From: Synechocystis sp. LKSZ1
GTDB lineage: Bacteria; Cyanobacteriota; Cyanobacteriia; Cyanobacteriales; Microcystaceae
NCBI RefSeq assembly: GCF_040436315.1
Contig: NZ_AP031572.1
Location: 2,294,001 to 2,358,000, forward strand
Direction: 5' to 3'
Length of the DNA stretch: 64,000 nucleotides
The translations under genes were made by a program, and so were the position numbers. Shown piece by piece: positions 1 through 64,000 of this stretch (position 1 is the first letter of the stretch; every line of letters begins with the position of its first letter). The notes below the pieces were generated by a model. It saw only the letters and a list, made by a program, of their open reading frames with translations, did no database searches and was not told the origin of the DNA.

Positions 1-1
1 C

Positions 2-418
2 ATTTATTATTTTCTGCGGGAAAAATATCCCCATCTCGAAGGTCCTGCCCTCAAACAGGCCTGGCAAGCCGGAGAATTTCAGGATAATATTCCGGCCTTG
101 GTCGCTCGGGTGGCCCAGTTAGCCCTAGAGAACAATAATGACCTGGCACGTCAGGCCATGACCTTATTTATTGAGGCCTACGGGGCCGAGGCTGGCAATC
201 TCAGTTTAAAACTATTACCCTACGGCGGCCTCTACATTGCTGGGGGCATTGCACCTAAAATTTTGCCTTTATTAACGTCAGGACGCTTTATGCAGGTCTT
301 TTTGGCCAAGGGGCGTATGCAGGGCCTGCTCGAACAAATTCCCGTGGCCATCGTGCTCAATGAACAGGTGGGCCTGATGGGAGCAGGACGACGGGCCGCT
401 CAACTACTAGCAGATTAG
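2..418 (+). CDS. glk: Glucokinase, C-terminal part (5' end outside window)
   Basis: This is the C-terminal 138 residues of a glucokinase, which phosphorylates glucose with ATP in the cytoplasm at the entry to glycolysis. The frame is open from base 2, so the start and the N-terminal ATPase half lie upstream of the window. The piece contains the glycine-rich segment LPYGGLYIAGGIAPKIL and the tail GRFMQVFLAKGRMQGLL, both typical of bacterial Glk of the glucokinase/ROK-like fold and close to the cyanobacterial form. The gene converges on the jag-like gene, and the two stop codons share two bases (TAG at 416-418 and TAA of the other strand at 415-417), so neither has room for its own terminator between them. 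Identification rests on sequence recognition of the C-terminus only. Confidence 0.85.
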   Translation: MYYFLREKYPHLEGPALKQAWQAGEFQDNIPALVARVAQLALENNNDLARQAMTLFIEAYGAEAGNLSLKLLPYGGLYIAGGIAPKILPLLTSGRFMQVFLAKGRMQGLLEQIPVAIVLNEQVGLMGAGRRAAQLLAD

Positions 419-948
419 TCAAAAAACACCTGGAGAGGCGGTGGGGCAGTGCGGGGCCGTACAATCAGACGTCGATCGGGCTCTTGGCCCTGGCTTTCTG
501 TGACCAAATCCGCTTCTTTTTCAAAAAAGGTATGAATGAGGCGACGTTCTGCAGCAGATAGCGCTGGCATTTCTACTGGTTGCTGGGTTGATCTGACCTG
601 GGTGGCCGCTTGTTGCGACCACTCTAATAGCTGGGACTGGCGTTGCTGACGATAGTCCGCCATATCGACACTAATCAGAGCCGAATTTTCTAGAGACTCA
701 CCATCTGGAGAGCGGTTTAGAGTGGCATTTAGGAGGTACTGCAGGGCATCTAGGCCTTCGCCCCGTTCCCCCATCAGGCCCTTTATTTGGAGAGGATTCA
801 GGGCCTGGGGATCAATCATCAACCACATCCCCTGGGTTAGCACTGCGTCTTGTTTGTCTTCGGCGGTAATTGTCGCCGGCATGCCCATTAAGGTTAACAG
901 GGTCTCTAACCAGACCTGGCCTGACTGAGATGGATTTGCTAAGGTCAT
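415..948 (-). CDS. jag: Jag/KhpB-type R3H domain protein
   Basis: A 177-residue protein that I read as the cyanobacterial Jag/KhpB RNA-binding protein. The C-terminal part from about residue 125 has the R3H signature (ERRLIH, Arg-x3-His) followed by a charged tail. The N-terminal part (about residues 8-95) is KH-like, with the segment PLQIKGLMGERGEGLDALQYLL resembling the Jag KH region; the Jag N-terminal domain of Firmicutes is lacking. It is the last gene of the leftward cluster rpmH-rnpA-PH-yidC-jag, 93 bases after yidC, an arrangement conserved across many bacteria, which supports the call. Role inferred from the family: RNA binding linked to cell envelope or translation control. Confidence 0.8.
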   Translation of the reverse strand: MTLANPSQSGQVWLETLLTLMGMPATITAEDKQDAVLTQGMWLMIDPQALNPLQIKGLMGERGEGLDALQYLLNATLNRSPDGESLENSALISVDMADYRQQRQSQLLEWSQQAATQVRSTQQPVEMPALSAAERRLIHTFFEKEADLVTESQGQEPDRRLIVRPRTAPPPLQVFFD

Positions 949-982
949 GTTACCTTTATCTCTACTGCTTTAGAGGGTGAAG

Positions 983-999
983 TCCCCCAAGGAGGGGGA
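983..999. repeat. Short GC hairpin between jag and yidC
   Basis: TCCCCC (983-988) and GGGGGA (994-999) form a perfect 6-bp stem around a 5-base loop in the 93-base gap between yidC and jag. It has no T-run on the transcribed strand, so it is a poor intrinsic terminator. It could be an mRNA processing or stabilising hairpin, or a relative of the CCCCTT/AAGGGG dispersed repeat seen elsewhere in the window. Confidence 0.4.
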
Positions 1000-1041
1000 T
1001 AGTAGGGGTCTATGAATCGTCTTAAAGACAGTCAGTACAGC

Positions 1042-2193
1042 CTAGGAGGTTTTCTCTTTCTTTTTGCCTTTCTTCTCGAAGGGCAGGGCTTCCCTGTTCT
1101 GGGCGGCCTTTTCCTGCTGGTCTAGGAGCTTTTGCAGGTTTTCGGGGAGAGGTTCCCGCATTAAAATCACCGTTTGTAGGGTCTGGAAGACATTGGCTAA
1201 AACGATGTACATCAACACCCCTGCCGGCAAAGGGAAAAATAAAAACATGCCACTGAACAAAATCGGAGTAATTTTATTAATGGTTTGTTGCTGCTGGGCT
1301 TGGGGATTATTGCTCGTGCCACCGGCGGCTCCTGATAGTTCTTGGTTCAAGTAAATACTGAAGCCAAAGAAAACGATCATACCCAGAATGTCCCAGTTAA
1401 TTTCGCCATTTTCCCCCGTTACGCCGACTTGGCCCAAGGCCTTGATAAACAAGAAACCCGTCTTAGCTGCGATCCCCGGTACGGTAACTTGCACCGTCGC
1501 ATCTCCTGGGGTTAGGGCCGCTAGACTGCCATCGGCGGTAACAGCCACATGCTCACTCCCCTTGGTGATGCTATAGGTCGGGATTAACGTATTTTTTTCT
1601 GCCTCCGTTACCACTTGTTCCAGCGCTTTACCTTCGCTGGTCTGTAAAGTAATCTGAGCAGACTGGCCGGCTCCGAGACGATTGCCACCAGGGAGGACAG
1701 CACTAATAGGGTAGTGAATGGCCTCATCGATATAAATATTTTGGGCCTTGGTGGCATAGCTCTGAGGCACAATTTGGGTAATTTGTTCCTGGGGTAAAAC
1801 CTGGACATCCACCGTGTAATTGATGTCAGAGAAGGGTGAGCCTCGCAGCGTCGCAAAGAGAGCGAAGAGAATCGGCATCTGGAGTAGCAGGGGCAAGCAA
1901 CCTGCCAAGGGATTGCCAAACTCCTGCATTAATTTACCCATTTCCTCCTGCTGTTTAGCCGGGTCATCCTTATAACGGCGCTGAATCTCCTCCTGGCGCT
2001 CTTTCATCAGCGGTTGGGTAATTCGCATTTTCCGCATGTTGCGAATCTGCCCTGCACTCAAGGGATATAGGCCTAGGCGAATGACCAAGGTGAGGGCAAT
2101 AATAGCAAATCCATAGCTATGCACAATCCCGAAGAAAAAATCCAGGATAGGCAACATGATATTGGTCGAGATAAATCCGATACCGAAGTCCAT
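1042..2193 (-). CDS. yidC: YidC/Oxa1 membrane protein insertase
   Basis: A 383-residue membrane insertase of the YidC/Oxa1/Alb3 family, which places proteins, including photosynthetic ones, in the plasma and thylakoid membranes. Visible features are the first hydrophobic segment (about residues 10-38), the conserved groove arginine at residue 39 in VIRLGLYP, the charged cytoplasmic loop with [15 protein letters not shown], and the segment [21 protein letters not shown]. Later membrane segments lie near 265-285 and 310-345, followed by a lysine-rich tail ([10 protein letters not shown]) suited to ribosome contact. Between about residues 120 and 260 there is a large non-membrane insertion with a beta-rich, bacterial-Ig-like look ([20 protein letters not shown]). 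It sits between the PH-domain gene and jag in the rpmH-rnpA cluster. Confidence 0.93.
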
Positions 2194-2288
2194 TCGTTTA
2201 ACTCTTTAGTCTTGATGGCGGAAAAAGTAAGCTGAGAAGCGGCTGATAATTAGCAGAATGATGGGGGGGATGAGATTCCCCCATTGGC

Positions 2289-2684
2289 TTAATTGCTAGT
2301 AATGGCTTCAAGGGAACGTCCAGTCTTAGCGGCGACGCGCTCTGACATATAGTCACAAATTTCCCGGAATTTGGGCATGGCCCGCAGTTCTAGACGGCTT
2401 TTATCGTTGAGAACCACAACGACATCCCCCCAAAGACCAATACCTCGGGGAATTTTTACAATTTTACTGACTTCTCCGTAGACAATGTCGGTACGGTCAC
2501 GTCCCATCCATCCCCCAGTTACGGAAATGCGACGGTCAGTAATTTTGTAGCGTAACCAAATGGCCCGCACAATTGCCCCAATGGTTAGGGGTAAAAAAAT
2601 AACGGTAAAACCTAACAGAATATTGATAATCAAATCCCCTATGTGGGGGCCGCCTTCATAATAGGTTGTCTCTCTAATGCCCAT
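2289..2684 (-). CDS. PH domain-containing (bPH2-type) membrane protein
   Basis: A 131-residue protein with one long hydrophobic segment (about residues 17-46) followed by a bacterial pleckstrin-homology-like domain with the RRISVTGGWMGRDRTDIVYGEV strand pattern typical of the YdbT/bPH2 family. In cyanobacteria a gene of this type regularly lies between rnpA and yidC, as here. Its start overlaps the end of rnpA by 11 bases, so the two are very likely translationally coupled. The molecular function is unknown; the position next to yidC suggests a membrane or protein-insertion role, which is only inference. Confidence 0.8.
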   Translation of the reverse strand: MGIRETTYYEGGPHIGDLIINILLGFTVIFLPLTIGAIVRAIWLRYKITDRRISVTGGWMGRDRTDIVYGEVSKIVKIPRGIGLWGDVVVVLNDKSRLELRAMPKFREICDYMSERVAAKTGRSLEAITSN

Positions 2685-3030
2685 GATTCATAATCCCAGC
2701 TTGCTTAAATAACTGCTCCAATTCTCGCAAAAAATGTTCATATTTGCATAGGACAGCACTGGGCAACACCACAACGATGACATTAAAGCCCCCGGCCAAG
2801 TTAGGACGTTGGGATAATAAAATCGCCCGGAGTTGACGTTTAATCCGGTTACGCACCACGGCTTTTTTACTGACTTTTTGGCTCACAGCTATGCCAAAAC
2901 GACTCTGGTTTAGACGAGGATCTGGTAAAACCCGCAGGAGGAGATACATTCCCCGATAGCGCTTGCCTTGCTGATACGTTGCCTGGAAGTCTTGCCAGTG
3001 CTTGAGCCGCAGGGGTTTTGGTAATCCCAC
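2674..3030 (-). CDS. rnpA: Ribonuclease P protein component
   Basis: The 118-residue protein subunit of RNase P, which with the catalytic RNA matures the 5' ends of tRNAs. It shows the family core RFGIAVSQKVSKKAVVRNRIKRQLR (about residues 40-66) with the RNR motif, and a basic N-terminus (MGLPKPLRLKHWQDF). The start is GTG at 3030-3028, and the size is normal for the family. It lies 25 bases downstream of rpmH, the near-universal bacterial arrangement, and its 3' end overlaps the PH-domain gene. Expected to be co-transcribed with rpmH. Confidence 0.95.
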   Translation of the reverse strand: MGLPKPLRLKHWQDFQATYQQGKRYRGMYLLLRVLPDPRLNQSRFGIAVSQKVSKKAVVRNRIKRQLRAILLSQRPNLAGGFNVIVVVLPSAVLCKYEHFLRELEQLFKQAGIMNHGH

Positions 3031-3055
3031 CTAGATGATGACGACAACGGCTAGT

Positions 3056-3193
3056 CTAGACTGCAAGTTGGTGACGCCCTTTTTTGCGTCTGGCCTGGAT
3101 CACCTTGCGACCATTGTGGGTTTTCATCCGAGCCCGAAAGCCAGAGGTTCTTTTTTGTTTGCGGCTAGTGCCGCCCAGGGTACGTTGGGTCAT
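3056..3193 (-). CDS. rpmH: 50S ribosomal protein L34
   Basis: A 45-residue, strongly basic protein read directly from the minus strand (ATG at 3193-3191, TAG at 3058-3056). It begins [19 protein letters not shown], continues [20 protein letters not shown] and ends RHQLAV, matching the L34 family over its whole length. L34 is a small protein of the large ribosomal subunit. It heads the leftward cluster with rnpA, so the promoter should lie in 3194-3262. The call is certain from sequence and context. Confidence 0.97.
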
Positions 3194-3262
3194 GGGATTT
3201 ACTCAAGGAAATAAGAACAAAAAAACACAGTCTTTAATTATACCACTGAAGACCCATCTTGA

Positions 3263-3796
3263 TTAGCGCTGAATGCTGACGATCCAAGTACCTACGTAAA
3301 GGCGCAGAGGAATATCGCCAGAGGCCGTGACATCACAGACGAAATAGTAGGTACCCCAAGTGGGATTTTTGACGTTAGACAAGACAATATCTACCTTGGT
3401 ATTGGGGTCGATAGGTTGAGCCAGACTAATTTCTAGGAAGCGACTTTCCTTGTCCCAGACCACACTCTCTAGGGGAACAGAACCCGATTTAGTACGGACA
3501 TCGATGGATTGGGTATCAAATTTACCATCGAAGTTGGCTGGATAGGAGATGTAAAAGCGACTGGCTCCTTGGGTTAGTTTTTTTGCCGGGATATAGAGTT
3601 TATAGCGGTCCCATTCATTGGGGAAGCCCCCGAATTGGAGGTAATAGTCCAAAATATCTTTGCGGTCAACACCACTGAAGATGGTAAAACCGGAATTTCC
3701 TTGGGCCAGAACAAAGACCGGTAAGCCAAAGAGCAGGGTACCACTCAGCGCTAGTAGCGCTAGAGTTTTTTTCGTTAAGGCGTGGGCTAACATCAT
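3263..3796 (-). CDS. DUF2808 domain-containing secreted protein
   Basis: A 177-residue protein with a clear signal peptide: Lys-Lys at residues 9-10, a hydrophobic stretch to about residue 29, and an Ala-x-Ala-like end at VLAQG (about residues 29-33). The mature part fits the cyanobacterial DUF2808 family, with motifs RFYISYPANFDGKFD and NPTWGTYYFVCDVTASGDIPLRLYVGTW. The family has no known function; members are predicted periplasmic or lumenal beta-rich proteins. It is transcribed away from rpmH by only 69 bases in the same direction, and may be a separate unit. A second Met at position 2 leaves the exact start ambiguous by one codon. Confidence 0.85.
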   Translation of the reverse strand: MMLAHALTKKTLALLALSGTLLFGLPVFVLAQGNSGFTIFSGVDRKDILDYYLQFGGFPNEWDRYKLYIPAKKLTQGASRFYISYPANFDGKFDTQSIDVRTKSGSVPLESVVWDKESRFLEISLAQPIDPNTKVDIVLSNVKNPTWGTYYFVCDVTASGDIPLRLYVGTWIVSIQR

Positions 3797-4002
3797 TGTT
3801 TTCTGCTAATTACGTCTGCCAAAATTGAGGGGGATCCTCGCTGGTTTAGCCTAACATAGTCCTACGGTTGCTTTGGGAAGTGTTTCATCCAGCTAATCAA
3901 CTGTCTTTGGCTTCCATAATTCCTAAGATATTTTAAGGAATTTCGTCAGCCCTTGGGGATCATTCTAAGATGCAGGGGTGATTTTAGACCCATGCCAAGC
4001 TT

Positions 4003-5601
4003 ATGACCCTTGCCGTTACGGATGTTGCTCCGACCTCTGGGGAATCATCCCAATCCTCGCCACGCCCAAAGATCATTGGAATTCCCCGCGAATCCTACCC
4101 CCACGAATGCCGAGTGGCCGCTACGCCAGATACGGTCAAGAAATTGCAAAAACTCGGTTTTGAGGTCTGGTTAGAGTCGGGGGCCGGAGAACAAGCCAAT
4201 TTTCCCGATGCCCTCTACCAAGAACAGGGCTGTCAGATCACCCCGGATCGACAGAAACTCTTCGAGACTGCTGATATTTTGCTCAAGGTGCGCCAACCCT
4301 CTCTAGAAGAGGTAGAGGCCCTGCCCCTGGGCAAAACCCTGATTAGCTTTATCTGGCCCGCCCAAAATCCTGCCCTTTTAGAACAATTGGCTGGTAAACA
4401 AGCGACGGTACTGGCCATGGATGCCGTACCACGCATTAGTCGTGCCCAAAAGTTAGACGCCCTCAGCTCCATGGCCAATATTGCTGGCTATCGGGCCGTC
4501 ATCGAAGCGGCCAACCGGTTTGGCCGTTTTTTCACGGGCCAAATTACGGCGGCTGGAAAGGTTCCCCCTGCTAAGGTTTTGGTGATTGGAGCTGGGGTCG
4601 CTGGCCTGGCGGCCATTGGCACGGCGAAAAGCCTCGGGGCCATTGTCCGGGCCTTTGATACCCGTCCCGTCGTCAAGGAGCAGGTGGAAAGCCTTGGAGG
4701 AGAATTCCTGGAACTTCAGTTTGAGGAAGATGGCAGTGGCGCAGGCGGCTATGCCAAGGTGATGAGTAAGGAATTTATTGAAGCTGAAATGGCCCTATTC
4801 GCCGCCCAGGCCCAGGAGGTCGATATCATCATCACCACGGCCCTGATTCCCGGTAAACCTGCGCCTAAATTGATCACAGAGGCCATGGTTCAGAGTATGC
4901 GCCAAGGCTCGGTCATTGTGGATCTCGCGGCGGAACAAGGAGGCAATTGTGAAGTCACCAAACCGGGCGAGGTTTACGAATACAACGGCGTGACGATTAT
5001 CGGTTACACGGACTTACCGAGCCGTATGGCCAATCAATCCAGCCAACTCTATGGCACCAACCTTTGGCATTTACTCAAGGATATGGGGGGGGCAGAAAAC
5101 TACACCGTCAATACCGAAGATGAGGTGGTGCGCGGGGCCTTGGTTTTACACGAAGGTAAGATCACCTGGCCGCCACCTCCCCTCCCTCAAGCGCCCCCCC
5201 CCCCTCCCGCTACAGCTTCATCAGTTATCTCGACAGGGGCCACAGAACCTGCACCAACTGGTAACAAAAATCTGGTTTGGCTGCTGTTGGGGGCCTTGGC
5301 CCTGGTGGGCATTGGTCTAGGCGCCCCGTCTTCGTTCCTCTCTCACCTCACCGTCTTTGTGTTGGCCTGTGTTGTGGGCTGGCAGGTGATCTGGAATGTT
5401 GCTCCGGCCCTGCATACCCCCCTGATGAGTGTCACCAATGCCATCAGTGGCATCATTATTATCGGCGGCATGCTCCAGATTTCTGGCCCTCTCCAAAGCC
5501 CAACCACAATTCTGGGGATAATTGCCATCCTAGTCGGCACCATCAATATTTCCGGGGGCTTCCTGGTAACCCAGCGAATGCTCAAGATGTTCAGAAAATA
5601 A
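4003..5601 (+). CDS. pntA: NAD(P) transhydrogenase subunit alpha
   Basis: A 532-residue alpha subunit of the proton-translocating transhydrogenase, which moves hydride between NADH and NADP at the membrane. Residues about 22-390 form the NAD-binding domain I, related to alanine dehydrogenase, with the Rossmann motif [11 protein letters not shown] starting at residue 196. A proline-rich linker ([13 protein letters not shown], near residues 390-405) leads to three or four membrane segments (about 425-525), so the soluble and membrane parts are fused as in Escherichia coli rather than split into A1 and A2. The next gene, 108 bases downstream, is pntB, and the two form an operon. Start chosen at the ATG giving [10 protein letters not shown]; the conserved region begins at PKIIGIPRE. 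Confidence 0.95.
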
Positions 5602-5709
5602 GTTTCTTGAGTTCAAATGACTAAGCCAAGGACAATACTAAAGCACTGCAACCGCGCTGAATTCCCTTGGCTAGCAAAAATTTCCGAATAGTTCATTCCT
5701 TTGCCCATT

Positions 5710-7158
5710 ATGTCCAACAGCTTACAGACGGTGGCCTATATTGCCGCCAGTGTTCTTTTCATTTTTAGTCTAGGGGGCCTGGCCAATCAGGAAACCGCCC
5801 GACGGGGAAATTGGCTTGGTATCGCCGGGATGGTTTTGGCCTTTATCGCTACAGCTCTGAGTCCCCAGTTTCAGGGTTATGGGCCTCTAGTAGTGGCCAT
5901 TGTGCCGGCCGTGCTGGTGGGTTTTCTGCTGGCCTCCCGTGTTGCCATGACCTCCATGCCTGAGTTGGTGGCCATTCTCCATAGTTTTGTCGGACTAGCG
6001 GCCGTATTGGTCGGGATTGGTAACTACCTGGCCCCGGAGGCCGGTTTGACAGGAGCAGAGGCCACCATTCACCAGATTGAAATCTATCTGGGCGTTTTTA
6101 TTGGGGCTGTCACTTTTACCGGTTCCATTATCGCCTTCGGCAAACTGCGGGCTCTGATTAGTAGTAAACCGTTACTTTTACCGGCCCGTCATTTTTTAAA
6201 TCTTGGCCTGTTAACTGCCGTCATCATTCTGGGCTGGCAGTTTATGGTTCTGGACAACCCCCAGGGCCTAAATCCCTTGCTGATCATGACGGGATTAGCG
6301 GGACTTTTAGGAATTCACCTCGTCGCGGCCATTGGGGGGGCTGATATGCCCGTTGTTATTTCTATGCTCAATAGCTATTCCGGTTGGGCAGCGGCGGCGG
6401 CAGGTTTTATGCTCTCCAACGACCTGCTAATCATCACTGGGGCATTGGTAGGCAGTAGTGGGGCCATCCTAAGCTACATCATGTGCCGAGCCATGAACCG
6501 TTCTTTCCTGAGTGTGATTCTTGGGGGCTTTGGTGAAGGGGCCAGTGCGGTGTCAGGCCCTAAAACCGACAATACGCCCGTCGGCACGGTAACAGCTACC
6601 ACCGTCGAAGACGTAGCGGAACTCCTCAACCAGGCCCAGAGCGTGATTATTACCCCTGGTTACGGCATGGCCGTGGCCCAGGCCCAGCACGCTGTTTCGG
6701 ACATTACTAAACTGCTCCGGGGCAAAAAAATCCCCGTTCGGTTTGGCATTCACCCGGTGGCGGGGCGTTTACCGGGCCACATGAACGTCCTTCTCGCTGA
6801 AGCCAATGTGCCCTACGACATCGTACTGGAAATGGACGAAATTAACGAAGATTTCCCAGAAACTGACGTTGTTCTCGTGATTGGGGCCAATGATACGGTC
6901 AACCCCAGTGCCCTGGAGGATCCCCAGAGTCCCATTGCCGGAATGCCCGTCCTAGAAGTCTGGAAAGCTAATCATGTTGTAGTCATGAAACGGAGTATGG
7001 CCTCGGGCTATGCCGGGGTAGAAAATCCTCTGTTCTACAAAGACAATACCCAGATGCTTTTTGGGGACGCCAAGCAAAACGTCGATGCCATTCTGGCTTG
7101 TCTCCGGTCTCATCAAGATGCGGGAGCAAAGGCGGCCCAGGTGCCCCTAGGCGTCTAA
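5710..7158 (+). CDS. pntB: NAD(P) transhydrogenase subunit beta
   Basis: The 482-residue beta subunit, carrying the remaining membrane helices (about eight segments in residues 1-270) and the C-terminal NADP-binding domain III (about 300-475) with the motif [14 protein letters not shown] and the later [14 protein letters not shown]. Together with PntA it forms the proton-pumping transhydrogenase that supplies NADPH or dissipates it. I choose ATG at 5710 ([13 protein letters not shown]); an in-frame TTG nine bases upstream is less likely. The 108-base gap from pntA contains no gene and no obvious terminator. Confidence 0.95.
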
Positions 7159-7200
7159 TACTACCTCTCTGGAGCCTTCCACCACACAACTGGTACCTAT

Positions 7201-7247
7201 CCTGTCCTCCCCTTTGCAAGGGGAGGTGCCGAAGGCGGAGGGGTAAA
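7201..7247. repeat. Dispersed intergenic repeat, copy 1
   Basis: A roughly 45-bp element with a hairpin (CTCCCCTT / AAGGGGAG around a 3-base loop) followed by GGTGCCGAAGGCGGAGGGGT. Copies with few differences lie at 30931-30975 and 51219-51260, always between genes and in the same orientation on this strand. No flanking target duplications or coding sequence are seen. This copy lies in the 250-base gap between the convergent genes pntB and amt; the rest of that gap shows nothing else I can name apart from the amt terminator. Confidence 0.7.
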
Positions 7248-7379
7248 AAATCTGTAGTCTCCTAGTTTGGAGGATTAGACTAGAGGACATTGGCGGCAAT
7301 TAGGGCCCTCAAAAAAGGAGAGTAGAAAAAGCCCAAATCTGGACTTAATCTACTCATCCCAACCACGATTATGAAGCTC

Positions 7380-7409
7380 AAAAAAACTGGAGCTTTCGGC
7401 GGCCGAGCT
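7380..7409 (-). terminator. Probable intrinsic terminator of amt
   Basis: On the minus strand, overlapping the amt stop codon, AGCTCGG and CCGAAAGCT form an imperfect stem (AGCT pairing plus CGG/CCG with a two-A bulge, 7391-7409), followed after CCAG by a run of seven T (7386-7380). The geometry fits a rho-independent terminator, though the stem is short. Confidence 0.45.
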
Positions 7410-8956
7410 TACTCAGCACCACTCCCCACAAAGGCATCAACATCCTTCACAAAACCTGTGTAGGCTTCCATGCCGTGTTCGCCAATATCCAGACCCATGA
7501 GTTCCTCGTCCTTCTTGACTCGAATTCCGAGGGTTTGTTTCAGGATAAACCAAGCCAGGACACTAAAGGCAACGGTAAAGGCCCCAATGGCCACAATCCC
7601 GATAATTTGATTGATTAGGAGTCCAACGCCACCACCGTAGAACAGACCACTAGCCGCACCTTCCGCAGGAGCAATGGGGTTTTTGGGGTCGGCCAAAAGA
7701 CCCACTGCGAGGGTTCCCCAGGTACCATTAACCAAGTGAACAGAAACCGCACCTACGGGGTCATCAACCTTAATACTGTCGAAAAAGCCAACAGCATAGA
7801 CAACGAGGATACCGGCAATACTACCGACTAGAATCGCTCCCCAGTAGGAGAAAACATTACAGCCTGCAGTGACGCCGACTAAGCCCGCCAAAATACCATT
7901 AATGATCATACTGAGGTCGGGCTTACCATCCTTTGCCCAGCAAGTCGCCGTTGCGGCAATCCCTCCGGCGGCCCCCGCCAGGTTCGTGGTCACAGCAATG
8001 TAGGCACAATCTGGAGAAGCAGCTAATTGGGAACCGGGGTTAAAGCCAAACCAGCCAATCCAGAGAATTAAACAACCAAGGGTCGCAATACTGAGGTTAT
8101 GGCCGGGAATCGCACTAGGACGACCATCAACATACTTGCCAATGCGAGGCCCGAGAATAATAGCTCCCACCAGAGCGGCCCAACCACCAACGGAGTGAAC
8201 CACAGTAGAACCAGCAAAGTCACGGAAGCCTAGAGTACTAAGCCAGCCACCTCCCCAGGCCCAGTGGCCGGTGATGGGGTAAGAAATCCCTACTAGGAGC
8301 AGACTGAAGATAATAAAGTCAACAAATTTAATGCGCTCCGCCACCGCCCCAGAAACGATCGTGGCGGCGGTACCAGCGAAGGCTACCTGGAAAAGGAAAA
8401 AAACGGGAACGGGCAGGCCTTCGGGGAAGGGCTTGAGGCCATAGGTCTCTGAGGCACCACTCACAAACCAGCCACCAAGGCCCAGGAAGGGACTGCCGTC
8501 TGCACCAAACATCAAAGAAAAACCAATGGCCCAGAAAGCAATGGTAGCCAGAGCAAAGACGATCAGGTTTTTGGTCAAAATGTTAACGGCATTTTTTTGA
8601 CGACAGAGGCCAGCCTCCAGCATACAAAAACCGGCATTCATGAAAATAACCAAAATGGCCGCGATTAGAATCCAGATGGCATCTAATGTCCCTTTCAGGG
8701 TAGCGACATTTGCGTTAACACTTTCAACGGTGATATTGACAACTTCGGTACTTTGGGCAGTCGCCGCTGCATGCCAGGCCACGACAATAAGAGCAGACAG
8801 AGGAACGCTGGCAAACCAGTAGGAAGTAAATAAAGGCTGGAGGAAACCCAGTCCACTGCGCCAATCTTCCTGGAGAGGTAATTGCTGACGGGATCGAACC
8901 CTGTCCGCGGAATTAACATAATCCACGGTCTTCTTCGTTAGAATCTGCTTAGACAT
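7409..8956 (-). CDS. amt: Ammonium transporter Amt
   Basis: A 515-residue Amt/Mep/Rh transporter that imports ammonium across the plasma membrane. An N-terminal extension with a hydrophobic stretch ending AATAQS (about residues 45-69) looks like a signal peptide before the first true helix. The family core is plain: [26 protein letters not shown], the signature region [14 protein letters not shown]-like (here [20 protein letters not shown]), conserved pore histidines in VVHSVGG and VHLVNG, and about eleven helices in total. Length agrees with the cyanobacterial Amt1 class. Such genes are usually under NtcA nitrogen control; a candidate site is listed upstream. No glnB gene lies beside it. Confidence 0.95.
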
Positions 8957-9012
8957 CTTGATTTAATCGCTTACGTTTGACTAATTAATCTCTCAAAGAC
9001 CCGTCTCATCCG

Positions 9013-9026
9013 GTATAAATTCGGAC
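9013..9026 (-). promoter_or_regulatory. Candidate NtcA site upstream of amt
   Basis: Read on the minus strand the sequence is GTC-N8-TAC, one mismatch from the NtcA consensus GTA-N8-TAC. About 24 bases downstream lies TTAATT, a possible -10 element, close to the 22-23 base spacing of class II NtcA promoters. Ammonium transporter genes are classic NtcA targets in cyanobacteria, which raises the prior. A single 6-base match with a mismatch is weak evidence alone. Confidence 0.3.
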
Positions 9027-9180
9027 TAAAAAGGGGGGGAAATACCGAAGAAATGAAGGTTCCTAGGGATTTATCAGGTGTTAAGACTTACAGATTATTT
9101 ATATTTTCTTTACTTTCTTTCTGTATTTTTAATTACAGAAGCAGTTCTAAGGCCCACTTCTTTCGGTCTCGGGACTGGTA

Positions 9181-9744
9181 TCAATCTCGACGCTGGGCCA
9201 AGGTTTTCGTCCACCGTCGGCGAGCACAGCAGGCACAAACAGACCAACGGGCCAGGGCCAGGGAATCAGTGGGGGCCTGACATTGGGGACAACTAGGTAA
9301 GACTTGCCGCCGTTGTTCCATCACAGCTAGCCAACGGCCCAGGGCCTGCTCTGGATCCATCACGGGCTTTTGCTCGGGAGATTCTTCAGGAAAGAGTGTT
9401 GTCAGAGGTGGGGACGTTTCTGGCTCTGTCGGATTCGCATCGGGACGCCATTGGTACCACTGCCCTGGAGAAAAACGCAGATCCTGGAGGGGGTCTGAGA
9501 GATGGCGATTGAGTTGAGTCAATAGTTGAGGACGTTGGAAGCTCAGGGTCTGGGCCCAAACAGGGGAGGCCGTGGCAATCCAAAGTACCTGCTGGCGAAG
9601 GGCAATGGGGCGAGTATGCGAGTAGATCTCAGGCGTTACTACCTGACGCCAGGCTATCAGCGTTTGCTGGTAATGACGCAGGTGCTCCCAGTGGGGATGC
9701 TGTTGCAAATTACCAAGAAGACCGGACAGGGAGTTGAAGGACAT
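9181..9744 (-). CDS. dciA: DciA/DUF721-type protein with C-terminal cysteine cluster
   Basis: A 187-residue protein of the DUF721/DciA family, the ancestral loader of the replicative helicase DnaB. Residues about 5-95 carry the DUF721 pattern: LLGNLQQHPHW, LIAWRQVVTPEIYSHTRPIAL, QVLWIATASPVWAQTLSFQRPQLL. The C-terminus holds CPQC and CACC, separated by 15 residues, a likely zinc ribbon that is not part of the usual DciA core. I start at ATG 9744 (MSFNSLSGLLG), because the 25 residues upstream in frame are unlike the family and would run into the psbI promoter region. It is divergent from psbI. The helicase-loader role is inferred from the family. Confidence 0.75.
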   Translation of the reverse strand: MSFNSLSGLLGNLQQHPHWEHLRHYQQTLIAWRQVVTPEIYSHTRPIALRQQVLWIATASPVWAQTLSFQRPQLLTQLNRHLSDPLQDLRFSPGQWYQWRPDANPTEPETSPPLTTLFPEESPEQKPVMDPEQALGRWLAVMEQRRQVLPSCPQCQAPTDSLALARWSVCACCARRRWTKTLAQRRD

Positions 9745-9856
9745 GGCTATCACAAAGCCGCAGGGGATGGCCCTGATTCTAACGCTGACGAGGAGCCGAA
9801 ATAGGGTACAGTAAGGCAAGGTAGCATATCATCCCCGTCCATAATCATCATTTTTT

Positions 9857-9862
9857 AAGGAG
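9857..9862 (+). promoter_or_regulatory. Ribosome binding site of psbI
   Basis: AAGGAG, five bases before the psbI ATG, is a strong Shine-Dalgarno match. It supports expression of this very short gene. Confidence 0.7.
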
Positions 9863-9867
9863 CACCT

Positions 9868-9984
9868 ATGTTAACCCTCAAAATTGCGGTCTACATCGTT
9901 GTTGGCTTTTTTATCTCTCTCTTTATCTTTGGTTTTCTCTCCAGCGATCCCACCCGTAACCCCGGTCGCAAAGACTTTGAATAG
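9868..9984 (+). CDS. psbI: Photosystem II reaction centre protein I
   Basis: A 38-residue single-helix thylakoid protein, read directly from the sequence. It starts [15 protein letters not shown], has one membrane segment (about residues 5-24), and ends [14 protein letters not shown], the invariant PsbI tail. PsbI sits beside D1 and CP43 in photosystem II and helps assembly and stability. It has a strong ribosome binding site and is followed by a very good intrinsic terminator, so it is probably a single-gene transcript. This gene is the clearest proof that the organism is an oxygenic phototroph. Confidence 0.97.
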
Positions 9985-10026
9985 GCATCCACAAACATTA
10001 CTGGCCTTGAGTTACGCTAGACAGCA

Positions 10027-10060
10027 GGGACGAGAACGTTCTCGTCCCAGTTGCTTTTTT
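10027..10060 (+). terminator. Intrinsic terminator after psbI
   Basis: GGGACGAGAAC at 10027-10037 is followed at once by its perfect reverse complement (10038-10048), an 11-bp palindrome, and then by AGTTGC and a run of six T (10055-10060). It lies 43 bases after the psbI stop and 70 bases before the next gene, as expected for a rho-independent terminator. Confidence 0.8.
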
Positions 10061-10130
10061 GGCACAATCTTTAGCCAAATCAGTCTTCATTACTGCTAAA
10101 TATTGACTGTTAGTCGCCCCGTCGATCTAG

Positions 10131-12419
10131 ATGCCCCCCTTTGTTGTCCCTCCTCCCCCGGCCCAAGTACAGTACGTCAGTCCAAGGGAAACGGATACCC
10201 GTCTCGTTGCTGAAACAAGAGGATCGTCTATATCGCCCATTCCTGCTGAGGTTCCTACGGTTGTAGAGTATCATTACGCCGCTCCCAAACCGACTCTATC
10301 TTCTCCCCTTCCTCCCCCAGCCCAGGCCCAGCAACTAGGACAACCCCTCTCAGTCCACACGGAGGGCACCCAGGGATGGAAGCCATCCTCGACAACACTC
10401 CAGCCCATTGTTGGCCTTGGTCAGGCCCAGCGCCTAGTAACCCAAGCTCGGCAGGGTACGTCCCAGGAATTTGTTATTACTCCTGAAAATCCCTCACCAG
10501 CACCAGCCGTCAAACCCGCCCCCCCTCCAGAAGTGGTGGAACTCATTTCTGACCAACAAGAATACGATAGTGAACGCCAAATCGTTACCGCCACCGGGAA
10601 TGTGGTGATGCGGTTTACCAATGGGGTGCTGCTGGCCGACCGCCTACAGGTTAACTTGCCGGATCGTTTTGCCGTGGCTGAAGGCAATGTCACCTTAGAG
10701 CGAGGCGACCAAACGCTTAAGGGCCAACGTTTTGAGTATTTTTTTGTGTTGAATAAGGGGGTCATCTATCAGGCCAACGGGGATATCTACCAACCGACAA
10801 CCGGCCGGGATCTGTCCCCCACCCTCCCCACCGACCCTGGGGGTAGTATTATTTCTGGCAGTACTCTCAATGAACGCTTGGCCGCCAATCAGCCCGTCCA
10901 GAATATTACGGCAACGGATGGCTTGGGAGTAGCGGTCGGTGGCGGTCTTAGCCTTAATCAATTCGGGACTGCAGGGACTCCCGGTACGTCTGGGGGCCAG
11001 GTCAATCGTCTGCGCTTCCAGGCCGAGCGAGTTGATTTTGATGCTGATGGTTGGAATGCCAAGAAAGTCCGGATTACCAATGATCCCTTCTCACCACCAG
11101 AGTTAGAAGTTCAGGCGGAAACCGCAGACTACTATAATGTGGCGCCCCAAGTCGATGAGGTGAAACTCAGTGGTTCTCGGGTTTTACTTGACCAAACGAC
11201 CTCTCTCCCCTTCCAAGATCGTCTAACCATCGACCGTCGTGACCGGCAGCCAGGGGTTCTCAGCATCGGCTATGATGGCCAAGACCGGGGCGGGTTATTT
11301 ATCCAATCGGGCTTTACGCCCATTGATACCAAGCAGGTTCGTTTCCAAGTCAAGCCCCAGTACCTGATTCAAAAGGCCCTTTTTCCCGATGCCTTTCCCC
11401 AGGCCAATCAGAGTGAATCGACAGTGTGTGCCCTTTGTCCTTCGGTTTTTGGCCTGATTACGGACCTGGATGTCAGCTTCAACGAGCGGATGCGGTTGAT
11501 CAATACCCTTAATTTTTCTAACCTCAATCTTGATGAAGTAGACAATTCCCTGCGGGCTAAATTGGCCCTGCAAAATAAAATTGGGCCGATGGATAATCCC
11601 CACGACCTGCGGGTGGAATACAATTACCGCGAACGTCTTTTCAATGGTTCCTTAGGCTTTCAAACTGTAAACCAAAGTCTAGGGGCAGTCTTAGTCTCTC
11701 CCACCATCAACTTGGGCGACCCTAGTTTTCGTCTCAGTTATCAATTTTCCATCCAAGACATTCAGGCCGACACTGATCAGGCCGCTCTCCTGAGTCCTAA
11801 TCGGGAAAATAACCTAGTCACCCTCCTACGCTACCAAGGGGCCGCTTCCATCAATAAGGATTTTCTTCTCTGGGCTGGAACCCAGTTACCCCTGACACCA
11901 GAAGAAGGCCTGCGTTATTCTCCACGCCCCGTGGTTCCCTACCTATCCCTAACAACGGGGCTCACAGGGGTTAGTAGTTTTTATAGCGATGGCAGTACTC
12001 AGCCGTCCCTAACCGGCAGCATTGGCTTATTTGGCCAGTTTGGTCATTTTTCCCGGTCCTACCTCGACTATACCGGCTTCAATATTACCTACTTCCAAGG
12101 CATTCGGGGGGAGGTATCGCCTTTTCTGTTCGACCGTTTTGCGGATACCCAAGTGTTGACCTGGGGCCTGACTCAACAGGTTTATGGCCCCCTCCGTGTC
12201 GGCATTCAGAGCGCCTATAGTATTGATGCCAACAAGGAAATCAGTACAGATTACTTTTTAGAGTATAGTCGGCGTACCTACAATTTACAGTTGCGTTACA
12301 ATCCCCAACTCCAAGTGGGTTCGATTAATCTTCGCATTAGTGATTTTAACTGGAGCGGCAATCCCGGCACCTTTGAAGGCACAGACATCCGTCCAGTTAT
12401 TCAAGGCGTTACTCGTTAG
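10131..12419 (+). CDS. DUF3769 / OstA-LptD-like outer membrane protein
   Basis: A 762-residue protein of the cyanobacterial DUF3769 family. Residues about 130-230 form an OstA/LptA-like beta domain (LISDQQEYDSERQIVTATGNVVMRF, then LEADRLQV-like LLADRLQVNLP and GNVTLERGDQTLKGQRFEYFF). The C-terminal half from about residue 430 is rich in alternating strands (NLRISDFNWSGNPGTFEG) like the beta-barrel of LptD. The expected role is in lipopolysaccharide export to the outer membrane; this is inferred from the fold. The N-terminal 120 residues are rich in proline and lack a recognisable signal peptide, and a stop codon sits directly before the ATG, so no longer form exists. It follows psbI and its terminator. 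Confidence 0.75.
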   Translation: MPPFVVPPPPAQVQYVSPRETDTRLVAETRGSSISPIPAEVPTVVEYHYAAPKPTLSSPLPPPAQAQQLGQPLSVHTEGTQGWKPSSTTLQPIVGLGQAQRLVTQARQGTSQEFVITPENPSPAPAVKPAPPPEVVELISDQQEYDSERQIVTATGNVVMRFTNGVLLADRLQVNLPDRFAVAEGNVTLERGDQTLKGQRFEYFFVLNKGVIYQANGDIYQPTTGRDLSPTLPTDPGGSIISGSTLNERLAANQPVQNITATDGLGVAVGGGLSLNQFGTAGTPGTSGGQVNRLRFQAERVDFDADGWNAKKVRITNDPFSPPELEVQAETADYYNVAPQVDEVKLSGSRVLLDQTTSLPFQDRLTIDRRDRQPGVLSIGYDGQDRGGLFIQSGFTPIDTKQVRFQVKPQYLIQKALFPDAFPQANQSESTVCALCPSVFGLITDLDVSFNERMRLINTLNFSNLNLDEVDNSLRAKLALQNKIGPMDNPHDLRVEYNYRERLFNGSLGFQTVNQSLGAVLVSPTINLGDPSFRLSYQFSIQDIQADTDQAALLSPNRENNLVTLLRYQGAASINKDFLLWAGTQLPLTPEEGLRYSPRPVVPYLSLTTGLTGVSSFYSDGSTQPSLTGSIGLFGQFGHFSRSYLDYTGFNITYFQGIRGEVSPFLFDRFADTQVLTWGLTQQVYGPLRVGIQSAYSIDANKEISTDYFLEYSRRTYNLQLRYNPQLQVGSINLRISDFNWSGNPGTFEGTDIRPVIQGVTR

Positions 12420-12436
12420 AATAAGAAAAGAAGCCT

Positions 12437-12767
12437 ATGCAACTATCTAAACTTGAAAAAGTAGACTTAAGGGAAATTTGGAAACATGAAGCATTAGATT
12501 TTACAATTTGGCTTGCACAAGCAGAAAATATTGGTTCATTAAGTGATACAATAGAAGTGAATATTTCTATCATTCAGACTAAAGCAAGCATTGGAAAGTT
12601 CAATATCGATATACTGGCAGAAGAAGAAAATACTAGTAGAAAGATAATTATTGAAAATCAGCTTGAATTTACCGACCATGACTACCTAGACAAGCTTATT
12701 ACCTAGTGCGTCGGGATTAAATGCAGAAATAATTATTTGGATTGTTAAAAATGCACATAAAGACTAG
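12437..12767 (+). pseudogene. Frameshifted remnant of a DUF4268-type nuclease-fold gene
   Basis: The first frame (12437-12706, 89 residues) matches the N-terminus of a PD-(D/E)XK-like family often annotated with DUF4268: DLREIWKHEALDFTIWL, FNIDILAEEE, KIIIENQLEFTDHDYLDKLIT. It stops at TAG (12704-12706) where the family normally continues with YA-GL-A-III-W. That continuation is present one base out of frame: GCG at 12708 onward reads ASGLNAEIIIWIVKNAHKD before a stop at 12765-12767. One inserted base (TAGT for TAT/TAC) explains the break. The rest of the gene is missing; the DUF29 gene begins inside the remnant at 12751. The AT-rich codon use differs from the neighbours, suggesting acquired DNA. 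Confidence 0.7.
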
Positions 12768-13209
12768 TCTCTATGAACAAGATTTTTACGCCTGGACACA
12801 ATCCCAGGCAGAAGCCTTAGCCCATAGGCAAATTTCAAATTTAGACTGGCAAAACCTACAGGAGGAAATTTCAGCCTTGGGACGGCAAGAATACCGAGAA
12901 ATAGTAAGTCGTTTAACCGTTCTGTTAGGGCATTTACTCAAATGGGAATTACAACCAGAAAAACGGTCTCGGAGTTGGTTTTTAACCATTCGTGAACAAC
13001 GACGCTCAATTCGTCGTCACCTCAAACAAAATCCCAGTCTAAAGGCTCGATTACCCGAAGCCCTAGAAGAAGGATTTGAAGCCGGGACGGATCTGGCTTT
13101 ACGTGAAACGGGCCTACCGATTCGTATTTTTCCTTTGGTCTGTCCCTATCCATTAGAACAAGTTTTGCAAGATTATTTTCTCTGTGACACAACTCAGGAC
13201 TGGGATTAA
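12751..13209 (+). CDS. DUF29 domain-containing protein
   Basis: A 152-residue protein of the DUF29 family, abundant in cyanobacteria and of unknown function. Hallmarks are SLYEQDFYAWTQSQAEAL at the N-terminus, NLQEEISALGRQEYREI, the LLGHLLKWELQPEKRSRSW helix, and TIREQRRSIRRHLKQNPSL. The ATG at 12751 (MHIKTSLYEQ) fits the usual DUF29 start; a TTG nine bases upstream is possible but unneeded. The start lies inside the decayed nuclease-like remnant. DUF29 genes are often mobile and occur in many copies per genome, which suits this patchy location. Some authors link the family to toxin-antitoxin-like loci, but nothing here shows that. Confidence 0.8.
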   Translation: MHIKTSLYEQDFYAWTQSQAEALAHRQISNLDWQNLQEEISALGRQEYREIVSRLTVLLGHLLKWELQPEKRSRSWFLTIREQRRSIRRHLKQNPSLKARLPEALEEGFEAGTDLALRETGLPIRIFPLVCPYPLEQVLQDYFLCDTTQDWD

Positions 13210-13335
13210 TCAAGATTGTTTATTGGTTAGAGAGGTAGAACAAAAGATTTAGCTAACTTGTCAGTTGGTTAGGTATTCACTGACAAAGCTTGGTAAGATA
13301 TAAGACTGATTATTTATTGAAACAATTCCCTGACT

Positions 13336-14241
13336 ATGGCCCCTTCTTCCAAAGCGACGGCTTTTTCACACGATGATTTTGCTAAAGCCTTAGAACAACA
13401 CGACTACCACGCAGAAAAAGGGCAGACCGTACGAGGGAAAGTTTCCCAGCATACGTCTGATGGGGCCTATGTTGACTTTGGCGGAAAATCACCAGGGTTT
13501 TTACCCCTGCGAGAAGTGGGCCTTAATGCCGTACCCGTCCTTGAAGAAGAACTCCCCCTGGGTAGTGAATGGGATTTTCTGGTGATTAGTGAACAAAATG
13601 CTGATGGTCAGGTTCAGCTTTCTCGGCGTCAACTCCAACTCCAAGAAGCCTGGGATAATATCGCCAGCGCGGCGGAACAGGGTAAAGCGCTTGAACTGTT
13701 GGTCACAGGGGTCAATCGCGGTGGAGTCACGGGAGATGTGGCTGGTTTGCGGGGCTTTATTCCTCGTTCTCATTTAGTCGAAAAAGACAACCCCGAGGGG
13801 TTAGTGGGCCATGTTCTAACTGCTGAGGTGCTAGAGGCAGATCCAGACCGCAATAAGTTGGTATTATCTCAACGGAATCAGCTCAAAGCGGCGGCCATGA
13901 GCCAGATCGCGAAGGGGAGTATTGTGGCTGGACGGGTGGTCAAAATCCAACCCTACGGCATTTTTGTGGATCTGAATGGGGTGACAGGCCTATTGCACAT
14001 TACCCAAATCAGTGGCGTTCGGATTAGTGACCTCAATACATTGTTTACCTATGGCCAAGGTATTCAAGTCATGGTTCTAGACATTGATGAGTACAAAAAC
14101 CGTATTTCCCTCACGACGAAAATTCTAGAGGCCTATCCCGGAGAATTGGTGGAGAAATACGAGGAAATGATGGCGGATGTCCCCAACCGTATTGCCGATA
14201 TTCAGGCCAAGTTAGCCCAGGCAGAAGCCCAAAAGGATTAA
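13336..14241 (+). CDS. rpsA: 30S ribosomal protein S1 homologue (three S1 domains)
   Basis: A 301-residue protein with three S1 RNA-binding domains at about residues 28-98, 115-178 and 195-268; the third is the most canonical (GSIVAGRVVKIQPYGIFVDLNGVTGLLHITQIS). Escherichia coli S1 has six, while cyanobacteria and chloroplasts have short S1 forms of about 300-330 residues and often two paralogues. The divergent first domain and the size suggest the Rps1b-like paralogue rather than the main S1. Role: mRNA binding and translation initiation on the small subunit. A 126-base leader separates it from the DUF29 gene. Confidence 0.85.
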   Translation: MAPSSKATAFSHDDFAKALEQHDYHAEKGQTVRGKVSQHTSDGAYVDFGGKSPGFLPLREVGLNAVPVLEEELPLGSEWDFLVISEQNADGQVQLSRRQLQLQEAWDNIASAAEQGKALELLVTGVNRGGVTGDVAGLRGFIPRSHLVEKDNPEGLVGHVLTAEVLEADPDRNKLVLSQRNQLKAAAMSQIAKGSIVAGRVVKIQPYGIFVDLNGVTGLLHITQISGVRISDLNTLFTYGQGIQVMVLDIDEYKNRISLTTKILEAYPGELVEKYEEMMADVPNRIADIQAKLAQAEAQKD

Positions 14242-14281
14242 GTCCCAGGCCTCTGACCGATGGGTTAACCAAGCCGTCGAA

Positions 14282-15169
14282 TTAACCGAAGGTTTGGATC
14301 AGCCAAGTCTGTAAAAGGGGATTAACTAGCTCGGGCGTATCATCGTGGGGACAATGGCCCGAATTGAGATAATGCTCCGTGAGGGAGGGGTAGAATTGTC
14401 GGAATTTTTCTCCCCGTTCCCGGGCCTTCATCCAGGGGTCATGCTCGCCCCACAACACTAATAGCGGTGACTGTAAACGTTCCAATAAATGATCAACGGC
14501 TTCTCCCTGGGGCGTTTTGAAGACAGAGGCGAAGACCTGGGCGGCGCCGGGGTCGCAGGACGGCTGATAAATTTCCTCTACGAGACGGTCGGTAATGGCG
14601 GTCTGATTGACGTAGACCTTCTGGAGGGTTTTACGAATATTGCCCTTGCGCCGCACGTATTGAAAAAGCAAGTTACTAGCCCAATCCTGAAGCAGGAGAT
14701 TTTTGAGAAACTGCTGGACGGGGTTAGGTTGGCGGGGATGGAGTTGATCACTAAAGGGGCCAGCACTATTGAGGAGTACCACGCCGGCAACCTGTTCAGG
14801 ATGATTGGCCCCGGCACAGAGGGCCGCGTAGCCGCCTAGGGAATTGCCCGCCACGACAGTCTTTTGGCCAATCACTTGTTCGATAAAGTCCTTTAACTGG
14901 GCCTGCCAGAGGGCGCCACTATAGGCTAAGGCCGGTTTTGCGGAGCGGCCAAAACCCAGGAGGTCAATGGCCCAAACTTGAAAATCCTGTTGGAGTTCGA
15001 CGATGGTTTTGCGCCAGTGGTCGGTGGAGGCCCCAAAGCCGTGAACCAAGAGTAGCGGCGGACGCGAAGAGGCGGTCGAACCCGCTTGCACGTAATAGAT
15101 AGAGTGTCCTTGCCACTGCCAAGTATTACCTGGAAAAGATTGGGCCAGCATGGGGGAAACCGCTTGCAT
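14282..15169 (-). CDS. Alpha/beta hydrolase
   Basis: A 295-residue alpha/beta hydrolase with the whole catalytic set: oxyanion-hole motif LLVHGFGAS (about 40-48), nucleophile elbow GNSLGG with Ser110, Asp244 in LWGEHDPW, and His272 in SGHCPHDDTPE. The tail motif HCPHDDTPELVNPLL and the lid with NP-Q-FLKNLLLQDW resemble cyanobacterial and plastid hydrolases related to pheophytinase/chlorophyll dephytylase, but the substrate cannot be set from sequence. It has no signal peptide and so is probably cytoplasmic. It is convergent with the S1 gene (40-base gap) and is followed in the same direction, on its upstream side, by the HIT gene 51 bases away. Confidence 0.88.
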   Translation of the reverse strand: MQAVSPMLAQSFPGNTWQWQGHSIYYVQAGSTASSRPPLLLVHGFGASTDHWRKTIVELQQDFQVWAIDLLGFGRSAKPALAYSGALWQAQLKDFIEQVIGQKTVVAGNSLGGYAALCAGANHPEQVAGVVLLNSAGPFSDQLHPRQPNPVQQFLKNLLLQDWASNLLFQYVRRKGNIRKTLQKVYVNQTAITDRLVEEIYQPSCDPGAAQVFASVFKTPQGEAVDHLLERLQSPLLVLWGEHDPWMKARERGEKFRQFYPSLTEHYLNSGHCPHDDTPELVNPLLQTWLIQTFG

Positions 15170-15220
15170 ATTGTTAAGAAATGTTAAGGATTTACCCCCT
15201 ATCTTAGCCCATGGGGAGGC

Positions 15221-15622
<402 letters not shown>

Positions 15623-15733
15623 TCACTTTTAAATGCGAATAGCAATCTCCTCCAATTAATACACCCCCTGAATTCCTAATCTAATACATTCTTTTAATTC
15701 CATTCTTATTTCGGTGTGGGTCAAACTATATAA

Positions 15734-18700
15734 ATGTCTATTCGGATATGGATTAAAAAACTATTAAATGTCCTTTCTCAGGGGCCCCCTTCCTCCAATG
15801 ACTCTCTTCCTGCCATTCTCCCTCCCTCACTGCCAGGGCTGATTTCATCGTTGCCACGGTCAACCACCGGTGAGGCTTCCTCGGTCGCAGACTTATCCGT
15901 ACCAGAGTTGTATCGTTACCAGGGGGCTATTGCCGAACTGAGTCAACAAGGCATTGCCGCACGGGATCTGTATCCTTTTTTTGATGAAACAGCCCGCATT
16001 CTCCAGCAGACCTTAGCTGTCGATTGTGTTGCTTTGTGGGAGTTACTACCCAATCGCTCTGCCTTTCTACTTTCTGCTGGCCAGGGCTGGCCCAAGGGAG
16101 TTGTCGGTTCCTACACCATTGATGGTAGTCATCGCTCCTTTACGGGCTATACCCTGCGCCTGAACCAAGACCGTTCTATGTCATCCTACGAGGCGGTAGT
16201 GGTGGAAGACCTACGGGTAGAGACGCGCTTTCGGGCCTCGCCGCTGCTCCATAACAGACATCTCATTAGTGGCATCAATGTGGTGATTCCCACGCCCAAA
16301 GGCCCCTTTGGCGTTCTGGGGGTCTACAGTAATGCTTCTCGGCGATTTACCTCCGCTGAAGCCAACTTTCTGATTGTCGTTAGTCACATTTTAGCCGCGG
16401 CCATTGAACGGCAGGAGGATGAAGCCAAGCTCCAACTCCTCGAACGGGCCGTTAATGCGAGCCAAAATGGCATTTTAATTATTGATGCCTTGGAATCTAG
16501 TAATCCGATTATCTATGCGAATCAGGGTTTTGAGACCATTACTGGCTATAGCCGTCAGGAGGCCATCGGCCGGAGTTGTCGTTTTTTGCAAGGCCAAGAC
16601 CGCCAGCAACCGGAAATTGATATTTTGCGTCAAGCCATTGCCCAGGGGCAAGAATGCAATGTGAGTCTCCGCAACTATCGCAAGGACGGGCAATTATTTT
16701 GGAATCGTCTCCACATTTCTCCCGTCCACGACAACAATGGGTGTCTGACCCACTTTATTGGCATCCAAACCGACATCACCGACTACAAACAAGCCGAGGC
16801 CCAACTACGCGATAGTGAGGCCCGGTTACAGGGTATTGTGAGCACGATCTCCGATGGCTTACTGGTTGTAACTCCCACAGGGATAATTAAGTTCGTTAAT
16901 CCGGCCGCTGAGCGATTGTTTTGTCGGTCGAAAGTAGAATTACTAGAACAATATTTTGGCCTCCCCGTGGCCCAAGGAACGGCGACAGAAATTGAACTTA
17001 CGTCCCCCACGGGCCAATTAACCATGGCAGCCATGCGGGTGGTCGATATTACTTGGGAACAGGCTCCTGCTTTTTTGGTCTCCCTACGAGATATCACTGA
17101 GCAATACCGAGTCACCCAGGCCTTGGCGGAAAGTGAAGAACGGCTAGAGGGTGTTTTAGGCTCGATTCAAGATGTGGTCTGGTCTACCGCCGCCGTAACC
17201 CGAGAGGTTCTGTATCTCAATCCGGCTACGGCTGAAGTCTATGGTCGTCCCGTGACCGATTTCTATCAGGACCCCCAGCTCTGGTCGGCTCTCATCCACC
17301 CAGACGATCGGTTACTCATGGAATATGGCCTGCAGAGCTTGCTAGAGCAGGGCCATCTGGAAATTGAGTACCGGATTCTGCGACCAAACGGGGAAATTCG
17401 TTGGCTCCTGCGCCGAGCCAGAGTAGTCCGAGATGACGAAGGCAATCCCCTGCGTCTCGATGGCATCGATAGTGACATTACCGAACGGAAGCTAGCCGCA
17501 GAACAACTCCACTACAGTGCGACCCACGATACGCTCACCCATCTCCCCAACCGTCTGTTCTTTCTGAATCGCTTAGAACATGCTCTCCAGCGTCACCGCC
17601 GTCATCCCGATTTTAATTTCGCAGTCTTGTTTCTCGATTTAGACAGTTTCAAGGTGATTAATGACAGCCTGGGCCATGCTTGCGGCGATCTATTGCTCCA
17701 GGAAATTGCCCAGCGGCTTAAGAGTTGTCTCCGGCCAGAGGATACTCTTGCCCGTCTTGGGGGGGATGAATTTACCATGCTGATTGAGGAGATTCACACG
17801 ATTCAGGATGTTGTTTTGATTGCTGAGCGCATTCACCGAGCACTTTTTCGCCCTCTCAATCTCCATGGCCAGGAAATTTTCACCAATACCAGCATTGGCA
17901 TTGCCACCAGTCACATCTTCTACCGCCGTCCCGAAGATATCCTCCGGGATGCCGATACCGCCATGTACCAAGCCAAGGCCAAGGGCAAAGCTTGCTACGT
18001 CGTTTTTGACCAGGCCATGCACCACAATGCGGTTTTACGCCTACAGCGGGAGAGTTCCCTCCGCCGGGCCCTCGAACGCCGAGAACTGGAACTCCATTAT
18101 CAACCGATTATTAACCTGGATACCGGCCAACTATCAAGTCTTGAGGCCTTAGTTCGTTGGCGACATCCGGAAGAAGGCTTGATTATGCCCAGTCATTTCA
18201 TTGACATTGCGGAGGAAACCGGCCTGATTATTCCCATCAGTCAATGGATTTTAGAAGAAGCTTGTGCCCAAACCTTGGCCCTGCAAGCGGAACTTTCTGC
18301 CTGGCACGACCTCACTATCAGTGTTAATGTGTCGAGCCGACATATGCGTAACCGCGATTTACTAGAGGATATTGATCGAGTGTTGGCCCTGACACATCTC
18401 CGGCCCCAATCTCTCAAGCTTGAAATCACTGAAACCCTACTGATGGATAATCTAGAATTGGCCACGGAGGTCTTGCTGGAACTACGCAAGCGAGATATTA
18501 GTATTTCTCTAGATGATTTTGGTACAGGCTACTCTTCCCTGAGCTATCTTCATCGTTTTCCCATCAATACGATCAAGATAGACCGCTCCTTTGTCAGCGA
18601 TATGCAGCCCCATAGTGAAAATGCGGAGATTGTGCGCACCATTATTACCCTAGCCCATAGCCTCAACCTCGACGTGATCGCCGAAGGCGTTGAAACGGAA

Positions 18701-18907
18701 TTACAATTAGCCCAATTGCATTGGTTGGCCTGTGACCAGGGCCAGGGCTTTTTCTTCTCTCCCCCCATTCCGGGCCCTCTCTTGAGCCAGACCCTCAGGG
18801 CCAAATTTATTGACCACAATCCTCTCAGGCATCTGAAGAGTACTCCCGGTTATCTGTGGCCGAACGGTTCTTCTCCCTCACGGGTAGATAAATTAGCCGA
18901 GGCTTGA
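15734..18907 (+). CDS. GAF-LOV-PAS-PAS-GGDEF-EAL signalling protein
   Basis: A 1057-residue cytoplasmic protein with no membrane segment. Domains in order: GAF (about 65-220), LOV-type PAS (about 235-350), PAS (about 360-465), PAS with PAC (about 470-590), GGDEF (about 595-765) and EAL (about 775-1020). The first PAS has the LOV core GRSCRFLQG with the photoactive-type cysteine at residue 282, plus ANQGFETITGY, NYRKDGQLFWNRLHISPV and HFIGIQTDIT, the flavin-pocket pattern. The motif GGDEF (676-680) is intact, as is EAL (804-806), so both diguanylate cyclase and c-di-GMP phosphodiesterase activity are possible. The likely job is blue-light control of c-di-GMP. The architecture recalls the LOV-GGDEF-EAL proteins of other cyanobacteria. 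It stands alone, 168 bases from the divergent HIT gene. Confidence 0.9.
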   Translation: MSIRIWIKKLLNVLSQGPPSSNDSLPAILPPSLPGLISSLPRSTTGEASSVADLSVPELYRYQGAIAELSQQGIAARDLYPFFDETARILQQTLAVDCVALWELLPNRSAFLLSAGQGWPKGVVGSYTIDGSHRSFTGYTLRLNQDRSMSSYEAVVVEDLRVETRFRASPLLHNRHLISGINVVIPTPKGPFGVLGVYSNASRRFTSAEANFLIVVSHILAAAIERQEDEAKLQLLERAVNASQNGILIIDALESSNPIIYANQGFETITGYSRQEAIGRSCRFLQGQDRQQPEIDILRQAIAQGQECNVSLRNYRKDGQLFWNRLHISPVHDNNGCLTHFIGIQTDITDYKQAEAQLRDSEARLQGIVSTISDGLLVVTPTGIIKFVNPAAERLFCRSKVELLEQYFGLPVAQGTATEIELTSPTGQLTMAAMRVVDITWEQAPAFLVSLRDITEQYRVTQALAESEERLEGVLGSIQDVVWSTAAVTREVLYLNPATAEVYGRPVTDFYQDPQLWSALIHPDDRLLMEYGLQSLLEQGHLEIEYRILRPNGEIRWLLRRARVVRDDEGNPLRLDGIDSDITERKLAAEQLHYSATHDTLTHLPNRLFFLNRLEHALQRHRRHPDFNFAVLFLDLDSFKVINDSLGHACGDLLLQEIAQRLKSCLRPEDTLARLGGDEFTMLIEEIHTIQDVVLIAERIHRALFRPLNLHGQEIFTNTSIGIATSHIFYRRPEDILRDADTAMYQAKAKGKACYVVFDQAMHHNAVLRLQRESSLRRALERRELELHYQPIINLDTGQLSSLEALVRWRHPEEGLIMPSHFIDIAEETGLIIPISQWILEEACAQTLALQAELSAWHDLTISVNVSSRHMRNRDLLEDIDRVLALTHLRPQSLKLEITETLLMDNLELATEVLLELRKRDISISLDDFGTGYSSLSYLHRFPINTIKIDRSFVSDMQPHSENAEIVRTIITLAHSLNLDVIAEGVETELQLAQLHWLACDQGQGFFFSPPIPGPLLSQTLRAKFIDHNPLRHLKSTPGYLWPNGSSPSRVDKLAEA

Positions 18908-18943
18908 GATAATACCGAGTGATCTTTCGCGGCCTTGATTCTC

Positions 18944-20020
18944 ATGGCATTTCACCATCTTCTCGTCACGGGTGGGGCCGGTTTTATTGGTGCCAATTTT
19001 GTCCATCATTGGTGTCGCCGCTATCCCCAGGATCGTTTGGTCGTCCTAGACGCCTTGACCTATGCCGGCAATTATCAAACCCTCGCTCCTCTGGCAGGTC
19101 AGGCCAATTTTCGCTTTGTGCAAGGGGATATTAATGACCAACGCCTCGTGAACGAAATTCTAGAACAGGAAGCGATTACGGCCGTTGTTCATTTTGCCGC
19201 TGAATCCCATGTAGATCGCTCGATTTTAGGCCCTGTGGCCTGTGTCCAGACCAACGTGGTGGGCACGTTTAATCTACTGGAATGTTTTCGTCAGTATTGG
19301 TTGCAACAGGGCCAAGCCGACCAGTTTCGTTTTCTCCACATCTCAACGGACGAGGTTTTTGGCAGTTTGGCCCCCACGGATCCAGCCTTTACCGAAACCA
19401 CGGCCTACGCCCCCAACAGTCCTTACTCCGCCTCCAAGGCCGGTAGCGACCACCTCGTCCGGTCTTATTTCCACACCTACGGCCTACCGACCCTGATCAC
19501 CAACTGCTCCAATAATTATGGCCCTTACCACTTCCCCGAAAAGTTAATTCCCCTGATGTGTATTAACATTTTGCAGGGTAAGCCCCTGCCGATTTACGGC
19601 GATGGTCAAAACGTACGGGATTGGCTCTACGTGGAAGACCATTGCCGGGCCTTGGAAACCGTCCTCCGTCAGGGCCAACCCGGAGAACGCTACAACATTG
19701 GCGGCAATAATGAAGTCAAGAATTTAGACTTAGTTTATCTGCTCTGTCAATTAATGGATGAATTGGCCCCCCAATTGCCGGTAAGGCCCTGCCAACAACT
19801 GATCACCTTTGTCAAAGACCGGCCGGGCCACGACCGACGCTACGCCATTGATGCCAGCAAAATTCGGCGGGAGTTGGGCTGGGAACCCCAGGTCACTGTC
19901 GAAACTGGCCTGCGGAAAACGGTGCAGTGGTATTTAGACAATGAGGATTGGTGGCGGCCCCTCCTCTCGGCAGAATACCAGGCTTATTATCAACAGGCCT
20001 ACGATTTAGATCCCAAATAA
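18944..20020 (+). CDS. rfbB: dTDP-glucose 4,6-dehydratase
   Basis: A 358-residue extended short-chain dehydrogenase converting dTDP-glucose to dTDP-4-keto-6-deoxyglucose for rhamnose-type sugars in cell-surface polysaccharide. It has the NAD-binding [11 protein letters not shown] near the N-terminus, STDEVFGSL, the catalytic YSASK (Tyr161, Lys165), [16 protein letters not shown] and the RfbB-specific [19 protein letters not shown] use ATG at 18944 ([11 protein letters not shown]) rather than an in-frame TTG three codons upstream. The remaining dTDP-rhamnose genes (rfbA, rfbC, rfbD) are not in the window. Confidence 0.95.
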
Positions 20021-20030
20021 TCCCTAAAAC

Positions 20031-20438
20031 CTAACGGTTTTCAAACAGATCGAGGGGGAAATAACCATAGGTTCCGTTAATTGCTTCGCTGTCACTCTGA
20101 AAGGCGATCAGCACCCCCCGGTAGGGGCCATCGTAACTATCCAGGTAGGGGCTTTGTTTTTGGGTATTGAATTTGACATAAACCGGCCCGGAGCCTTGCT
20201 CTAAGGAATTCAGCACCAGATTGCTGTAACCCAGGGCCTGGAGATAACTGGCCAAGGCCTGTTGCGCTTCCTGGACGGTCTCGGCACAGATGCCTAAATT
20301 TTCGGACTCGGATTCCTGACAAACCAAGGTAATGGCCTGGCGCAGTGCCTGCTTTTCGGCCTCATTCTGGGGAATTTTGGGCGTGAGGCAACTGTAGCTT
20401 TTCAGTAAATCGAGGGCTTGCTGGAGTTCAGAAATCAT
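20031..20438 (-). CDS. DUF1824 family protein
   Basis: A 135-residue protein that I recognise as the cyanobacterial DUF1824 family by its C-terminal half: GPVYVKFNTQKQSPYLDSYDGPYRGVLIAFQS and NGTYGYFPLDLFE. The N-terminal half is helical. No function is known. It has no signal peptide or membrane segment. It lies 10 bases from the end of the convergent rfbB and 40 bases downstream (in its own direction) of nothing but the polyphosphate enzyme gene's 3' end, so its own promoter would have to lie in the 40-base gap or within the next gene. Confidence 0.72.
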   Translation of the reverse strand: MISELQQALDLLKSYSCLTPKIPQNEAEKQALRQAITLVCQESESENLGICAETVQEAQQALASYLQALGYSNLVLNSLEQGSGPVYVKFNTQKQSPYLDSYDGPYRGVLIAFQSDSEAINGTYGYFPLDLFENR

Positions 20439-20478
20439 AGTAAACGTAAGGGTGGGATAACCAGCTGATTCTAGGGCA

Positions 20479-22014
20479 TTATACTCGGCGTTTTAACTCG
20501 GCCTTCACGGCATCGATAATCGTTTGAATTACCTGGACTCGGGCGTAGTATTTATCGTTGGCGGGAACTACCGTCCAGGGAGCCGCCGGGGTACTGGTGC
20601 GAGCAATCATCTGATTAATGGCCACGTCGTAGAGGGGCCATTTTTCCCGGTTGCGCCAATCTTCATTCGTCAGCTTGTACTGCTTAAAGGTATTTTTTTC
20701 CCGTTCCTGAAACCGCCGGAGTTGTTCCTCGGGGCTAATGTGCAAAAAGAATTTAACAACAACGTAGCGGCCCGTGGCGAGTTGAGCCTCAAACTCATTA
20801 ATTTCCCGATAGGCCCGACGCCATTCCAGTTCGCTTGCAAAGCCTTCGATACGCTCCACCATCACCCGGCCATACCAACTGCGGTCAAAAATACCAATTC
20901 CCCCCCCAGCCGGTAACTTACGCCAAAAACGCCAGAGATAATGATAGCGCGCCTCCTCTTTACTGGGGGCCGAAAAAGCGTTAACTTGATAACTGCGAGG
21001 GTCGAGGGTATCGGTTAGGCGTTTAATTACCCCCCCCTTGCCTGCGGCATCCCAGCCTTCAAAGAGGGCCACCACCGGAATTTTGTGTTGATAAATTTGA
21101 ACTTGTAAGCGGCGTAGCTCGACCTGGGCTTCTCGCAGTTGTCCAGAGTAATCTTCGGCTTTGAGATGTCGAGTCAAGTCTACTTTGGCTAAAAAGTTGG
21201 GCTCTGTTGGTAGGAGTTCTGTCTGAGGAGGCGGTGGCAGGTGTTCGGCCCGCGGTAGTTTGAGATTATCTAAGGCTTGAACAATGACGGCCACTAGTTG
21301 CGACAGCACTTTGACGCGGGCCCAGCGCTCACAATTGCCCTCTACTAAAACCCAAGGAGCATTTCCCGTACTGGTGTAGGTCAGCATTTCCTCCGCTAGG
21401 GCGCAGTACTCATCGTAATGTTTTTCCTGTTGCCAATCCTCTGGGCGCACTCGCCAGGATTCCAACTCATCGGCCTCATAGCGCTTGAGGCGCTTTTTCA
21501 ATTCTTTGCGGCTGAGGTGAATCCAGAATTTAGCAATGGCGACCCCATCATCTACCAATTGATGCTCAAAGGCGTTGATGTCACGCATTTGCAGAGGGGC
21601 CTGGCTCGGTGTCACCCGGTTAAAAAGGCGCTCCTCTAGACAGTTGGTGTACCAACTATGATAGAAAAAACCGAGACTACCTTTGGGGGGAATTTTGCCC
21701 CAAAAACGCCACAGAAAAGGATAAAGGCGTTCCTGTTCCGTGGCCGTAAAGGTGGGATTAACGCGAAATCCCCGGGGATCCATGTAGTTGGTGATTTTCT
21801 TGAGTAGCGTTCCCTTGCCCGCGGCGGCCCAACCTTCTAGCACGACAATCACCGGCACTTGTTCTTCCCAGCAGGTCTGCTGGAGGGAACGCAATTGACG
21901 CATTAAATCTTCAATTTGGCCCTGGTAATCATCTTTACTTAAGCGGAGGTCTAGGTCGAGGGTGTCTAGCATCGGGATACAAAAGTCGGGAATAATGGGG
22001 AGGGAATTTCTCAA
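20479..22014 (-). CDS. pap: Polyphosphate:AMP phosphotransferase (tandem PPK2)
   Basis: A 511-residue protein made of two PPK2 domains in tandem, the form that phosphorylates AMP to ADP with polyphosphate (class II PPK2, Pap). Domain 1 spans about residues 20-255, with Walker A GWAAAGKGT (61-69). Domain 2 spans about 280-505, with GWDAAGKGG and the well-kept catalytic stretch FDRSWYGRVMVERIEGF. In domain 1 the corresponding stretch is FFYHSWYTNCLEERLF, so domain 2 is likely the active one, as in characterised tandem enzymes. A second in-frame ATG at 21972 (MLDTLDLDLRL) is an equally good start. It is divergent from galE with only 14 bases between the possible starts. Confidence 0.88.
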   Translation of the reverse strand: MRNSLPIIPDFCIPMLDTLDLDLRLSKDDYQGQIEDLMRQLRSLQQTCWEEQVPVIVVLEGWAAAGKGTLLKKITNYMDPRGFRVNPTFTATEQERLYPFLWRFWGKIPPKGSLGFFYHSWYTNCLEERLFNRVTPSQAPLQMRDINAFEHQLVDDGVAIAKFWIHLSRKELKKRLKRYEADELESWRVRPEDWQQEKHYDEYCALAEEMLTYTSTGNAPWVLVEGNCERWARVKVLSQLVAVIVQALDNLKLPRAEHLPPPPQTELLPTEPNFLAKVDLTRHLKAEDYSGQLREAQVELRRLQVQIYQHKIPVVALFEGWDAAGKGGVIKRLTDTLDPRSYQVNAFSAPSKEEARYHYLWRFWRKLPAGGGIGIFDRSWYGRVMVERIEGFASELEWRRAYREINEFEAQLATGRYVVVKFFLHISPEEQLRRFQEREKNTFKQYKLTNEDWRNREKWPLYDVAINQMIARTSTPAAPWTVVPANDKYYARVQVIQTIIDAVKAELKRRV

Positions 22015-22028
22015 GTATAGAGACGATT

Positions 22029-23033
22029 ATGGTAGAGCCACCCACAATTCTGGTGACGGGAGGGGCCGGTTACATTGGAGCCCATGCGGTTAAGGCCCTC
22101 CAGCAAGCCGGCTATCGGGTGTTAGTGCTGGATAACCTGTCCTACGGCCATGCCGAACTCCTGGTGCCACTGGGGGCTGAACTGATTGTGGGGGATACCC
22201 ATGACCGCCCCTTGCTCGACCGTATTTTTCAGGACTATACCATTGCTGCCGTCATGCACTTTGCGGCCTTTATCGCGGTTGGCGAATCGGTACACCATCC
22301 CGCGATTTACTACCGTAATAACGTGCTCGGGAGCTTGACCCTGCTGGAGGCCATGCTGGCGGCCGAGGTCAAAAAATTTGTCTTTTCCTCCACCTGTGCA
22401 GTTTATGGCCTCCCCCAGGCCATTCCCATGACAGAAGAGCATCCCATTAATCCCCTCAGTCCCTACGCCACCAGTAAACGCATGGTGGAACAAATACTAG
22501 CGGATTTTGATCAGGCCTACGGCCTCAAGTCAGTCATTTTCCGTTATTTCAATGCCTCCGGGGCCGACCCAACCGGCCAACTGGGAGAAGACCACTATCC
22601 TGAAACCCATCTGATTCCCCTGGCCTTGCTAACGGCCCTGGGCCACCGTTCCCATCTTTCTCTTTTTGGCACGGATTACGATACCCCTGATGGAACAGCA
22701 ATTCGAGACTATATCCATGTCTGTGATCTAGCCGATGCCCACATTCTGGGTCTGCAATATCTTTTGAAAAACGGCGATAGTGAGGTGTTTAACCTAGGTA
22801 ATGGCAATGGTTTTTCGGTGCGGGAGGTGATTCAAACCGCTGAGCAAGTGACCGGCCTCCCTATTCCTGTCGTCGAATCTCCCCGTCGGGCCGGTGATGC
22901 TCCCGTTCTAGTTGGTAGTAGTACTAAAGCCCGAGAGATACTGGCCTGGCAACCCCAGTACGCAGAGCTAGAAACCATCATTGGCCATGCCTGGCAATGG
23001 CATCAACAACGCCACCCAAAATCAAAATCGTGA
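22029..23033 (+). CDS. galE: UDP-glucose 4-epimerase
   Basis: A 334-residue extended SDR that interconverts UDP-glucose and UDP-galactose, feeding galactolipid and polysaccharide synthesis. It has TGGAGYIGAHA at the N-terminus, FSSTCAVYG, catalytic YATSK (Tyr146, Lys150), RYFNASGADP, and the GalE-specific tail DYIHVCDLADAHILGL and NLGNGNGFSVREVI. Length is normal for the family. It is divergent from the PPK2 gene, and a 70-base gap separates it from the coiled-coil gene downstream. Confidence 0.95.
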   Translation: MVEPPTILVTGGAGYIGAHAVKALQQAGYRVLVLDNLSYGHAELLVPLGAELIVGDTHDRPLLDRIFQDYTIAAVMHFAAFIAVGESVHHPAIYYRNNVLGSLTLLEAMLAAEVKKFVFSSTCAVYGLPQAIPMTEEHPINPLSPYATSKRMVEQILADFDQAYGLKSVIFRYFNASGADPTGQLGEDHYPETHLIPLALLTALGHRSHLSLFGTDYDTPDGTAIRDYIHVCDLADAHILGLQYLLKNGDSEVFNLGNGNGFSVREVIQTAEQVTGLPIPVVESPRRAGDAPVLVGSSTKAREILAWQPQYAELETIIGHAWQWHQQRHPKSKS

Positions 23034-23103
23034 ATCAAAATGGAAACTAAAGCCCTAGGGATTCCATCTCTAAGCTTATAGTTCTCTCTATGTCCCTGCC
23101 TCC

Positions 23104-24120
23104 ATGAGTAACGCTGATTTCTTTTCCCTCTTCTCCGCCGATGAGCCGAGTCACCATGAGCACGCTGCTGACCTCAACTCATCCCTTCAAGAAATGGGGT
23201 TAGAACTCGATGCTGAAGCCGATGATTTTGAGGCCATGTTTGACCACCTTGGCCTAGAAGAAGACCCGGAAATGGAACTATTGGCCCTGGTAGAGCAGAC
23301 TACACAAAAAACCGCGCCTTCTCTGATTCCGCCCTTTTTCCAGGCCCATCAGGCCCTTCAACAAAAAGTCCAAATTCTAGAATTGGCCCTGGCGGAGGCC
23401 GAACAACAACTCTCAGGTCAAGACCGCCGTACCCAGAGTAATGATGATTTAATTCAACAGCAGGCTGAGGCCCTGAAAACCGCTCAAGAGCAGTTGGCCC
23501 ATACGGTGGCCGAACTGACGGTCTATCAACAGGAAGCCCAGCATCAACAATTCCAAGTGGAAACCCTCGCAGAAGACCTGGCTCGCAGTCAACAACAAGT
23601 CCAAGAATTCGAGCAGGAATGCCAACGCCTCCGTCAAGACCAAGCACTCCAGTCCCAACAGATGGCGGCCCTAGAGCATCAGACCCAAGACCTCCAAGCT
23701 CGTCTCCAACGCCAACAACGCTACACCCTCCAGTACAAGTCAGCGCTGGAACAGTGTCTAACTCAGCCAAATTTCCAACCCTCTTCGGATATTGCCAGCG
23801 CCATTGCCGCCCTGACGGGCAAACTCTCCGAAATTCGGCCCTGGTCGAGCTCTCCCTCAACAACTTCCCCAGACCTAGCTGAATCGGAGTCCCCGCTGGT
23901 TCCCAGCGTCGCGGCAGTAGAGAGCCCACCGCCGACCCTAGAAACATTGCCTGTCACTGAACCGGCCCTGGCCATTCCATCCTATCTAGCCCCAGAGGTG
24001 ACTCCTCTGCCAGCCCGCCCAGCTCGGGAAAAACTCAGTTTTTCGATCCAACCCCAAAAAACATCTCGTCGGCCCATCGATCTGCCTCGTTTCCTCTCCC
24101 AATCGGCTCCCCAGGCCTAG
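23104..24120 (+). CDS. Coiled-coil protein of unknown function
   Basis: A 338-residue protein I cannot assign to a named family. Residues 1-70 are acidic, with EADDFEAMFDHLGLEEDPEMEL. Residues about 78-225 are a long glutamine-rich coiled coil (heptads in AEALKTAQEQLAHTVAEL and LAEDLARSQQQVQEFEQE), ending with QRYTLQYKSALEQCL, a segment that looks conserved in cyanobacteria. The rest (about 240-338) is a proline/serine-rich, probably disordered tail with a basic end. No signal peptide or membrane segment. It could be a scaffold or cytoskeletal adaptor, which is inference only. It lies between galE and fabI, both in the same direction. Confidence 0.7.
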   Translation: MSNADFFSLFSADEPSHHEHAADLNSSLQEMGLELDAEADDFEAMFDHLGLEEDPEMELLALVEQTTQKTAPSLIPPFFQAHQALQQKVQILELALAEAEQQLSGQDRRTQSNDDLIQQQAEALKTAQEQLAHTVAELTVYQQEAQHQQFQVETLAEDLARSQQQVQEFEQECQRLRQDQALQSQQMAALEHQTQDLQARLQRQQRYTLQYKSALEQCLTQPNFQPSSDIASAIAALTGKLSEIRPWSSSPSTTSPDLAESESPLVPSVAAVESPPPTLETLPVTEPALAIPSYLAPEVTPLPARPAREKLSFSIQPQKTSRRPIDLPRFLSQSAPQA

Positions 24121-24228
24121 AAGTCGGTCTTGGATATGCTGGGTCATTACCCCAGGGGCGTATAGTAATAGATTGGGCCCCTGGCCATTTCAGGGCCTTG
24201 AGGGATTACTGCGTTCTACAAAAATAGT

Positions 24229-25005
24229 ATGTTAAATCTGAAGGGAAAAACGGCATTTGTCACAGGGATTGCCAATAATCGCTCCATTGCGTGGGGCATT
24301 GCCCAACAACTCCACCAGGCGGGGGCCGAATTGGCGGTTACTTTTTTACCCGATGACAAGGGACGGTTTGAAAAAAAAGTCCGGGAGCTAGTAGAGCCCC
24401 TCAATCCAGCCTTGATTTTGCCCTGTGATGTACAGCAGGAAAGCCAGATCGACGATTGCTATCAGGCCATTCAGGAAAAATGGGGCCGGCTCGATATCTT
24501 AGTCCATTGCCTCGCCTTTGCCGACAAGGAAGGCCTGACGGGCAACTTCACGGATATTTCCCGAGCGGCCTTTAGCCAGGCCCTGGAGATTAGTACCTAT
24601 TCCCTGGGGCGCTTAGCCCAGGGGGCCAAACCCCTAATGACCGAGGGGGGCAGTATCCTGACCCTTTCCTACCTCGGCGGCGTTAAGGTGATTCCCAATT
24701 ACAACTTGATGGGGATTGCCAAGGCCGGCCTAGAAATGAGTGTTCGCTACCTGGCCGCTGAACTTGGCCCCCACAACATTCGTGTCAACGGCATTTCCGC
24801 TGGCCCCATCCGCACCCTGGCATCCTCGGGGGTGGGCGGTATTTTAGACATGATTCACCACGTCGAAGAAAAGGCCCCCCTACGCCGCACCGTCAGTCAG
24901 TTAGAAGTGGGCAATACAGCGGCCTTTTTGGCCAGTGATCTCGCCAGTGGGATTACCGGACAAATCATCTATGTCGATGCGGGTTACGAGATTACCGGCA
25001 TGTAG
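24229..25005 (+). CDS. fabI: Enoyl-[acyl-carrier-protein] reductase (NADH)
   Basis: The 258-residue FabI, which carries out the last reduction of each fatty acid elongation cycle. It starts MLNLKGKTAFVTGIANNRSI, the FabI form of the nucleotide-binding loop, and has the FabI-type catalytic pair Tyr158 and Lys165 (Tyr-x6-Lys) in NYNLMGIAKAGLE, followed by NGISAGPIRTLAS and the C-terminal GQIIYVDAGYEITGM. The next gene (TPR protein) begins 10 bases after its stop and is probably co-transcribed. Confidence 0.96.
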   Translation: MLNLKGKTAFVTGIANNRSIAWGIAQQLHQAGAELAVTFLPDDKGRFEKKVRELVEPLNPALILPCDVQQESQIDDCYQAIQEKWGRLDILVHCLAFADKEGLTGNFTDISRAAFSQALEISTYSLGRLAQGAKPLMTEGGSILTLSYLGGVKVIPNYNLMGIAKAGLEMSVRYLAAELGPHNIRVNGISAGPIRTLASSGVGGILDMIHHVEEKAPLRRTVSQLEVGNTAAFLASDLASGITGQIIYVDAGYEITGM

Positions 25006-25014
25006 GCCCTGGCC

Positions 25015-25524
25015 ATGAGCGACTCCTCTGCCAGTTTTCGAGAACAATTTCAAGCGGGCCGAGACGCCTTTGAGCGGGGGCAATACCGCCAGAGTATTAC
25101 GGCCTTTGAAGCGGCCCTGAAGCTTACCAGTCTGGGCTCACGAGAAGGGGGAGAAACTCAACTCTGGTTAGTCATGGCCTACCAGGCAGCGGGGGATTTA
25201 AGTGAAGCGAGAAATCTCTGTCGTAAGCTAACCCGGCACCCCGATCCCGACTGTCGCAAGCAGAGTAAGCAAGTATTGTATATTCTGGAGGCCCCCCGTC
25301 TGGCTCGGCCTAAGGAGTGGCTAACAGAAATTCCTGATCTCAGCCAAACAGAGGGCCAACGCCCAGCCTATGTGCAATTTCAACGGGCCAAAAAAGAAAA
25401 GCCGCCGCCATCCCCTATTTATTTTGAGGATACTAGTCGCATAAATACGCGGGACAATGGTTTTATTCTGGTTGCCATTGCCCTAGCCGTGGTGCTTATC
25501 GGTGGTCTAATCTGGTTTGCTTAG
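25015..25524 (+). CDS. TPR-type membrane-anchored protein
   Basis: A 169-residue protein. Residues about 8-90 form two tetratricopeptide-like helical pairs (AGRDAFERGQYRQSITAFEAAL, LWLVMAYQAAGDLSEARNLC). A linker follows, and a single C-terminal membrane segment (about 149-168, FILVAIALAVVLIGGLIWF) ends the protein, so it is tail-anchored with the TPR part in the cytoplasm. No specific function can be assigned. It is 10 bases behind fabI and 22 bases before the EVE gene, so the three genes probably form one transcript. Confidence 0.75.
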   Translation: MSDSSASFREQFQAGRDAFERGQYRQSITAFEAALKLTSLGSREGGETQLWLVMAYQAAGDLSEARNLCRKLTRHPDPDCRKQSKQVLYILEAPRLARPKEWLTEIPDLSQTEGQRPAYVQFQRAKKEKPPPSPIYFEDTSRINTRDNGFILVAIALAVVLIGGLIWFA

Positions 25525-25545
25525 GGAAAAAGGAGCGTTGTTGCT

Positions 25546-25971
25546 ATGGCCTACTGGCTCTTTCAAGGAAATCCCAAATACTATCGCATCCAGGATGCTA
25601 TCCGAGATTTGGATACAATGCCCTGGTTAGTCACTCGCTATGCTTCAGAAATCCAAGCGGGAGATGGTGTCTTGGTGTGGATTGCAGGACCAGAAGCCGG
25701 GATCTATGCCTTGGCAGAGATTATTGCCGCTCCCCAGGTTTTAACCAACATCCCTGATCAAAATTATTGGCTGATACCGGGAAATCAGCGGGCTGATAAG
25801 CCCCGGGCCTACCTTCGTTTTACTCGTAAACTATTGGGCCAACCCCTCCGCCGCCACGAACTCAAGCAAGACCAGGTGCTAAAACATCTACTGGTCATCA
25901 AGGCCCCGAACAGTACTAATTTTCGAGTCACACCAGAGCAGTGGGCACGCATACACCACCTTAAAGGGTAG
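25546..25971 (+). CDS. EVE domain-containing protein
   Basis: A 141-residue single-domain EVE protein of the PUA-like fold: MAYWLFQGNPKYYRIQDAI at the start, the WLVTRYASEIQAGDGVLVWIAGPEAGIYALAEI core and a VTPEQWARIHHL-type end. EVE domains bind modified bases in DNA or RNA, and some accompany restriction or defence systems; here the neighbours are fabI and guaB3 and no defence gene is nearby, so a housekeeping role is equally likely. Start at the ATG 20 bases after the TPR gene, with a purine-rich AAAAAGGAG stretch upstream. Confidence 0.85.
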   Translation: MAYWLFQGNPKYYRIQDAIRDLDTMPWLVTRYASEIQAGDGVLVWIAGPEAGIYALAEIIAAPQVLTNIPDQNYWLIPGNQRADKPRAYLRFTRKLLGQPLRRHELKQDQVLKHLLVIKAPNSTNFRVTPEQWARIHHLKG

Positions 25972-26124
25972 GGGTCATAGAAAATAAATAGAGCATTGGT
26001 TTTTATCTCGTTTTGGTATTTTGTAGCTTGTATGACAGCTCCGGTGGGTAAGGGCCGACCTAGAGGTTAGCTAAGAGCGAAAAAATTTGATACCCTAGGC
26101 AAATACTTTGGGAAATCAAACAGC

Positions 26125-27288
26125 GTGACTATTACAATTGGACGGGGAAAAACCGCTCGTCGAGCCTACGGAATCGATGAAATTGCACTGGTCCCCGGAG
26201 TGCGTACTTTAGACCCTGTCTTAGCTAATACTCACTGGCATATTGGTGGTATCGAACGACAAATTCCTATTATTGCCAGCGCCATGGATGGTGTGGTAGA
26301 CACCAAAATGGCCGTTCTCCTGTCTGAATTGGGGGCCTTGGGGGTTCTCAATCTAGAAGGCATTCAAACTCGCTACGAAGACCCTAATCCCGTCCTAGAT
26401 CGGATCGCGTCCGTGGGCAAATCAGAGTTTGTTGGCTTGATGCAAGAACTCTATGCAGAGCCGATTAAGCCTGAGTTAATTCACAAGCGTATTACCGAAA
26501 TTAAGGCCCAAGGGGGCATTGCCGCCGTCAGTCTGACCCCTGTGGGCGCGGCCAAATTTGCTTCGGTTGTAGCCGAGGCCCAAGCCGATCTGCTGTTTAT
26601 TCAAGCCACGGTTGTCTCCACGGCTCATCTTTCGCCCGAATCGGTGCCAGTATTAGACTTGGCCAAGCTTTGCCAAGAAATGCCCATGCCCGTCATCCTG
26701 GGTAATTGCGTCACCTATGAAGTCACCCTAGAGTTAATGAGAGCCGGGGCGGCAGCTATTTTGGTCGGTATTGGGCCAGGGGCCGCCTGTACTTCCCGTG
26801 GAGTCTTAGGCGTCGGTGTTCCCCAGGCGACAGCGGTGGCGGATTGTGCGGCCGCCCGCGATGATTACCAGGCCGAGACCGGCCGCTATGTGCCGGTTAT
26901 TGCCGATGGTGGCATTATTACCGGTGGTGATATCTGTAAATGTATTGCCTGCGGGGCCGATGCCGTCATGATTGGCTCTCCCATTGCCCGAGCCGCTGAA
27001 GCCCCCGGACGGGGTTTCCACTGGGGGATGGCCACCCCCAGTCCTGTTTTACCCCGAGGTACTCGGATTAATGTGGGCACGACGGGAACGATCCGCGAAA
27101 TTCTAACCGGGCCCGCTAAGTTAGATGATGGCACTCACAACCTACTCGGGGCCCTGAAAACCAGTATGGGAACCCTGGGAGCCAAGGACATCAAAGAAAT
27201 GCAACAGGTCGAAGTGGTCATTGCGCCCTCCCTGTTGACCGAGGGCAAAGTTTACCAAAAGGCCCAGCAGTTGGGCATGGGTAAATAA
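26125..27288 (+). CDS. guaB3: GuaB3 family IMP dehydrogenase-related protein
   Basis: A 387-residue (beta/alpha)8-barrel protein of the GuaB3 family, lacking the CBS domains of classical IMP dehydrogenase. It opens [24 protein letters not shown], carries the catalytic-type cysteine at residue 222 in [15 protein letters not shown], and has the phosphate-binding [16 protein letters not shown] and [12 protein letters not shown]. The start is GTG at 26125, which gives the family's usual N-terminus. Cyanobacterial GuaB3 proteins convert or bind IMP in guanine nucleotide synthesis. The 153-base upstream gap may hold its promoter; I see no riboswitch there. Confidence 0.92.
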
Positions 27289-27403
27289 ACGACTTCCATC
27301 CAGCACTGGCCAGGGATTGTTGGAGGTCAGGCCTCAGCCCTCCTCCTCTTCCCTCGCTGAATCTTGAGCCCTGCTAGCTCATCCCCCCATCCTCTCAATA
27401 TCT

Positions 27404-27967
27404 ATGGCCCGTAAACCGCCCCCCCGCTATACACCCCCTCGGGGTTATCCTCCAGAGCGAGACTACGATACTCCCCGCAATCAAAATAAATTTAATTTTA
27501 ATTACGGTAGCTTGGCCCTGCTGGGAGGCATTTTTGTCCTCGGAATTGGGGTCGGTATTGGTTTTACGTCCACCGCTAGTTTTAGCCCTGAAAACGTTGC
27601 CTCTCGGGAAGTCATCGACCGCAGTGCCCCCAATACGGAACTCTGCATTCAATTTGGAGCCAGCGCCATTGTGACGGATATGCGGGTATTTGTCACCTTA
27701 AACCCTTTCAATGTCTATGTCACCCAACCCGTAATGCAACCCGGCTGTGTGTTGCGGCGTAGTAACTGGACAATTTTAGAGCAACAGAAATTAGTGGATG
27801 GCCAACAGGTCAATGATTGCCGCAACCGTATGAATACCTTCGGCTTTACCGGGCCCCTAGAGGGCAAGCCCAAGATTGATTGCATTTATCAAAACGAAGC
27901 CGCGGGCAATTTATTTATCAACCAACCGGGGGCGGTCGGGCCACGACCGGATACGGATAAATTCTAG
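27404..27967 (+). CDS. DUF3172 domain-containing protein
   Basis: A 187-residue cyanobacterial protein matching DUF3172. A short proline/arginine-rich cytoplasmic start (MARKPPPRYTPPRGYPPERD) precedes one membrane segment (about residues 42-62, SLALLGGIFVLGIGVGIGF), after which the domain follows with SAPNTELCIQFGASAIVTDMRVFVTLNPFNVYV and four cysteines that could pair outside the membrane. Function unknown. It lies 116 bases after guaB3 and 108 before hemH. Confidence 0.82.
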   Translation: MARKPPPRYTPPRGYPPERDYDTPRNQNKFNFNYGSLALLGGIFVLGIGVGIGFTSTASFSPENVASREVIDRSAPNTELCIQFGASAIVTDMRVFVTLNPFNVYVTQPVMQPGCVLRRSNWTILEQQKLVDGQQVNDCRNRMNTFGFTGPLEGKPKIDCIYQNEAAGNLFINQPGAVGPRPDTDKF

Positions 27968-28075
27968 TCCCTTCCATGCCGCTCCCTGAGCCGATCTGAG
28001 CGAAGACTTCCCTTTTGGCCAAATATTGTTAAACTTGGTAAAGAATCTGAACAAAAACCATTTATTTTTAATGCC

Positions 28076-29239
28076 ATGGGTCGTGTTGGGGTATTGTTGC
28101 TCAATTTAGGAGGGCCGGAGAAACTAGAGGATGTCCGTCCTTTTCTCTTTAATCTCTTCGCAGACCCAGAAATTATTCGACTGCCCTTCCCCTGGTTGCA
28201 GAAACCCTTAGCCTGGCTCATTTCAACCCTCCGCAGTGCTAAGTCTCAAAAAAATTACGAACAAATTGGCGGCGGCTCTCCCCTTCTGCAAATTACCGAA
28301 GCTCAGGGAGAGGCCCTGGGCCAAAAATTAACGGAAATGGGCCAAAACGCCCACATTTACATTGGCATGCGCTATTGGCATCCCTTCACCGAGGAAGCCA
28401 TGGCTCAAATTAAGGGAGACCAGATTCAGCAGTTGGTGATTTTGCCCCTCTATCCCCATTTTTCCATCAGTACCAGTGGCTCTAGCTTTCGTGTGCTAGA
28501 GGAATTGTGGAAGCAAGACCTCACTCTACAGCAGTTAGACTATACTTTGATTCCGTCTTGGTACGATCATCCAGGTTATCTCCAGGCCATGGCCGACCTG
28601 ATTCAGCAAGAACTGGCCAAATTTCCCCAACCGGATCACGTGCATATTTTCTTCAGTGCCCACGGTGTTCCCCAAAGCTACGTCGATGAAGCCGGCGACC
28701 CCTACCAGGCAGAAATTGAGGCCTGTACTCGCCTGATCATGAAGACCCTGAACCGGCCCAATGCCCATACTCTGGCTTACCAAAGCCGAGTCGGCCCTGT
28801 AGAATGGCTCAAACCCTACACAGAAGATGCCCTGCATGAACTCGGTCAGGAAGGGATCAAGGATTTACTAGTAGTTCCCATTAGCTTTGTTTCGGAACAC
28901 ATTGAAACCCTCCAGGAAATTGATATTGAATATCGAGAAATTGCAGAGGAAGCGGGGATTTCCAATTTCCTACGGGTGCCGGCCCTCAATACCCATCCCG
29001 TTTTTATCAACGCTTTGGCCCAAATGGTGGTAGATTCTCTGTCCCAACCCCCCTGCACCTTTGAGACGGTTCCCCATCCCAAGAAAAATATGAAGATGTA
29101 CCCCCAGGAACGTTGGGAGTGGGGCATGACAACGGCGGCCGAAGTCTGGAATGGCCGCTTGGCGATGCTGGGTTTTATTGCATTGATTCTGGAATTATTG
29201 AGTGGTCGAGGGCCGCTTCATTTTGTCGGTCTTCTGTAG
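28076..29239 (+). CDS. hemH: Ferrochelatase with C-terminal chlorophyll-binding-type helix
   Basis: A 387-residue ferrochelatase, which inserts Fe2+ into protoporphyrin IX to make haem. The catalytic domain (residues about 1-320) has [18 protein letters not shown] at the start and the active-site His196 in [20 protein letters not shown] linker leads to a C-terminal CAB/HLIP-type membrane helix (about 345-387) with the motif [20 protein letters not shown], found in cyanobacterial and plastid ferrochelatases, where it anchors the enzyme and binds chlorophyll and carotenoid. The last 65 bases overlap the end of the convergent WD40 gene. Confidence 0.95.
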
Positions 29240-30191
29240 GCAAATAATTGCCCCAGAGTCGAATCTGTCGGTCTTGGCCCCCAGTGACGAGATAACGGCC
29301 ATCTCTGGATAGGGCCGCACACCAAATCCGTCCCTGGTGTTCCCGTTGCTGGTGAAAACAATGGCCCGTCTCCAGTTCCCAAAAGCGGATACTTTCGTCC
29401 CAACTGGCGGTGATAATGACGTGGTTGTCGGGGCTAACCAAAAGATCGGCAATACTTTTACTATGTCCACGCACAGTTTTACGGCATTTACCCTGACGGA
29501 CATCCCAAATACTGATGGCTTTATTTTTACCTAGGGCCACAATTCGGCTGGCATCCTGGGTGATGACCGCCTTGTCAAATTGCTGAGAATGACTGGTCAA
29601 GACTTGGACACAGGCCCCCAAGTCTAAATCCCAGCAACGAATGGTGCCGTCCCAACTGCCACTGATTAGATAACGATTATCTGAGGTAAAGGTCAGACTA
29701 TTGATATCCCCCTGATGGCCAACGAGTGGGCCAAGGTAATCTCCCGTTGGAAACTGCCAAAGGTGAATGTGATGGTTCCAATCCGCGCTGGCTAGGCAGG
29801 TCTCCGTAGAATTAATGGCTAAGCTACTAACCGGCTGTCTTGAGCCGAATGAATAGCCTTCGTTGAGGGATTGACGGGCCGGTAAATGCCGACATTGAAT
29901 GGGTTCATCCCAGCTATAGGTGACCAGATACTCCTCCCTGGCAGAAATCCACAGGCCCTTAATTTGATGCAGGCCCGTTAGGGTGCGCAGACAATGGCCA
30001 GAGGCTAAATCCCAGATTTTAAGCGCGCCGTCCAAACTCCAACTATAGAGGTGCTCTCCCGTGAGACTCAGGGCCAGGGCATAGACAGATTTTTCATGGC
30101 CGGTTAGACAGCGTAGACAACGGAAGCGGGAGTAGTCAGGAGCTGGAGCCGTCATTAGCGAGGCGGAATAGGGCGCAACAGGGAACAGCAT
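29175..30191 (-). CDS. WD40 repeat protein
   Basis: A protein of about 338 residues made almost wholly of WD40 repeats, likely one seven-bladed propeller. Clear blades include [14 protein letters not shown]...[17 protein letters not shown]...[21 protein letters not shown]...IRFWEL and [15 protein letters not shown]...IRLWGN. It has no attached kinase or effector domain. I start at ATG 30191 ([13 protein letters not shown]); another ATG at 30155 is possible, and the frame upstream of 30191 to 30353 is unlike WD40 and overlaps rimI. Its 3' end overlaps hemH by 65 bases tail to tail. Function: protein-protein scaffold, partner unknown. Confidence 0.85.
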
Positions 30192-30328
30192 GGTAGCAGT
30201 CTCTAGGTTTGGTTTGAGATTGACCGAGTCAAAGAACCTGATCTTGAGAGTAAACCGCGCTTGCGGTTCTCGGCCATGGCAGAATACACAGTATCGGTAG
30301 TGGTTAGTCGATAACGCCCTAGCTCGTA

Positions 30329-30886
30329 GTGATTGACCAACCTCTGGCCTCAAAACTTGCCCTTGCTCCTGTGGTCAACCCTCCTGCCTTAACCACTGTC
30401 TATCATCTATCCTACGCCCAACGGGATGAGTTACCGGCCCTAGCCCAGCTTGACCAACAATGTCTAGGTGGCATGTGGACGCTAGCGGGCTACCAGCGGG
30501 AATGGGAAAGTCCCAACAGTGTTTTACTCCGCTTGACCCATCTGGCCAGCGGTGTTATTGGGGGCGGGGCCTTTTGGCAAATTTTAGAAGAGGCCCACAT
30601 TACGCTGTTAATGATTCATCCCGATCACCAAGGGCAGGGCCTCGGTTCCCGGTTACTAGCGACGCTGTTGGCCCAAGCCGTGACTCGACAATTGGAGCGG
30701 GCGACGCTAGAGGTTCGTGTTTCCAATCAGCGGGCCCTGGCTCTCTACGAAAAGTTTGGCTTTCAAGTCGCCGGACGACGCAAAAAATATTATCCCGATA
30801 CCCAAGAGGACGCCCTGATCCTCTGGCGTAATGGTCTCCAACATCCAAGCTTGGCCCAAGAATTATCGCCGTTTGGGCTGGCCTAG
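30329..30886 (+). CDS. rimI: Ribosomal protein-alanine N-acetyltransferase-like GNAT
   Basis: A 185-residue GNAT acetyltransferase. The acetyl-CoA-binding motif A is IHPDHQGQGLGSRLLATLL (about residues 92-110), followed by EVRVSNQRALALYEKFGFQVAGRRKKYYPD, the pattern of RimI, which acetylates ribosomal protein S18. The length is a little above Escherichia coli RimI because of a 30-residue N-terminal extension. The start is GTG at 30329; a later start is possible, as the conserved part begins near YHLSYAQRDELPALAQLD. Divergent from the WD40 gene. Confidence 0.85.
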   Translation: MIDQPLASKLALAPVVNPPALTTVYHLSYAQRDELPALAQLDQQCLGGMWTLAGYQREWESPNSVLLRLTHLASGVIGGGAFWQILEEAHITLLMIHPDHQGQGLGSRLLATLLAQAVTRQLERATLEVRVSNQRALALYEKFGFQVAGRRKKYYPDTQEDALILWRNGLQHPSLAQELSPFGLA

Positions 30887-31222
30887 AGGTGTCATCGCCA
30901 ATCTCGGAAGCCCGACGATACCACTGAGCTCACTGTCCCCTTACCAAGGGGAGGTGCCGGAGGCGGAGGGGTAAAAGTCTATCGCTTTAACTTGACGTGT
31001 TGGTATCTGCCCTTGTCATCATCCCCTGAGTCTATGGTTGGGATAGAAAAAAAGCGCTAGGGCGAGAAAACTGTAACGTTTTATTGCGATTTACCCGCCA
31101 GCAGAGAGAACCTTCTACAATCGCGGATATTTACAAATGTTAAGATTAAGAAACATAACAAGCTTTGTTTCTCACTTCTTTAAGTCACCTTAATATCCTC
31201 TTTACTGTCGTCCCTGTAACCT
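30887..31222. other. 336-base intergenic region with dispersed repeat
   Basis: The gap between rimI and the ABC1-kinase gene holds copy 2 of the dispersed hairpin repeat (30931-30975). The remainder is AT-rich toward the right (31120-31210) and is the likely promoter zone of the ABC1-kinase gene. I see no gene or convincing promoter hexamers in it. Confidence 0.5.
30931..30975. repeat. Dispersed intergenic repeat, copy 2
   Basis: GTCCCCTTACCAAGGGGAGGTG, broken as CCCCTT / AAGGGG stem with a 3-base loop, is followed by CCGGAGGCGGAGGGGTAAAAG. It matches the copies at 7201-7247 and 51219-51260 closely, including the GGAGGCGGAGGGGT tail, and differs mainly in the loop. Confidence 0.7.
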
Positions 31223-32947
31223 GTGTCTCCAACGACTGCTTCTGTTTCTAGCCCGCCCGCTGGTATTGAAGGGATTCGTATCTACGATCCCGCGGCCATC
31301 TCCCGTTACTACCGCTCTCGTCCCTGGCGACTCTTGGGACGGGCCCTGCTCATTTTAGGCTCCTTTCTTTGGTTTTTAGGAGGATTGCTGTGGGATCATT
31401 GGACGGGCCAAGGCGAGGCCCGCAAGGCCCAGCAGGCCAGCGATCTGCGAGAATTACTGACCCGTTTAGGGCCAACGTTTATCAAAGTGGGCCAGGCCCT
31501 CTCCACGCGTCCAGACCTGATCCGGCCCGATTTTCTAGAAGAACTAATTAAACTCCAGGATCAACTGCCCCCCTTCGACAATCAATTGGCCTTTGCTATT
31601 CTGGAACGGGAATTGGGCATGGCCGTGGATGAGGCCTATCGAGAAATTTCCCCCCACCCCGTTGCGGCCGCTAGTCTTGGCCAGGTATACCGAGCGGTGC
31701 TCTACAGCGGTGAAGAAGTGGCCGTTAAGGTACAGCGGCCCTATTTACGTCAAGTCTTAAGTTTAGATCTCTGTCTTTTGCGTTGGGGGGCCAGCCGCTT
31801 TGGTCGCTTTCTGCCCCTGAACTTGGGCCATGACCTGACCTTGATCGTGGATGAGTTTGGCATCAAACTCTTTGAGGAAATTGACTACCTCAACGAAGGC
31901 CATAACGCAGAAAAGTTTGCGGAAAATTTCCATGGAGATCCTGAAGTTAAGGTACCGGCCATCTATTGGCAGTTTAGTAGCCCCTTGGTACTGACCCTGG
32001 AGTGGATTCAGGGCTTTAAGCTGACCGAGACGGATAAAATTCGAGCGGCAGGCGTTGACCCCTACGCCATCGTCAAAATTGGGGTGACGTCCGGCCTGCG
32101 GCAACTGTTGGAACATGGCTTTTTCCACGCCGACCCCCATCCGGGGAACCTCTTCGCCACCCTCGACGGGCGCTTAGCCTACATTGACTTTGGCATGATG
32201 GACCAACTGGAAACCCAAACAAAGGAGACCCTGGCCAGTTCCGTGGTGCAATTGATTAACCAGGATTATGCGGCCCTGGCGGAGGACTTTGTCAGCTTGG
32301 GCTTCCTGGCCCCGTCCACGGATATTCGTCCCATTATCCCGGCATTAGAAAAGGTCTTGGGGAAGGCGATCGGCCAGAGTGTACGGGATTTTAACTTCAA
32401 GACGATTACCGATGAGTTTTCGGCCCTAATGTACGAGTATCCTTTTCGGGTACCGGCTAAGTTTGCCCTGATCATTCGTTCCCTCGTCACCCAGGAAGGA
32501 TCGGCCCTGAGCCTCGACCCCAACTTCAAGATTGTGGAAGTCGCCTATCCCTACGTGGCCCGGCGTTTACTCACCGGCGAATCCCCCCAACTGCGGCGCC
32601 AACTGTTAAATGTACTGTTTAAAAATGGCAAGTTCCAGTGGCAACGTTTAGAAAGCATGATTGCTATCGCCCGTTCCGATAGTCAGTTTGACCTATTGCC
32701 CACGGCCCAGATGGGGTTCCAGTATCTGATGTCCGAAGAAGGGCTGTATCTGCGTCGTCAGCTACTATTGGCCCTAACGGAAGACGAACGATTGCATACG
32801 GCCGAGGTGCAACGACTCTGGGGCCTGATTAAGGATGAAATTAAACCTCAGCAGATCTTTTCCGTTGCCATTAATGCGATTCGAGATTTTTCCCTGACCG
32901 GGGTAACCACTCTGATTTCCCAAACGCCTGCCGGTTCTAGCCGCTAG
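31223..32947 (+). CDS. ABC1 kinase-like (AarF/UbiB family) protein
   Basis: A 574-residue ABC1/AarF/UbiB atypical kinase. It shows the family KxGQ motif at FIKVGQALSTRPDLI (Lys88), the alanine-rich nucleotide loop AAASLGQVYRA, VAVKVQRP, the EIDYLNEGHNAEKF motif and the kinase-like catalytic stretch HADPHPGNLF plus YIDFGMM. One hydrophobic segment lies near residues 40-60. Cyanobacteria and plastids have several such proteins, linked to quinone and lipid (plastoglobule-like) metabolism; the exact target is unknown. The start is GTG at 31223 (MSPTTASVSS). Confidence 0.9.
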   Translation: MSPTTASVSSPPAGIEGIRIYDPAAISRYYRSRPWRLLGRALLILGSFLWFLGGLLWDHWTGQGEARKAQQASDLRELLTRLGPTFIKVGQALSTRPDLIRPDFLEELIKLQDQLPPFDNQLAFAILERELGMAVDEAYREISPHPVAAASLGQVYRAVLYSGEEVAVKVQRPYLRQVLSLDLCLLRWGASRFGRFLPLNLGHDLTLIVDEFGIKLFEEIDYLNEGHNAEKFAENFHGDPEVKVPAIYWQFSSPLVLTLEWIQGFKLTETDKIRAAGVDPYAIVKIGVTSGLRQLLEHGFFHADPHPGNLFATLDGRLAYIDFGMMDQLETQTKETLASSVVQLINQDYAALAEDFVSLGFLAPSTDIRPIIPALEKVLGKAIGQSVRDFNFKTITDEFSALMYEYPFRVPAKFALIIRSLVTQEGSALSLDPNFKIVEVAYPYVARRLLTGESPQLRRQLLNVLFKNGKFQWQRLESMIAIARSDSQFDLLPTAQMGFQYLMSEEGLYLRRQLLLALTEDERLHTAEVQRLWGLIKDEIKPQQIFSVAINAIRDFSLTGVTTLISQTPAGSSR

Positions 32948-33004
32948 GCCAGGGAGGCCAATTTGGTATGATGTCTGTTGGTTTATTTATTTCCTATTAA
33001 TGCC

Positions 33005-33361
33005 ATGTATTACTTGCCAGAACCCCCTTATTTTCTGGTCTTCGTCGGCCTCTTTGTCGGTATTACCTGTGGCCTGGCCTTTGAAGCGACCCTGAAACAA
33101 AAAGTAAGCACATGGCTGAAAACGCCCAATAGCAGTCTGCGGGATTTAGATCTACAGCTCCCTTTCCTCGGCATCTGTCTGGGGATTTGTGTCTTTCTCT
33201 CCTCGGGGGTGGAAATTTTCCTCGGCGATCGGTGGCTATCCTACGCCATCTCCTTGCCGGTCACGCTGTTTATCGCGGCTCTAGTCTGGCGACAATTGGA
33301 TAGTTTGCTAAAACAACTCAAGGCCGGTGGGTCGCGGGCCATTGACCTCGATGCCTTTTAG
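33005..33361 (+). CDS. Small conserved membrane protein of unknown function
   Basis: A 118-residue protein with three hydrophobic segments: about 8-27 (YFLVFVGLFVGITCGLAFEA), 48-70 (FLGICLGICVFLSSGVEIFL) and 75-95. It starts MYYLPEPPYF and ends with a charged tail GGSRAIDLDAF. I believe similar proteins are widespread in cyanobacteria but know no function. The ATG at 33005 is preferred to an in-frame TTG nine codons upstream because MYYLPEPPYF looks like the conserved start. It is 57 bases after the ABC1 gene and 5 bases before tsaE, so it is probably co-transcribed with tsaE. Confidence 0.75.
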   Translation: MYYLPEPPYFLVFVGLFVGITCGLAFEATLKQKVSTWLKTPNSSLRDLDLQLPFLGICLGICVFLSSGVEIFLGDRWLSYAISLPVTLFIAALVWRQLDSLLKQLKAGGSRAIDLDAF

Positions 33362-33366
33362 TCACC

Positions 33367-33846
33367 ATGCTTGATGGACAGTATGAAGTCCTCCTCGCCA
33401 CGGCCCACCATACCCAGCGATTGGGCCAGGCCCTAGGCCAGGGCCTGCCAGCGGGGAGTGTGATTTTATTGAGGGGAGACCTAGGGGCCGGTAAAACCAC
33501 CCTGGTTCAAGGCATTGGTGACGGCTTGGGCATTACCGAGCCCATTGTCAGTCCGACCTTTACCTTAATTAATGAATACCTCGAGGGCCGTCTGCCGCTC
33601 TACCACCTTGACCTCTATCGCTTGGCCCCGACGGAAGTGGCCCAGCTTTACCTGGAACAATATTGGCTTGGTCAGGATTATCCCCTCGGCCTCACCGCTA
33701 TTGAATGGGCCGACCGCTTACCCCAACAGCCCGAGCAATGGCTGACGATTGAGCTTTATCCCTTCAATACAGGACGAGGGGCCAAGCTCATCTCCCCCTG
33801 GCTCGATCTAAAACCGCTCCTAACAAACGTTTTCTCCTTCCATTAA
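33367..33846 (+). CDS. tsaE: tRNA threonylcarbamoyladenosine biosynthesis ATPase TsaE
   Basis: The 159-residue P-loop ATPase that works with TsaB and TsaD to place threonylcarbamoyl on A37 of tRNAs. Walker A GDLGAGKTT has Lys43, and the family signatures VSPTFTLINEY and LPLYHLDLYRL are present, followed by GLTAIEWADRL. Length is normal. Start ATG at 33367, five bases after the preceding small membrane gene; the SNF2 helicase gene follows within 26 bases. Confidence 0.95.
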   Translation: MLDGQYEVLLATAHHTQRLGQALGQGLPAGSVILLRGDLGAGKTTLVQGIGDGLGITEPIVSPTFTLINEYLEGRLPLYHLDLYRLAPTEVAQLYLEQYWLGQDYPLGLTAIEWADRLPQQPEQWLTIELYPFNTGRGAKLISPWLDLKPLLTNVFSFH

Positions 33847-33872
33847 TTTTGACTGTACTAACGGTGTTGGCA

Positions 33873-36800
33873 ATGGCAACCTTACACGGTAGCTGGCGGA
33901 TGACTCCCATGGGGAGATCTTTTTTTCTGTGGGGAGAAACCTGGCGAGATGAGGTGATTCCCCCTGAGCCTGAAGCAAAGCTTCCTTTTCATCCTTTTTG
34001 CCTCAACAGCACTGAACTCCAGGTCTGGCTAGAGCAGGAACTGTCTTTAAAGATGACCAGGGCCCAACCCCAAACGGAGACCCTGACGCTTCCCAGTCGC
34101 GTCCAGAAAAAACAATCCTTACCGCTCTTGGCGAGTCAAATCGGAGAGGGCCTTAAGCCCCAGGGTCTGACCTTGACTCCCTGGCAGATCTCTGGCCTGG
34201 CCTTAGCTCCCTCCGAAACGTTGGCACTTTTGCAGGCGATTCCCCTAGGAGAAACAGAAGCCCCCTTCTGGGGCCAGGAGCTCTTTTTCTTTGCCCATCT
34301 CTACCGCTGGAGTTTAGACCTTTTGGCCCGGGGCAAGATGGTGCCTGGCGTGCAAGCAGATAGGCTAGGAGCCCAGGCCGTTTGGTATCCCGTTTTAGAC
34401 AGTACCCTCGACCAAGCTCGTTTAGCTCTTCTCTGCCAGGCCTTGCCGCCCTGTTGTTTAGCCGATAGCCATTCTAAGCAAGAAGTCGGCCCCCATGCCC
34501 TAATTCTCGACTGTCTCCAGGGCCTGCTCCAGGCCATCATCGGTGAAAGCGGCCTCACCCCCATGGCCAACCGAGAGCCTTGGTTACAGCCTTGGCTCCA
34601 GGGGTTAGTCTCTCGAACGCCCCAACCATTACCAGAAAGCACGGCCCAAAAACTACTCACCCCCCTCCAGCACTGGCAACTCCCCATCCAGACCTATCTA
34701 GGGCATCGCCACAATCGGGCTCTGGAACAACGTCAATTTCGAGTGGCCCTCCGTTTGGCCCCACCGCCATCCGGGTCAGAAAACTGGCGGCTAGAGTATC
34801 TGCTTCAGGCCCTGGATGAGGCAACCTTTCAAGTCGAAGCGGCCAGTATTTGGCAACTCGAGGCCGAAGCCATGGTTTATCACGGCCGGACAATCCATCA
34901 CCCCTCGGAAACGCTCTTGCAGGGTCTAGGCCTCGCGTCTCGTTACTATCCCCCCATTGCCCAGAGTTTAGAAACTGGCTATCCGACGGGCTGTGACCTT
35001 GACCCTATCCAGGCCTACGAGTTTATTCAGGCCATTGCTTGGCAGTTGCAAGACCGAGGGCTGGGGGTAATTCTACCGGCGGGCCTCCAGGGCGGCCAAT
35101 CCAGTCAACGTCTGGGGGTCAGTATTCAGAGCCAAGTCCAGCCCAAAAAAGGTGAACGTCTCAGCTTTCAAAGTTTGGTGAGCTATCGGTTACAACTGAT
35201 GCTGGGGAAGCAGGTGATTTCCGAGCGGGATTTCCAGAACTTACTAGACCAGCGTTCTCCCTTAGTGGAAATTGGCGGCCAATGGCTAATTCTGCAACCG
35301 GTGGAAGTCCGGGCAGCCCAGGCAATTCTACAACAACGCCAAGGGCCGCTCGATTTAACCGTTGAAGAGGCCCTGCGTCTAGCCGTGGGAGAGCGCCAAA
35401 CCCTGGCCAAACTTCCCGTGGTTAAGTTTGAGGCCACGGGTATTCTCCAAGACCTAATCCAGACCTTGAGCAATCCCCAAGGGGTCAAACCCATGGCCGC
35501 ACCACCCGGTTTTAAAGGAGAGCTGAGACCCTACCAGGCCAGGGGGGTAGGCTGGTTAGCCTTCTTGGAACGCTGGGGCCTGGGGGCCTGTCTGGCTGAT
35601 GATATGGGATTAGGGAAAACACCTCAACTCTTGGCGTTTCTGCTCCATCTCCAGGCCGAAGCCAGTTTAGAGCAACCGGTTCTAGTCGTCTGTCCAACCT
35701 CTGTGCTCAGCAATTGGTGGCATGAAGTCCAAAAATTTGCCCCTGGTCTGAAAGTCACCCTCCATCACGGCGACCGCCGTAAAAAGGGCCAACCCCTGCT
35801 CAAGGCCTATCAATCGCAACATCTGATCTTGACCAGTTACTCCCTCCTACACCGCGATTTAAGCAGTCTCAAGCTTGTCCAGTGGCGGGGTATTGTTCTA
35901 GATGAGGCCCAAAATATTAAAAATGCTGAAGCTAAGCAGTCTCAGTCCGTCCGTCAACTCACCGCCGGTTTTCGCATTGCTCTGACGGGAACCCCGGTGG
36001 AAAACCGTCTGCGGGAACTGTGGTCAATTCTAGATTTTCTGAACCCTGGCTTTTTGGGCAGTCAGGCCTACTTCCAAAAACGCTTTGCTACCCCCATCGA
36101 AAAATACGGCGACCGTCAATCCCTCTACGCCCTCCGGAGTCTGGTGCGGCCCTTTATCCTGCGTCGCCTCAAAACCGACCAGAGCATCATTCAAGACCTG
36201 CCCGCTAAACAGGAAATGACGGTTTTTTGTGCCCTCTCCCGTCGTCAGGCAGAACTGTACCAGCAATTGGTCGATCAGGCCCTAGAAAATATTGAAACCA
36301 GCACCGGCATTCAACGCCATGGCCAGATCCTGACCCTGATCCTGAAACTGAAGCAACTCTGCAACCATCCAGCCCAGTTTCTCAAGGAACCCCAGTTGAG
36401 TCAACCAGAGGCCTCCGGCAAATTACTCCGCCTAGAAGAGATGCTGGAAGAAGTGGTGAGCGAAGGGGAACGGGCCCTAATCTTTACCCAATTTGCGGAA
36501 TGGGGCCATCTCTTGCAACCCTATTTAACCCACAAATTTAAACGGGATGTCCTCTACCTCCATGGCGGCACCCCCCGCCTCAAACGTCAGGCCCTGATCG
36601 AGCGTTTCCAGAACGACCCCGATGGCCCTCAACTCTTTATCCTTTCCCTCAAGGCCGGCGGCACAGGCCTCAACTTAACCCGTGCTAACCATGTCTTTCA
36701 CGTTGACCGTTGGTGGAATCCCGCCGTGGAAAACCAGGCCACGGACCGGGCCTTTCGCATTGGCCAGACCCGTAATGTCCAAGTCCACAAGTTTGTTTGC

Positions 36801-36968
36801 ACCGGCACCCTGGAGGAAAAAATCCACCAAATTCTGGAAAGCAAACAACAGCTAGCGGAACAAACGGTTGACGCCGGGGAAAACTGGTTAACCCAACTCG
36901 ACACCGATCAATTGCGCCAACTACTGCTTCTAGACCGGGGCAGTATTATCGATGAAGAAAGCACCTAG
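33873..36968 (+). CDS. SNF2-family DEAD/DEAH-box helicase
   Basis: A protein of about 1031 residues of the bacterial SNF2 (HepA/RapA-like, YwqA-type) group. The N-terminal 500 residues are a poorly conserved SNF2-associated region beginning MATLHGSWRMTPMG and FFLWGETW. The helicase core starts near residue 545 (LRPYQARGVGWLAFLERWG), with Walker A DDMGLGKT (Lys582), DEAQ box at residue 677, the LTGTPVENRLRELWSILDFL motif III region, and a C-terminal helicase domain with FTQFAEWGHLLQPYL, LSLKAGGTGLNLTRANHV and QATDRAFRIGQTR. I use ATG 33873; a TTG eight codons upstream is an alternative. Probable role: ATP-driven remodelling of RNA polymerase or other DNA-bound protein. No SWIM-domain partner gene is beside it. 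Confidence 0.9.
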   Translation: MATLHGSWRMTPMGRSFFLWGETWRDEVIPPEPEAKLPFHPFCLNSTELQVWLEQELSLKMTRAQPQTETLTLPSRVQKKQSLPLLASQIGEGLKPQGLTLTPWQISGLALAPSETLALLQAIPLGETEAPFWGQELFFFAHLYRWSLDLLARGKMVPGVQADRLGAQAVWYPVLDSTLDQARLALLCQALPPCCLADSHSKQEVGPHALILDCLQGLLQAIIGESGLTPMANREPWLQPWLQGLVSRTPQPLPESTAQKLLTPLQHWQLPIQTYLGHRHNRALEQRQFRVALRLAPPPSGSENWRLEYLLQALDEATFQVEAASIWQLEAEAMVYHGRTIHHPSETLLQGLGLASRYYPPIAQSLETGYPTGCDLDPIQAYEFIQAIAWQLQDRGLGVILPAGLQGGQSSQRLGVSIQSQVQPKKGERLSFQSLVSYRLQLMLGKQVISERDFQNLLDQRSPLVEIGGQWLILQPVEVRAAQAILQQRQGPLDLTVEEALRLAVGERQTLAKLPVVKFEATGILQDLIQTLSNPQGVKPMAAPPGFKGELRPYQARGVGWLAFLERWGLGACLADDMGLGKTPQLLAFLLHLQAEASLEQPVLVVCPTSVLSNWWHEVQKFAPGLKVTLHHGDRRKKGQPLLKAYQSQHLILTSYSLLHRDLSSLKLVQWRGIVLDEAQNIKNAEAKQSQSVRQLTAGFRIALTGTPVENRLRELWSILDFLNPGFLGSQAYFQKRFATPIEKYGDRQSLYALRSLVRPFILRRLKTDQSIIQDLPAKQEMTVFCALSRRQAELYQQLVDQALENIETSTGIQRHGQILTLILKLKQLCNHPAQFLKEPQLSQPEASGKLLRLEEMLEEVVSEGERALIFTQFAEWGHLLQPYLTHKFKRDVLYLHGGTPRLKRQALIERFQNDPDGPQLFILSLKAGGTGLNLTRANHVFHVDRWWNPAVENQATDRAFRIGQTRNVQVHKFVCTGTLEEKIHQILESKQQLAEQTVDAGENWLTQLDTDQLRQLLLLDRGSIIDEEST

Positions 36969-36985
36969 CCTTAGATAGCGCGTAC

Positions 36986-37276
36986 CTAGACTGTCTTCCG
37001 TAGGCCTTTGGCCAGGCCGGCCCCCTCTAAATCCACCGGCACAAATTCGAGGTGATTAAACAAGGTGGTTACGAATGCAAACAATAAAAACGGTAACGAT
37101 AAAACCAGCACTAGCCCAACGGTAGCCAGGGCGTAGATCTGCCGAGTACTACTCCACAGGGCCAGGGCTGTAGCCAAGGAAAGAAAAATAACAATTAACC
37201 AGACAATGATTTGTCCATAAATATCACCGAAGGTCAAAGTACAAACCATGCGGTATTTGGGAGAGTCTTGATCCAT
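36986..37276 (-). CDS. Small two-helix membrane protein of unknown function
   Basis: A 96-residue protein with two hydrophobic segments, about residues 22-42 (IIVWLIVIFLSLATALAL) and 50-72 (ALATVGLVLVLSLPFLLFAFV), and a charged C-terminus. A second ATG at 37249 (MVCTLTFGDIYGQ) could be the true start and gives 87 residues. I believe it is a conserved cyanobacterial protein but cannot name a family. It is convergent with the SNF2 gene, 17 bases apart. Confidence 0.65.
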   Translation of the reverse strand: MDQDSPKYRMVCTLTFGDIYGQIIVWLIVIFLSLATALALWSSTRQIYALATVGLVLVLSLPFLLFAFVTTLFNHLEFVPVDLEGAGLAKGLRKTV

Positions 37277-37402
37277 TGTTAAAATCCTCTAAAAACGTGG
37301 AGAAGCAATCAGCGTAGTTAAAAATCGTCATTGCCCCAGAATTTTAGACGATAAACTCTGGCCCGGCTTACTTTTTAAAGCAGACTTAACAATAATCAGA
37401 AA

Positions 37403-38251
37403 TCACCCCTCCCCGTTGGCCGGTGGTAACTCTAGGGGTAAGGGCCCCATTAGGCCCTTGCGAAAATCATTCAGCAGTTGCCGGGCCGCCCGTTCCTGGT
37501 CTTGCTGGTAGCGTTGCTCAGCCAGGCTGGCCAGATAATCCTCGGCGCTTTGGCCCGCCAGTTCCCACTGATAGCGTTGGGCCAAAATAGCGTCTAACCC
37601 TAATTGGCCTAGGAGATGAATCAGGGCAATGGCCGTGCGTTGGTTGTCGTAGGCCGCTTCCCCGATGTCTTCACAAATAGCTAACTTAACCGCATCCGCC
37701 TGATTGTCGAGTTTGAGGGGGATTACCCCTGGAGAATCCAGCAATTCAATGGTGTCCGAGATGCGAATCCAGCGCAGTTGTCGCGTGACCCCTGCCCGGC
37801 GGGCACTTTCCACCACCTTGCGCCCCAGGAGGCGATTAATCAGGGCCGATTTTCCCACGTTGGGAAAGCCCATGACGACGGCGCGGACGGCGCGGGGTTG
37901 CATACCCCGTTGTTGCCGTCGTTCATTGACGCTCTGGCCCGCTTTTTGGGCCGCTTTACTAATGGCCTTAATGCCAGTTCCCAGTTTGGCATTGGCACTA
38001 AAAACCTCTACCCCCTGGCCCCTAAACCAGGCCAACCAGGCCTGACAGGTCTCTTCAGGGATCATGTCCATGCGATTCAGAATTAAAAGACGGGGCTTAC
38101 TGCCGATCCACTGGGGCACCTGGGGATGGTGGGAAGCTAAGGGAATTCTTGCATCCAACACCTCCAGCACCACATCGACGCGCTTGAGTTGCTCCTTCAG
38201 TTCCCGCTCTGCCTTGGCGATGTGACCGGGATACCATTGAATAAGTGCCAT
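37403..38251 (-). CDS. ylqF: Ribosome biogenesis GTPase YlqF/RbgA
   Basis: A 282-residue circularly permuted GTPase that helps assemble the 50S subunit. The G motifs occur in the permuted order: G4 LNRMD (58-62), G5-like FSANAKLGTG, G1 GFPNVGKS (128-135), then G3 DSPG (172-175). The N-terminal IQWYPGHIAKAERELKEQL is the YlqF signature. The C-terminal helical tail (about 215-282) is present. It starts about 120 bases from the divergent pentapeptide gene. Confidence 0.94.
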   Translation of the reverse strand: MALIQWYPGHIAKAERELKEQLKRVDVVLEVLDARIPLASHHPQVPQWIGSKPRLLILNRMDMIPEETCQAWLAWFRGQGVEVFSANAKLGTGIKAISKAAQKAGQSVNERRQQRGMQPRAVRAVVMGFPNVGKSALINRLLGRKVVESARRAGVTRQLRWIRISDTIELLDSPGVIPLKLDNQADAVKLAICEDIGEAAYDNQRTAIALIHLLGQLGLDAILAQRYQWELAGQSAEDYLASLAEQRYQQDQERAARQLLNDFRKGLMGPLPLELPPANGEG

Positions 38252-38377
38252 AAATTTACTCTTATGCCTGAAGCGTTGCTCCCGTCCCAGGGCCCGTTAA
38301 CTCTATAATTGTAATGCCGAAGCTGGATTCCCCAGGCATCAGCGGTATTTTGCTCTCCGACGAGACCCCTTTGTTTG

Positions 38378-39004
38378 ATGAATAGCTTGCAGGTGATGGC
38401 CGGTGCCCAGGAGTCTTTAGTCTTTACCAACGGTTCCTTAATTCAATTGGCCCTGCCCTACGTCAATCTCCACGGGGCCAACTTGATGGGAAGGGATTTG
38501 CGCCAGGCCAATCTCTTCGGGGCTAACTTGCAGGAGGCCAATCTGATTGCGGCTAGTCTCCGTCAGGCCAACCTCCGCCAAAGCACGTTGAACCGGGCCC
38601 GTCTCCAGCGCTGTAACCTCAGCGAGGCGGATCTAACGGCGGCCCATGGCAATGAGGCCGATTTTCAGCGGGCCACCTTTACGGAAACCGAGGCCCAGGG
38701 CATCTATCTCTACCGGTCTAATTTGAGCCAGGCTACCCTTGTCCAGGGCCATTTTCAACAGGCCTATGCCCCCGAGGCTAGTTTTGTGGCCATTGAAGGG
38801 GCCGGCCTAGATCTGCGGTGGGCCACCTTGATTCAGGCCCGTTTCAACTATGCCCGCTTACCGGGGGCCAATCTGCGGGGGGCCAACTTGAGCCGAGCCG
38901 ATTTTACGGGAGCCGACCTGCGGGGCGCTGACCTGCGGGGGGCCCATCTCCAGGGAGTCATTTTTCACCAGACCTGTCTCGATGGCGTTAATTTTGACGA
39001 TTAG
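38378..39004 (+). CDS. Pentapeptide repeat protein
   Basis: A 208-residue protein built mostly of A(D/N)LXX pentapeptides from about residue 28 to the end (NLMGRDLRQANLFGANLQEANL, later NLRGANLSRADFTGADLRGADL), predicted to fold as a right-handed four-sided beta helix. The middle (about 90-145) is less regular. No other domain or signal peptide. Such proteins are very common in cyanobacteria and their roles are mostly unknown. Start at ATG 38378; a TTG directly before it is in frame. Confidence 0.9.
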   Translation: MNSLQVMAGAQESLVFTNGSLIQLALPYVNLHGANLMGRDLRQANLFGANLQEANLIAASLRQANLRQSTLNRARLQRCNLSEADLTAAHGNEADFQRATFTETEAQGIYLYRSNLSQATLVQGHFQQAYAPEASFVAIEGAGLDLRWATLIQARFNYARLPGANLRGANLSRADFTGADLRGADLRGAHLQGVIFHQTCLDGVNFDD

Positions 39005-39032
39005 CGGCCGATGGCCCTGCTAGGCTGGCAGT

Positions 39033-39641
39033 ATGGTTTCTCTCTTTCCCCGTCAGGTCATGGAAACGACAATTTTAAAACTGGAACCGGCTATTCACCT
39101 CAGTGAGGGCCAATTTGTCGCCCTTTGTCAGCAAAATCCTGACCTGAAGTTTGAGCGAAATCCCCAAGGAGAGCTATTGATTATGCCCCCAACCGGCGGA
39201 GAAACTGGCCGTCGCAATGCCCTCTTGATTGCGCGTTTGGTGCTGTGGAATGAAACCTATGATCTGGGGGTTGTCTTTGATTCCTCGACCTGTTTTCGGC
39301 TACCGGGGGGAGGCGACCGCTCTCCCGATCTATCCTGGGTAACGAAGGCGCGTTGGCAGGCCCTGACCCCAGACCAGCAACGTCAATTTCCGCCTCTCTG
39401 TCCTGACTTCGTTTTGGAATTATTGTCGCCTACGGATACCCTCACCACGACCCAGGCAAAAATGCAAGAATATCTGGCCGCGGGGGCCCAATTGGGGTGG
39501 TTGATTAATTCCCTGGCCCAGCAGGTTGAAATCTATCGCCCAAGACGATCGCCCGAAATCTTGACCCGACCGGTTAGCCTAGGGGGAGAAACGGTTTTAC
39601 CGAATTTTGAGATTAACCTGCAATGGCTATGGCCCGCTTGA
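39033..39641 (+). CDS. Uma2 family (DUF820) nuclease-fold protein
   Basis: A 202-residue protein of the Uma2/DUF820 family with the restriction-endonuclease-like fold: PPTGGETGRRNALLIARL, the GDRSPDLSWV acidic motif, and PDFVLELLSPTDTLTTTQAKMQEYLAAGAQLGWLIN, giving the Asp, Glu-x-(Ser) and Lys pattern of PD-(D/E)XK enzymes. These genes are extremely numerous in cyanobacteria; activity and purpose are unproven. An internal ATG at 39060 (METTILKLEP) may be the real start. It is convergent with fbp, whose stop is 2 bases away. Confidence 0.85.
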   Translation: MVSLFPRQVMETTILKLEPAIHLSEGQFVALCQQNPDLKFERNPQGELLIMPPTGGETGRRNALLIARLVLWNETYDLGVVFDSSTCFRLPGGGDRSPDLSWVTKARWQALTPDQQRQFPPLCPDFVLELLSPTDTLTTTQAKMQEYLAAGAQLGWLINSLAQQVEIYRPRRSPEILTRPVSLGGETVLPNFEINLQWLWPA

Positions 39642-39642
39642 T

Positions 39643-40701
39643 TTACACTTTTTCTGTTTTTGTCTCGGCCCGGCGACGATGCTCTTGAATAAAGGATTCC
39701 ACCAGGGCCACATCTTCAGGACTACCAATGACCAGGGGTGTCCGCTGATGTAGTTTACTGGGAACCAGATCCAGCAGAGGCGTCTGGCCATCACTGGCTT
39801 TTCCACCGGCCTGTTCTAACAAAAAGGCCAAGGGGGCCGTTTCGTAGAGGAGACGTAATTTGCCCTCAGGATTTTTTACCGTGCCAGGGTACAAAAACAC
39901 GCCGCCCTGCATCAAGATACGGTGGATGTCTCCGACTAGGGCACCGCTGTAACGAGAGGTATAGCCTTCGTGGCGATGAACATAGCGGGTATAGTCCCGC
40001 AGGGCCTCGTCCCATTGCCAAAAATTGCCTTCATTGGTGCTGTAGATAGGGCCATGGGCCGGGATTTGAATATTTTCCTGGGCCAGAATAAATTCCCCGA
40101 GACTGGGATCAAGGATAAAAGCATGTACCCCAGAGCCAATGGAATAGACCAACAGGGTGGAAGGGCCGTAGAGGATATAGCCCGCCGCAATCTGTTGCCG
40201 CCCATTCTGTTGGAGTAGGTCACTAGCCGTACCGTCGAGGTCGTCTCCCTGTTGCTGACGAATGGCAAAGATCGAGCCGACGTTTAAATTAATGTCCACA
40301 TTGGAGGAACCATCAATGGGGTCGTAGAGGAGGGTATAGCGGCCGATGGGGCAATTCTCGGGGATGTAGTAGGGGTTTTCCATTTCCTCCGAGGCTAGGC
40401 GACAGACCAGGCCACTCTGTTTAAAAACGGAAATAAATACCTCATTGGCGTAAACATCCATTTTTTTGACGGATTCCCCCTGGACATTGATCTCTCCCGT
40501 AAAGCCGAGGACATCCGCCATCAGGCCGGCCCGACTGAGGCGACGGGCAATCAACTTCCCCGCCAGGGCAATGCGATTCATGATGGCGCTCAAGTCTTGG
40601 GCATCCGCACTGAAGCTATGAAGTTGTTGCAGGACGTGGCGAGACAGGGTAGTACAGTCCCGGTCTAGGGTATGTTCAGGGATGGAAAAGGAGGTAGCCA
40701 T
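39643..40701 (-). CDS. fbp: Class I fructose-1,6-bisphosphatase
   Basis: A 352-residue class I FBPase, releasing phosphate from fructose-1,6-bisphosphate in gluconeogenesis and sucrose or glycogen synthesis. The metal-binding motif DPIDGSSN is at residues 127-134, followed by [13 protein letters not shown]; the [15 protein letters not shown] and [13 protein letters not shown] active-site segments and the sugar-binding [11 protein letters not shown] segment are also present. I start at ATG 40701 ([10 protein letters not shown]), since the frame upstream to 40788 is unlike the family. Many cyanobacteria have in addition a dual FBP/SBPase (GlpX type), not seen here. The promoter lies in the shared region with the Pix operon. 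Confidence 0.94.
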
Positions 40702-41023
40702 GGAAAAGGAGATCTCTCGAGAATTGCAAGCCCATGCTAACGAATCTTCTCGGGCCCAAACCACCACGAGCGGCCGGGAGCTAGACATAGATCATTTAGC
40801 CTGGGTAATCACGATAGACACGATATAATTTAGATCCAGTAACCAAGGGAAATACTGATATCAAAACTTGAGAAGTTAGCCTTGGGCGGCTTCCGAGTTA
40901 ATTTTTGTTACGTCGTACTGAGGAAATACCCTTGAATGCTGGCATTTTATCGGTTTTTCTGGGCAAGCTATTAGATAGCCTTTGGTGTGCGAAGCCATTG
41001 ACCTACAATCCTTTTTGTAAACG
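40702..41023. other. 322-base divergent promoter region between fbp and the Pix operon
   Basis: No gene is seen. A TATAAT hexamer (40824-40829, plus strand) lies in CACGATATAATTTAG but has no good -35 at the right distance; if used, the Pix operon would have a leader of about 190 bases. The zone 40870-41000 is of mixed composition and shows no clear repeat. The regulatory sites of both operons must lie here. Confidence 0.4.
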
Positions 41024-42241
41024 ATGACTGCTCAATTTCCGCCGTCTCCCTCCATTCCCATTCAAGAATTTTCTGCCTCACGGCAGGTCAGTTTTTTTGA
41101 TGGCCTAAAGCAACCCCGTTTTAGTGGGCAACTGATCCTCACCAGTCCGACGGGAGAGCAGTGGTTTTTCTATTTCTATCTCGGGCGCATCATGTTTGCG
41201 ACGGGGGGAAATCACGCTGTTCGGCGTTGGCGTCGGCAAATTACCCTCTATTTGCCGCAGATTGCCGCCAATCTGTCATCGGTACAACTGGATCTCGCCA
41301 GCATTGACCCCCAAGAACTCCAACTCTGCTGGGAATACCAACTCCTCTGCCATTGGGTAGAACAGCAAAAGGTGACCCGAGAGCAGGCCGCCCGCTACAT
41401 CCGGGCCACAGTGGTCGAGGTCTTGTTTGACATTACCCAAACCAATGAAGTTTCCTGTGACCTGCGCCAGGATCATCTCCTCTCCACCCGTTTGGTGCTG
41501 ATTGATGCCGACCAAATCATCGCCGAGGCCCAGCAACTCTGGCAGAATTGGCGGGGGGCCAAGATTGCTGACCGTTCCCCCAATGCGGCCCCCGTCATCC
41601 GTCAAGCAGAGGAATTGCAGCAGCGCACCTCTCCCCAGGTCTTTCAAACCCTGAAACAATTGCTGGATGGGAATCAGAGCTTACGGGATCTTTCGGTGCG
41701 GATGAAGCGGGATGTCCTGAGTGTGACCACCTCCCTCTTGCCCTATCTGCAACTGGGCCTGGTAGAACTGGTGAAAATTCCTGACCTACCGCCTCCCATT
41801 GCCCCGACGCCTCTGGGCGTAGTGGCCCAACCCGATGTCCCCACAGGGCCGCTGATCGCCTGTGTGGATGATAGCCCGCTGATGTGTCAGACCCTAGAAA
41901 AAATTCTGACGGCGGCCAACTATCAATTTATCGGTATTAATGATCCTCTGCGAGCGTTGGCGGTGTTGTTGGCCCGTAAACCGGCCCTGATTTTTCTCGA
42001 TCTGGTCATGCCCAATGCCAATGGTTACGAAATCTGCGGTCAATTGCGGAAACTTTCCATCTTCCGCCAGACCCCCATTGTGATTTTGACGGGCAATGAT
42101 GGCATTGTGGATCGTGTCCGTGCCAAGATGGTCGGCTCCACCGATTTTTTGAGCAAACCCGTGAATCCCGACACCGTCCTGCAGACAATTCAAAAGTATG
42201 TGCAGGAAACCGCAGATCATTCAGAAAGCGGATCTCCCTAG
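41024..42241 (+). CDS. pixG: PatA-like response regulator (PATAN + REC), PixG/PilG type
   Basis: A 405-residue regulator. The N-terminal PATAN domain (about residues 1-240) has FFDGLKQPRFSGQLILTSPTGEQWFFYFYLGRI typical of cyanobacterial PatA/PixG proteins. A linker with proline leads to a C-terminal receiver (about 280-395) with the acidic pair VDDSP, phosphoacceptor Asp326 in FLDLVMPNANGYEICG and the conserved Lys in FLSKPVNP. No DNA-binding domain is attached, so it probably acts on the type IV pilus machinery through protein contacts. It is the first gene of a six-gene operon that matches pixGHIJ1J2L; the similar pilGHIJL (tax2) operon is the alternative name. Confidence 0.85.
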   Translation: MTAQFPPSPSIPIQEFSASRQVSFFDGLKQPRFSGQLILTSPTGEQWFFYFYLGRIMFATGGNHAVRRWRRQITLYLPQIAANLSSVQLDLASIDPQELQLCWEYQLLCHWVEQQKVTREQAARYIRATVVEVLFDITQTNEVSCDLRQDHLLSTRLVLIDADQIIAEAQQLWQNWRGAKIADRSPNAAPVIRQAEELQQRTSPQVFQTLKQLLDGNQSLRDLSVRMKRDVLSVTTSLLPYLQLGLVELVKIPDLPPPIAPTPLGVVAQPDVPTGPLIACVDDSPLMCQTLEKILTAANYQFIGINDPLRALAVLLARKPALIFLDLVMPNANGYEICGQLRKLSIFRQTPIVILTGNDGIVDRVRAKMVGSTDFLSKPVNPDTVLQTIQKYVQETADHSESGSP

Positions 42242-42327
42242 GCTCCTGTCCATTTTTTTTCTATGCTGGAAGGGAATGAGTTGATTACTCAACTGTCAAT
42301 CGTTTGAAGTTTTTATTGAGGTAAACC

Positions 42328-42693
42328 ATGGGCACGGCACTGGTCATCGACGATTCCTCTACGGAGCGCTCGATCATCACAGAAATTTGTAAAAGCCTAG
42401 GCATTAACGTTACGACAGCCGTCAGTGGTGAAGAGGCCTTGGAAAAATTGGCCCAAAGCATCCCCGATGTGATTGTCTTAGACATTGTTCTGCCGGGACG
42501 CAGTGGCTTTGAAATTTGTCGGGAATTAAAAGACCGGGAACAGACTAAACAGATTCCCATTATTCTCTGTTCCACCAAGGCTACCGATATGGATAAATTT
42601 TGGGGCAAGCGCCAGGGGGCGGATGCCTACATTACCAAGCCCATTGATCAAGCGGAATTTACGGCAACGTTAAAGCAATTCCTGACGGTGTAG
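42328..42693 (+). CDS. pixH: CheY-like response regulator, PixH/PilH type
   Basis: A 121-residue single receiver domain: acidic residues in VIDDSSTERS, phosphoacceptor Asp52 in IVLDIVLPGRSGFEICRE, and Lys in AYITKPIDQAEF. It follows pixG by 86 bases and has a GAGG stretch eight bases before its ATG. Its expected role is a phosphate sink or output regulator of the CheA-like kinase PixL, controlling pilus motors during phototaxis. Confidence 0.88.
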   Translation: MGTALVIDDSSTERSIITEICKSLGINVTTAVSGEEALEKLAQSIPDVIVLDIVLPGRSGFEICRELKDREQTKQIPIILCSTKATDMDKFWGKRQGADAYITKPIDQAEFTATLKQFLTV

Positions 42694-42726
42694 TTTTCTA
42701 TTTTTCTTTGTTGCGTCGTTATTGCC

Positions 42727-43296
42727 ATGGCCTCCGATTTTTCCACTGCTTCCCGTACCCTTGCCCCGACCCAGGGCCAACTCCAACAATTTCTGCATTT
42801 TTCCCTAGAGCCCCATACCCAGGCCATGCTCCCTATTGCTCAACTGAGTGAGGTGCTCAATGTCCCCCTGGGCCAGATTGTCCCCATTCCCCACCTGCCC
42901 CCTTGGGTGCTGGGGGTTTATAACTGGCGCGGAGAGATTCTCTGGATGGTGGACTTGGGACAACTGCTGGGGCTGACCCCCTGGCATCGTCAATCTGTAG
43001 CTCGTTCTCACTATGCGGTCATTGTCCTTAACGGGAGCGGTGACTACGACCCCAAGCGGCCCCTGCGTCGTCAGAATCGCCAAGACCGCAACCAGATGCT
43101 CGGCTTAGTCGTCGGTGAAGTCAGGGATATTGAATGGTGTAATCCTGACCAAATTCAATCGGCCCCAACGGCCAGTATTAGTGCGGCCCTGGTGCCCTAT
43201 CTGCGGGGTTTTTGGGTGAGTGAACCGGGGGAAATGTTTGTGGTGCTCAATGGCCAGGCGGTCATTTCCCGTCTTAACCAGGCATCCATTACTTAA
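42727..43296 (+). CDS. pixI: CheW-like adaptor protein, PixI/PilI type
   Basis: A 189-residue CheW-domain protein that couples receptor and kinase. The core is visible as [44 protein letters not shown], with the PWVLG-x-NWRGEI segment diagnostic of CheW in cyanobacterial systems. A loop (about residues 98-120, [14 protein letters not shown]) is long. It starts 33 bases after pixH and is followed 62 bases later by the receptor gene, in the fixed operon order. Confidence 0.9.
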
Positions 43297-43358
43297 GCAT
43301 TAAATTTTACTCATTTTTTTATTATTTATCTTCATCCCTAGGCCTATTTTCAACGACT

Positions 43359-46178
43359 ATGACTCAGACTTCCTCTCAATTCTCCCCCTCCGATGTCCCC
43401 GATGATGAGCCATTGTTTGCAGGAGACACTCTCCTGGGTAATCTGGATCCCGCTCTTCCTTCCCTAGAGGAAGCGGCCGTAACGGAAGATCCCTTGACCT
43501 TGGTGGATACTGACCCGCCTGAACCCGAAGCTATAACCGCCACCAATAATGCTGGAGACGGCCCAGCGACGCCGACTCCCGCCTGGGAGTCACCTAACCT
43601 CCCCCAGATTGAACTGCCCAGTCCCCCCACTTTGCCAGCGTTACCCCAGCTCACGCTACCCAGCCCGGCCCGGCCGCCCTTGCCGCAACCATCCCCTAGC
43701 AGTCCTCCCCCCGCATCTCCTCCCAATTGGGGCCAACGTTTCTCCTTTACCCAAAAAGCTGTCCTTGTGGCCCTGCTCATGGGCCTGGGGCCAGCGGCAA
43801 TCATCGGTGGTATTAATAATCAGGCCACTCAACAACTACCCAACTCACCAGCCCCTCAACAAATTGAAGCAATTAAGCAATCAAATCAATCGACCCTCTG
43901 GCTGGGTCTACTCCTCACTGCCGGTCTAGTGGGTGGTCTAGCCTACGTTTTGGCCCATCAGAGCAGTCAAGCCTACCAGGCCCTTGTCAAAAGAGTGACC
44001 GCCCTGGGGGCCACTAACCTGGACACGCCCCTCAACCTCACCAGTCAGGATGAAATAGCCGTTGTTGATGCCACCGTGACGGCCCTGACCGAACAAATTC
44101 AGGTTCTGCGCCAGGGCCAATTGGAATCCCTCCGGCAGGCCCAAGTACTGAAGGATATTACCCTCAAGGTGTCAGCGGCCTTAAATACCACGGCGGTTTT
44201 TGAAGTAGCAGTGCAGGAAATTCGCCAGGCCATGAAGGCTGACCGGGTAATTGTCTACCGTTTTGATGACACCTGGGCTGGTACCGTCATTGCCGAATCC
44301 GTCGAGCCGGGGTATCCCGTGGCCTTGGGGGCCCAGATTGCCGATCCCTGTTTTGCCCAGAATTACGTCGATAAGTATAGCCAGGGCCGCATTCAAGCCA
44401 CCCCCAACATTTTTGAAGCCGGTCTGACCCCCTGTCACCTGGGCCAACTGAAACCCTTTGAGGTCAAGGCAAACCTAGTCGCGCCGATTATTACCGAGGG
44501 CAAACTTCTTGGCCTGTTGATCGCCCACCAATGTGCTGGCCCCCGCCACTGGACGCCCGGGGAAATTGAGTTATTTGGCCAACTCACCATTCAAGTGGGC
44601 CTGGCCCTGGATCGAGCCGATCTTCTGCAACAACAACAGGAAGCCAACCGACAAGCGGAACTACTGAAGGATTTGACCCTGAAGATCTCGGCGGCCCTTA
44701 GTACCGAAGATGTGATGCAGGTGAGTGTCGCGGAGATCCGACAGGCCCTGAAAGCGGATCGGGTGATTGTCTATCGTTTTGATGAACGTTGGGCCGGCAC
44801 CGTCGTTGCGGAATCCGTCGAGCCGGGCTATCCCGTGGCCCTGGGGGCCGAAATTATGGATCCCTGCTTTGCCCAAAATTACGTTGATAAGTACCGTCAG
44901 GGCCGGATTCAGGCTACTCCCGATATTACTAAGGCCGGTTTGACCCCCTGCCATCTGGGCCAACTCAAACCCTTTGAGGTCAAAGCTAACCTAGTAGCGC
45001 CGATTATCTTTAAGGGGTCATTGATGGGATTATTAATTGCCCACCAATGCGCTGGCCCTCGGGATTGGAGCCAGAATGACATTTATCTGTTTGGCCAGTT
45101 GACAGTGCAAATGGGCCTGGCCCTAGAGCGGGCGGATCTATTGGTACAGCAACGCTTAGCCGAGATTGAGCAACGTCAAGTGCGGGAACAACTGCAAAAA
45201 CGGGCCCTGGAACTGTTGATGGAAGTCGATCCGGTCAGTCGCGGCGACCTCACCATCCGAGCCCACGTCACGGAGGATGAAATTGGTACCATTGCCGACT
45301 CCTACAATGCCACCATCGAAAACCTGCGACGCATTGTGACCCAGGTGCAAAAAGCCGCTACCCAGTTTGCCTCCACCACCGACACCAACGAAGCGGCGGT
45401 GCGCCAACTCTCTGGGGAGGCCCTGCGTCAGGCCCAGAACGTGGCCGTGGCCCTGGAAAGTTTACAGGCCATGACCCGCTCGATTCAGGAAGTCGCTGAA
45501 AATGCGGCCATGGCCGAAGCGGCAGTCCAACAGGCCACCCGCACTGTAGACCAGGGGGAAGATGCCATGAACCGTACCGTAGACGGGATTGTGGCCATCC
45601 GGGAAACCGTAGCGGCAACGGCCAAAAAAGTGAAGCGGCTGGGGGAATCGACTCAGAAAATTTCTAAGGTGGTGAATCTGATTAGCAGTTTTGCCGACCA
45701 AACCAACCTGTTGGCCTTAAATGCAGCCATTGAGGCGGCCCACGCTGGGGAAGAGGGCCGGGGCTTTGCGGTGGTTGCCGATGAAGTCCGTTCCCTGGCT
45801 CGTCAATCAGCGGAAGCAACGGCGGAAATTTCCGAGTTGGTGGCCAGCATTCAGGCCGAAACCAATGAAGTGGTGATTGCCATGGAGGCCGGTACCGAGC
45901 AGGTGGTGGTAGGAACCAAGCTGGTGGATGAAACCCGTAAGAGCCTCAACCAGATTACCGCCGCCAGTGCCCAGATTAGTGAGCTGGTGGAAGCCATTAC
46001 CTCAGCGGCCATTGAGCAGTCCCAGACCAGTCAGTCTGTGACCCAGACCATGGCCCAGGTGGCCAAACTCGCCGACCAGACCTCCTCGGAGGCAGCCAAT
46101 GTTTCCAATACCTTTAAAGATCTTCTGGCAGTGGCCCAATCCCTCCAGGATAGTGTGCGTCAATTTAAGGTGGAATAA
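43359..46178 (+). CDS. pixJ: Membrane MCP with two cyanobacteriochrome-type GAF domains, PixJ type
   Basis: A 939-residue methyl-accepting chemotaxis protein. Order: proline-rich cytoplasmic part (1-130); two membrane helices (about 135-155, 174-197); HAMP (about 200-255); GAF1 (about 265-425); GAF2 (about 440-595); a second HAMP-like linker (about 610-670); signalling domain (about 675-939) with the tip [26 protein letters not shown]. Both GAF domains have the DXCF motif (DPCF, Cys331 and Cys503) and the CH motif (PCHLGQL, Cys359 and Cys531). The two cysteines of each pair are 28 residues apart, as in the blue/green-sensing TePixJ (Cys494 and Cys522). This predicts two bilin-binding photosensors. 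The domains are clearly tandem duplicates. Confidence 0.88.
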
Positions 46179-46214
46179 CCCGCCCGTTGTTTACCCCTAC
46201 CGATTGCTAACCCC

Positions 46215-46853
46215 ATGGTCTCTTCTAGCCTCACGTCTCCTGAACTGTCTCTCCTGACCCAGCAGGCCCTCCAGCAAACCTGTCAAAATCTGACGGAGCA
46301 AGTTGTTCGCTTGCAAAAACAAGAACAAAGCCTGCAACAGGCCATCACCCAGGGCACAAACCAGGGCCTGGAACATACGGCGGGGATGCAGACCCTGCGG
46401 GAAACCCTCGCCAACACCAGCGGCCAGATTCAACGGTTGGACCAATCCACCCAGGCCGTGGCCCAGGCCATTAACCTGATCCGACAATTCGCGGCCCAGA
46501 CCCATCTCTTGGCCCTCAAGGCCTCCATCGAGGCGGCCCGGGCCGGAGAAGAGGGCCGGGGCTTTGCTGTGATTGCTGAGGAAGTAAGGGGCTTGGCTGC
46601 TCAATCCGCCGAGGCCACAGCGGCCATTGAAACCCTGGTGGTAGCCATTCAATCGGAGGCCAGGGAGGTCAGCGATACCCTCCAACGGGGCAAACAACAA
46701 TTGGAACGGGAAAACCAGACCGTGGATACCATCCAAGACCACTGGCACCAGGCTGCCCAGTCCCAGCAGGCCTTGACCCTTGCCATCCAGTCCATTGCCC
46801 AAACGAGCTATCAACAACAGCAACTGCTGGCCCAACGACCGCAAGCCCTATGA
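46215..46853 (+). CDS. Small soluble MCP signalling-domain protein (PixJ2 position)
   Basis: A 212-residue protein that is almost only a chemoreceptor signalling hairpin. It is helical throughout, with the tip [43 protein letters not shown] in the centre (about residues 95-138). There is no membrane helix, HAMP or ligand domain. Compared with the tip of PixJ the sequence is shifted at normally fixed sites ([10 protein letters not shown] becomes [10 protein letters not shown]), so its affinity for CheA/CheW may differ. It lies between pixJ and pixL, the place of the second MCP gene (pixJ2) in the known pix operon, and its stop overlaps the pixL start (ATGA), pointing to coupled translation. 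Confidence 0.8.
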
Positions 46854-49800
46854 TTAACGCTGACATTCGTGACCACGCCTACCAATTCTTCATCGAAGAG
46901 GCCCCGGAACTGCTCCAGGTGATTGAACAGGAGTTATTAACTCTGCGCCAGGAACGCACACCAGCTAAAATCCATGCCCTGATGCGGGCGGCCCATTCCC
47001 TCAAGGGGGGAGCGGCCAGTGTGGGTTTGCCAGCCATTAAAACTCTGGCCCATCGTCTGGAGGATATTTTCAAGGCCCTCTACAGCGAAGCGGTGGTCAT
47101 TGATGAGGATATGGAAAGCCTCCTGCTCCAGGCCTTTGATGGTCTGAAAAATCCCCTAATGGCAGAAATTGAACAGGGCCAGTTTGACAGTGACCAGGCC
47201 CTGGCCACGGGACTACCCGTGATCGAAGCCATTGAATTTCTACTGGGGGATCACCTGGCCGCTGGGGAACAGTTTTTACCCAGTTCGGCAGATCTCGGAG
47301 TGGATATTGTTTCCTCCCTGTTTGAAGTGGATATTCAACAGGGCCTGAACCAGATTCAAGGGGCCTTGGAAACGGAGGACGCTGAGGTAGTGCGGGAAAC
47401 CCTAAGCGCCCAAACCGAGGTCTTTGCGGGTCTAGCGGAACTCCTAAACCTACCGGGGTTCCAGGAAATTACTACTCTGGTACAAACGGCGCTCGTTAAT
47501 CAACCAGAGGCCATTTTGGCCCTGGCCCCCGTGGCCCTCCGAGATTGGCGGCAGAGTTGCCAACAAGTATTAGAACAAGGGGATCGTCAGCAGGGAGGCT
47601 ATCCTTCAGCGGAACTCCAGGCCCTTGCGGGTGCATCTGGTTCCTTCACAACAGCCTCCGAAATCCCAGTGGAAACGCTAGAAACCCTTTGGGGCAATGC
47701 CGGAGATCTGACCCCAGCAGCGGCCATGGATAACCTTTGGGGTAATGCAGACTTGGGAGCTGAAACCTTCTCCCTGCCAGAACTGGAGCCAGCAGAATTA
47801 GCTTGGCCCGAACTTCCTCCCCTCACCGGAGAGCTGAGCCAAGAAGCAGAAACAGTCACGTCCGAAATGGTCAATACCGACGAGCCAGCCTATCAATTTT
47901 TTATTGAAGAGGCCCCGGAACTGCTCCAGATGATTGAAGAGGGCCTATTGACTCTCCGCCAAGACCGCAGTGCGGTCAAGGTTCATAGCATTATGCGGGC
48001 GGCCCATTCCCTCAAGGGGGGAGCGGCCAGCGTGGGTCTGACGGCCATTAAGACCATTGCCCATCGTCTAGAGGATATTTTTAAGGCCCTGCACAGCGAG
48101 ACTCTCAGCTTTGATGAAACCCTAGAATCCTTGCTCCTAGCCGGCTACGACTGTCTGAAAAATCCCCTCGAAGCCCAAATCCATACCGGGTATTACGATC
48201 CCCAACAGGCCCTGGCCGCCGTCCAGCCGGTGCTAGAGGCCCTGGAATTTCAGTTAGGCGATGCCCTCCAGGCCGGAGAGCAGTTTCTGCCCAGTTCTGC
48301 GGATCTGGGGGTGGATATTGTTGCCAACCTGTTCGACTTGGATATTCGCCAGGGCCTGCAACAACTGCGGGAGGCCTTGGACAGTGATGATACCGAAATC
48401 GTCCGAGACAGCCTCATCGCACAAACAGAAGTCTTTTTAGGCCTGGCGGAAATTTTGAATCTCCCCGGTTTTAAGGCCATTGGGGAAGCGGTACAAAAGG
48501 CCTTAGAAAATAGTCCTGACCAGGCCCTGGCCATTGCCCAACAGGCCGTTGTGGATTGGACGAATAGTTGCGACCAAGTGCTCCAGCAGGGGGATCGACA
48601 ACAGGGCGGCAGTCCTTCAACCTTCTTGCTAAGCTTTGGCGAAAAAGCGGTGGTTGAGGTCAAAGAGGCCCTCCAAGCCAGCCCGGCCTCACGCCTATCT
48701 ATCAGTGATTTATTCTTTGGGGATGATGAAGAGGAAGCAGAGATTCCCTCAACGGCAGAAACTGAGGCCCCCAGTCGGGAAGAAGAAATACAAGCCCCTC
48801 TCGGCCTGGTAATGGAGCCGGAGATTCTAGCCGAAACAGAGGTACCCGTCGAAGCGACGCTAGCTGAAACCATCCTCGAGGGCCTACCCCTGGCCCCTTC
48901 CCTCGAAGACGTTTTTGGCGGACTGGTGGCCGAAGAAACTCTGTTGGATGCCGGGATTTTTGCCGACTACGATGCCACCCCCAGCGTTGACGACACGGAA
49001 ATTGACCAAATGGTACAGTCCGTGGCTCAGGTATTTGAACAATTGCCGGCCCTGCCGGAAACACCACCCCTGACGGCCCCAGAACTGTCAACGGCCATTA
49101 GTCCGGCCCCAACACCAACCCCCCAACGGGCCGAAACGCCACCAACACCGACAGCGGCGCCCCTCTCCATTCGGGTTGATTTCCAGCGCCTGGAACGCAT
49201 GAATAACTGGGTGGGGGAACTGGCTATTAACCGCAATAGCCTTTCCCTACAAAATCAACAACTACAAGGCTCAGTTCGTTCTCTGTTAACACGCTTTAGC
49301 CGTTTCCAGGGCCTGACAGTCAAACTACGGGAACTCGCCGACCAATTGGTGACAGCCCCCGGCGGCGATAAGCTATTCCGGCCCCAGGGATCCACTGCCT
49401 GGGTAAGCAATGCCTTCGATACGTTGGAAATGGATTCCTACAGTGCCCTCTCGGGACAATTGCAGGAAATTTTAGAGGAAATGATGCAGTTGGAAGAGGC
49501 TGTTGATGACATTGTGCTCTTCGCCCGAGCCTCTAACCAAAGCCTCGATGCCCAAAAGCAAATGCTTTTCTCCCTACGGGATGAACTGATGTGGGCCCGC
49601 ATGTTGCCTCTGGGAGAAGTCCTCAACCGTTTTCCGAGAGTTCTGCGGGATCTTTCAACCCAGTACCATAAGCCGGTTCAACTCAAGCTCTATGGAACCT
49701 CTGTTTTGGTTGATCGCCTGGCCATTGAAAAACTCTACGACCCCCTCCTGCACCTACTGCGTAATGCCTTTGACCATGGCATTGAATCCCCCGAAGTACG

Positions 49801-51103
49801 CCGGGCCCAGGGCAAACCGGAAAGCGGCACCATTGAGATCCAGGCCTATCACCAGGGCAACCAGACCATTATTGAAATTCGGGATGATGGCGGGGGCCTG
49901 AATGCAGAGAAAATTGCCCAGCGGGGCATTGAGAAAGGCCTGATCACGGAAGCCCAGGCCAAAACGATGACGCCAGAGCAGATCTATAACTTGATCTTCG
50001 AGCCGGACTTTTCCACCGCCAGCCAAGTCAGTGAACTATCGGGGCGGGGCGTCGGCCTAGATGTGGTGCGTCAACAGATTGCCGCTCTTAAAGGAACTAT
50101 TGTTCTTTCCTCTCGCCCCGGCCGGGGTACGACTTTTTCCCTGCGCCTACCCCTCACCCTGACCATTGCCAAGCTTCTGGTCTGCACCATTAGCCAAGAC
50201 GACCAACGGACAGCGACAGCCATTGCCATTCCCTCCGATAGCGTAGCTGAATTGCTAGTTCCCCTCCCCAATCAACTGAAACTCTCGGGCAATCAACGGT
50301 TTCTCTTCTGGCAGGGCCAAATGATTCCCATCTATCCCCTAGCCTCCCTGATTCCCTACAACTGTCCCCTAGGAGACCGCCAATTGAGCAAGGTCTTGAG
50401 TGCTGTTCCTCAACCGGAAGACTGGAACTTACCGCTGATTCTGCTCCGCCAAGGAGACCACTACTACGCCCTCGAAGTCACTCGCCTGATCACCGAGCAA
50501 GAGTTGGTGATTAAACCCTTTGCCCCCATTCTGCGGGCTCCCGATTACTTATATGGCTGTACGATTCTGGGGGATGGTACTCTAATTCCGGTGATCAACG
50601 GCGGCCTCCTGTTGGAATGGTATTGGCAACGGGGCGAGGACAGCATGGGTCAATTCCTCACCGAAGGGCCGGTTCTGGCCGAAGAAACTCTAGCGGAAGT
50701 CGCAACCGGCTTGGCCCAAACCCAAACCATTTTGGTGGTGGATGATTCCGCCGCGATGCGCCGGACCCTGGCCTTTAGCCTCGAAAAATCGGGCTATCGG
50801 GTCCTCCAGGCCAAGGATGGCCGCGAGGCCCTGGATATTCTGGCCCAGACCCCCGGTATTCAACTGGTGATCTGTGACATAGAAATGCCTAATCTCAACG
50901 GCTTTGAGTTTCTGGGGCAACGTCGTCGTAATCCCGCTATGGCGAGTATTCCCGTGGCCATGTTGACTTCGCGGGGCAGTGATAAACATCGCCAACTAGC
51001 CACCCACCTCGGGGCCAATGCCTACTTCACCAAGCCCTACATCGAACAGCAATTCCTGACGGCCATCAAAGAACTGCTGGCCACCCCGGCCCTGTCTGTC
51101 TAA
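46850..51103 (+). CDS. pixL: CheA-type hybrid histidine kinase, PixL/PilL type
   Basis: A 1417-residue hybrid kinase. Two Hpt modules are present, each with [15 protein letters not shown]; the phosphorylatable histidines are His49 and His386. Each module is followed by a conserved stretch with [15 protein letters not shown], so about 250 residues are duplicated with a period of 337. A low-complexity linker (about 600-770) follows, then the dimerisation and ATPase domains (about 775-1100, N box [11 protein letters not shown] with Asn972, G boxes DDGGGLN and GRGVGLDVV), a CheW-like domain (about 1105-1260) and a receiver (about 1292-1412) with [10 protein letters not shown], Asp1343 and TKPYIEQ. 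It is the kinase of the phototaxis pathway; it starts inside the previous stop (4-base overlap). Confidence 0.92.
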
Positions 51104-51218
51104 GTAAATCTACAACTTTTCTCAATCAAAATACAATTAATCATTGAATATTTGCTATTGACTAACGACTCACTAATACTAAATCGCTGAAGCGCGACGG
51201 CACAATTAAACCTCACCC

Positions 51219-51260
51219 GTCCTCCCCTTGCTAAGGGGAGGTGCTGGAGGCGGAGGGGTC
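51219..51260. repeat. Dispersed intergenic repeat, copy 3
   Basis: CGTCCTCCCCTTGCTAAGG, then GGAGGTGCTGGAGGCGGAGG and GGTC. The CTCCCCTT/AAGGGGAG stem with a 3-base loop and the GGAGGCGGAGGGGT tail match the copies at 7201-7247 and 30931-30975. Confidence 0.7.
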
Positions 51261-51305
51261 AAGACCTGAAGACAGGGTTGACATTAAACCCTTTAGTCAC
51301 AAGCG

Positions 51306-51494
51306 TCAGGGATTAAAGGCAAACTTTGCTAGAACACCTAACAGGGCCAGAAACATGCCTGAAATGAGAACCCATAGGCGGTTGTCTTGTTTGTCAGTCT
51401 GTTTTTTAAGGTCCGATAGGCTGGTATTGATGGCGTCTAGCGTTTCGGCCATGAGTGCTTGAGTGCTCTTACGCTCCGATGGATCTGAGAACAA
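51306..51494 (-). CDS. Possible small coiled-coil membrane protein
   Basis: A 62-residue frame: a polar helical N-terminal half (MAETLDAINTSLSDLKKQTDKQDN, about residues 15-38) and one membrane segment (about 40-58, LWVLISGMFLALLGVLAKF). This layout, a short coiled coil plus a tail anchor, recurs in small bacterial membrane proteins of unknown function and is unlikely by chance. Start at 51494 or the internal ATG at 51452 (MAETLD). No family is recognised, and it may not be expressed. Confidence 0.5.
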   Translation of the reverse strand: MFSDPSERKSTQALMAETLDAINTSLSDLKKQTDKQDNRLWVLISGMFLALLGVLAKFAFNP

Positions 51495-51866
51495 TCACAG
51501 GTAAGGTGTGAGTGGGATCACCACAATTTGCTCAAATCATTGAGTAGAATTAAAAAGTTCAGCATAATTACGGAAGAATAATTACGGAGAGACTCTTTCC
51601 CTTCCTCGTCCTCATCTTACGTTTATTGATAAATGTCAATTAATTTTTACAATCCATTAATCTTTGGCCATCTTCTCGATCCTTGGAAATGGTCAAGTGG
51701 TGATGGCACTCCCCTCCTCAAATCACTGACCTACCCAAAATCAACGGGTCGGCCCATGACCGCAGTATCCCGGAAATCCCACTCCGGCTTGGCCCAACTG
51801 ATTTAAAAGTATTCTCCCGCTTCCTGAATCCCACTCTTTGTCCCCGCTCCTAATTCCATACCGACC

Positions 51867-54800
51867 ATGACTGCATCGACCCTGCTCGTTCTAGATGCCC
51901 AAATTTCTCATGCAGAATCCCTGCTCGCGGCGGTTTTACCATCGATTCCTGTCGTGATTCTGTCCCCATCTAGAGATGGCATTACTCAAATCAGCCAGGC
52001 CCTCCAGGCCTATCCCGGTATTCGCTCCTTACACCTCGTTTCCCACGGAGCACCGGGATGTCTTTATTTGGGTAACAGCAGTCTGTCCCTGGAAAATTTG
52101 ACCCAGCAGGGGGCTGAATTACGGCGCTGGTTTCAGGGAATTCCTCAGCCTCAAATATTCCTCTATGGCTGTCAGGTCGCGGCGGGGGATGCCGGGGCCG
52201 AATTTATTGAAAAATTGCGTATTTTAACTCAGGCCGCTGTGGCCGCATCAACAAGCCTAACCGGGGCCGCATCCCTGGGAGGCAACTGGAATTTAGAACT
52301 TCAATTAGGTGATATTGCCATGGAATCAGTTTTTTCTGCTAATGAGCTAAATAATTATGCCGGAGTTTTGGATGCGCCGGGTTCGTTATTTATCTATGCG
52401 GAATCCTCGGTAGCCTATACAGCCCTGCTTGACCCTCTGCAATTATTAGTACAAGAAAGACTGACGGACTGGTTTGGCCAGGAAGATTACCTAACTCAAT
52501 TGGCCATTCCCTTTAGTGCCACAGCAAGCAGTGAGAGTTGGACAGCCAACGCAGAGGCCCTGCGCCAGTTGATCCTGGGCGGCGACTATTCCATTCGGTT
52601 AGAAGTTCGCTCCGGTGAAGAATTAGAAGGGGCCTTTGGGGCCTATAGTGCGACGGGAACCACTAATCAGCCGACGATTTATTTAAACGGGAATTGGTTA
52701 ACGACAGCAAGTACCGACCAAATACAAGCGGTTTTATTGGAAGAGCTAGGCCACAGTTTTGATCAGATTCTGAATAATGGGGCCGATAGTCCGGGCGACG
52801 AAGGAGAAATTTTTGCCAATTTGGTATTGAATACTGGCGCAAGTACAGCTAGTCTTTTACAGCAAAATGATCATCAAATCGTGACCATCGGTGGTCAACA
52901 GGTGAAGATCGAGGCTGCTGCTTGGGGGCCGTCCAATGTGGCCCAGACGTTTTATCTGCCCATGGCAGAGGACCAAGTTCGTACTTCTCTTTTCAAAATC
53001 AGCAGTTCGGTGGGGAACGACATTCGCACAGTCATTTCCCTGGTATCCACCAGTAATGGTACGGTCATTGTCTATGACCATTGGGAAGATGGTTATGAGG
53101 CCGATATTAATAATCCCACCCAAGCCACAACACAAATTTGGGGGGATGGCAATTTAAGTAATGGTGTTGCCCCTGGTGATGCTGATGACGTGCTGGCATC
53201 CGGGCAAGTCATTACCCTCATTAATACCATTAATATTGGCAATCTTGCCGCGGTGGATTTCGATGGCCGTGATCGCATTGGAGCCACCAAGGCTATTGCA
53301 GTCACTAAAGCAGGATGGGCAACTAATCCTGGGACGGTCTTAGCCGGTGCAATCAATATCTATGATGTGGGCAATTCTGGGAAGGAATATATTATTCCCA
53401 TCGGGCAGAATACCGTCACGAACAATGCCAATCCAGGTGATACGGCTAACCGTTTATTTGAATATACCTCCCTTCATATCATCGCCTACGAAAATGGCAC
53501 GACGGTCAATATCGACCTCAATGGTGATGGTGATACCAGTGATGCGAATGAAGTTTCCGTTACCCTTGCCCAAGGACAAAGTTATCTGGTTAATGGCAAT
53601 GTGTTAGCGGGAACTAAAGTCACCTCTAATAAGGCCATCGGGGTTTACAGCATTGCAGGGGATATTGGCTCTAGCTATGAAAACCGTTGGTTAGCTATTA
53701 CTCCCACCGAGCAGTGGTTCAGCAGCTACTATGCCCCCGTTGCGACAACTCGTGCTGATGCACCGGCCCACGTGTTTCTTTACAACCCCGGCAATACAGC
53801 CATCACCGTCACCTACGATACCCAAACCACGCAAGGAGCCACCATTTCGGTTCCGGCTAAGGGGAATGCCTATGTAGTGATGCCAGCTTCGGCGGCCCAT
53901 TTCTATACCGTTGGTGGTGAAAAGTTTTTTGCTATTAGTACTATTGATTCGGATGCGACCTCCAACCAGTCCTACGACTGGAGCTATAGTCTGGTTCCTG
54001 AAAGTTATCTAACGGATAAGTTTGTGGTGGCCTGGGGCCCTGGCTATAACAATACCGATGGTGCAATTCCTACCGCTAAAAATGGGAGTCCGGTGTGGGT
54101 AACGGCCCCTAAAGATACCACCATTTATATTGACTATAACGGCGATGGAACCGTTGATGCGACCTATAACCTCAAGGCCCTGGAGTCCTATCGGATTCGA
54201 GACAATGCAGATAAAGACCAAAGTGGGTTAACTGTCTATACTACAGATGGCACTTTGATCACGGCGGCCTGGGGGGAGGATCCTTCCGTTGCGGATGCGG
54301 GCAATCCTTATTTGGATATGGGAACTACCGTCCTTCCCTTCCCCGATTATGTCTTCAAAAAAGCCTCTAAGGAAGCAAGTACTGCTGTCTATGGAGCCGG
54401 CGTTAGTGACAATGACAACCTAGTAGAATTAACGGAGCAGATTGAATATACCGTCAGTGTCACTAATCGTGCAGTCATTGATCTATTCAATATCAACATC
54501 AAAGACTCTATTGCGCCTTCAGATAGTGCAACCTATGTGCCAAATAGCACCTCGTTCACCATCTACGATCCCAATGGTAATATTGTTGTTTCTGTTTTAG
54601 ATTTAGACGGTGCTAGTAATAATTTCCCGTTATCAGGGGCCGGTTATACGATTACCGATGCGGATCCCAACACTCCAGGTATTCAAGGCTTGCAACGGGG
54701 CTATCAAGCGGTTATTAAATATCGGGTTCAAGTCCGGGCGGATATTAATCAAAACCTCAGTGATGCGGATTATGTCATCACCAATAATGCTCAATTAACG

Positions 54801-57800
54801 GGAAATCCCGCTGATGGAGATCCCATCACCAAGACTGTTGAGAATGAAACTCAAGTCATTGTCAATAGCTATGACGGTGAGGTCGCCTTTTATAAGTCCG
54901 ATTTCTCTGCCATTGCGACATCCTTCCAGGAAGGCGATACGATCGGTATTCAAGTCACCGATCGTGACCCAAATAAAACGAGCACAACCGCTGAAACCTT
55001 GACAGTGACGGTGACTAATATCACCACCGGGGAAACAGAGGTAGTAACCTTAACGGAAACAGGCGTTAATACAGGAATTTTTCGGGGTACCCTAGCAACT
55101 TCTATTACCAGTTCCAATAATGGGAACAATAGCGGTACGCTTTACATGGTGCAGGCGGATTCCCTAAAAGTAGAATACACTGATCCAGTTTTTGGAACGG
55201 CGTTTGATAATCCAACTAAACCGGGGATTCCCCAGAGTTCTAACAATACGGCAAACCCATTATTACCATCTCCAGGAAATAATAGTGACGCTGATACCAG
55301 TACGGCTACGGGGAAACCGAATACAGCCAATGCAACGGTTGCTGTTCCCAGCAAAACGAAAATTTTATATCTATCGGCAGATGCGGCCGATAATGACGGA
55401 ACCGGTGATTTAGACCGGATTAATCCAGCCGATCCTGATAGTAACCCAAGCACTTCAGACCCGGATACCTCGACTTCCAGTACGACTAACATTACTCCTG
55501 CTATCGCTGCTACAGGGGGCGGAACGGGGACTTATCGTGATAATTTTTCAACTGCTGCCTATAACAATAGTGATGGCACGGAAAGTTGGACAACCTCGTG
55601 GACAGAAGTTGGCACTAACACCGACACGAATGCTGGATCAGGGATCATCAAAATCAATACATCGGCTCCGGCTGGCTTGGCTTTTGAGCGAAGTGGGAGT
55701 ACTAACCCTGTAGATGCTGATGTTCAACGCTCTTTGAATCTAAGCTCAGCAGATACATCACAGGCTATTACATTAAGCTTTACTGTTACAACACTAGATA
55801 GTCTTGGTTATAGTGGTATTAATAATGATAATAGTACTGAAAGTGTAACACTAAGAATTTCCACTGATGGTGGAACGACGTTTAATGCGATCACCACTGG
55901 AAGTTTTACAAAGACCTCAGGTTCAACCACCTCTGCTGTTCATAGTAACGGTGTATTTAAGGGGGACAGTAATGGTACGGGAAGTTATACAGTTGATATC
56001 AAAAGCTTGATTGCTAGTGCAACCAATAAAAACAATATCATTGTCCGATTTGATGGTACTAACTTAAGTAGAACTAACGCAAGTGATCCACTTTTTGCTG
56101 TTGATGATTTCCAAATTTCTTTTACGAAAACAGGTACCCCTGCAACGCCTGCTGTTCCTGCGACTTTCACCCAAGCTATCAACATGGCAGACGCTTTTGC
56201 CATGCCAACTGGTGGACAAATTTCTGTTGTTACCTACGTCAGCAATGTAACAGGAAATCCTAATGGTTCTGCCAATATCACTGCCAATCTTACCTATGGT
56301 GCTGGCAATACTGTCATTGCCAATTTGAGTAACCCTGTTTATAACAGTGGTGCCGGTACTCTTACTTGGACAGGAACATTAGCCAGTGCAGTTAATATAC
56401 CTAGTGGAAATGCTGTTAAGTTAGTTATTAACAATAACCAATCTGGAGTCAGTTTCAAAGTTGATTATGACAGTAACACGAAACCCTCTCGCATTGAGCT
56501 ACCGACTACAACAGTTATTGACATTAAAGACGTAGACAATAATGCCGGTAATGGCATCCAGGAAATTGGTTTTTATGACAATTCTTTAGCCAATGGCGGT
56601 AGTCTCATCACCGCTGGCACCGTTAATGCGGGTCAAATTGTTTACCTGCGCGTCAGAGTTAGTGATCCCTTTGGTGACTACGACATCACCGGTCTGACCG
56701 TAACTATTGATGGGCCAGGTGCAACTGGCGATCAAACGGTTACTTTAACCAATGCCAACGTCATCAATGCATCTGGAGATGGGGTTGCCATCAAAACCTA
56801 CGAGTACGCCTGGCAGACTGTCTTTAATACCGGGATCTACGACATCAAGGTTGTGGCTAAAGAAGGTTCTGAAGGAATTACCACTAGTGCAACCTCCAGC
56901 CTTATTGTCACATCTACAGATACAGGCACTCCCTCTGTTACTACCTTTATCACGGCCCTCGGGGGAATCGATGCAGGCCCTAATTATGCCCAAGGAGCCA
57001 ATGCCTTTTTGCGGGTCACTGACCTAGATGAAAATTCCAATCCCTCTGTTCAGGAAACAGTTACGGCCATTGTTAATGGCACATCTTTTACGCTTACTGA
57101 AACAGGGCCAAATACAGGGATTTTTGAAGCGGCCCTGACTGGCCCAGGTTTTACGAATTTACCCCAAGGTGCAGTCCTTAGCGCCAGCTATGTTGACAAT
57201 GATGATGCCACCGACACCAGTACCGATGTCATCAGTGTTCCGGTTCCGGGCAATCAGGCGCCCGATGCCGTCAATGACAGTTTCAGTACCAATGAAGATA
57301 CCCAATCTGCAGTCCTCAACCTGTTAGCTAATGATACGGATGTTGATGGTAATCCCCTAAGCATCACCAATATCGCTGGGACAGTCTTGACACCGGGGAC
57401 AGCCCAGAACATCGCGGTGACCAATGGCACCGTGAATGTGAGTGCCGGTGGTCAAATCACCTTCACCCCAGCCGCCAACTACAACGGTCCCGTCAGCTTC
57501 GACTACACCATCAGTGATGGCAACGGAGGAACCGATACCGCCACCGTCAATGGCACCATCAATGCCGTTAATGATGCGCCCGATGCCGTCAATGACAGTT
57601 TCAGTACCAATGAAGATACCCAATCTGCAGTCCTCAACCTGTTAGCTAATGATACGGATGTTGATGGTAATCCCCTAAGCATCACCAATATCGCTGGGAC
57701 AGTCTTGACACCGGGGACAGCCCAGAACATCGCGGTGACCAATGGCACCGTGAATGTGAGTGCCGGTGGTCAAATCACCTTCACCCCAGCCGCCAACTAC

Positions 57801-60800
57801 AACGGTCCCGTCAGCTTCGACTACACCATCAGCGATGGCAACGGAGGAACCGATACCGCCACCGTCAATGGCACCATCAATGCCGTTAATGATGCGCCCG
57901 ATGCCGTCAATGACAGTTTCAGTACCAATGAAGATACCCAATCTGCAGTCCTCAACCTGTTAGCTAATGATACGGATGTTGATGGTAATCCCCTAAGCAT
58001 CACCAATATCGCTGGGACAGCCTTGACACCGGGGACAGCCCAGAACATCGCGGTGACCAATGGCACCGTGAATGTGAGTGCCGGTGGTCAAATCACCTTC
58101 ACCCCAGCCGCCAACTACAACGGTCCCGTCAGCTTCGACTACACCATCAGCGATGGCAACGGAGGAACCGATACCGCCACCGTCAATGGCACCATCAATG
58201 CCGTTAATGATGCGCCCGATGCCGTCAATGACAGTTTCAGTACCAATGAAGATACCCAATCTGCAGTCCTCAACCTGTTAGCTAATGATACGGATGTTGA
58301 TGGTAATCCCCTAAGCATCACCAATATCGCTGGGACAGTCTTGACACCGGGGACAGCCCAGAACATCGCGGTGACCAATGGCACCGTGAATGTGAGTGCC
58401 GGTGGTCAAATCACCTTCACCCCAGCCGCCAACTACAACGGTCCCGTCAGCTTCGACTACACCATCAGCGATGGCAACGGAGGAACCGATACCGCCACCG
58501 TCAATGGCACCATCAATGCCGTTAATGATGCGCCCGATGCCGTCAATGACAGTTTCAGTACCAATGAAGATACCCAATCTGCAGTCCTCAACCTGTTAGC
58601 TAATGATACGGATGTTGATGGTAATCCCCTAAGCATCACCAATATCGCTGGGACAGTCTTGACACCGGGGACAGCCCAGAACATCGCGGTGACCAATGGC
58701 ACCGTGAATGTGAGTGCCGGTGGTCAAATCACCTTCACCCCAGCCGCCAACTACAACGGTCCCGTCAGCTTCGACTACACCATCAGCGATGGCAACGGAG
58801 GAACCGATACCGCCACCGTCAATGGCACCATCAATGCCGTTAATGATGCGCCCGATGCCGTCAATGACAGTTTCAGTACCAATGAAGATACCCAATCTGC
58901 AGTCCTCAACCTGTTAGCTAATGATACGGATGTTGATGGTAATCCCCTAAGCATCACCAATATCGCTGGGACAGTCTTGACACCGGGGACAGCCCAGAAC
59001 ATCGCGGTGACCAATGGCACCGTGAATGTGAGTGCCGGTGGTCAAATCACCTTCACCCCAGCCGCCAACTACAACGGTCCCGTCAGCTTCGACTACACCA
59101 TCAGCGATGGCAACGGAGGAACCGATACCGCCACCGTCAATGGCACCATCAATGCCGTTAATGATGCGCCCGATGCCGTCAATGACAGTTTCAGTACCAA
59201 TGAAGATACCCAATCTGCAGTCCTCAACCTGTTAGCTAATGATACGGATGTTGATGGTAATCCCCTAAGCATCACCAATATCGCTGGGACAGTCTTGACA
59301 CCGGGGACAGCCCAGAACATCGCGGTGACCAATGGCACCGTGAATGTGAGTGCCGGTGGTCAAATCACCTTCACCCCAGCCGCCAACTACAACGGTCCCG
59401 TCAGCTTCGACTACACCATCAGCGATGGCAACGGAGGAACCGATACCGCCACCGTCAATGGCACCATCAATGCCGTTAATGATGCGCCCGATGCCGTCAA
59501 TGACAGTTTCAGTACCAATGAAGATACCCAATCTGCAGTCCTCAACCTGTTAGCTAATGATACGGATGTTGATGGTAATCCCCTAAGCATCACCAATATC
59601 GCTGGGACAGCCTTGACACCGGGGACAGCCCAGAACATCGCGGTGACCAATGGCACCGTGAATGTGAGTGCCGGTGGTCAAATCACCTTCACCCCAGCCG
59701 CCAACTACAACGGTCCCGTCAGCTTCGACTACACCATCAGCGATGGCAACGGAGGAACCGATACCGCCACCGTCAATGGCACCATCAATGCCGTTAATGA
59801 TGCGCCCGATGCCGTCAATGACAGTTTCAGTACCAATGAAGATACCCAATCTGCAGTCCTCAACCTGTTAGCTAATGATACGGATGTTGATGGTAATCCC
59901 CTAAGCATCACCAATATCGCTGGGACAGTCTTGACACCGGGGACAGCCCAGAACATCGCGGTGACCAATGGCACCGTGAATGTGAGTGCCGGTGGTCAAA
60001 TCACCTTCACCCCAGCCGCCAACTACAACGGTCCCGTCAGCTTCGACTACACCATCAGCGATGGCAACGGAGGAACCGATACCGCCACCGTCAATGGCAC
60101 CATCAATGCCGTTAATGATGCGCCCGATGCCGTCAATGACAGTTTCAGTACCAATGAAGATACCCAATCTGCAGTCCTCAACCTGTTAGCTAATGATACG
60201 GATGTTGATGGTAATCCCCTAAGCATCACCAATATCGCTGGGACAGTCTTGACACCGGGGACAGCCCAGAACATCGCGGTGACCAATGGCACCGTGAATG
60301 TGAGTGCCGGTGGTCAAATCACCTTCACCCCAGCCGCCAACTACAACGGTCCCGTCAGCTTCGACTACACCATCAGCGATGGCAACGGAGGAACCGATAC
60401 CGCCACCGTCAATGGCACCATCAATGCCGTTAATGATGCGCCCGATGCCGTCAATGACAGTTTCAGTACCAATGAAGATACCCAATCTGCAGTCCTCAAC
60501 CTGTTAGCTAATGATACGGATGTTGATGGTAATCCCCTAAGCATCACCAATATCGCTGGGACAGTCTTGACACCGGGGACAGCCCAGAACATCGCGGTGA
60601 CCAATGGCACCGTGAATGTGAGTGCCGGTGGTCAAATCACCTTCACCCCAGCCGCCAACTACAACGGTCCCGTCAGCTTTGACTACACCATCAGCGATGG
60701 CAACGGAGGAACCGATACCGCCACCGTCAATGGCACCATCAATGCCGTTAATGATGCGCCCGATGCCGTCAATGACAGTTTCAGTACCAATGAAGATACC

Positions 60801-63800
60801 CAATCTGCAGTCCTCAACCTGTTAGCTAATGATACGGATGTTGATGGTAATCCCCTAAGCATCACCAATATCGCTGGGACAGCCTTGACACCGGGGACAG
60901 CCCAGAACATCGCGGTGACCAATGGCACCGTGAATGTGAGTGCCGGTGGTCAAATCACCTTCACCCCAGCCGCCAACTACAACGGTCCCGTCAGCTTCGA
61001 CTACACCATCAGCGATGGCAACGGAGGAACCGATACCGCCACCGTCAATGGCACCATCAATGCCGTTAATGATGCGCCCGATGCCGTCAATGACAGTTTC
61101 AGTACCAATGAAGATACCCAATCTGCAGTCCTCAACCTGTTAGCTAATGATACGGATGTTGATGGTAATCCCCTAAGCATCACCAATATCGCTGGGACAG
61201 CCTTGACACCGGGGACAGCCCAGAACATCGCGGTGACCAATGGCACCGTGAATGTGAGTGCCGGTGGTCAAATCACCTTCACCCCAGCCGCCAACTACAA
61301 CGGTCCCGTCAGCTTCGACTACACCATCAGCGATGGCAACGGAGGAACCGATACCGCCACCGTCAATGGCACCATCAATGCCGTTAATGATGCGCCCGAT
61401 GCCGTCAATGACAGTTTCAGTACCAATGAAGATACCCAATCTGCAGTCCTCAACCTGTTAGCTAATGATACGGATGTTGATGGTAATCCCCTAAGCATCA
61501 CCAATATCGCTGGGACAGTCTTGACACCGGGGACAGCCCAGAACATCGCGGTGACCAATGGCACCGTGAATGTGAGTGCCGGTGGTCAAATCACCTTCAC
61601 CCCAGCCGCCAACTACAACGGTCCCGTCAGCTTCGACTACACCATCAGCGATGGCAACGGAGGAACCGATACCGCCACCGTCAATGGCACCATCAATGCC
61701 GTTAATGATGCGCCCGATGCCGTCAATGACAGTTTCAGTACCAATGAAGATACCCAATCTGCAGTCCTCAACCTGTTAGCTAATGATACGGATGTTGATG
61801 GTAATCCCCTAAGCATCACCAATATCGCTGGGACAGTCTTGACACCGGGGACAGCCCAGAACATCGCGGTGACCAATGGCACCGTGAATGTGAGTGCCGG
61901 TGGTCAAATCACCTTCACCCCAGCCGCCAACTACAACGGTCCCGTCAGCTTTGACTACACCATCAGCGATGGCAACGGAGGAACCGATACCGCCACCGTC
62001 AATGGCACCATCAATGCCGTTAATGATGCGCCTGTCTTAGATTTAGATGCAAATAATAGCAGTGGGGCCAGCGGGGCCGATTATGTAACGGCCTTCACTC
62101 CTGGTGTCCCAGTCGCTATAGGAGATTCAGATCTCACCATCACAGATGTTGATAGCTCCAATATTGTCAGTGCAACGATTACCTTAACCAACGCCCAAGC
62201 TGGGGATGTCCTCAACACCCCCACTATTGCTGGGTTAAGCTTTAACACCGACACATCAGTAGCGGGTCAAATAAAGGTCACTGTAACGGGTAGCAAAACC
62301 CTAGACGAATACGAAGCGGCCATCAAAGCTATTACCTTCAGCAATAGCAGTAACAACTCTGATACTACGGCTCGAACAATTACAGTTGTTGTCAATGATG
62401 GCGATCAAGATAGCAATATAGCTACCACGACTATCAGCACGTTAAATATCAATAGCCTTACTGTTAATGAAGGCTCCCCCTATGCCGTATTTACGGTAAC
62501 CGGTAGCAGTGGACAATCCGTCTTTCTCAGCACCACTGGAGGAACCGCCACCAAAGAAACGGATGGGATACTCGGTAATGGTGAAGACTTTGGCAATGGA
62601 CTAGAGTATTTTGATGGTACGTCCTGGGTTGCTTATACGGGGACTGCAGTAACCTTCCCTTCGGGAGGAACGACTCTTCTAGTCCGTACTCCAATTACGA
62701 ATGACTCGCCATTTGAGGGCCCGGAAACCTTTACCTTATCTGCCATAAGTAGTACGGGAGGATCTAGTGCAACCGGAACCGGAACTATTGTTGATGATGG
62801 TACCGGTACTATCTTCAACGACAACGGCACTCCAAATAATACAGCGCCTAAAGATGATGACCGACCGAGCTTCAGCATCAATGATGTCACGGTCAACGAA
62901 GCGGCCGGAACAGCAACCTTTACGGTCACCAAGACTGGTACCACTACCGAGAGTGCAACGGTCAATTTTGGTACATCCAATGGCAGTGCTACCTCAGGTC
63001 AAGACTACACAACCAACAGCGGCACCCTGACCTTTGCGGCCAATGAAACCAGTAAAACGGTCACGGTCAATATCACCAACGATGGCATCTTTGAAGGCAG
63101 TGAAACCTTTAATGTCAATTTGTCCAATGCCACTAATGCCACCATTGCTGATGGGACGGGGGTAGGAACCATCAAGGATGATGGAACCGTGAGCGGGCCA
63201 GGCCCAATTCCCGCTGATGATGACCGACCGAGCTTCAGCATCAATGATGTCACGGTCAACGAAGCGGCCGGAACGGCAACCTTTACGGTCACCAAGACTG
63301 GTACCACTACCCAGAGTGCAACGGTCAATTTTGGTACATCCAATGGCAGTGCTACCTCAGGTCAAGACTACACAACCAACAGCGGCACCCTGACCTTTGC
63401 GGCCAATGAAACCAGTAAAACGGTCACGGTCAATATCACCAACGATGGCATCTTTGAAGGCAGTGAAACCTTTAATGTCAATCTGTCCAATGCCACTAAT
63501 GCCACCATTGCCGATGGGACGGGGGTAGGAACCATCAAGGATGATGGAACCGTGACCGGGCCAGGCTCAATTCCCGCTGATGATGACCGACCGAGCTTCA
63601 GCATCAATGATGTCACGGTCAACGAAGCGGCCGGAACGGCAACCTTTACGGTCACCAAGACTGGTACCACTACCCAGAGTGCAACGGTCAATTTTGGTAC
63701 ATCCAATGGTAGTGCCACCTCAGGTCAAGACTACACGGGAACCACTGGCACCCTGACCTTTGCGGCTAATGAAACCAGTAAAACGGTCACGGTCAATATC

Positions 63801-64000
63801 ACTAACGACGGCATCTTTGAAGGCAGTGAAACCTTTAATGTCAATCTGTCCAATGCTACTAATGCCACCATTGCCGATGGGACGGGGGTAGGAACCATCA
63901 AGGATGATGGAACCGTGAGCGGGCCAGGCCCAATTCCCGCTGATGATGACCGACCGAGCTTCAGCATCAATGATGTCACGGTCAACGAAGCGGCTGGAAC
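51867..64000 (+). CDS. Giant DUF4347/cadherin-like/Calx-beta repeat protein (3' end outside window)
   Basis: I read one frame open from ATG 51867 (MTASTLLVLDAQISHAESLL) to the window end, more than 4044 codons. Residues about 5-170 are a DUF4347 domain (IRSLHLVSHGAPGCLYLG, FLYGCQVAAGDAG). Residues 285-300 hold VLLEELGHSFDQ, a decayed metalloprotease-like motif (EELGH at 292-296). About 363-826 resemble IgGFc-binding-like regions (WFSSYYAPVATTR, YIDYNGDGTVDATYNL). About 832-1000 are DUF11-like. 1000-1797 hold beta-rich segments with TGVNTGIFRGTL-type motifs. Residues 1798-3387 are 15 near-identical 106-residue repeats, and Calx-beta repeats start at about 3665. There is no N-terminal signal peptide; export by a type I system with a C-terminal signal is the family expectation. 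Probably an adhesin or cell-surface protein. Confidence 0.88.
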   Translation, partial: MTASTLLVLDAQISHAESLLAAVLPSIPVVILSPSRDGITQISQALQAYPGIRSLHLVSHGAPGCLYLGNSSLSLENLTQQGAELRRWFQGIPQPQIFLYGCQVAAGDAGAEFIEKLRILTQAAVAASTSLTGAASLGGNWNLELQLGDIAMESVFSANELNNYAGVLDAPGSLFIYAESSVAYTALLDPLQLLVQERLTDWFGQEDYLTQLAIPFSATASSESWTANAEALRQLILGGDYSIRLEVRSGEELEGAFGAYSATGTTNQPTIYLNGNWLTTASTDQIQAVLLEELGHSFDQILNNGADSPGDEGEIFANLVLNTGASTASLLQQNDHQIVTIGGQQVKIEAAAWGPSNVAQTFYLPMAEDQVRTSLFKISSSVGNDIRTVISLVSTSNGTVIVYDHWEDGYEADINNPTQATTQIWGDGNLSNGVAPGDADDVLASGQVITLINTINIGNLAAVDFDGRDRIGATKAIAVTKAGWATNPGTVLAGAINIYDVGNSGKEYIIPIGQNTVTNNANPGDTANRLFEYTSLHIIAYENGTTVNIDLNGDGDTSDANEVSVTLAQGQSYLVNGNVLAGTKVTSNKAIGVYSIAGDIGSSYENRWLAITPTEQWFSSYYAPVATTRADAPAHVFLYNPGNTAITVTYDTQTTQGATISVPAKGNAYVVMPASAAHFYTVGGEKFFAISTIDSDATSNQSYDWSYSLVPESYLTDKFVVAWGPGYNNTDGAIPTAKNGSPVWVTAPKDTTIYIDYNGDGTVDATYNLKALESYRIRDNADKDQSGLTVYTTDGTLITAAWGEDPSVADAGNPYLDMGTTVLPFPDYVFKKASKEASTAVYGAGVSDNDNLVELTEQIEYTVSVTNRAVIDLFNINIKDSIAPSDSATYVPNSTSFTIYDPNGNIVVSVLDLDGASNNFPLSGAGYTITDADPNTPGIQGLQRGYQAVIKYRVQVRADINQNLSDADYVITNNAQLTGNPADGDPITKTVENETQVIVNSYDGEVAFYKSDFSAIATSFQEGDTIGIQVTDRDPNKTSTTAETLTVTVTNITTGETEVVTLTETGVNTGIFRGTLATSITSSNNGNNSGTLYMVQADSLKVEYTDPVFGTAFDNPTKPGIPQSSNNTANPLLPSPGNNSDADTSTATGKPNTANATVAVPSKTKILYLSADAADNDGTGDLDRINPADPDSNPSTSDPDTSTSSTTNITPAIAATGGGTGTYRDNFSTAAYNNSDGTESWTTSWTEVGTNTDTNAGSGIIKINTSAPAGLAFERSGSTNPVDADVQRSLNLSSADTSQAITLSFTVTTLDSLGYSGINNDNSTESVTLRISTDGGTTFNAITTGSFTKTSGSTTSAVHSNGVFKGDSNGTGSYTVDIKSLIASATNKNNIIVRFDGTNLSRTNASDPLFAVDDFQISFTKTGTPATPAVPATFTQAINMADAFAMPTGGQISVVTYVSNVTGNPNGSANITANLTYGAGNTVIANLSNPVYNSGAGTLTWTGTLASAVNIPSGNAVKLVINNNQSGVSFKVDYDSNTKPSRIELPTTTVIDIKDVDNNAGNGIQEIGFYDNSLANGGSLITAGTVNAGQIVYLRVRVSDPFGDYDITGLTVTIDGPGATGDQTVTLTNANVINASGDGVAIKTYEYAWQTVFNTGIYDIKVVAKEGSEGITTSATSSLIVTSTDTGTPSVTTFITALGGIDAGPNYAQGANAFLRVTDLDENSNPSVQETVTAIVNGTSFTLTETGPNTGIFEAALTGPGFTNLPQGAVLSASYVDNDDATDTSTDVISVPVPGNQAPDAVNDSFSTNEDTQSAVLNLLANDTDVDGNPLSITNIAGTVLTPGTAQNIAVTNGTVNVSAGGQITFTPAANYNGPVSFDYTISDGNGGTDTATVNGTINAVNDAPDAVNDSFSTNEDTQSAVLNLLANDTDVDGNPLSITNIAGTVLTPGTAQNIAVTNGTVNVSAGGQITFTPAANYNGPVSFDYTISDGNGGTDTATVNGTINAVNDAPDAVNDSFSTNEDTQSAVLNLLANDTDVDGNPLSITNIAGTALTPGTAQNIAVTNGTVNVSAGGQITFTPAANYNGPVSFDYTISDGNGGTDTATVNGTINAVNDAPDAVNDSFSTNEDTQSAVLNLLANDTDVDGNPLSITNIAGTVLTPGTAQNIAVTNGTVNVSAGGQITFTPAANYNGPVSFDYTISDGNGGTDTATVNGTINAVNDAPDAVNDSFSTNEDTQSAVLNLLANDTDVDGNPLSITNIAGTVLTPGTAQNIAVTNGTVNVSAGGQITFTPAANYNGPVSFDYTISDGNGGTDTATVNGTINAVNDAPDAVNDSFSTNEDTQSAVLNLLANDTDVDGNPLSITNIAGTVLTPGTAQNIAVTNGTVNVSAGGQITFTPAANYNGPVSFDYTISDGNGGTDTATVNGTINAVNDAPDAVNDSFSTNEDTQSAVLNLLANDTDVDGNPLSITNIAGTVLTPGTAQNIAVTNGTVNVSAGGQITFTPAANYNGPVSFDYTISDGNGGTDTATVNGTINAVNDAPDAVNDSFSTNEDTQSAVLNLLANDTDVDGNPLSITNIAGTALTPGTAQNIAVTNGTVNVSAGGQITFTPAANYNGPVSFDYTISDGNGGTDTATVNGTINAVNDAPDAVNDSFSTNEDTQSAVLNLLANDTDVDGNPLSITNIAGTVLTPGTAQNIAVTNGTVNVSAGGQITFTPAANYNGPVSFDYTISDGNGGTDTATVNGTINAVNDAPDAVNDSFSTNEDTQSAVLNLLANDTDVDGNPLSITNIAGTVLTPGTAQNIAVTNGTVNVSAGGQITFTPAANYNGPVSFDYTISDGNGGTDTATVNGTINAVNDAPDAVNDSFSTNEDTQSAVLNLLANDTDVDGNPLSITNIAGTVLTPGTAQNIAVTNGTVNVSAGGQITFTPAANYNGPVSFDYTISDGNGGTDTATVNGTINAVNDAPDAVNDSFSTNEDTQSAVLNLLANDTDVDGNPLSITNIAGTALTPGTAQNIAVTNGTVNVSAGGQITFTPAANYNGPVSFDYTISDGNGGTDTATVNGTINAVNDAPDAVNDSFSTNEDTQSAVLNLLANDTDVDGNPLSITNIAGTALTPGTAQNIAVTNGTVNVSAGGQITFTPAANYNGPVSFDYTISDGNGGTDTATVNGTINAVNDAPDAVNDSFSTNEDTQSAVLNLLANDTDVDGNPLSITNIAGTVLTPGTAQNIAVTNGTVNVSAGGQITFTPAANYNGPVSFDYTISDGNGGTDTATVNGTINAVNDAPDAVNDSFSTNEDTQSAVLNLLANDTDVDGNPLSITNIAGTVLTPGTAQNIAVTNGTVNVSAGGQITFTPAANYNGPVSFDYTISDGNGGTDTATVNGTINAVNDAPVLDLDANNSSGASGADYVTAFTPGVPVAIGDSDLTITDVDSSNIVSATITLTNAQAGDVLNTPTIAGLSFNTDTSVAGQIKVTVTGSKTLDEYEAAIKAITFSNSSNNSDTTARTITVVVNDGDQDSNIATTTISTLNINSLTVNEGSPYAVFTVTGSSGQSVFLSTTGGTATKETDGILGNGEDFGNGLEYFDGTSWVAYTGTAVTFPSGGTTLLVRTPITNDSPFEGPETFTLSAISSTGGSSATGTGTIVDDGTGTIFNDNGTPNNTAPKDDDRPSFSINDVTVNEAAGTATFTVTKTGTTTESATVNFGTSNGSATSGQDYTTNSGTLTFAANETSKTVTVNITNDGIFEGSETFNVNLSNATNATIADGTGVGTIKDDGTVSGPGPIPADDDRPSFSINDVTVNEAAGTATFTVTKTGTTTQSATVNFGTSNGSATSGQDYTTNSGTLTFAANETSKTVTVNITNDGIFEGSETFNVNLSNATNATIADGTGVGTIKDDGTVTGPGSIPADDDRPSFSINDVTVNEAAGTATFTVTKTGTTTQSATVNFGTSNGSATSGQDYTGTTGTLTFAANETSKTVTVNITNDGIFEGSETFNVNLSNATNATIADGTGVGTIKDDGTVSGPGPIPADDDRPSFSINDVTVNEAAG
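57258..62027 (+). repeat. 15 tandem copies of a 318-bp in-frame repeat
   Basis: Exactly 15 units of 318 bp (106 codons), each starting GCGCCCGATGCCGTCAATGA. The encoded unit begins APDAVNDSFSTNEDTQSAVL, then NLLANDTDVDGNPLSI, and ends GTDTATVNGTINAVND, the pattern of cadherin-like/tandem-95 (Big_9/VCBS-related) domains, with Asp/Asn residues suited to calcium binding. Variation that I can see is tiny: V or A at codon 43 (GTC/GCC), one AGT/AGC in unit 1 and TTC/TTT at codon 81 in units 11 and 15. This points to recent expansion or constant gene conversion. Confidence 0.95.
62859..64000 (+). repeat. 363-bp Calx-beta tandem repeats (three whole, fourth cut by window end)
   Basis: Units start at 62859, 63222, 63585 and 63948, each 363 bp (121 codons). 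The unit begins DRPSFSINDVTVNEAAGTAT, contains SGQDYTTNSGTLTFAANETS and ends near GTGVGTIKDDGTVSGPG, a textbook Calx-beta domain, a calcium-binding beta sandwich. Units differ at several sites (for example EGSETF kept, TTNS versus TGTT, SGPGP versus TGPGS), so this array is somewhat older or less homogenised than the 318-bp one. It probably continues beyond the window. Confidence 0.92.

Follow-up and report, generated by a model that had tools for sequence, protein, structure and literature searches.

The giant gene of Synechocystis sp. LKSZ1 analyzed here probably encodes a surface protein, the stalk of which contains one cadherin-like domain amplified to 15 copies, and these copies are likely to have been kept alike by homologous recombination between the units. 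In the sister species, the conserved ends of the gene enclose a repeat region built from other modules. If this explanation is correct, a single cadherin-like domain would have undergone tandem amplification up to the 15 copies, inter-unit recombination (unequal crossing over and/or gene conversion) would keep them alike, and unequal exchange would add or remove whole in-frame units. Selection would then act on the length or reach of the protein rather than on the chemistry of one repeat, and the number of units would be expected to vary between strains as well.

The giant gene and its 318-bp array

The giant gene occupies positions 51867–64000 on the forward strand of the window (the whole stretch of 64,000 nucleotides analyzed) and continues for 7.1 kb past its end, up to position 71126, the open frame having been followed through the adjoining stretches of the chromosome. 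The genome consists of one contig of 3.67 Mb. The encoded protein comprises 6,419 aa (660 kDa, pI 4.05). Its N-terminus carries a DUF4347 domain (aa 6–168; positions 51882–52370, forward strand; PF14252, 181 bits as compared with a cut-off of 24.6), followed by a block extending to about aa 352 and by a head region of about 1,445 aa (52923–57257, forward strand), in which no Pfam or NCBIfam family was detected at an E-value of 0.01, the only exception being a weak Calx-like match towards its end (aa 1674–1758). The 318-bp array (57258–62027, forward strand) comes next, and is separated by an inter-array segment (62028–62852, forward strand) from a second array composed of 363-bp Calx-beta units, which was delineated with Tandem Repeats Finder, Pfam and alignments (62853–64000, forward strand, the five units extending to 64667 outside the window). 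Eight matches were found in the Calx-beta series, five of which are the near-identical 363-bp units; with a mean identity of 94.7%, this array is less uniform than the 318-bp array. Downstream of this series, there are single Ig-like modules A, B, B2, C, D, and E (aa 4682–5316), and the 3' part of the gene also encodes one more Calx-beta match and then five DUF4114 matches up to the C-terminus. All the array periods recorded (318, 363, 378, 405, 411, and 315) are multiples of three. Three promoter-like sites are present upstream of the gene, as compared with a mean of 1.1 in shuffled sequences.

According to the original prediction, positions 57258–62027 are occupied by 15 head-to-tail units of 318 bp with about three variable sites, silent ones included. 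The units proved to be placed correctly to the base, based on Tandem Repeats Finder (57258–62032, period 318, 15.0 copies, 99% matches, 0% indels) and on the alignment of all the units which the prediction had called for. The 15 units, as counted in a single assembly, each correspond to one cadherin-like/Big_9 domain, are in frame with the giant gene and align without any gaps, and exactly three sites vary, two of them silently. The variant at unit position 128 (GTC/GCC, Val/Ala) is carried by units 3, 8, 12, and 13, that at position 243 (TTC/TTT, silent) by units 11 and 15, and that at position 258 (AGC/AGT, silent) by unit 1. Eight of the 15 units are identical to the consensus, 35 of the 105 pairs of units are identical, no pair differs by more than two bases, and the mean pairwise identity is 99.75%. 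Since the flanking 318 bases match the consensus at just 102 positions (before) and 99 positions (after) out of 318, the edges of the array are sharp, and degenerate edge units were excluded.

A two-unit protein scored above the curated cut-offs of PF17963 (164.4 bits, cut-off 23.6), PF17892 (141.6 bits, cut-off 26.5), and NF012211, the tandem-95 repeat domain (141.8 bits, cut-off 90), which places the unit in the Big_9/Cadherin_5/tandem-95 repeat family. In the AlphaFold2 model of two units, based on 25 aligned sequences (the window unit and 24 from head-related loci), each unit is predicted to form a beta-sandwich with eight strands (mean pLDDT 93.7); the domains themselves, rather than their mutual arrangement, are confidently predicted (pTM 0.75). 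Among the best matches obtained with Foldseek in the PDB were 6xi1, which is the tetra-tandem extender from an RTX adhesin of Aeromonas, and cadherin and protocadherin domains in tandem, the TM-scores with tandem structures being about 0.5 or less among the matches shown. A sequence search of solved structures gave one weak match, 36gk_A, an RTX protein (E 0.0038).

The protein was rejected as an RTX adhesin: its 6,419 aa include no GGxGxD motif, and no RTX family was found among the Pfam matches at E 0.01. The four GGGD sites present are all located in the DUF4114 region. No LPxTG motif, no anchor family in the Pfam or NCBIfam output and no secretion signal were identified. The type I HlyD model TIGR01843 gave 11 matches in the genome, none of which exceeded the cut-off; in the control, 13 of 14 genomes had matches, one of which was over the cut-off. 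The model and the fold match with 6xi1 are consistent with the tandem beta-sandwich extenders typical of RTX adhesins, and the identity of 99.75% over 15 units combined with the beta-sandwich model corresponds to the tandem folded domains, near-identical in DNA, which characterize Periscope Proteins. Judging from its domains and their fold, the giant protein is probably secreted and exposed at the surface, where the domains would make up a long extracellular stalk.

Orthologues in the genus and relatives of the head and the unit

The same-genus comparison set consisted of four other genomes, G001–G004, and G002 and G003 have 4 contigs each. An orthologue with matching ends was identified in three of them (G002, G003, and G004), where DUF4347 is present, the N-terminus of about 350 aa shows 59–60% identity and the C-terminus 46–48% identity over about 530 aa. 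G001 is a draft assembly of about 100 contigs, in which DUF4347 had no match and the C-terminal match was weak (7.7e-5). The orthologues of G002 (5,483-aa frame) and G003 (6,427-aa frame) can be read end to end, and their N-terminal 353 aa are 59% and their C-terminal 698 aa 41–43% identical to those of LKSZ1. In G004, which is known only as a draft (about 120 contigs), the N-terminal piece contains three cadherin-like matches, shortly after which it exits contig C28, and the C-terminal piece runs off contig C55 immediately before an E match; this orthologue cut at contig ends would fit the prediction that short-read assemblies collapse the array, if G004 was assembled from such reads, and the giant gene may be found in pieces in draft assemblies.

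The modules were counted by best-match assignment using those of LKSZ1, weak matches expressing family resemblance only. LKSZ1 carries 15 cadherin-like (CAD) and 10 Calx-beta (CALX) modules and one copy each of A, B, B2, C, D, and E. G002 carries four CAD (31–34% identity), 23 D (58–60%), and six E modules (52–54%), plus a single weak match to B2 (25%) and another to B (31%), while G003 carries one CAD (28%), 22 C (58%), 12 A (79%), two B, two D, and five E modules. No counterpart of the LKSZ1 Calx-beta array was found in G002 or G003 at the threshold used. The three species all differ in the module that forms the largest array, and the modules expanded in G002 and G003, including E, which is expanded in both, are present as single copies in LKSZ1; both the type and the number of the repeats differ between species of the genus. 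The order of the modules is broadly collinear, the cadherin-like modules coming first and E last, ahead of the DUF4114 end, with the exception of G003, where C and A are interleaved. In the latter genome (L195, 3510–14032), C and A alternate irregularly in the order CCACACACACACCACCACCACACCCACCCCCACA, which might make it possible to reconstruct the sequence of exchanges.

Directly upstream of the giant gene (41024–51103) lies a chemotaxis-type cluster including a response regulator, CheW, an MCP with GAF domains, a CheA-type hybrid kinase, and a second short MCP-signal ORF (46215–46853); this cluster is possibly a pilus-chemotaxis operon. All four sister genomes contain best matches to the upstream CheA-type gene and to a downstream glycosyltransferase. 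A simple insertion between conserved neighbors was not supported, the flanking homologs being more than 450 kb apart on contig C1 of both G002 and G003. Since a DciA-like homolog adjoins the giant gene in G002, G003, and G004, whereas in LKSZ1 the DciA-like gene (9181–9819) lies beside an ammonium transporter gene at a distance of 42 kb, either the giant gene itself or the region around it was rearranged.

The head has another distribution. A 1,483-aa head query had no match in the four same-genus genomes and matched one of the 37 other genomes searched (37% identity). In the named genome collection, 220 stretches were confirmed, the best 80 of which were kept, and the ten best are 50–64% identical to the head. 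These relatives include Elainella saxicola (57%, full length) and records labeled Cyanobium, Methylovulum, Desulfobulbaceae, Crenothrix, and others, many of which are metagenome-assembled and possibly carry the wrong taxon label; from these matches, a patchy, cross-phylum spread of the head seems likely. At third codon positions, the head (52923–57257) has a lower GC content (GC3 0.41) than either the array (0.60) or the CheA gene (0.59). The fact that the head is AT-richer and has its best relatives outside the genus, some of them labeled proteobacteria, suggests that the giant gene is a mosaic.

In Elainella (L062), the head is followed by one unit match, after which comes a segment with 56% identity (over 169 aa) to the inter-array segment of LKSZ1; the two genes thus appear to share one slot, filled by one unit match in the former case and by 15 units in the latter. 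At loci L062–L078 (17 of the best 80), 0–3 unit matches each were found at E 1e-5, apart from L075, which has eight, these counts being lower bounds limited by the contigs and flanks; the presence of the same 15 units in distant relatives, which according to the original prediction would tell against it, was not observed there. A simple reading is complicated by the longer, diverged series that occur at other loci among the best 80: L114 and L113, for example, have several stretches with 29–38% identity to two units, and in L097 a 321-bp period is repeated 20 times at 75% match, these copies being counted as repeats by their period.

The unit domain itself is common, since it has matches in 255 of 387 other genomes of the order. 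The closest unit outside the LKSZ1 genome shows 63% identity among the matches listed, and the recent import of the unit from one of these genomes is not supported. In 8 of 14 stretches from 14 genomes, which had been chosen for their high-scoring matches, arrays reaching at least 95% match were present, none of them with more than about 7 copies (another of the 17 fetched stretches, L156, was left out, as it is a contig start without a known array). Among the best 80 head loci, one (L092) has a row at 95%, consisting of 2 copies. Uniform arrays are therefore usual for the class, and those of LKSZ1 and its sisters are long and extreme. A second LKSZ1 gene (G000:C1, about 2404021–2405106, frame of 1,418 aa; L157, 2397–3093) also encodes cadherin-like repeats (291 bp, 2.4 copies, 90%).

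Homogenization of the units and alternative explanations

The mean third-position difference between the units is 0.36%, as compared with 32–40% for the orthologous ends of the gene in two sister species, i.e., about 1% of the latter value if equal rates are assumed and saturation is ignored. The original prediction, that the array is either very young or kept uniform by recombination, agrees with this difference and with the distribution of the variants. The LKSZ1 array has seven variant cells of three kinds, two of which are common to non-adjacent units, and three or fewer kinds were obtained in none of 200,000 simulation runs with seven independent mutations. In G002, the D array (23 copies of a 318-bp Ig-type module, 99.4% identity) has seven variants in 34 cells; four variants are shared, all of them transitions, and all four combinations occur in five of the six pairs of informative sites. 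Such a pattern is what exchange within units would produce, the alternative being that these few sites mutated recurrently. Taken together, the shared variants and the four-gamete combinations of G002 point to recombination between units. Since none of the pairs of variable sites in the LKSZ1 array shows all four combinations, continuing exchange in this array is inferred from its shared variants and from the sisters. In G003, module C (22 copies, 99.75%) has two variants and module A (12 copies, 99.70%) three. The third-position identity of module E amounts to 0.93 within species and 0.63 between G002 and G003, which is similar to that of the gene ends between sisters (0.60–0.68); the E copies, alike within and distinct between species, may reflect either concerted evolution or independent amplification.

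That the array might be merely young, having arisen in a single recent burst of duplication without any continuing homogenization, would account for its very low divergence and for the fact that only single-variant haplotypes occur in it. This seems unlikely, however, since variants present in distant units need later exchange or the duplication of blocks, the variants of G002 have been re-sorted within units, and the recurrence of uniform arrays of other modules in other species makes the lucky sampling of a young state less plausible. The number of units might also have been created or altered by the assembly procedure, as misassembly is a known problem with such arrays (PMC6868369; PMC7493085), but we consider this very improbable: the genome is a single contig, the distribution of the variants over units 1, 3, 8, 11, 12, 13, and 15 is irregular, and comparable arrays are present in G002 and G003, with their 4 contigs each.

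Each cadherin-like domain might instead bind a ligand, in which case avidity, and not length, would be selected. The fold relatives of the unit do include cadherins, and some arrayed domains have a ligand function (PMC8201768). It is nonetheless doubtful, somewhat more so than a single burst, whether avidity explains the array, since the sister orthologues contain four or one weakly similar cadherin-like domains and have expanded other modules, and since selection on the protein would not keep silent sites equal. The amplification of one domain, homogenized by recombination, is the explanation we prefer, and the switch of module between sisters makes stalk length a better candidate for the selected property than the chemistry of the repeat. 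We would tentatively go further, without quite considering it probable, and suggest that the gene would be a cassette the ends of which are fixed and the interior of which offers a set of Ig-like modules in roughly collinear order; any of these could be expanded to a series of near-identical copies with the rest remaining single or few, the choice turning over between sister species while length is selected. Since the orthologues keep their ends and the largest array differs in all three, length can be separated here from domain chemistry as the selected trait; if the cassette reading is true, stalk length rather than repeat identity would be under selection, which would provide a natural test of the Periscope idea.

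Comparison with known systems

Region II of MpAFP/MpIBP from Marinomonas primoryensis is composed of about 120 DNA-identical Ig-like repeats of 312 bp, the expansion of which has been proposed to result from unequal recombination (PMC3492233). It resembles the LKSZ1 array in being a long in-frame series of near-identical Ig-like units (312 and 318 bp, respectively) in a giant protein, but has about 120 copies instead of 15 and belongs to an RTX protein, whereas the LKSZ1 protein is devoid of GGxGxD. The extenders of RTX adhesins differ between species; those of AhLap are 94–98% identical, and RtxA has 5–40 repeats, depending on the strain (PMC7493085). These proteins share tandem beta-sandwich extenders with that of LKSZ1, as the fold match with 6xi1 suggests, whereas the latter has no RTX motif and carries DUF4347 and DUF4114 at its two ends. 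In a myxobacterial PilY1, DUF4114 is reported to bind calcium and to influence motility, and sll0723, a DUF4114 gene of Synechocystis, is reported to be regulated with motility (both cited in PMC12058595); by analogy, the C-terminus of the LKSZ1 protein may be a calcium-dependent binding part. Other cadherin-like/Big_9 arrays of the same order belong to the same domain family and are often uniform (at least 95% in the 8 of 14 stretches mentioned above), but have fewer copies, and their units are at best 63% identical to that of LKSZ1 among the matches listed.

Periscope Proteins likewise contain tandem, highly identical folded domains within a large protein, and the greatest variations in length accompany the highest repeat identity (PMC8201768; PMC9704523). 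Since near-identical neighboring domains are thought to be prone to misfolding, their persistence has been explained by selection for length variation (PMC8201768). These proteins are defined by variations in repeat number between strains, whereas LKSZ1 was read as one strain, and the cases described come from other bacteria, cyanobacteria being mentioned in the text of these papers only in the title of one reference. In the Synechocystis orthologues, moreover, the amplified module itself changes between sister species. Among the titles and abstract openings of open-licence papers searched, we recognized none describing this gene or such a switch of module. The giant gene falls in a known class, to which the switch of module between sister species is an added point.
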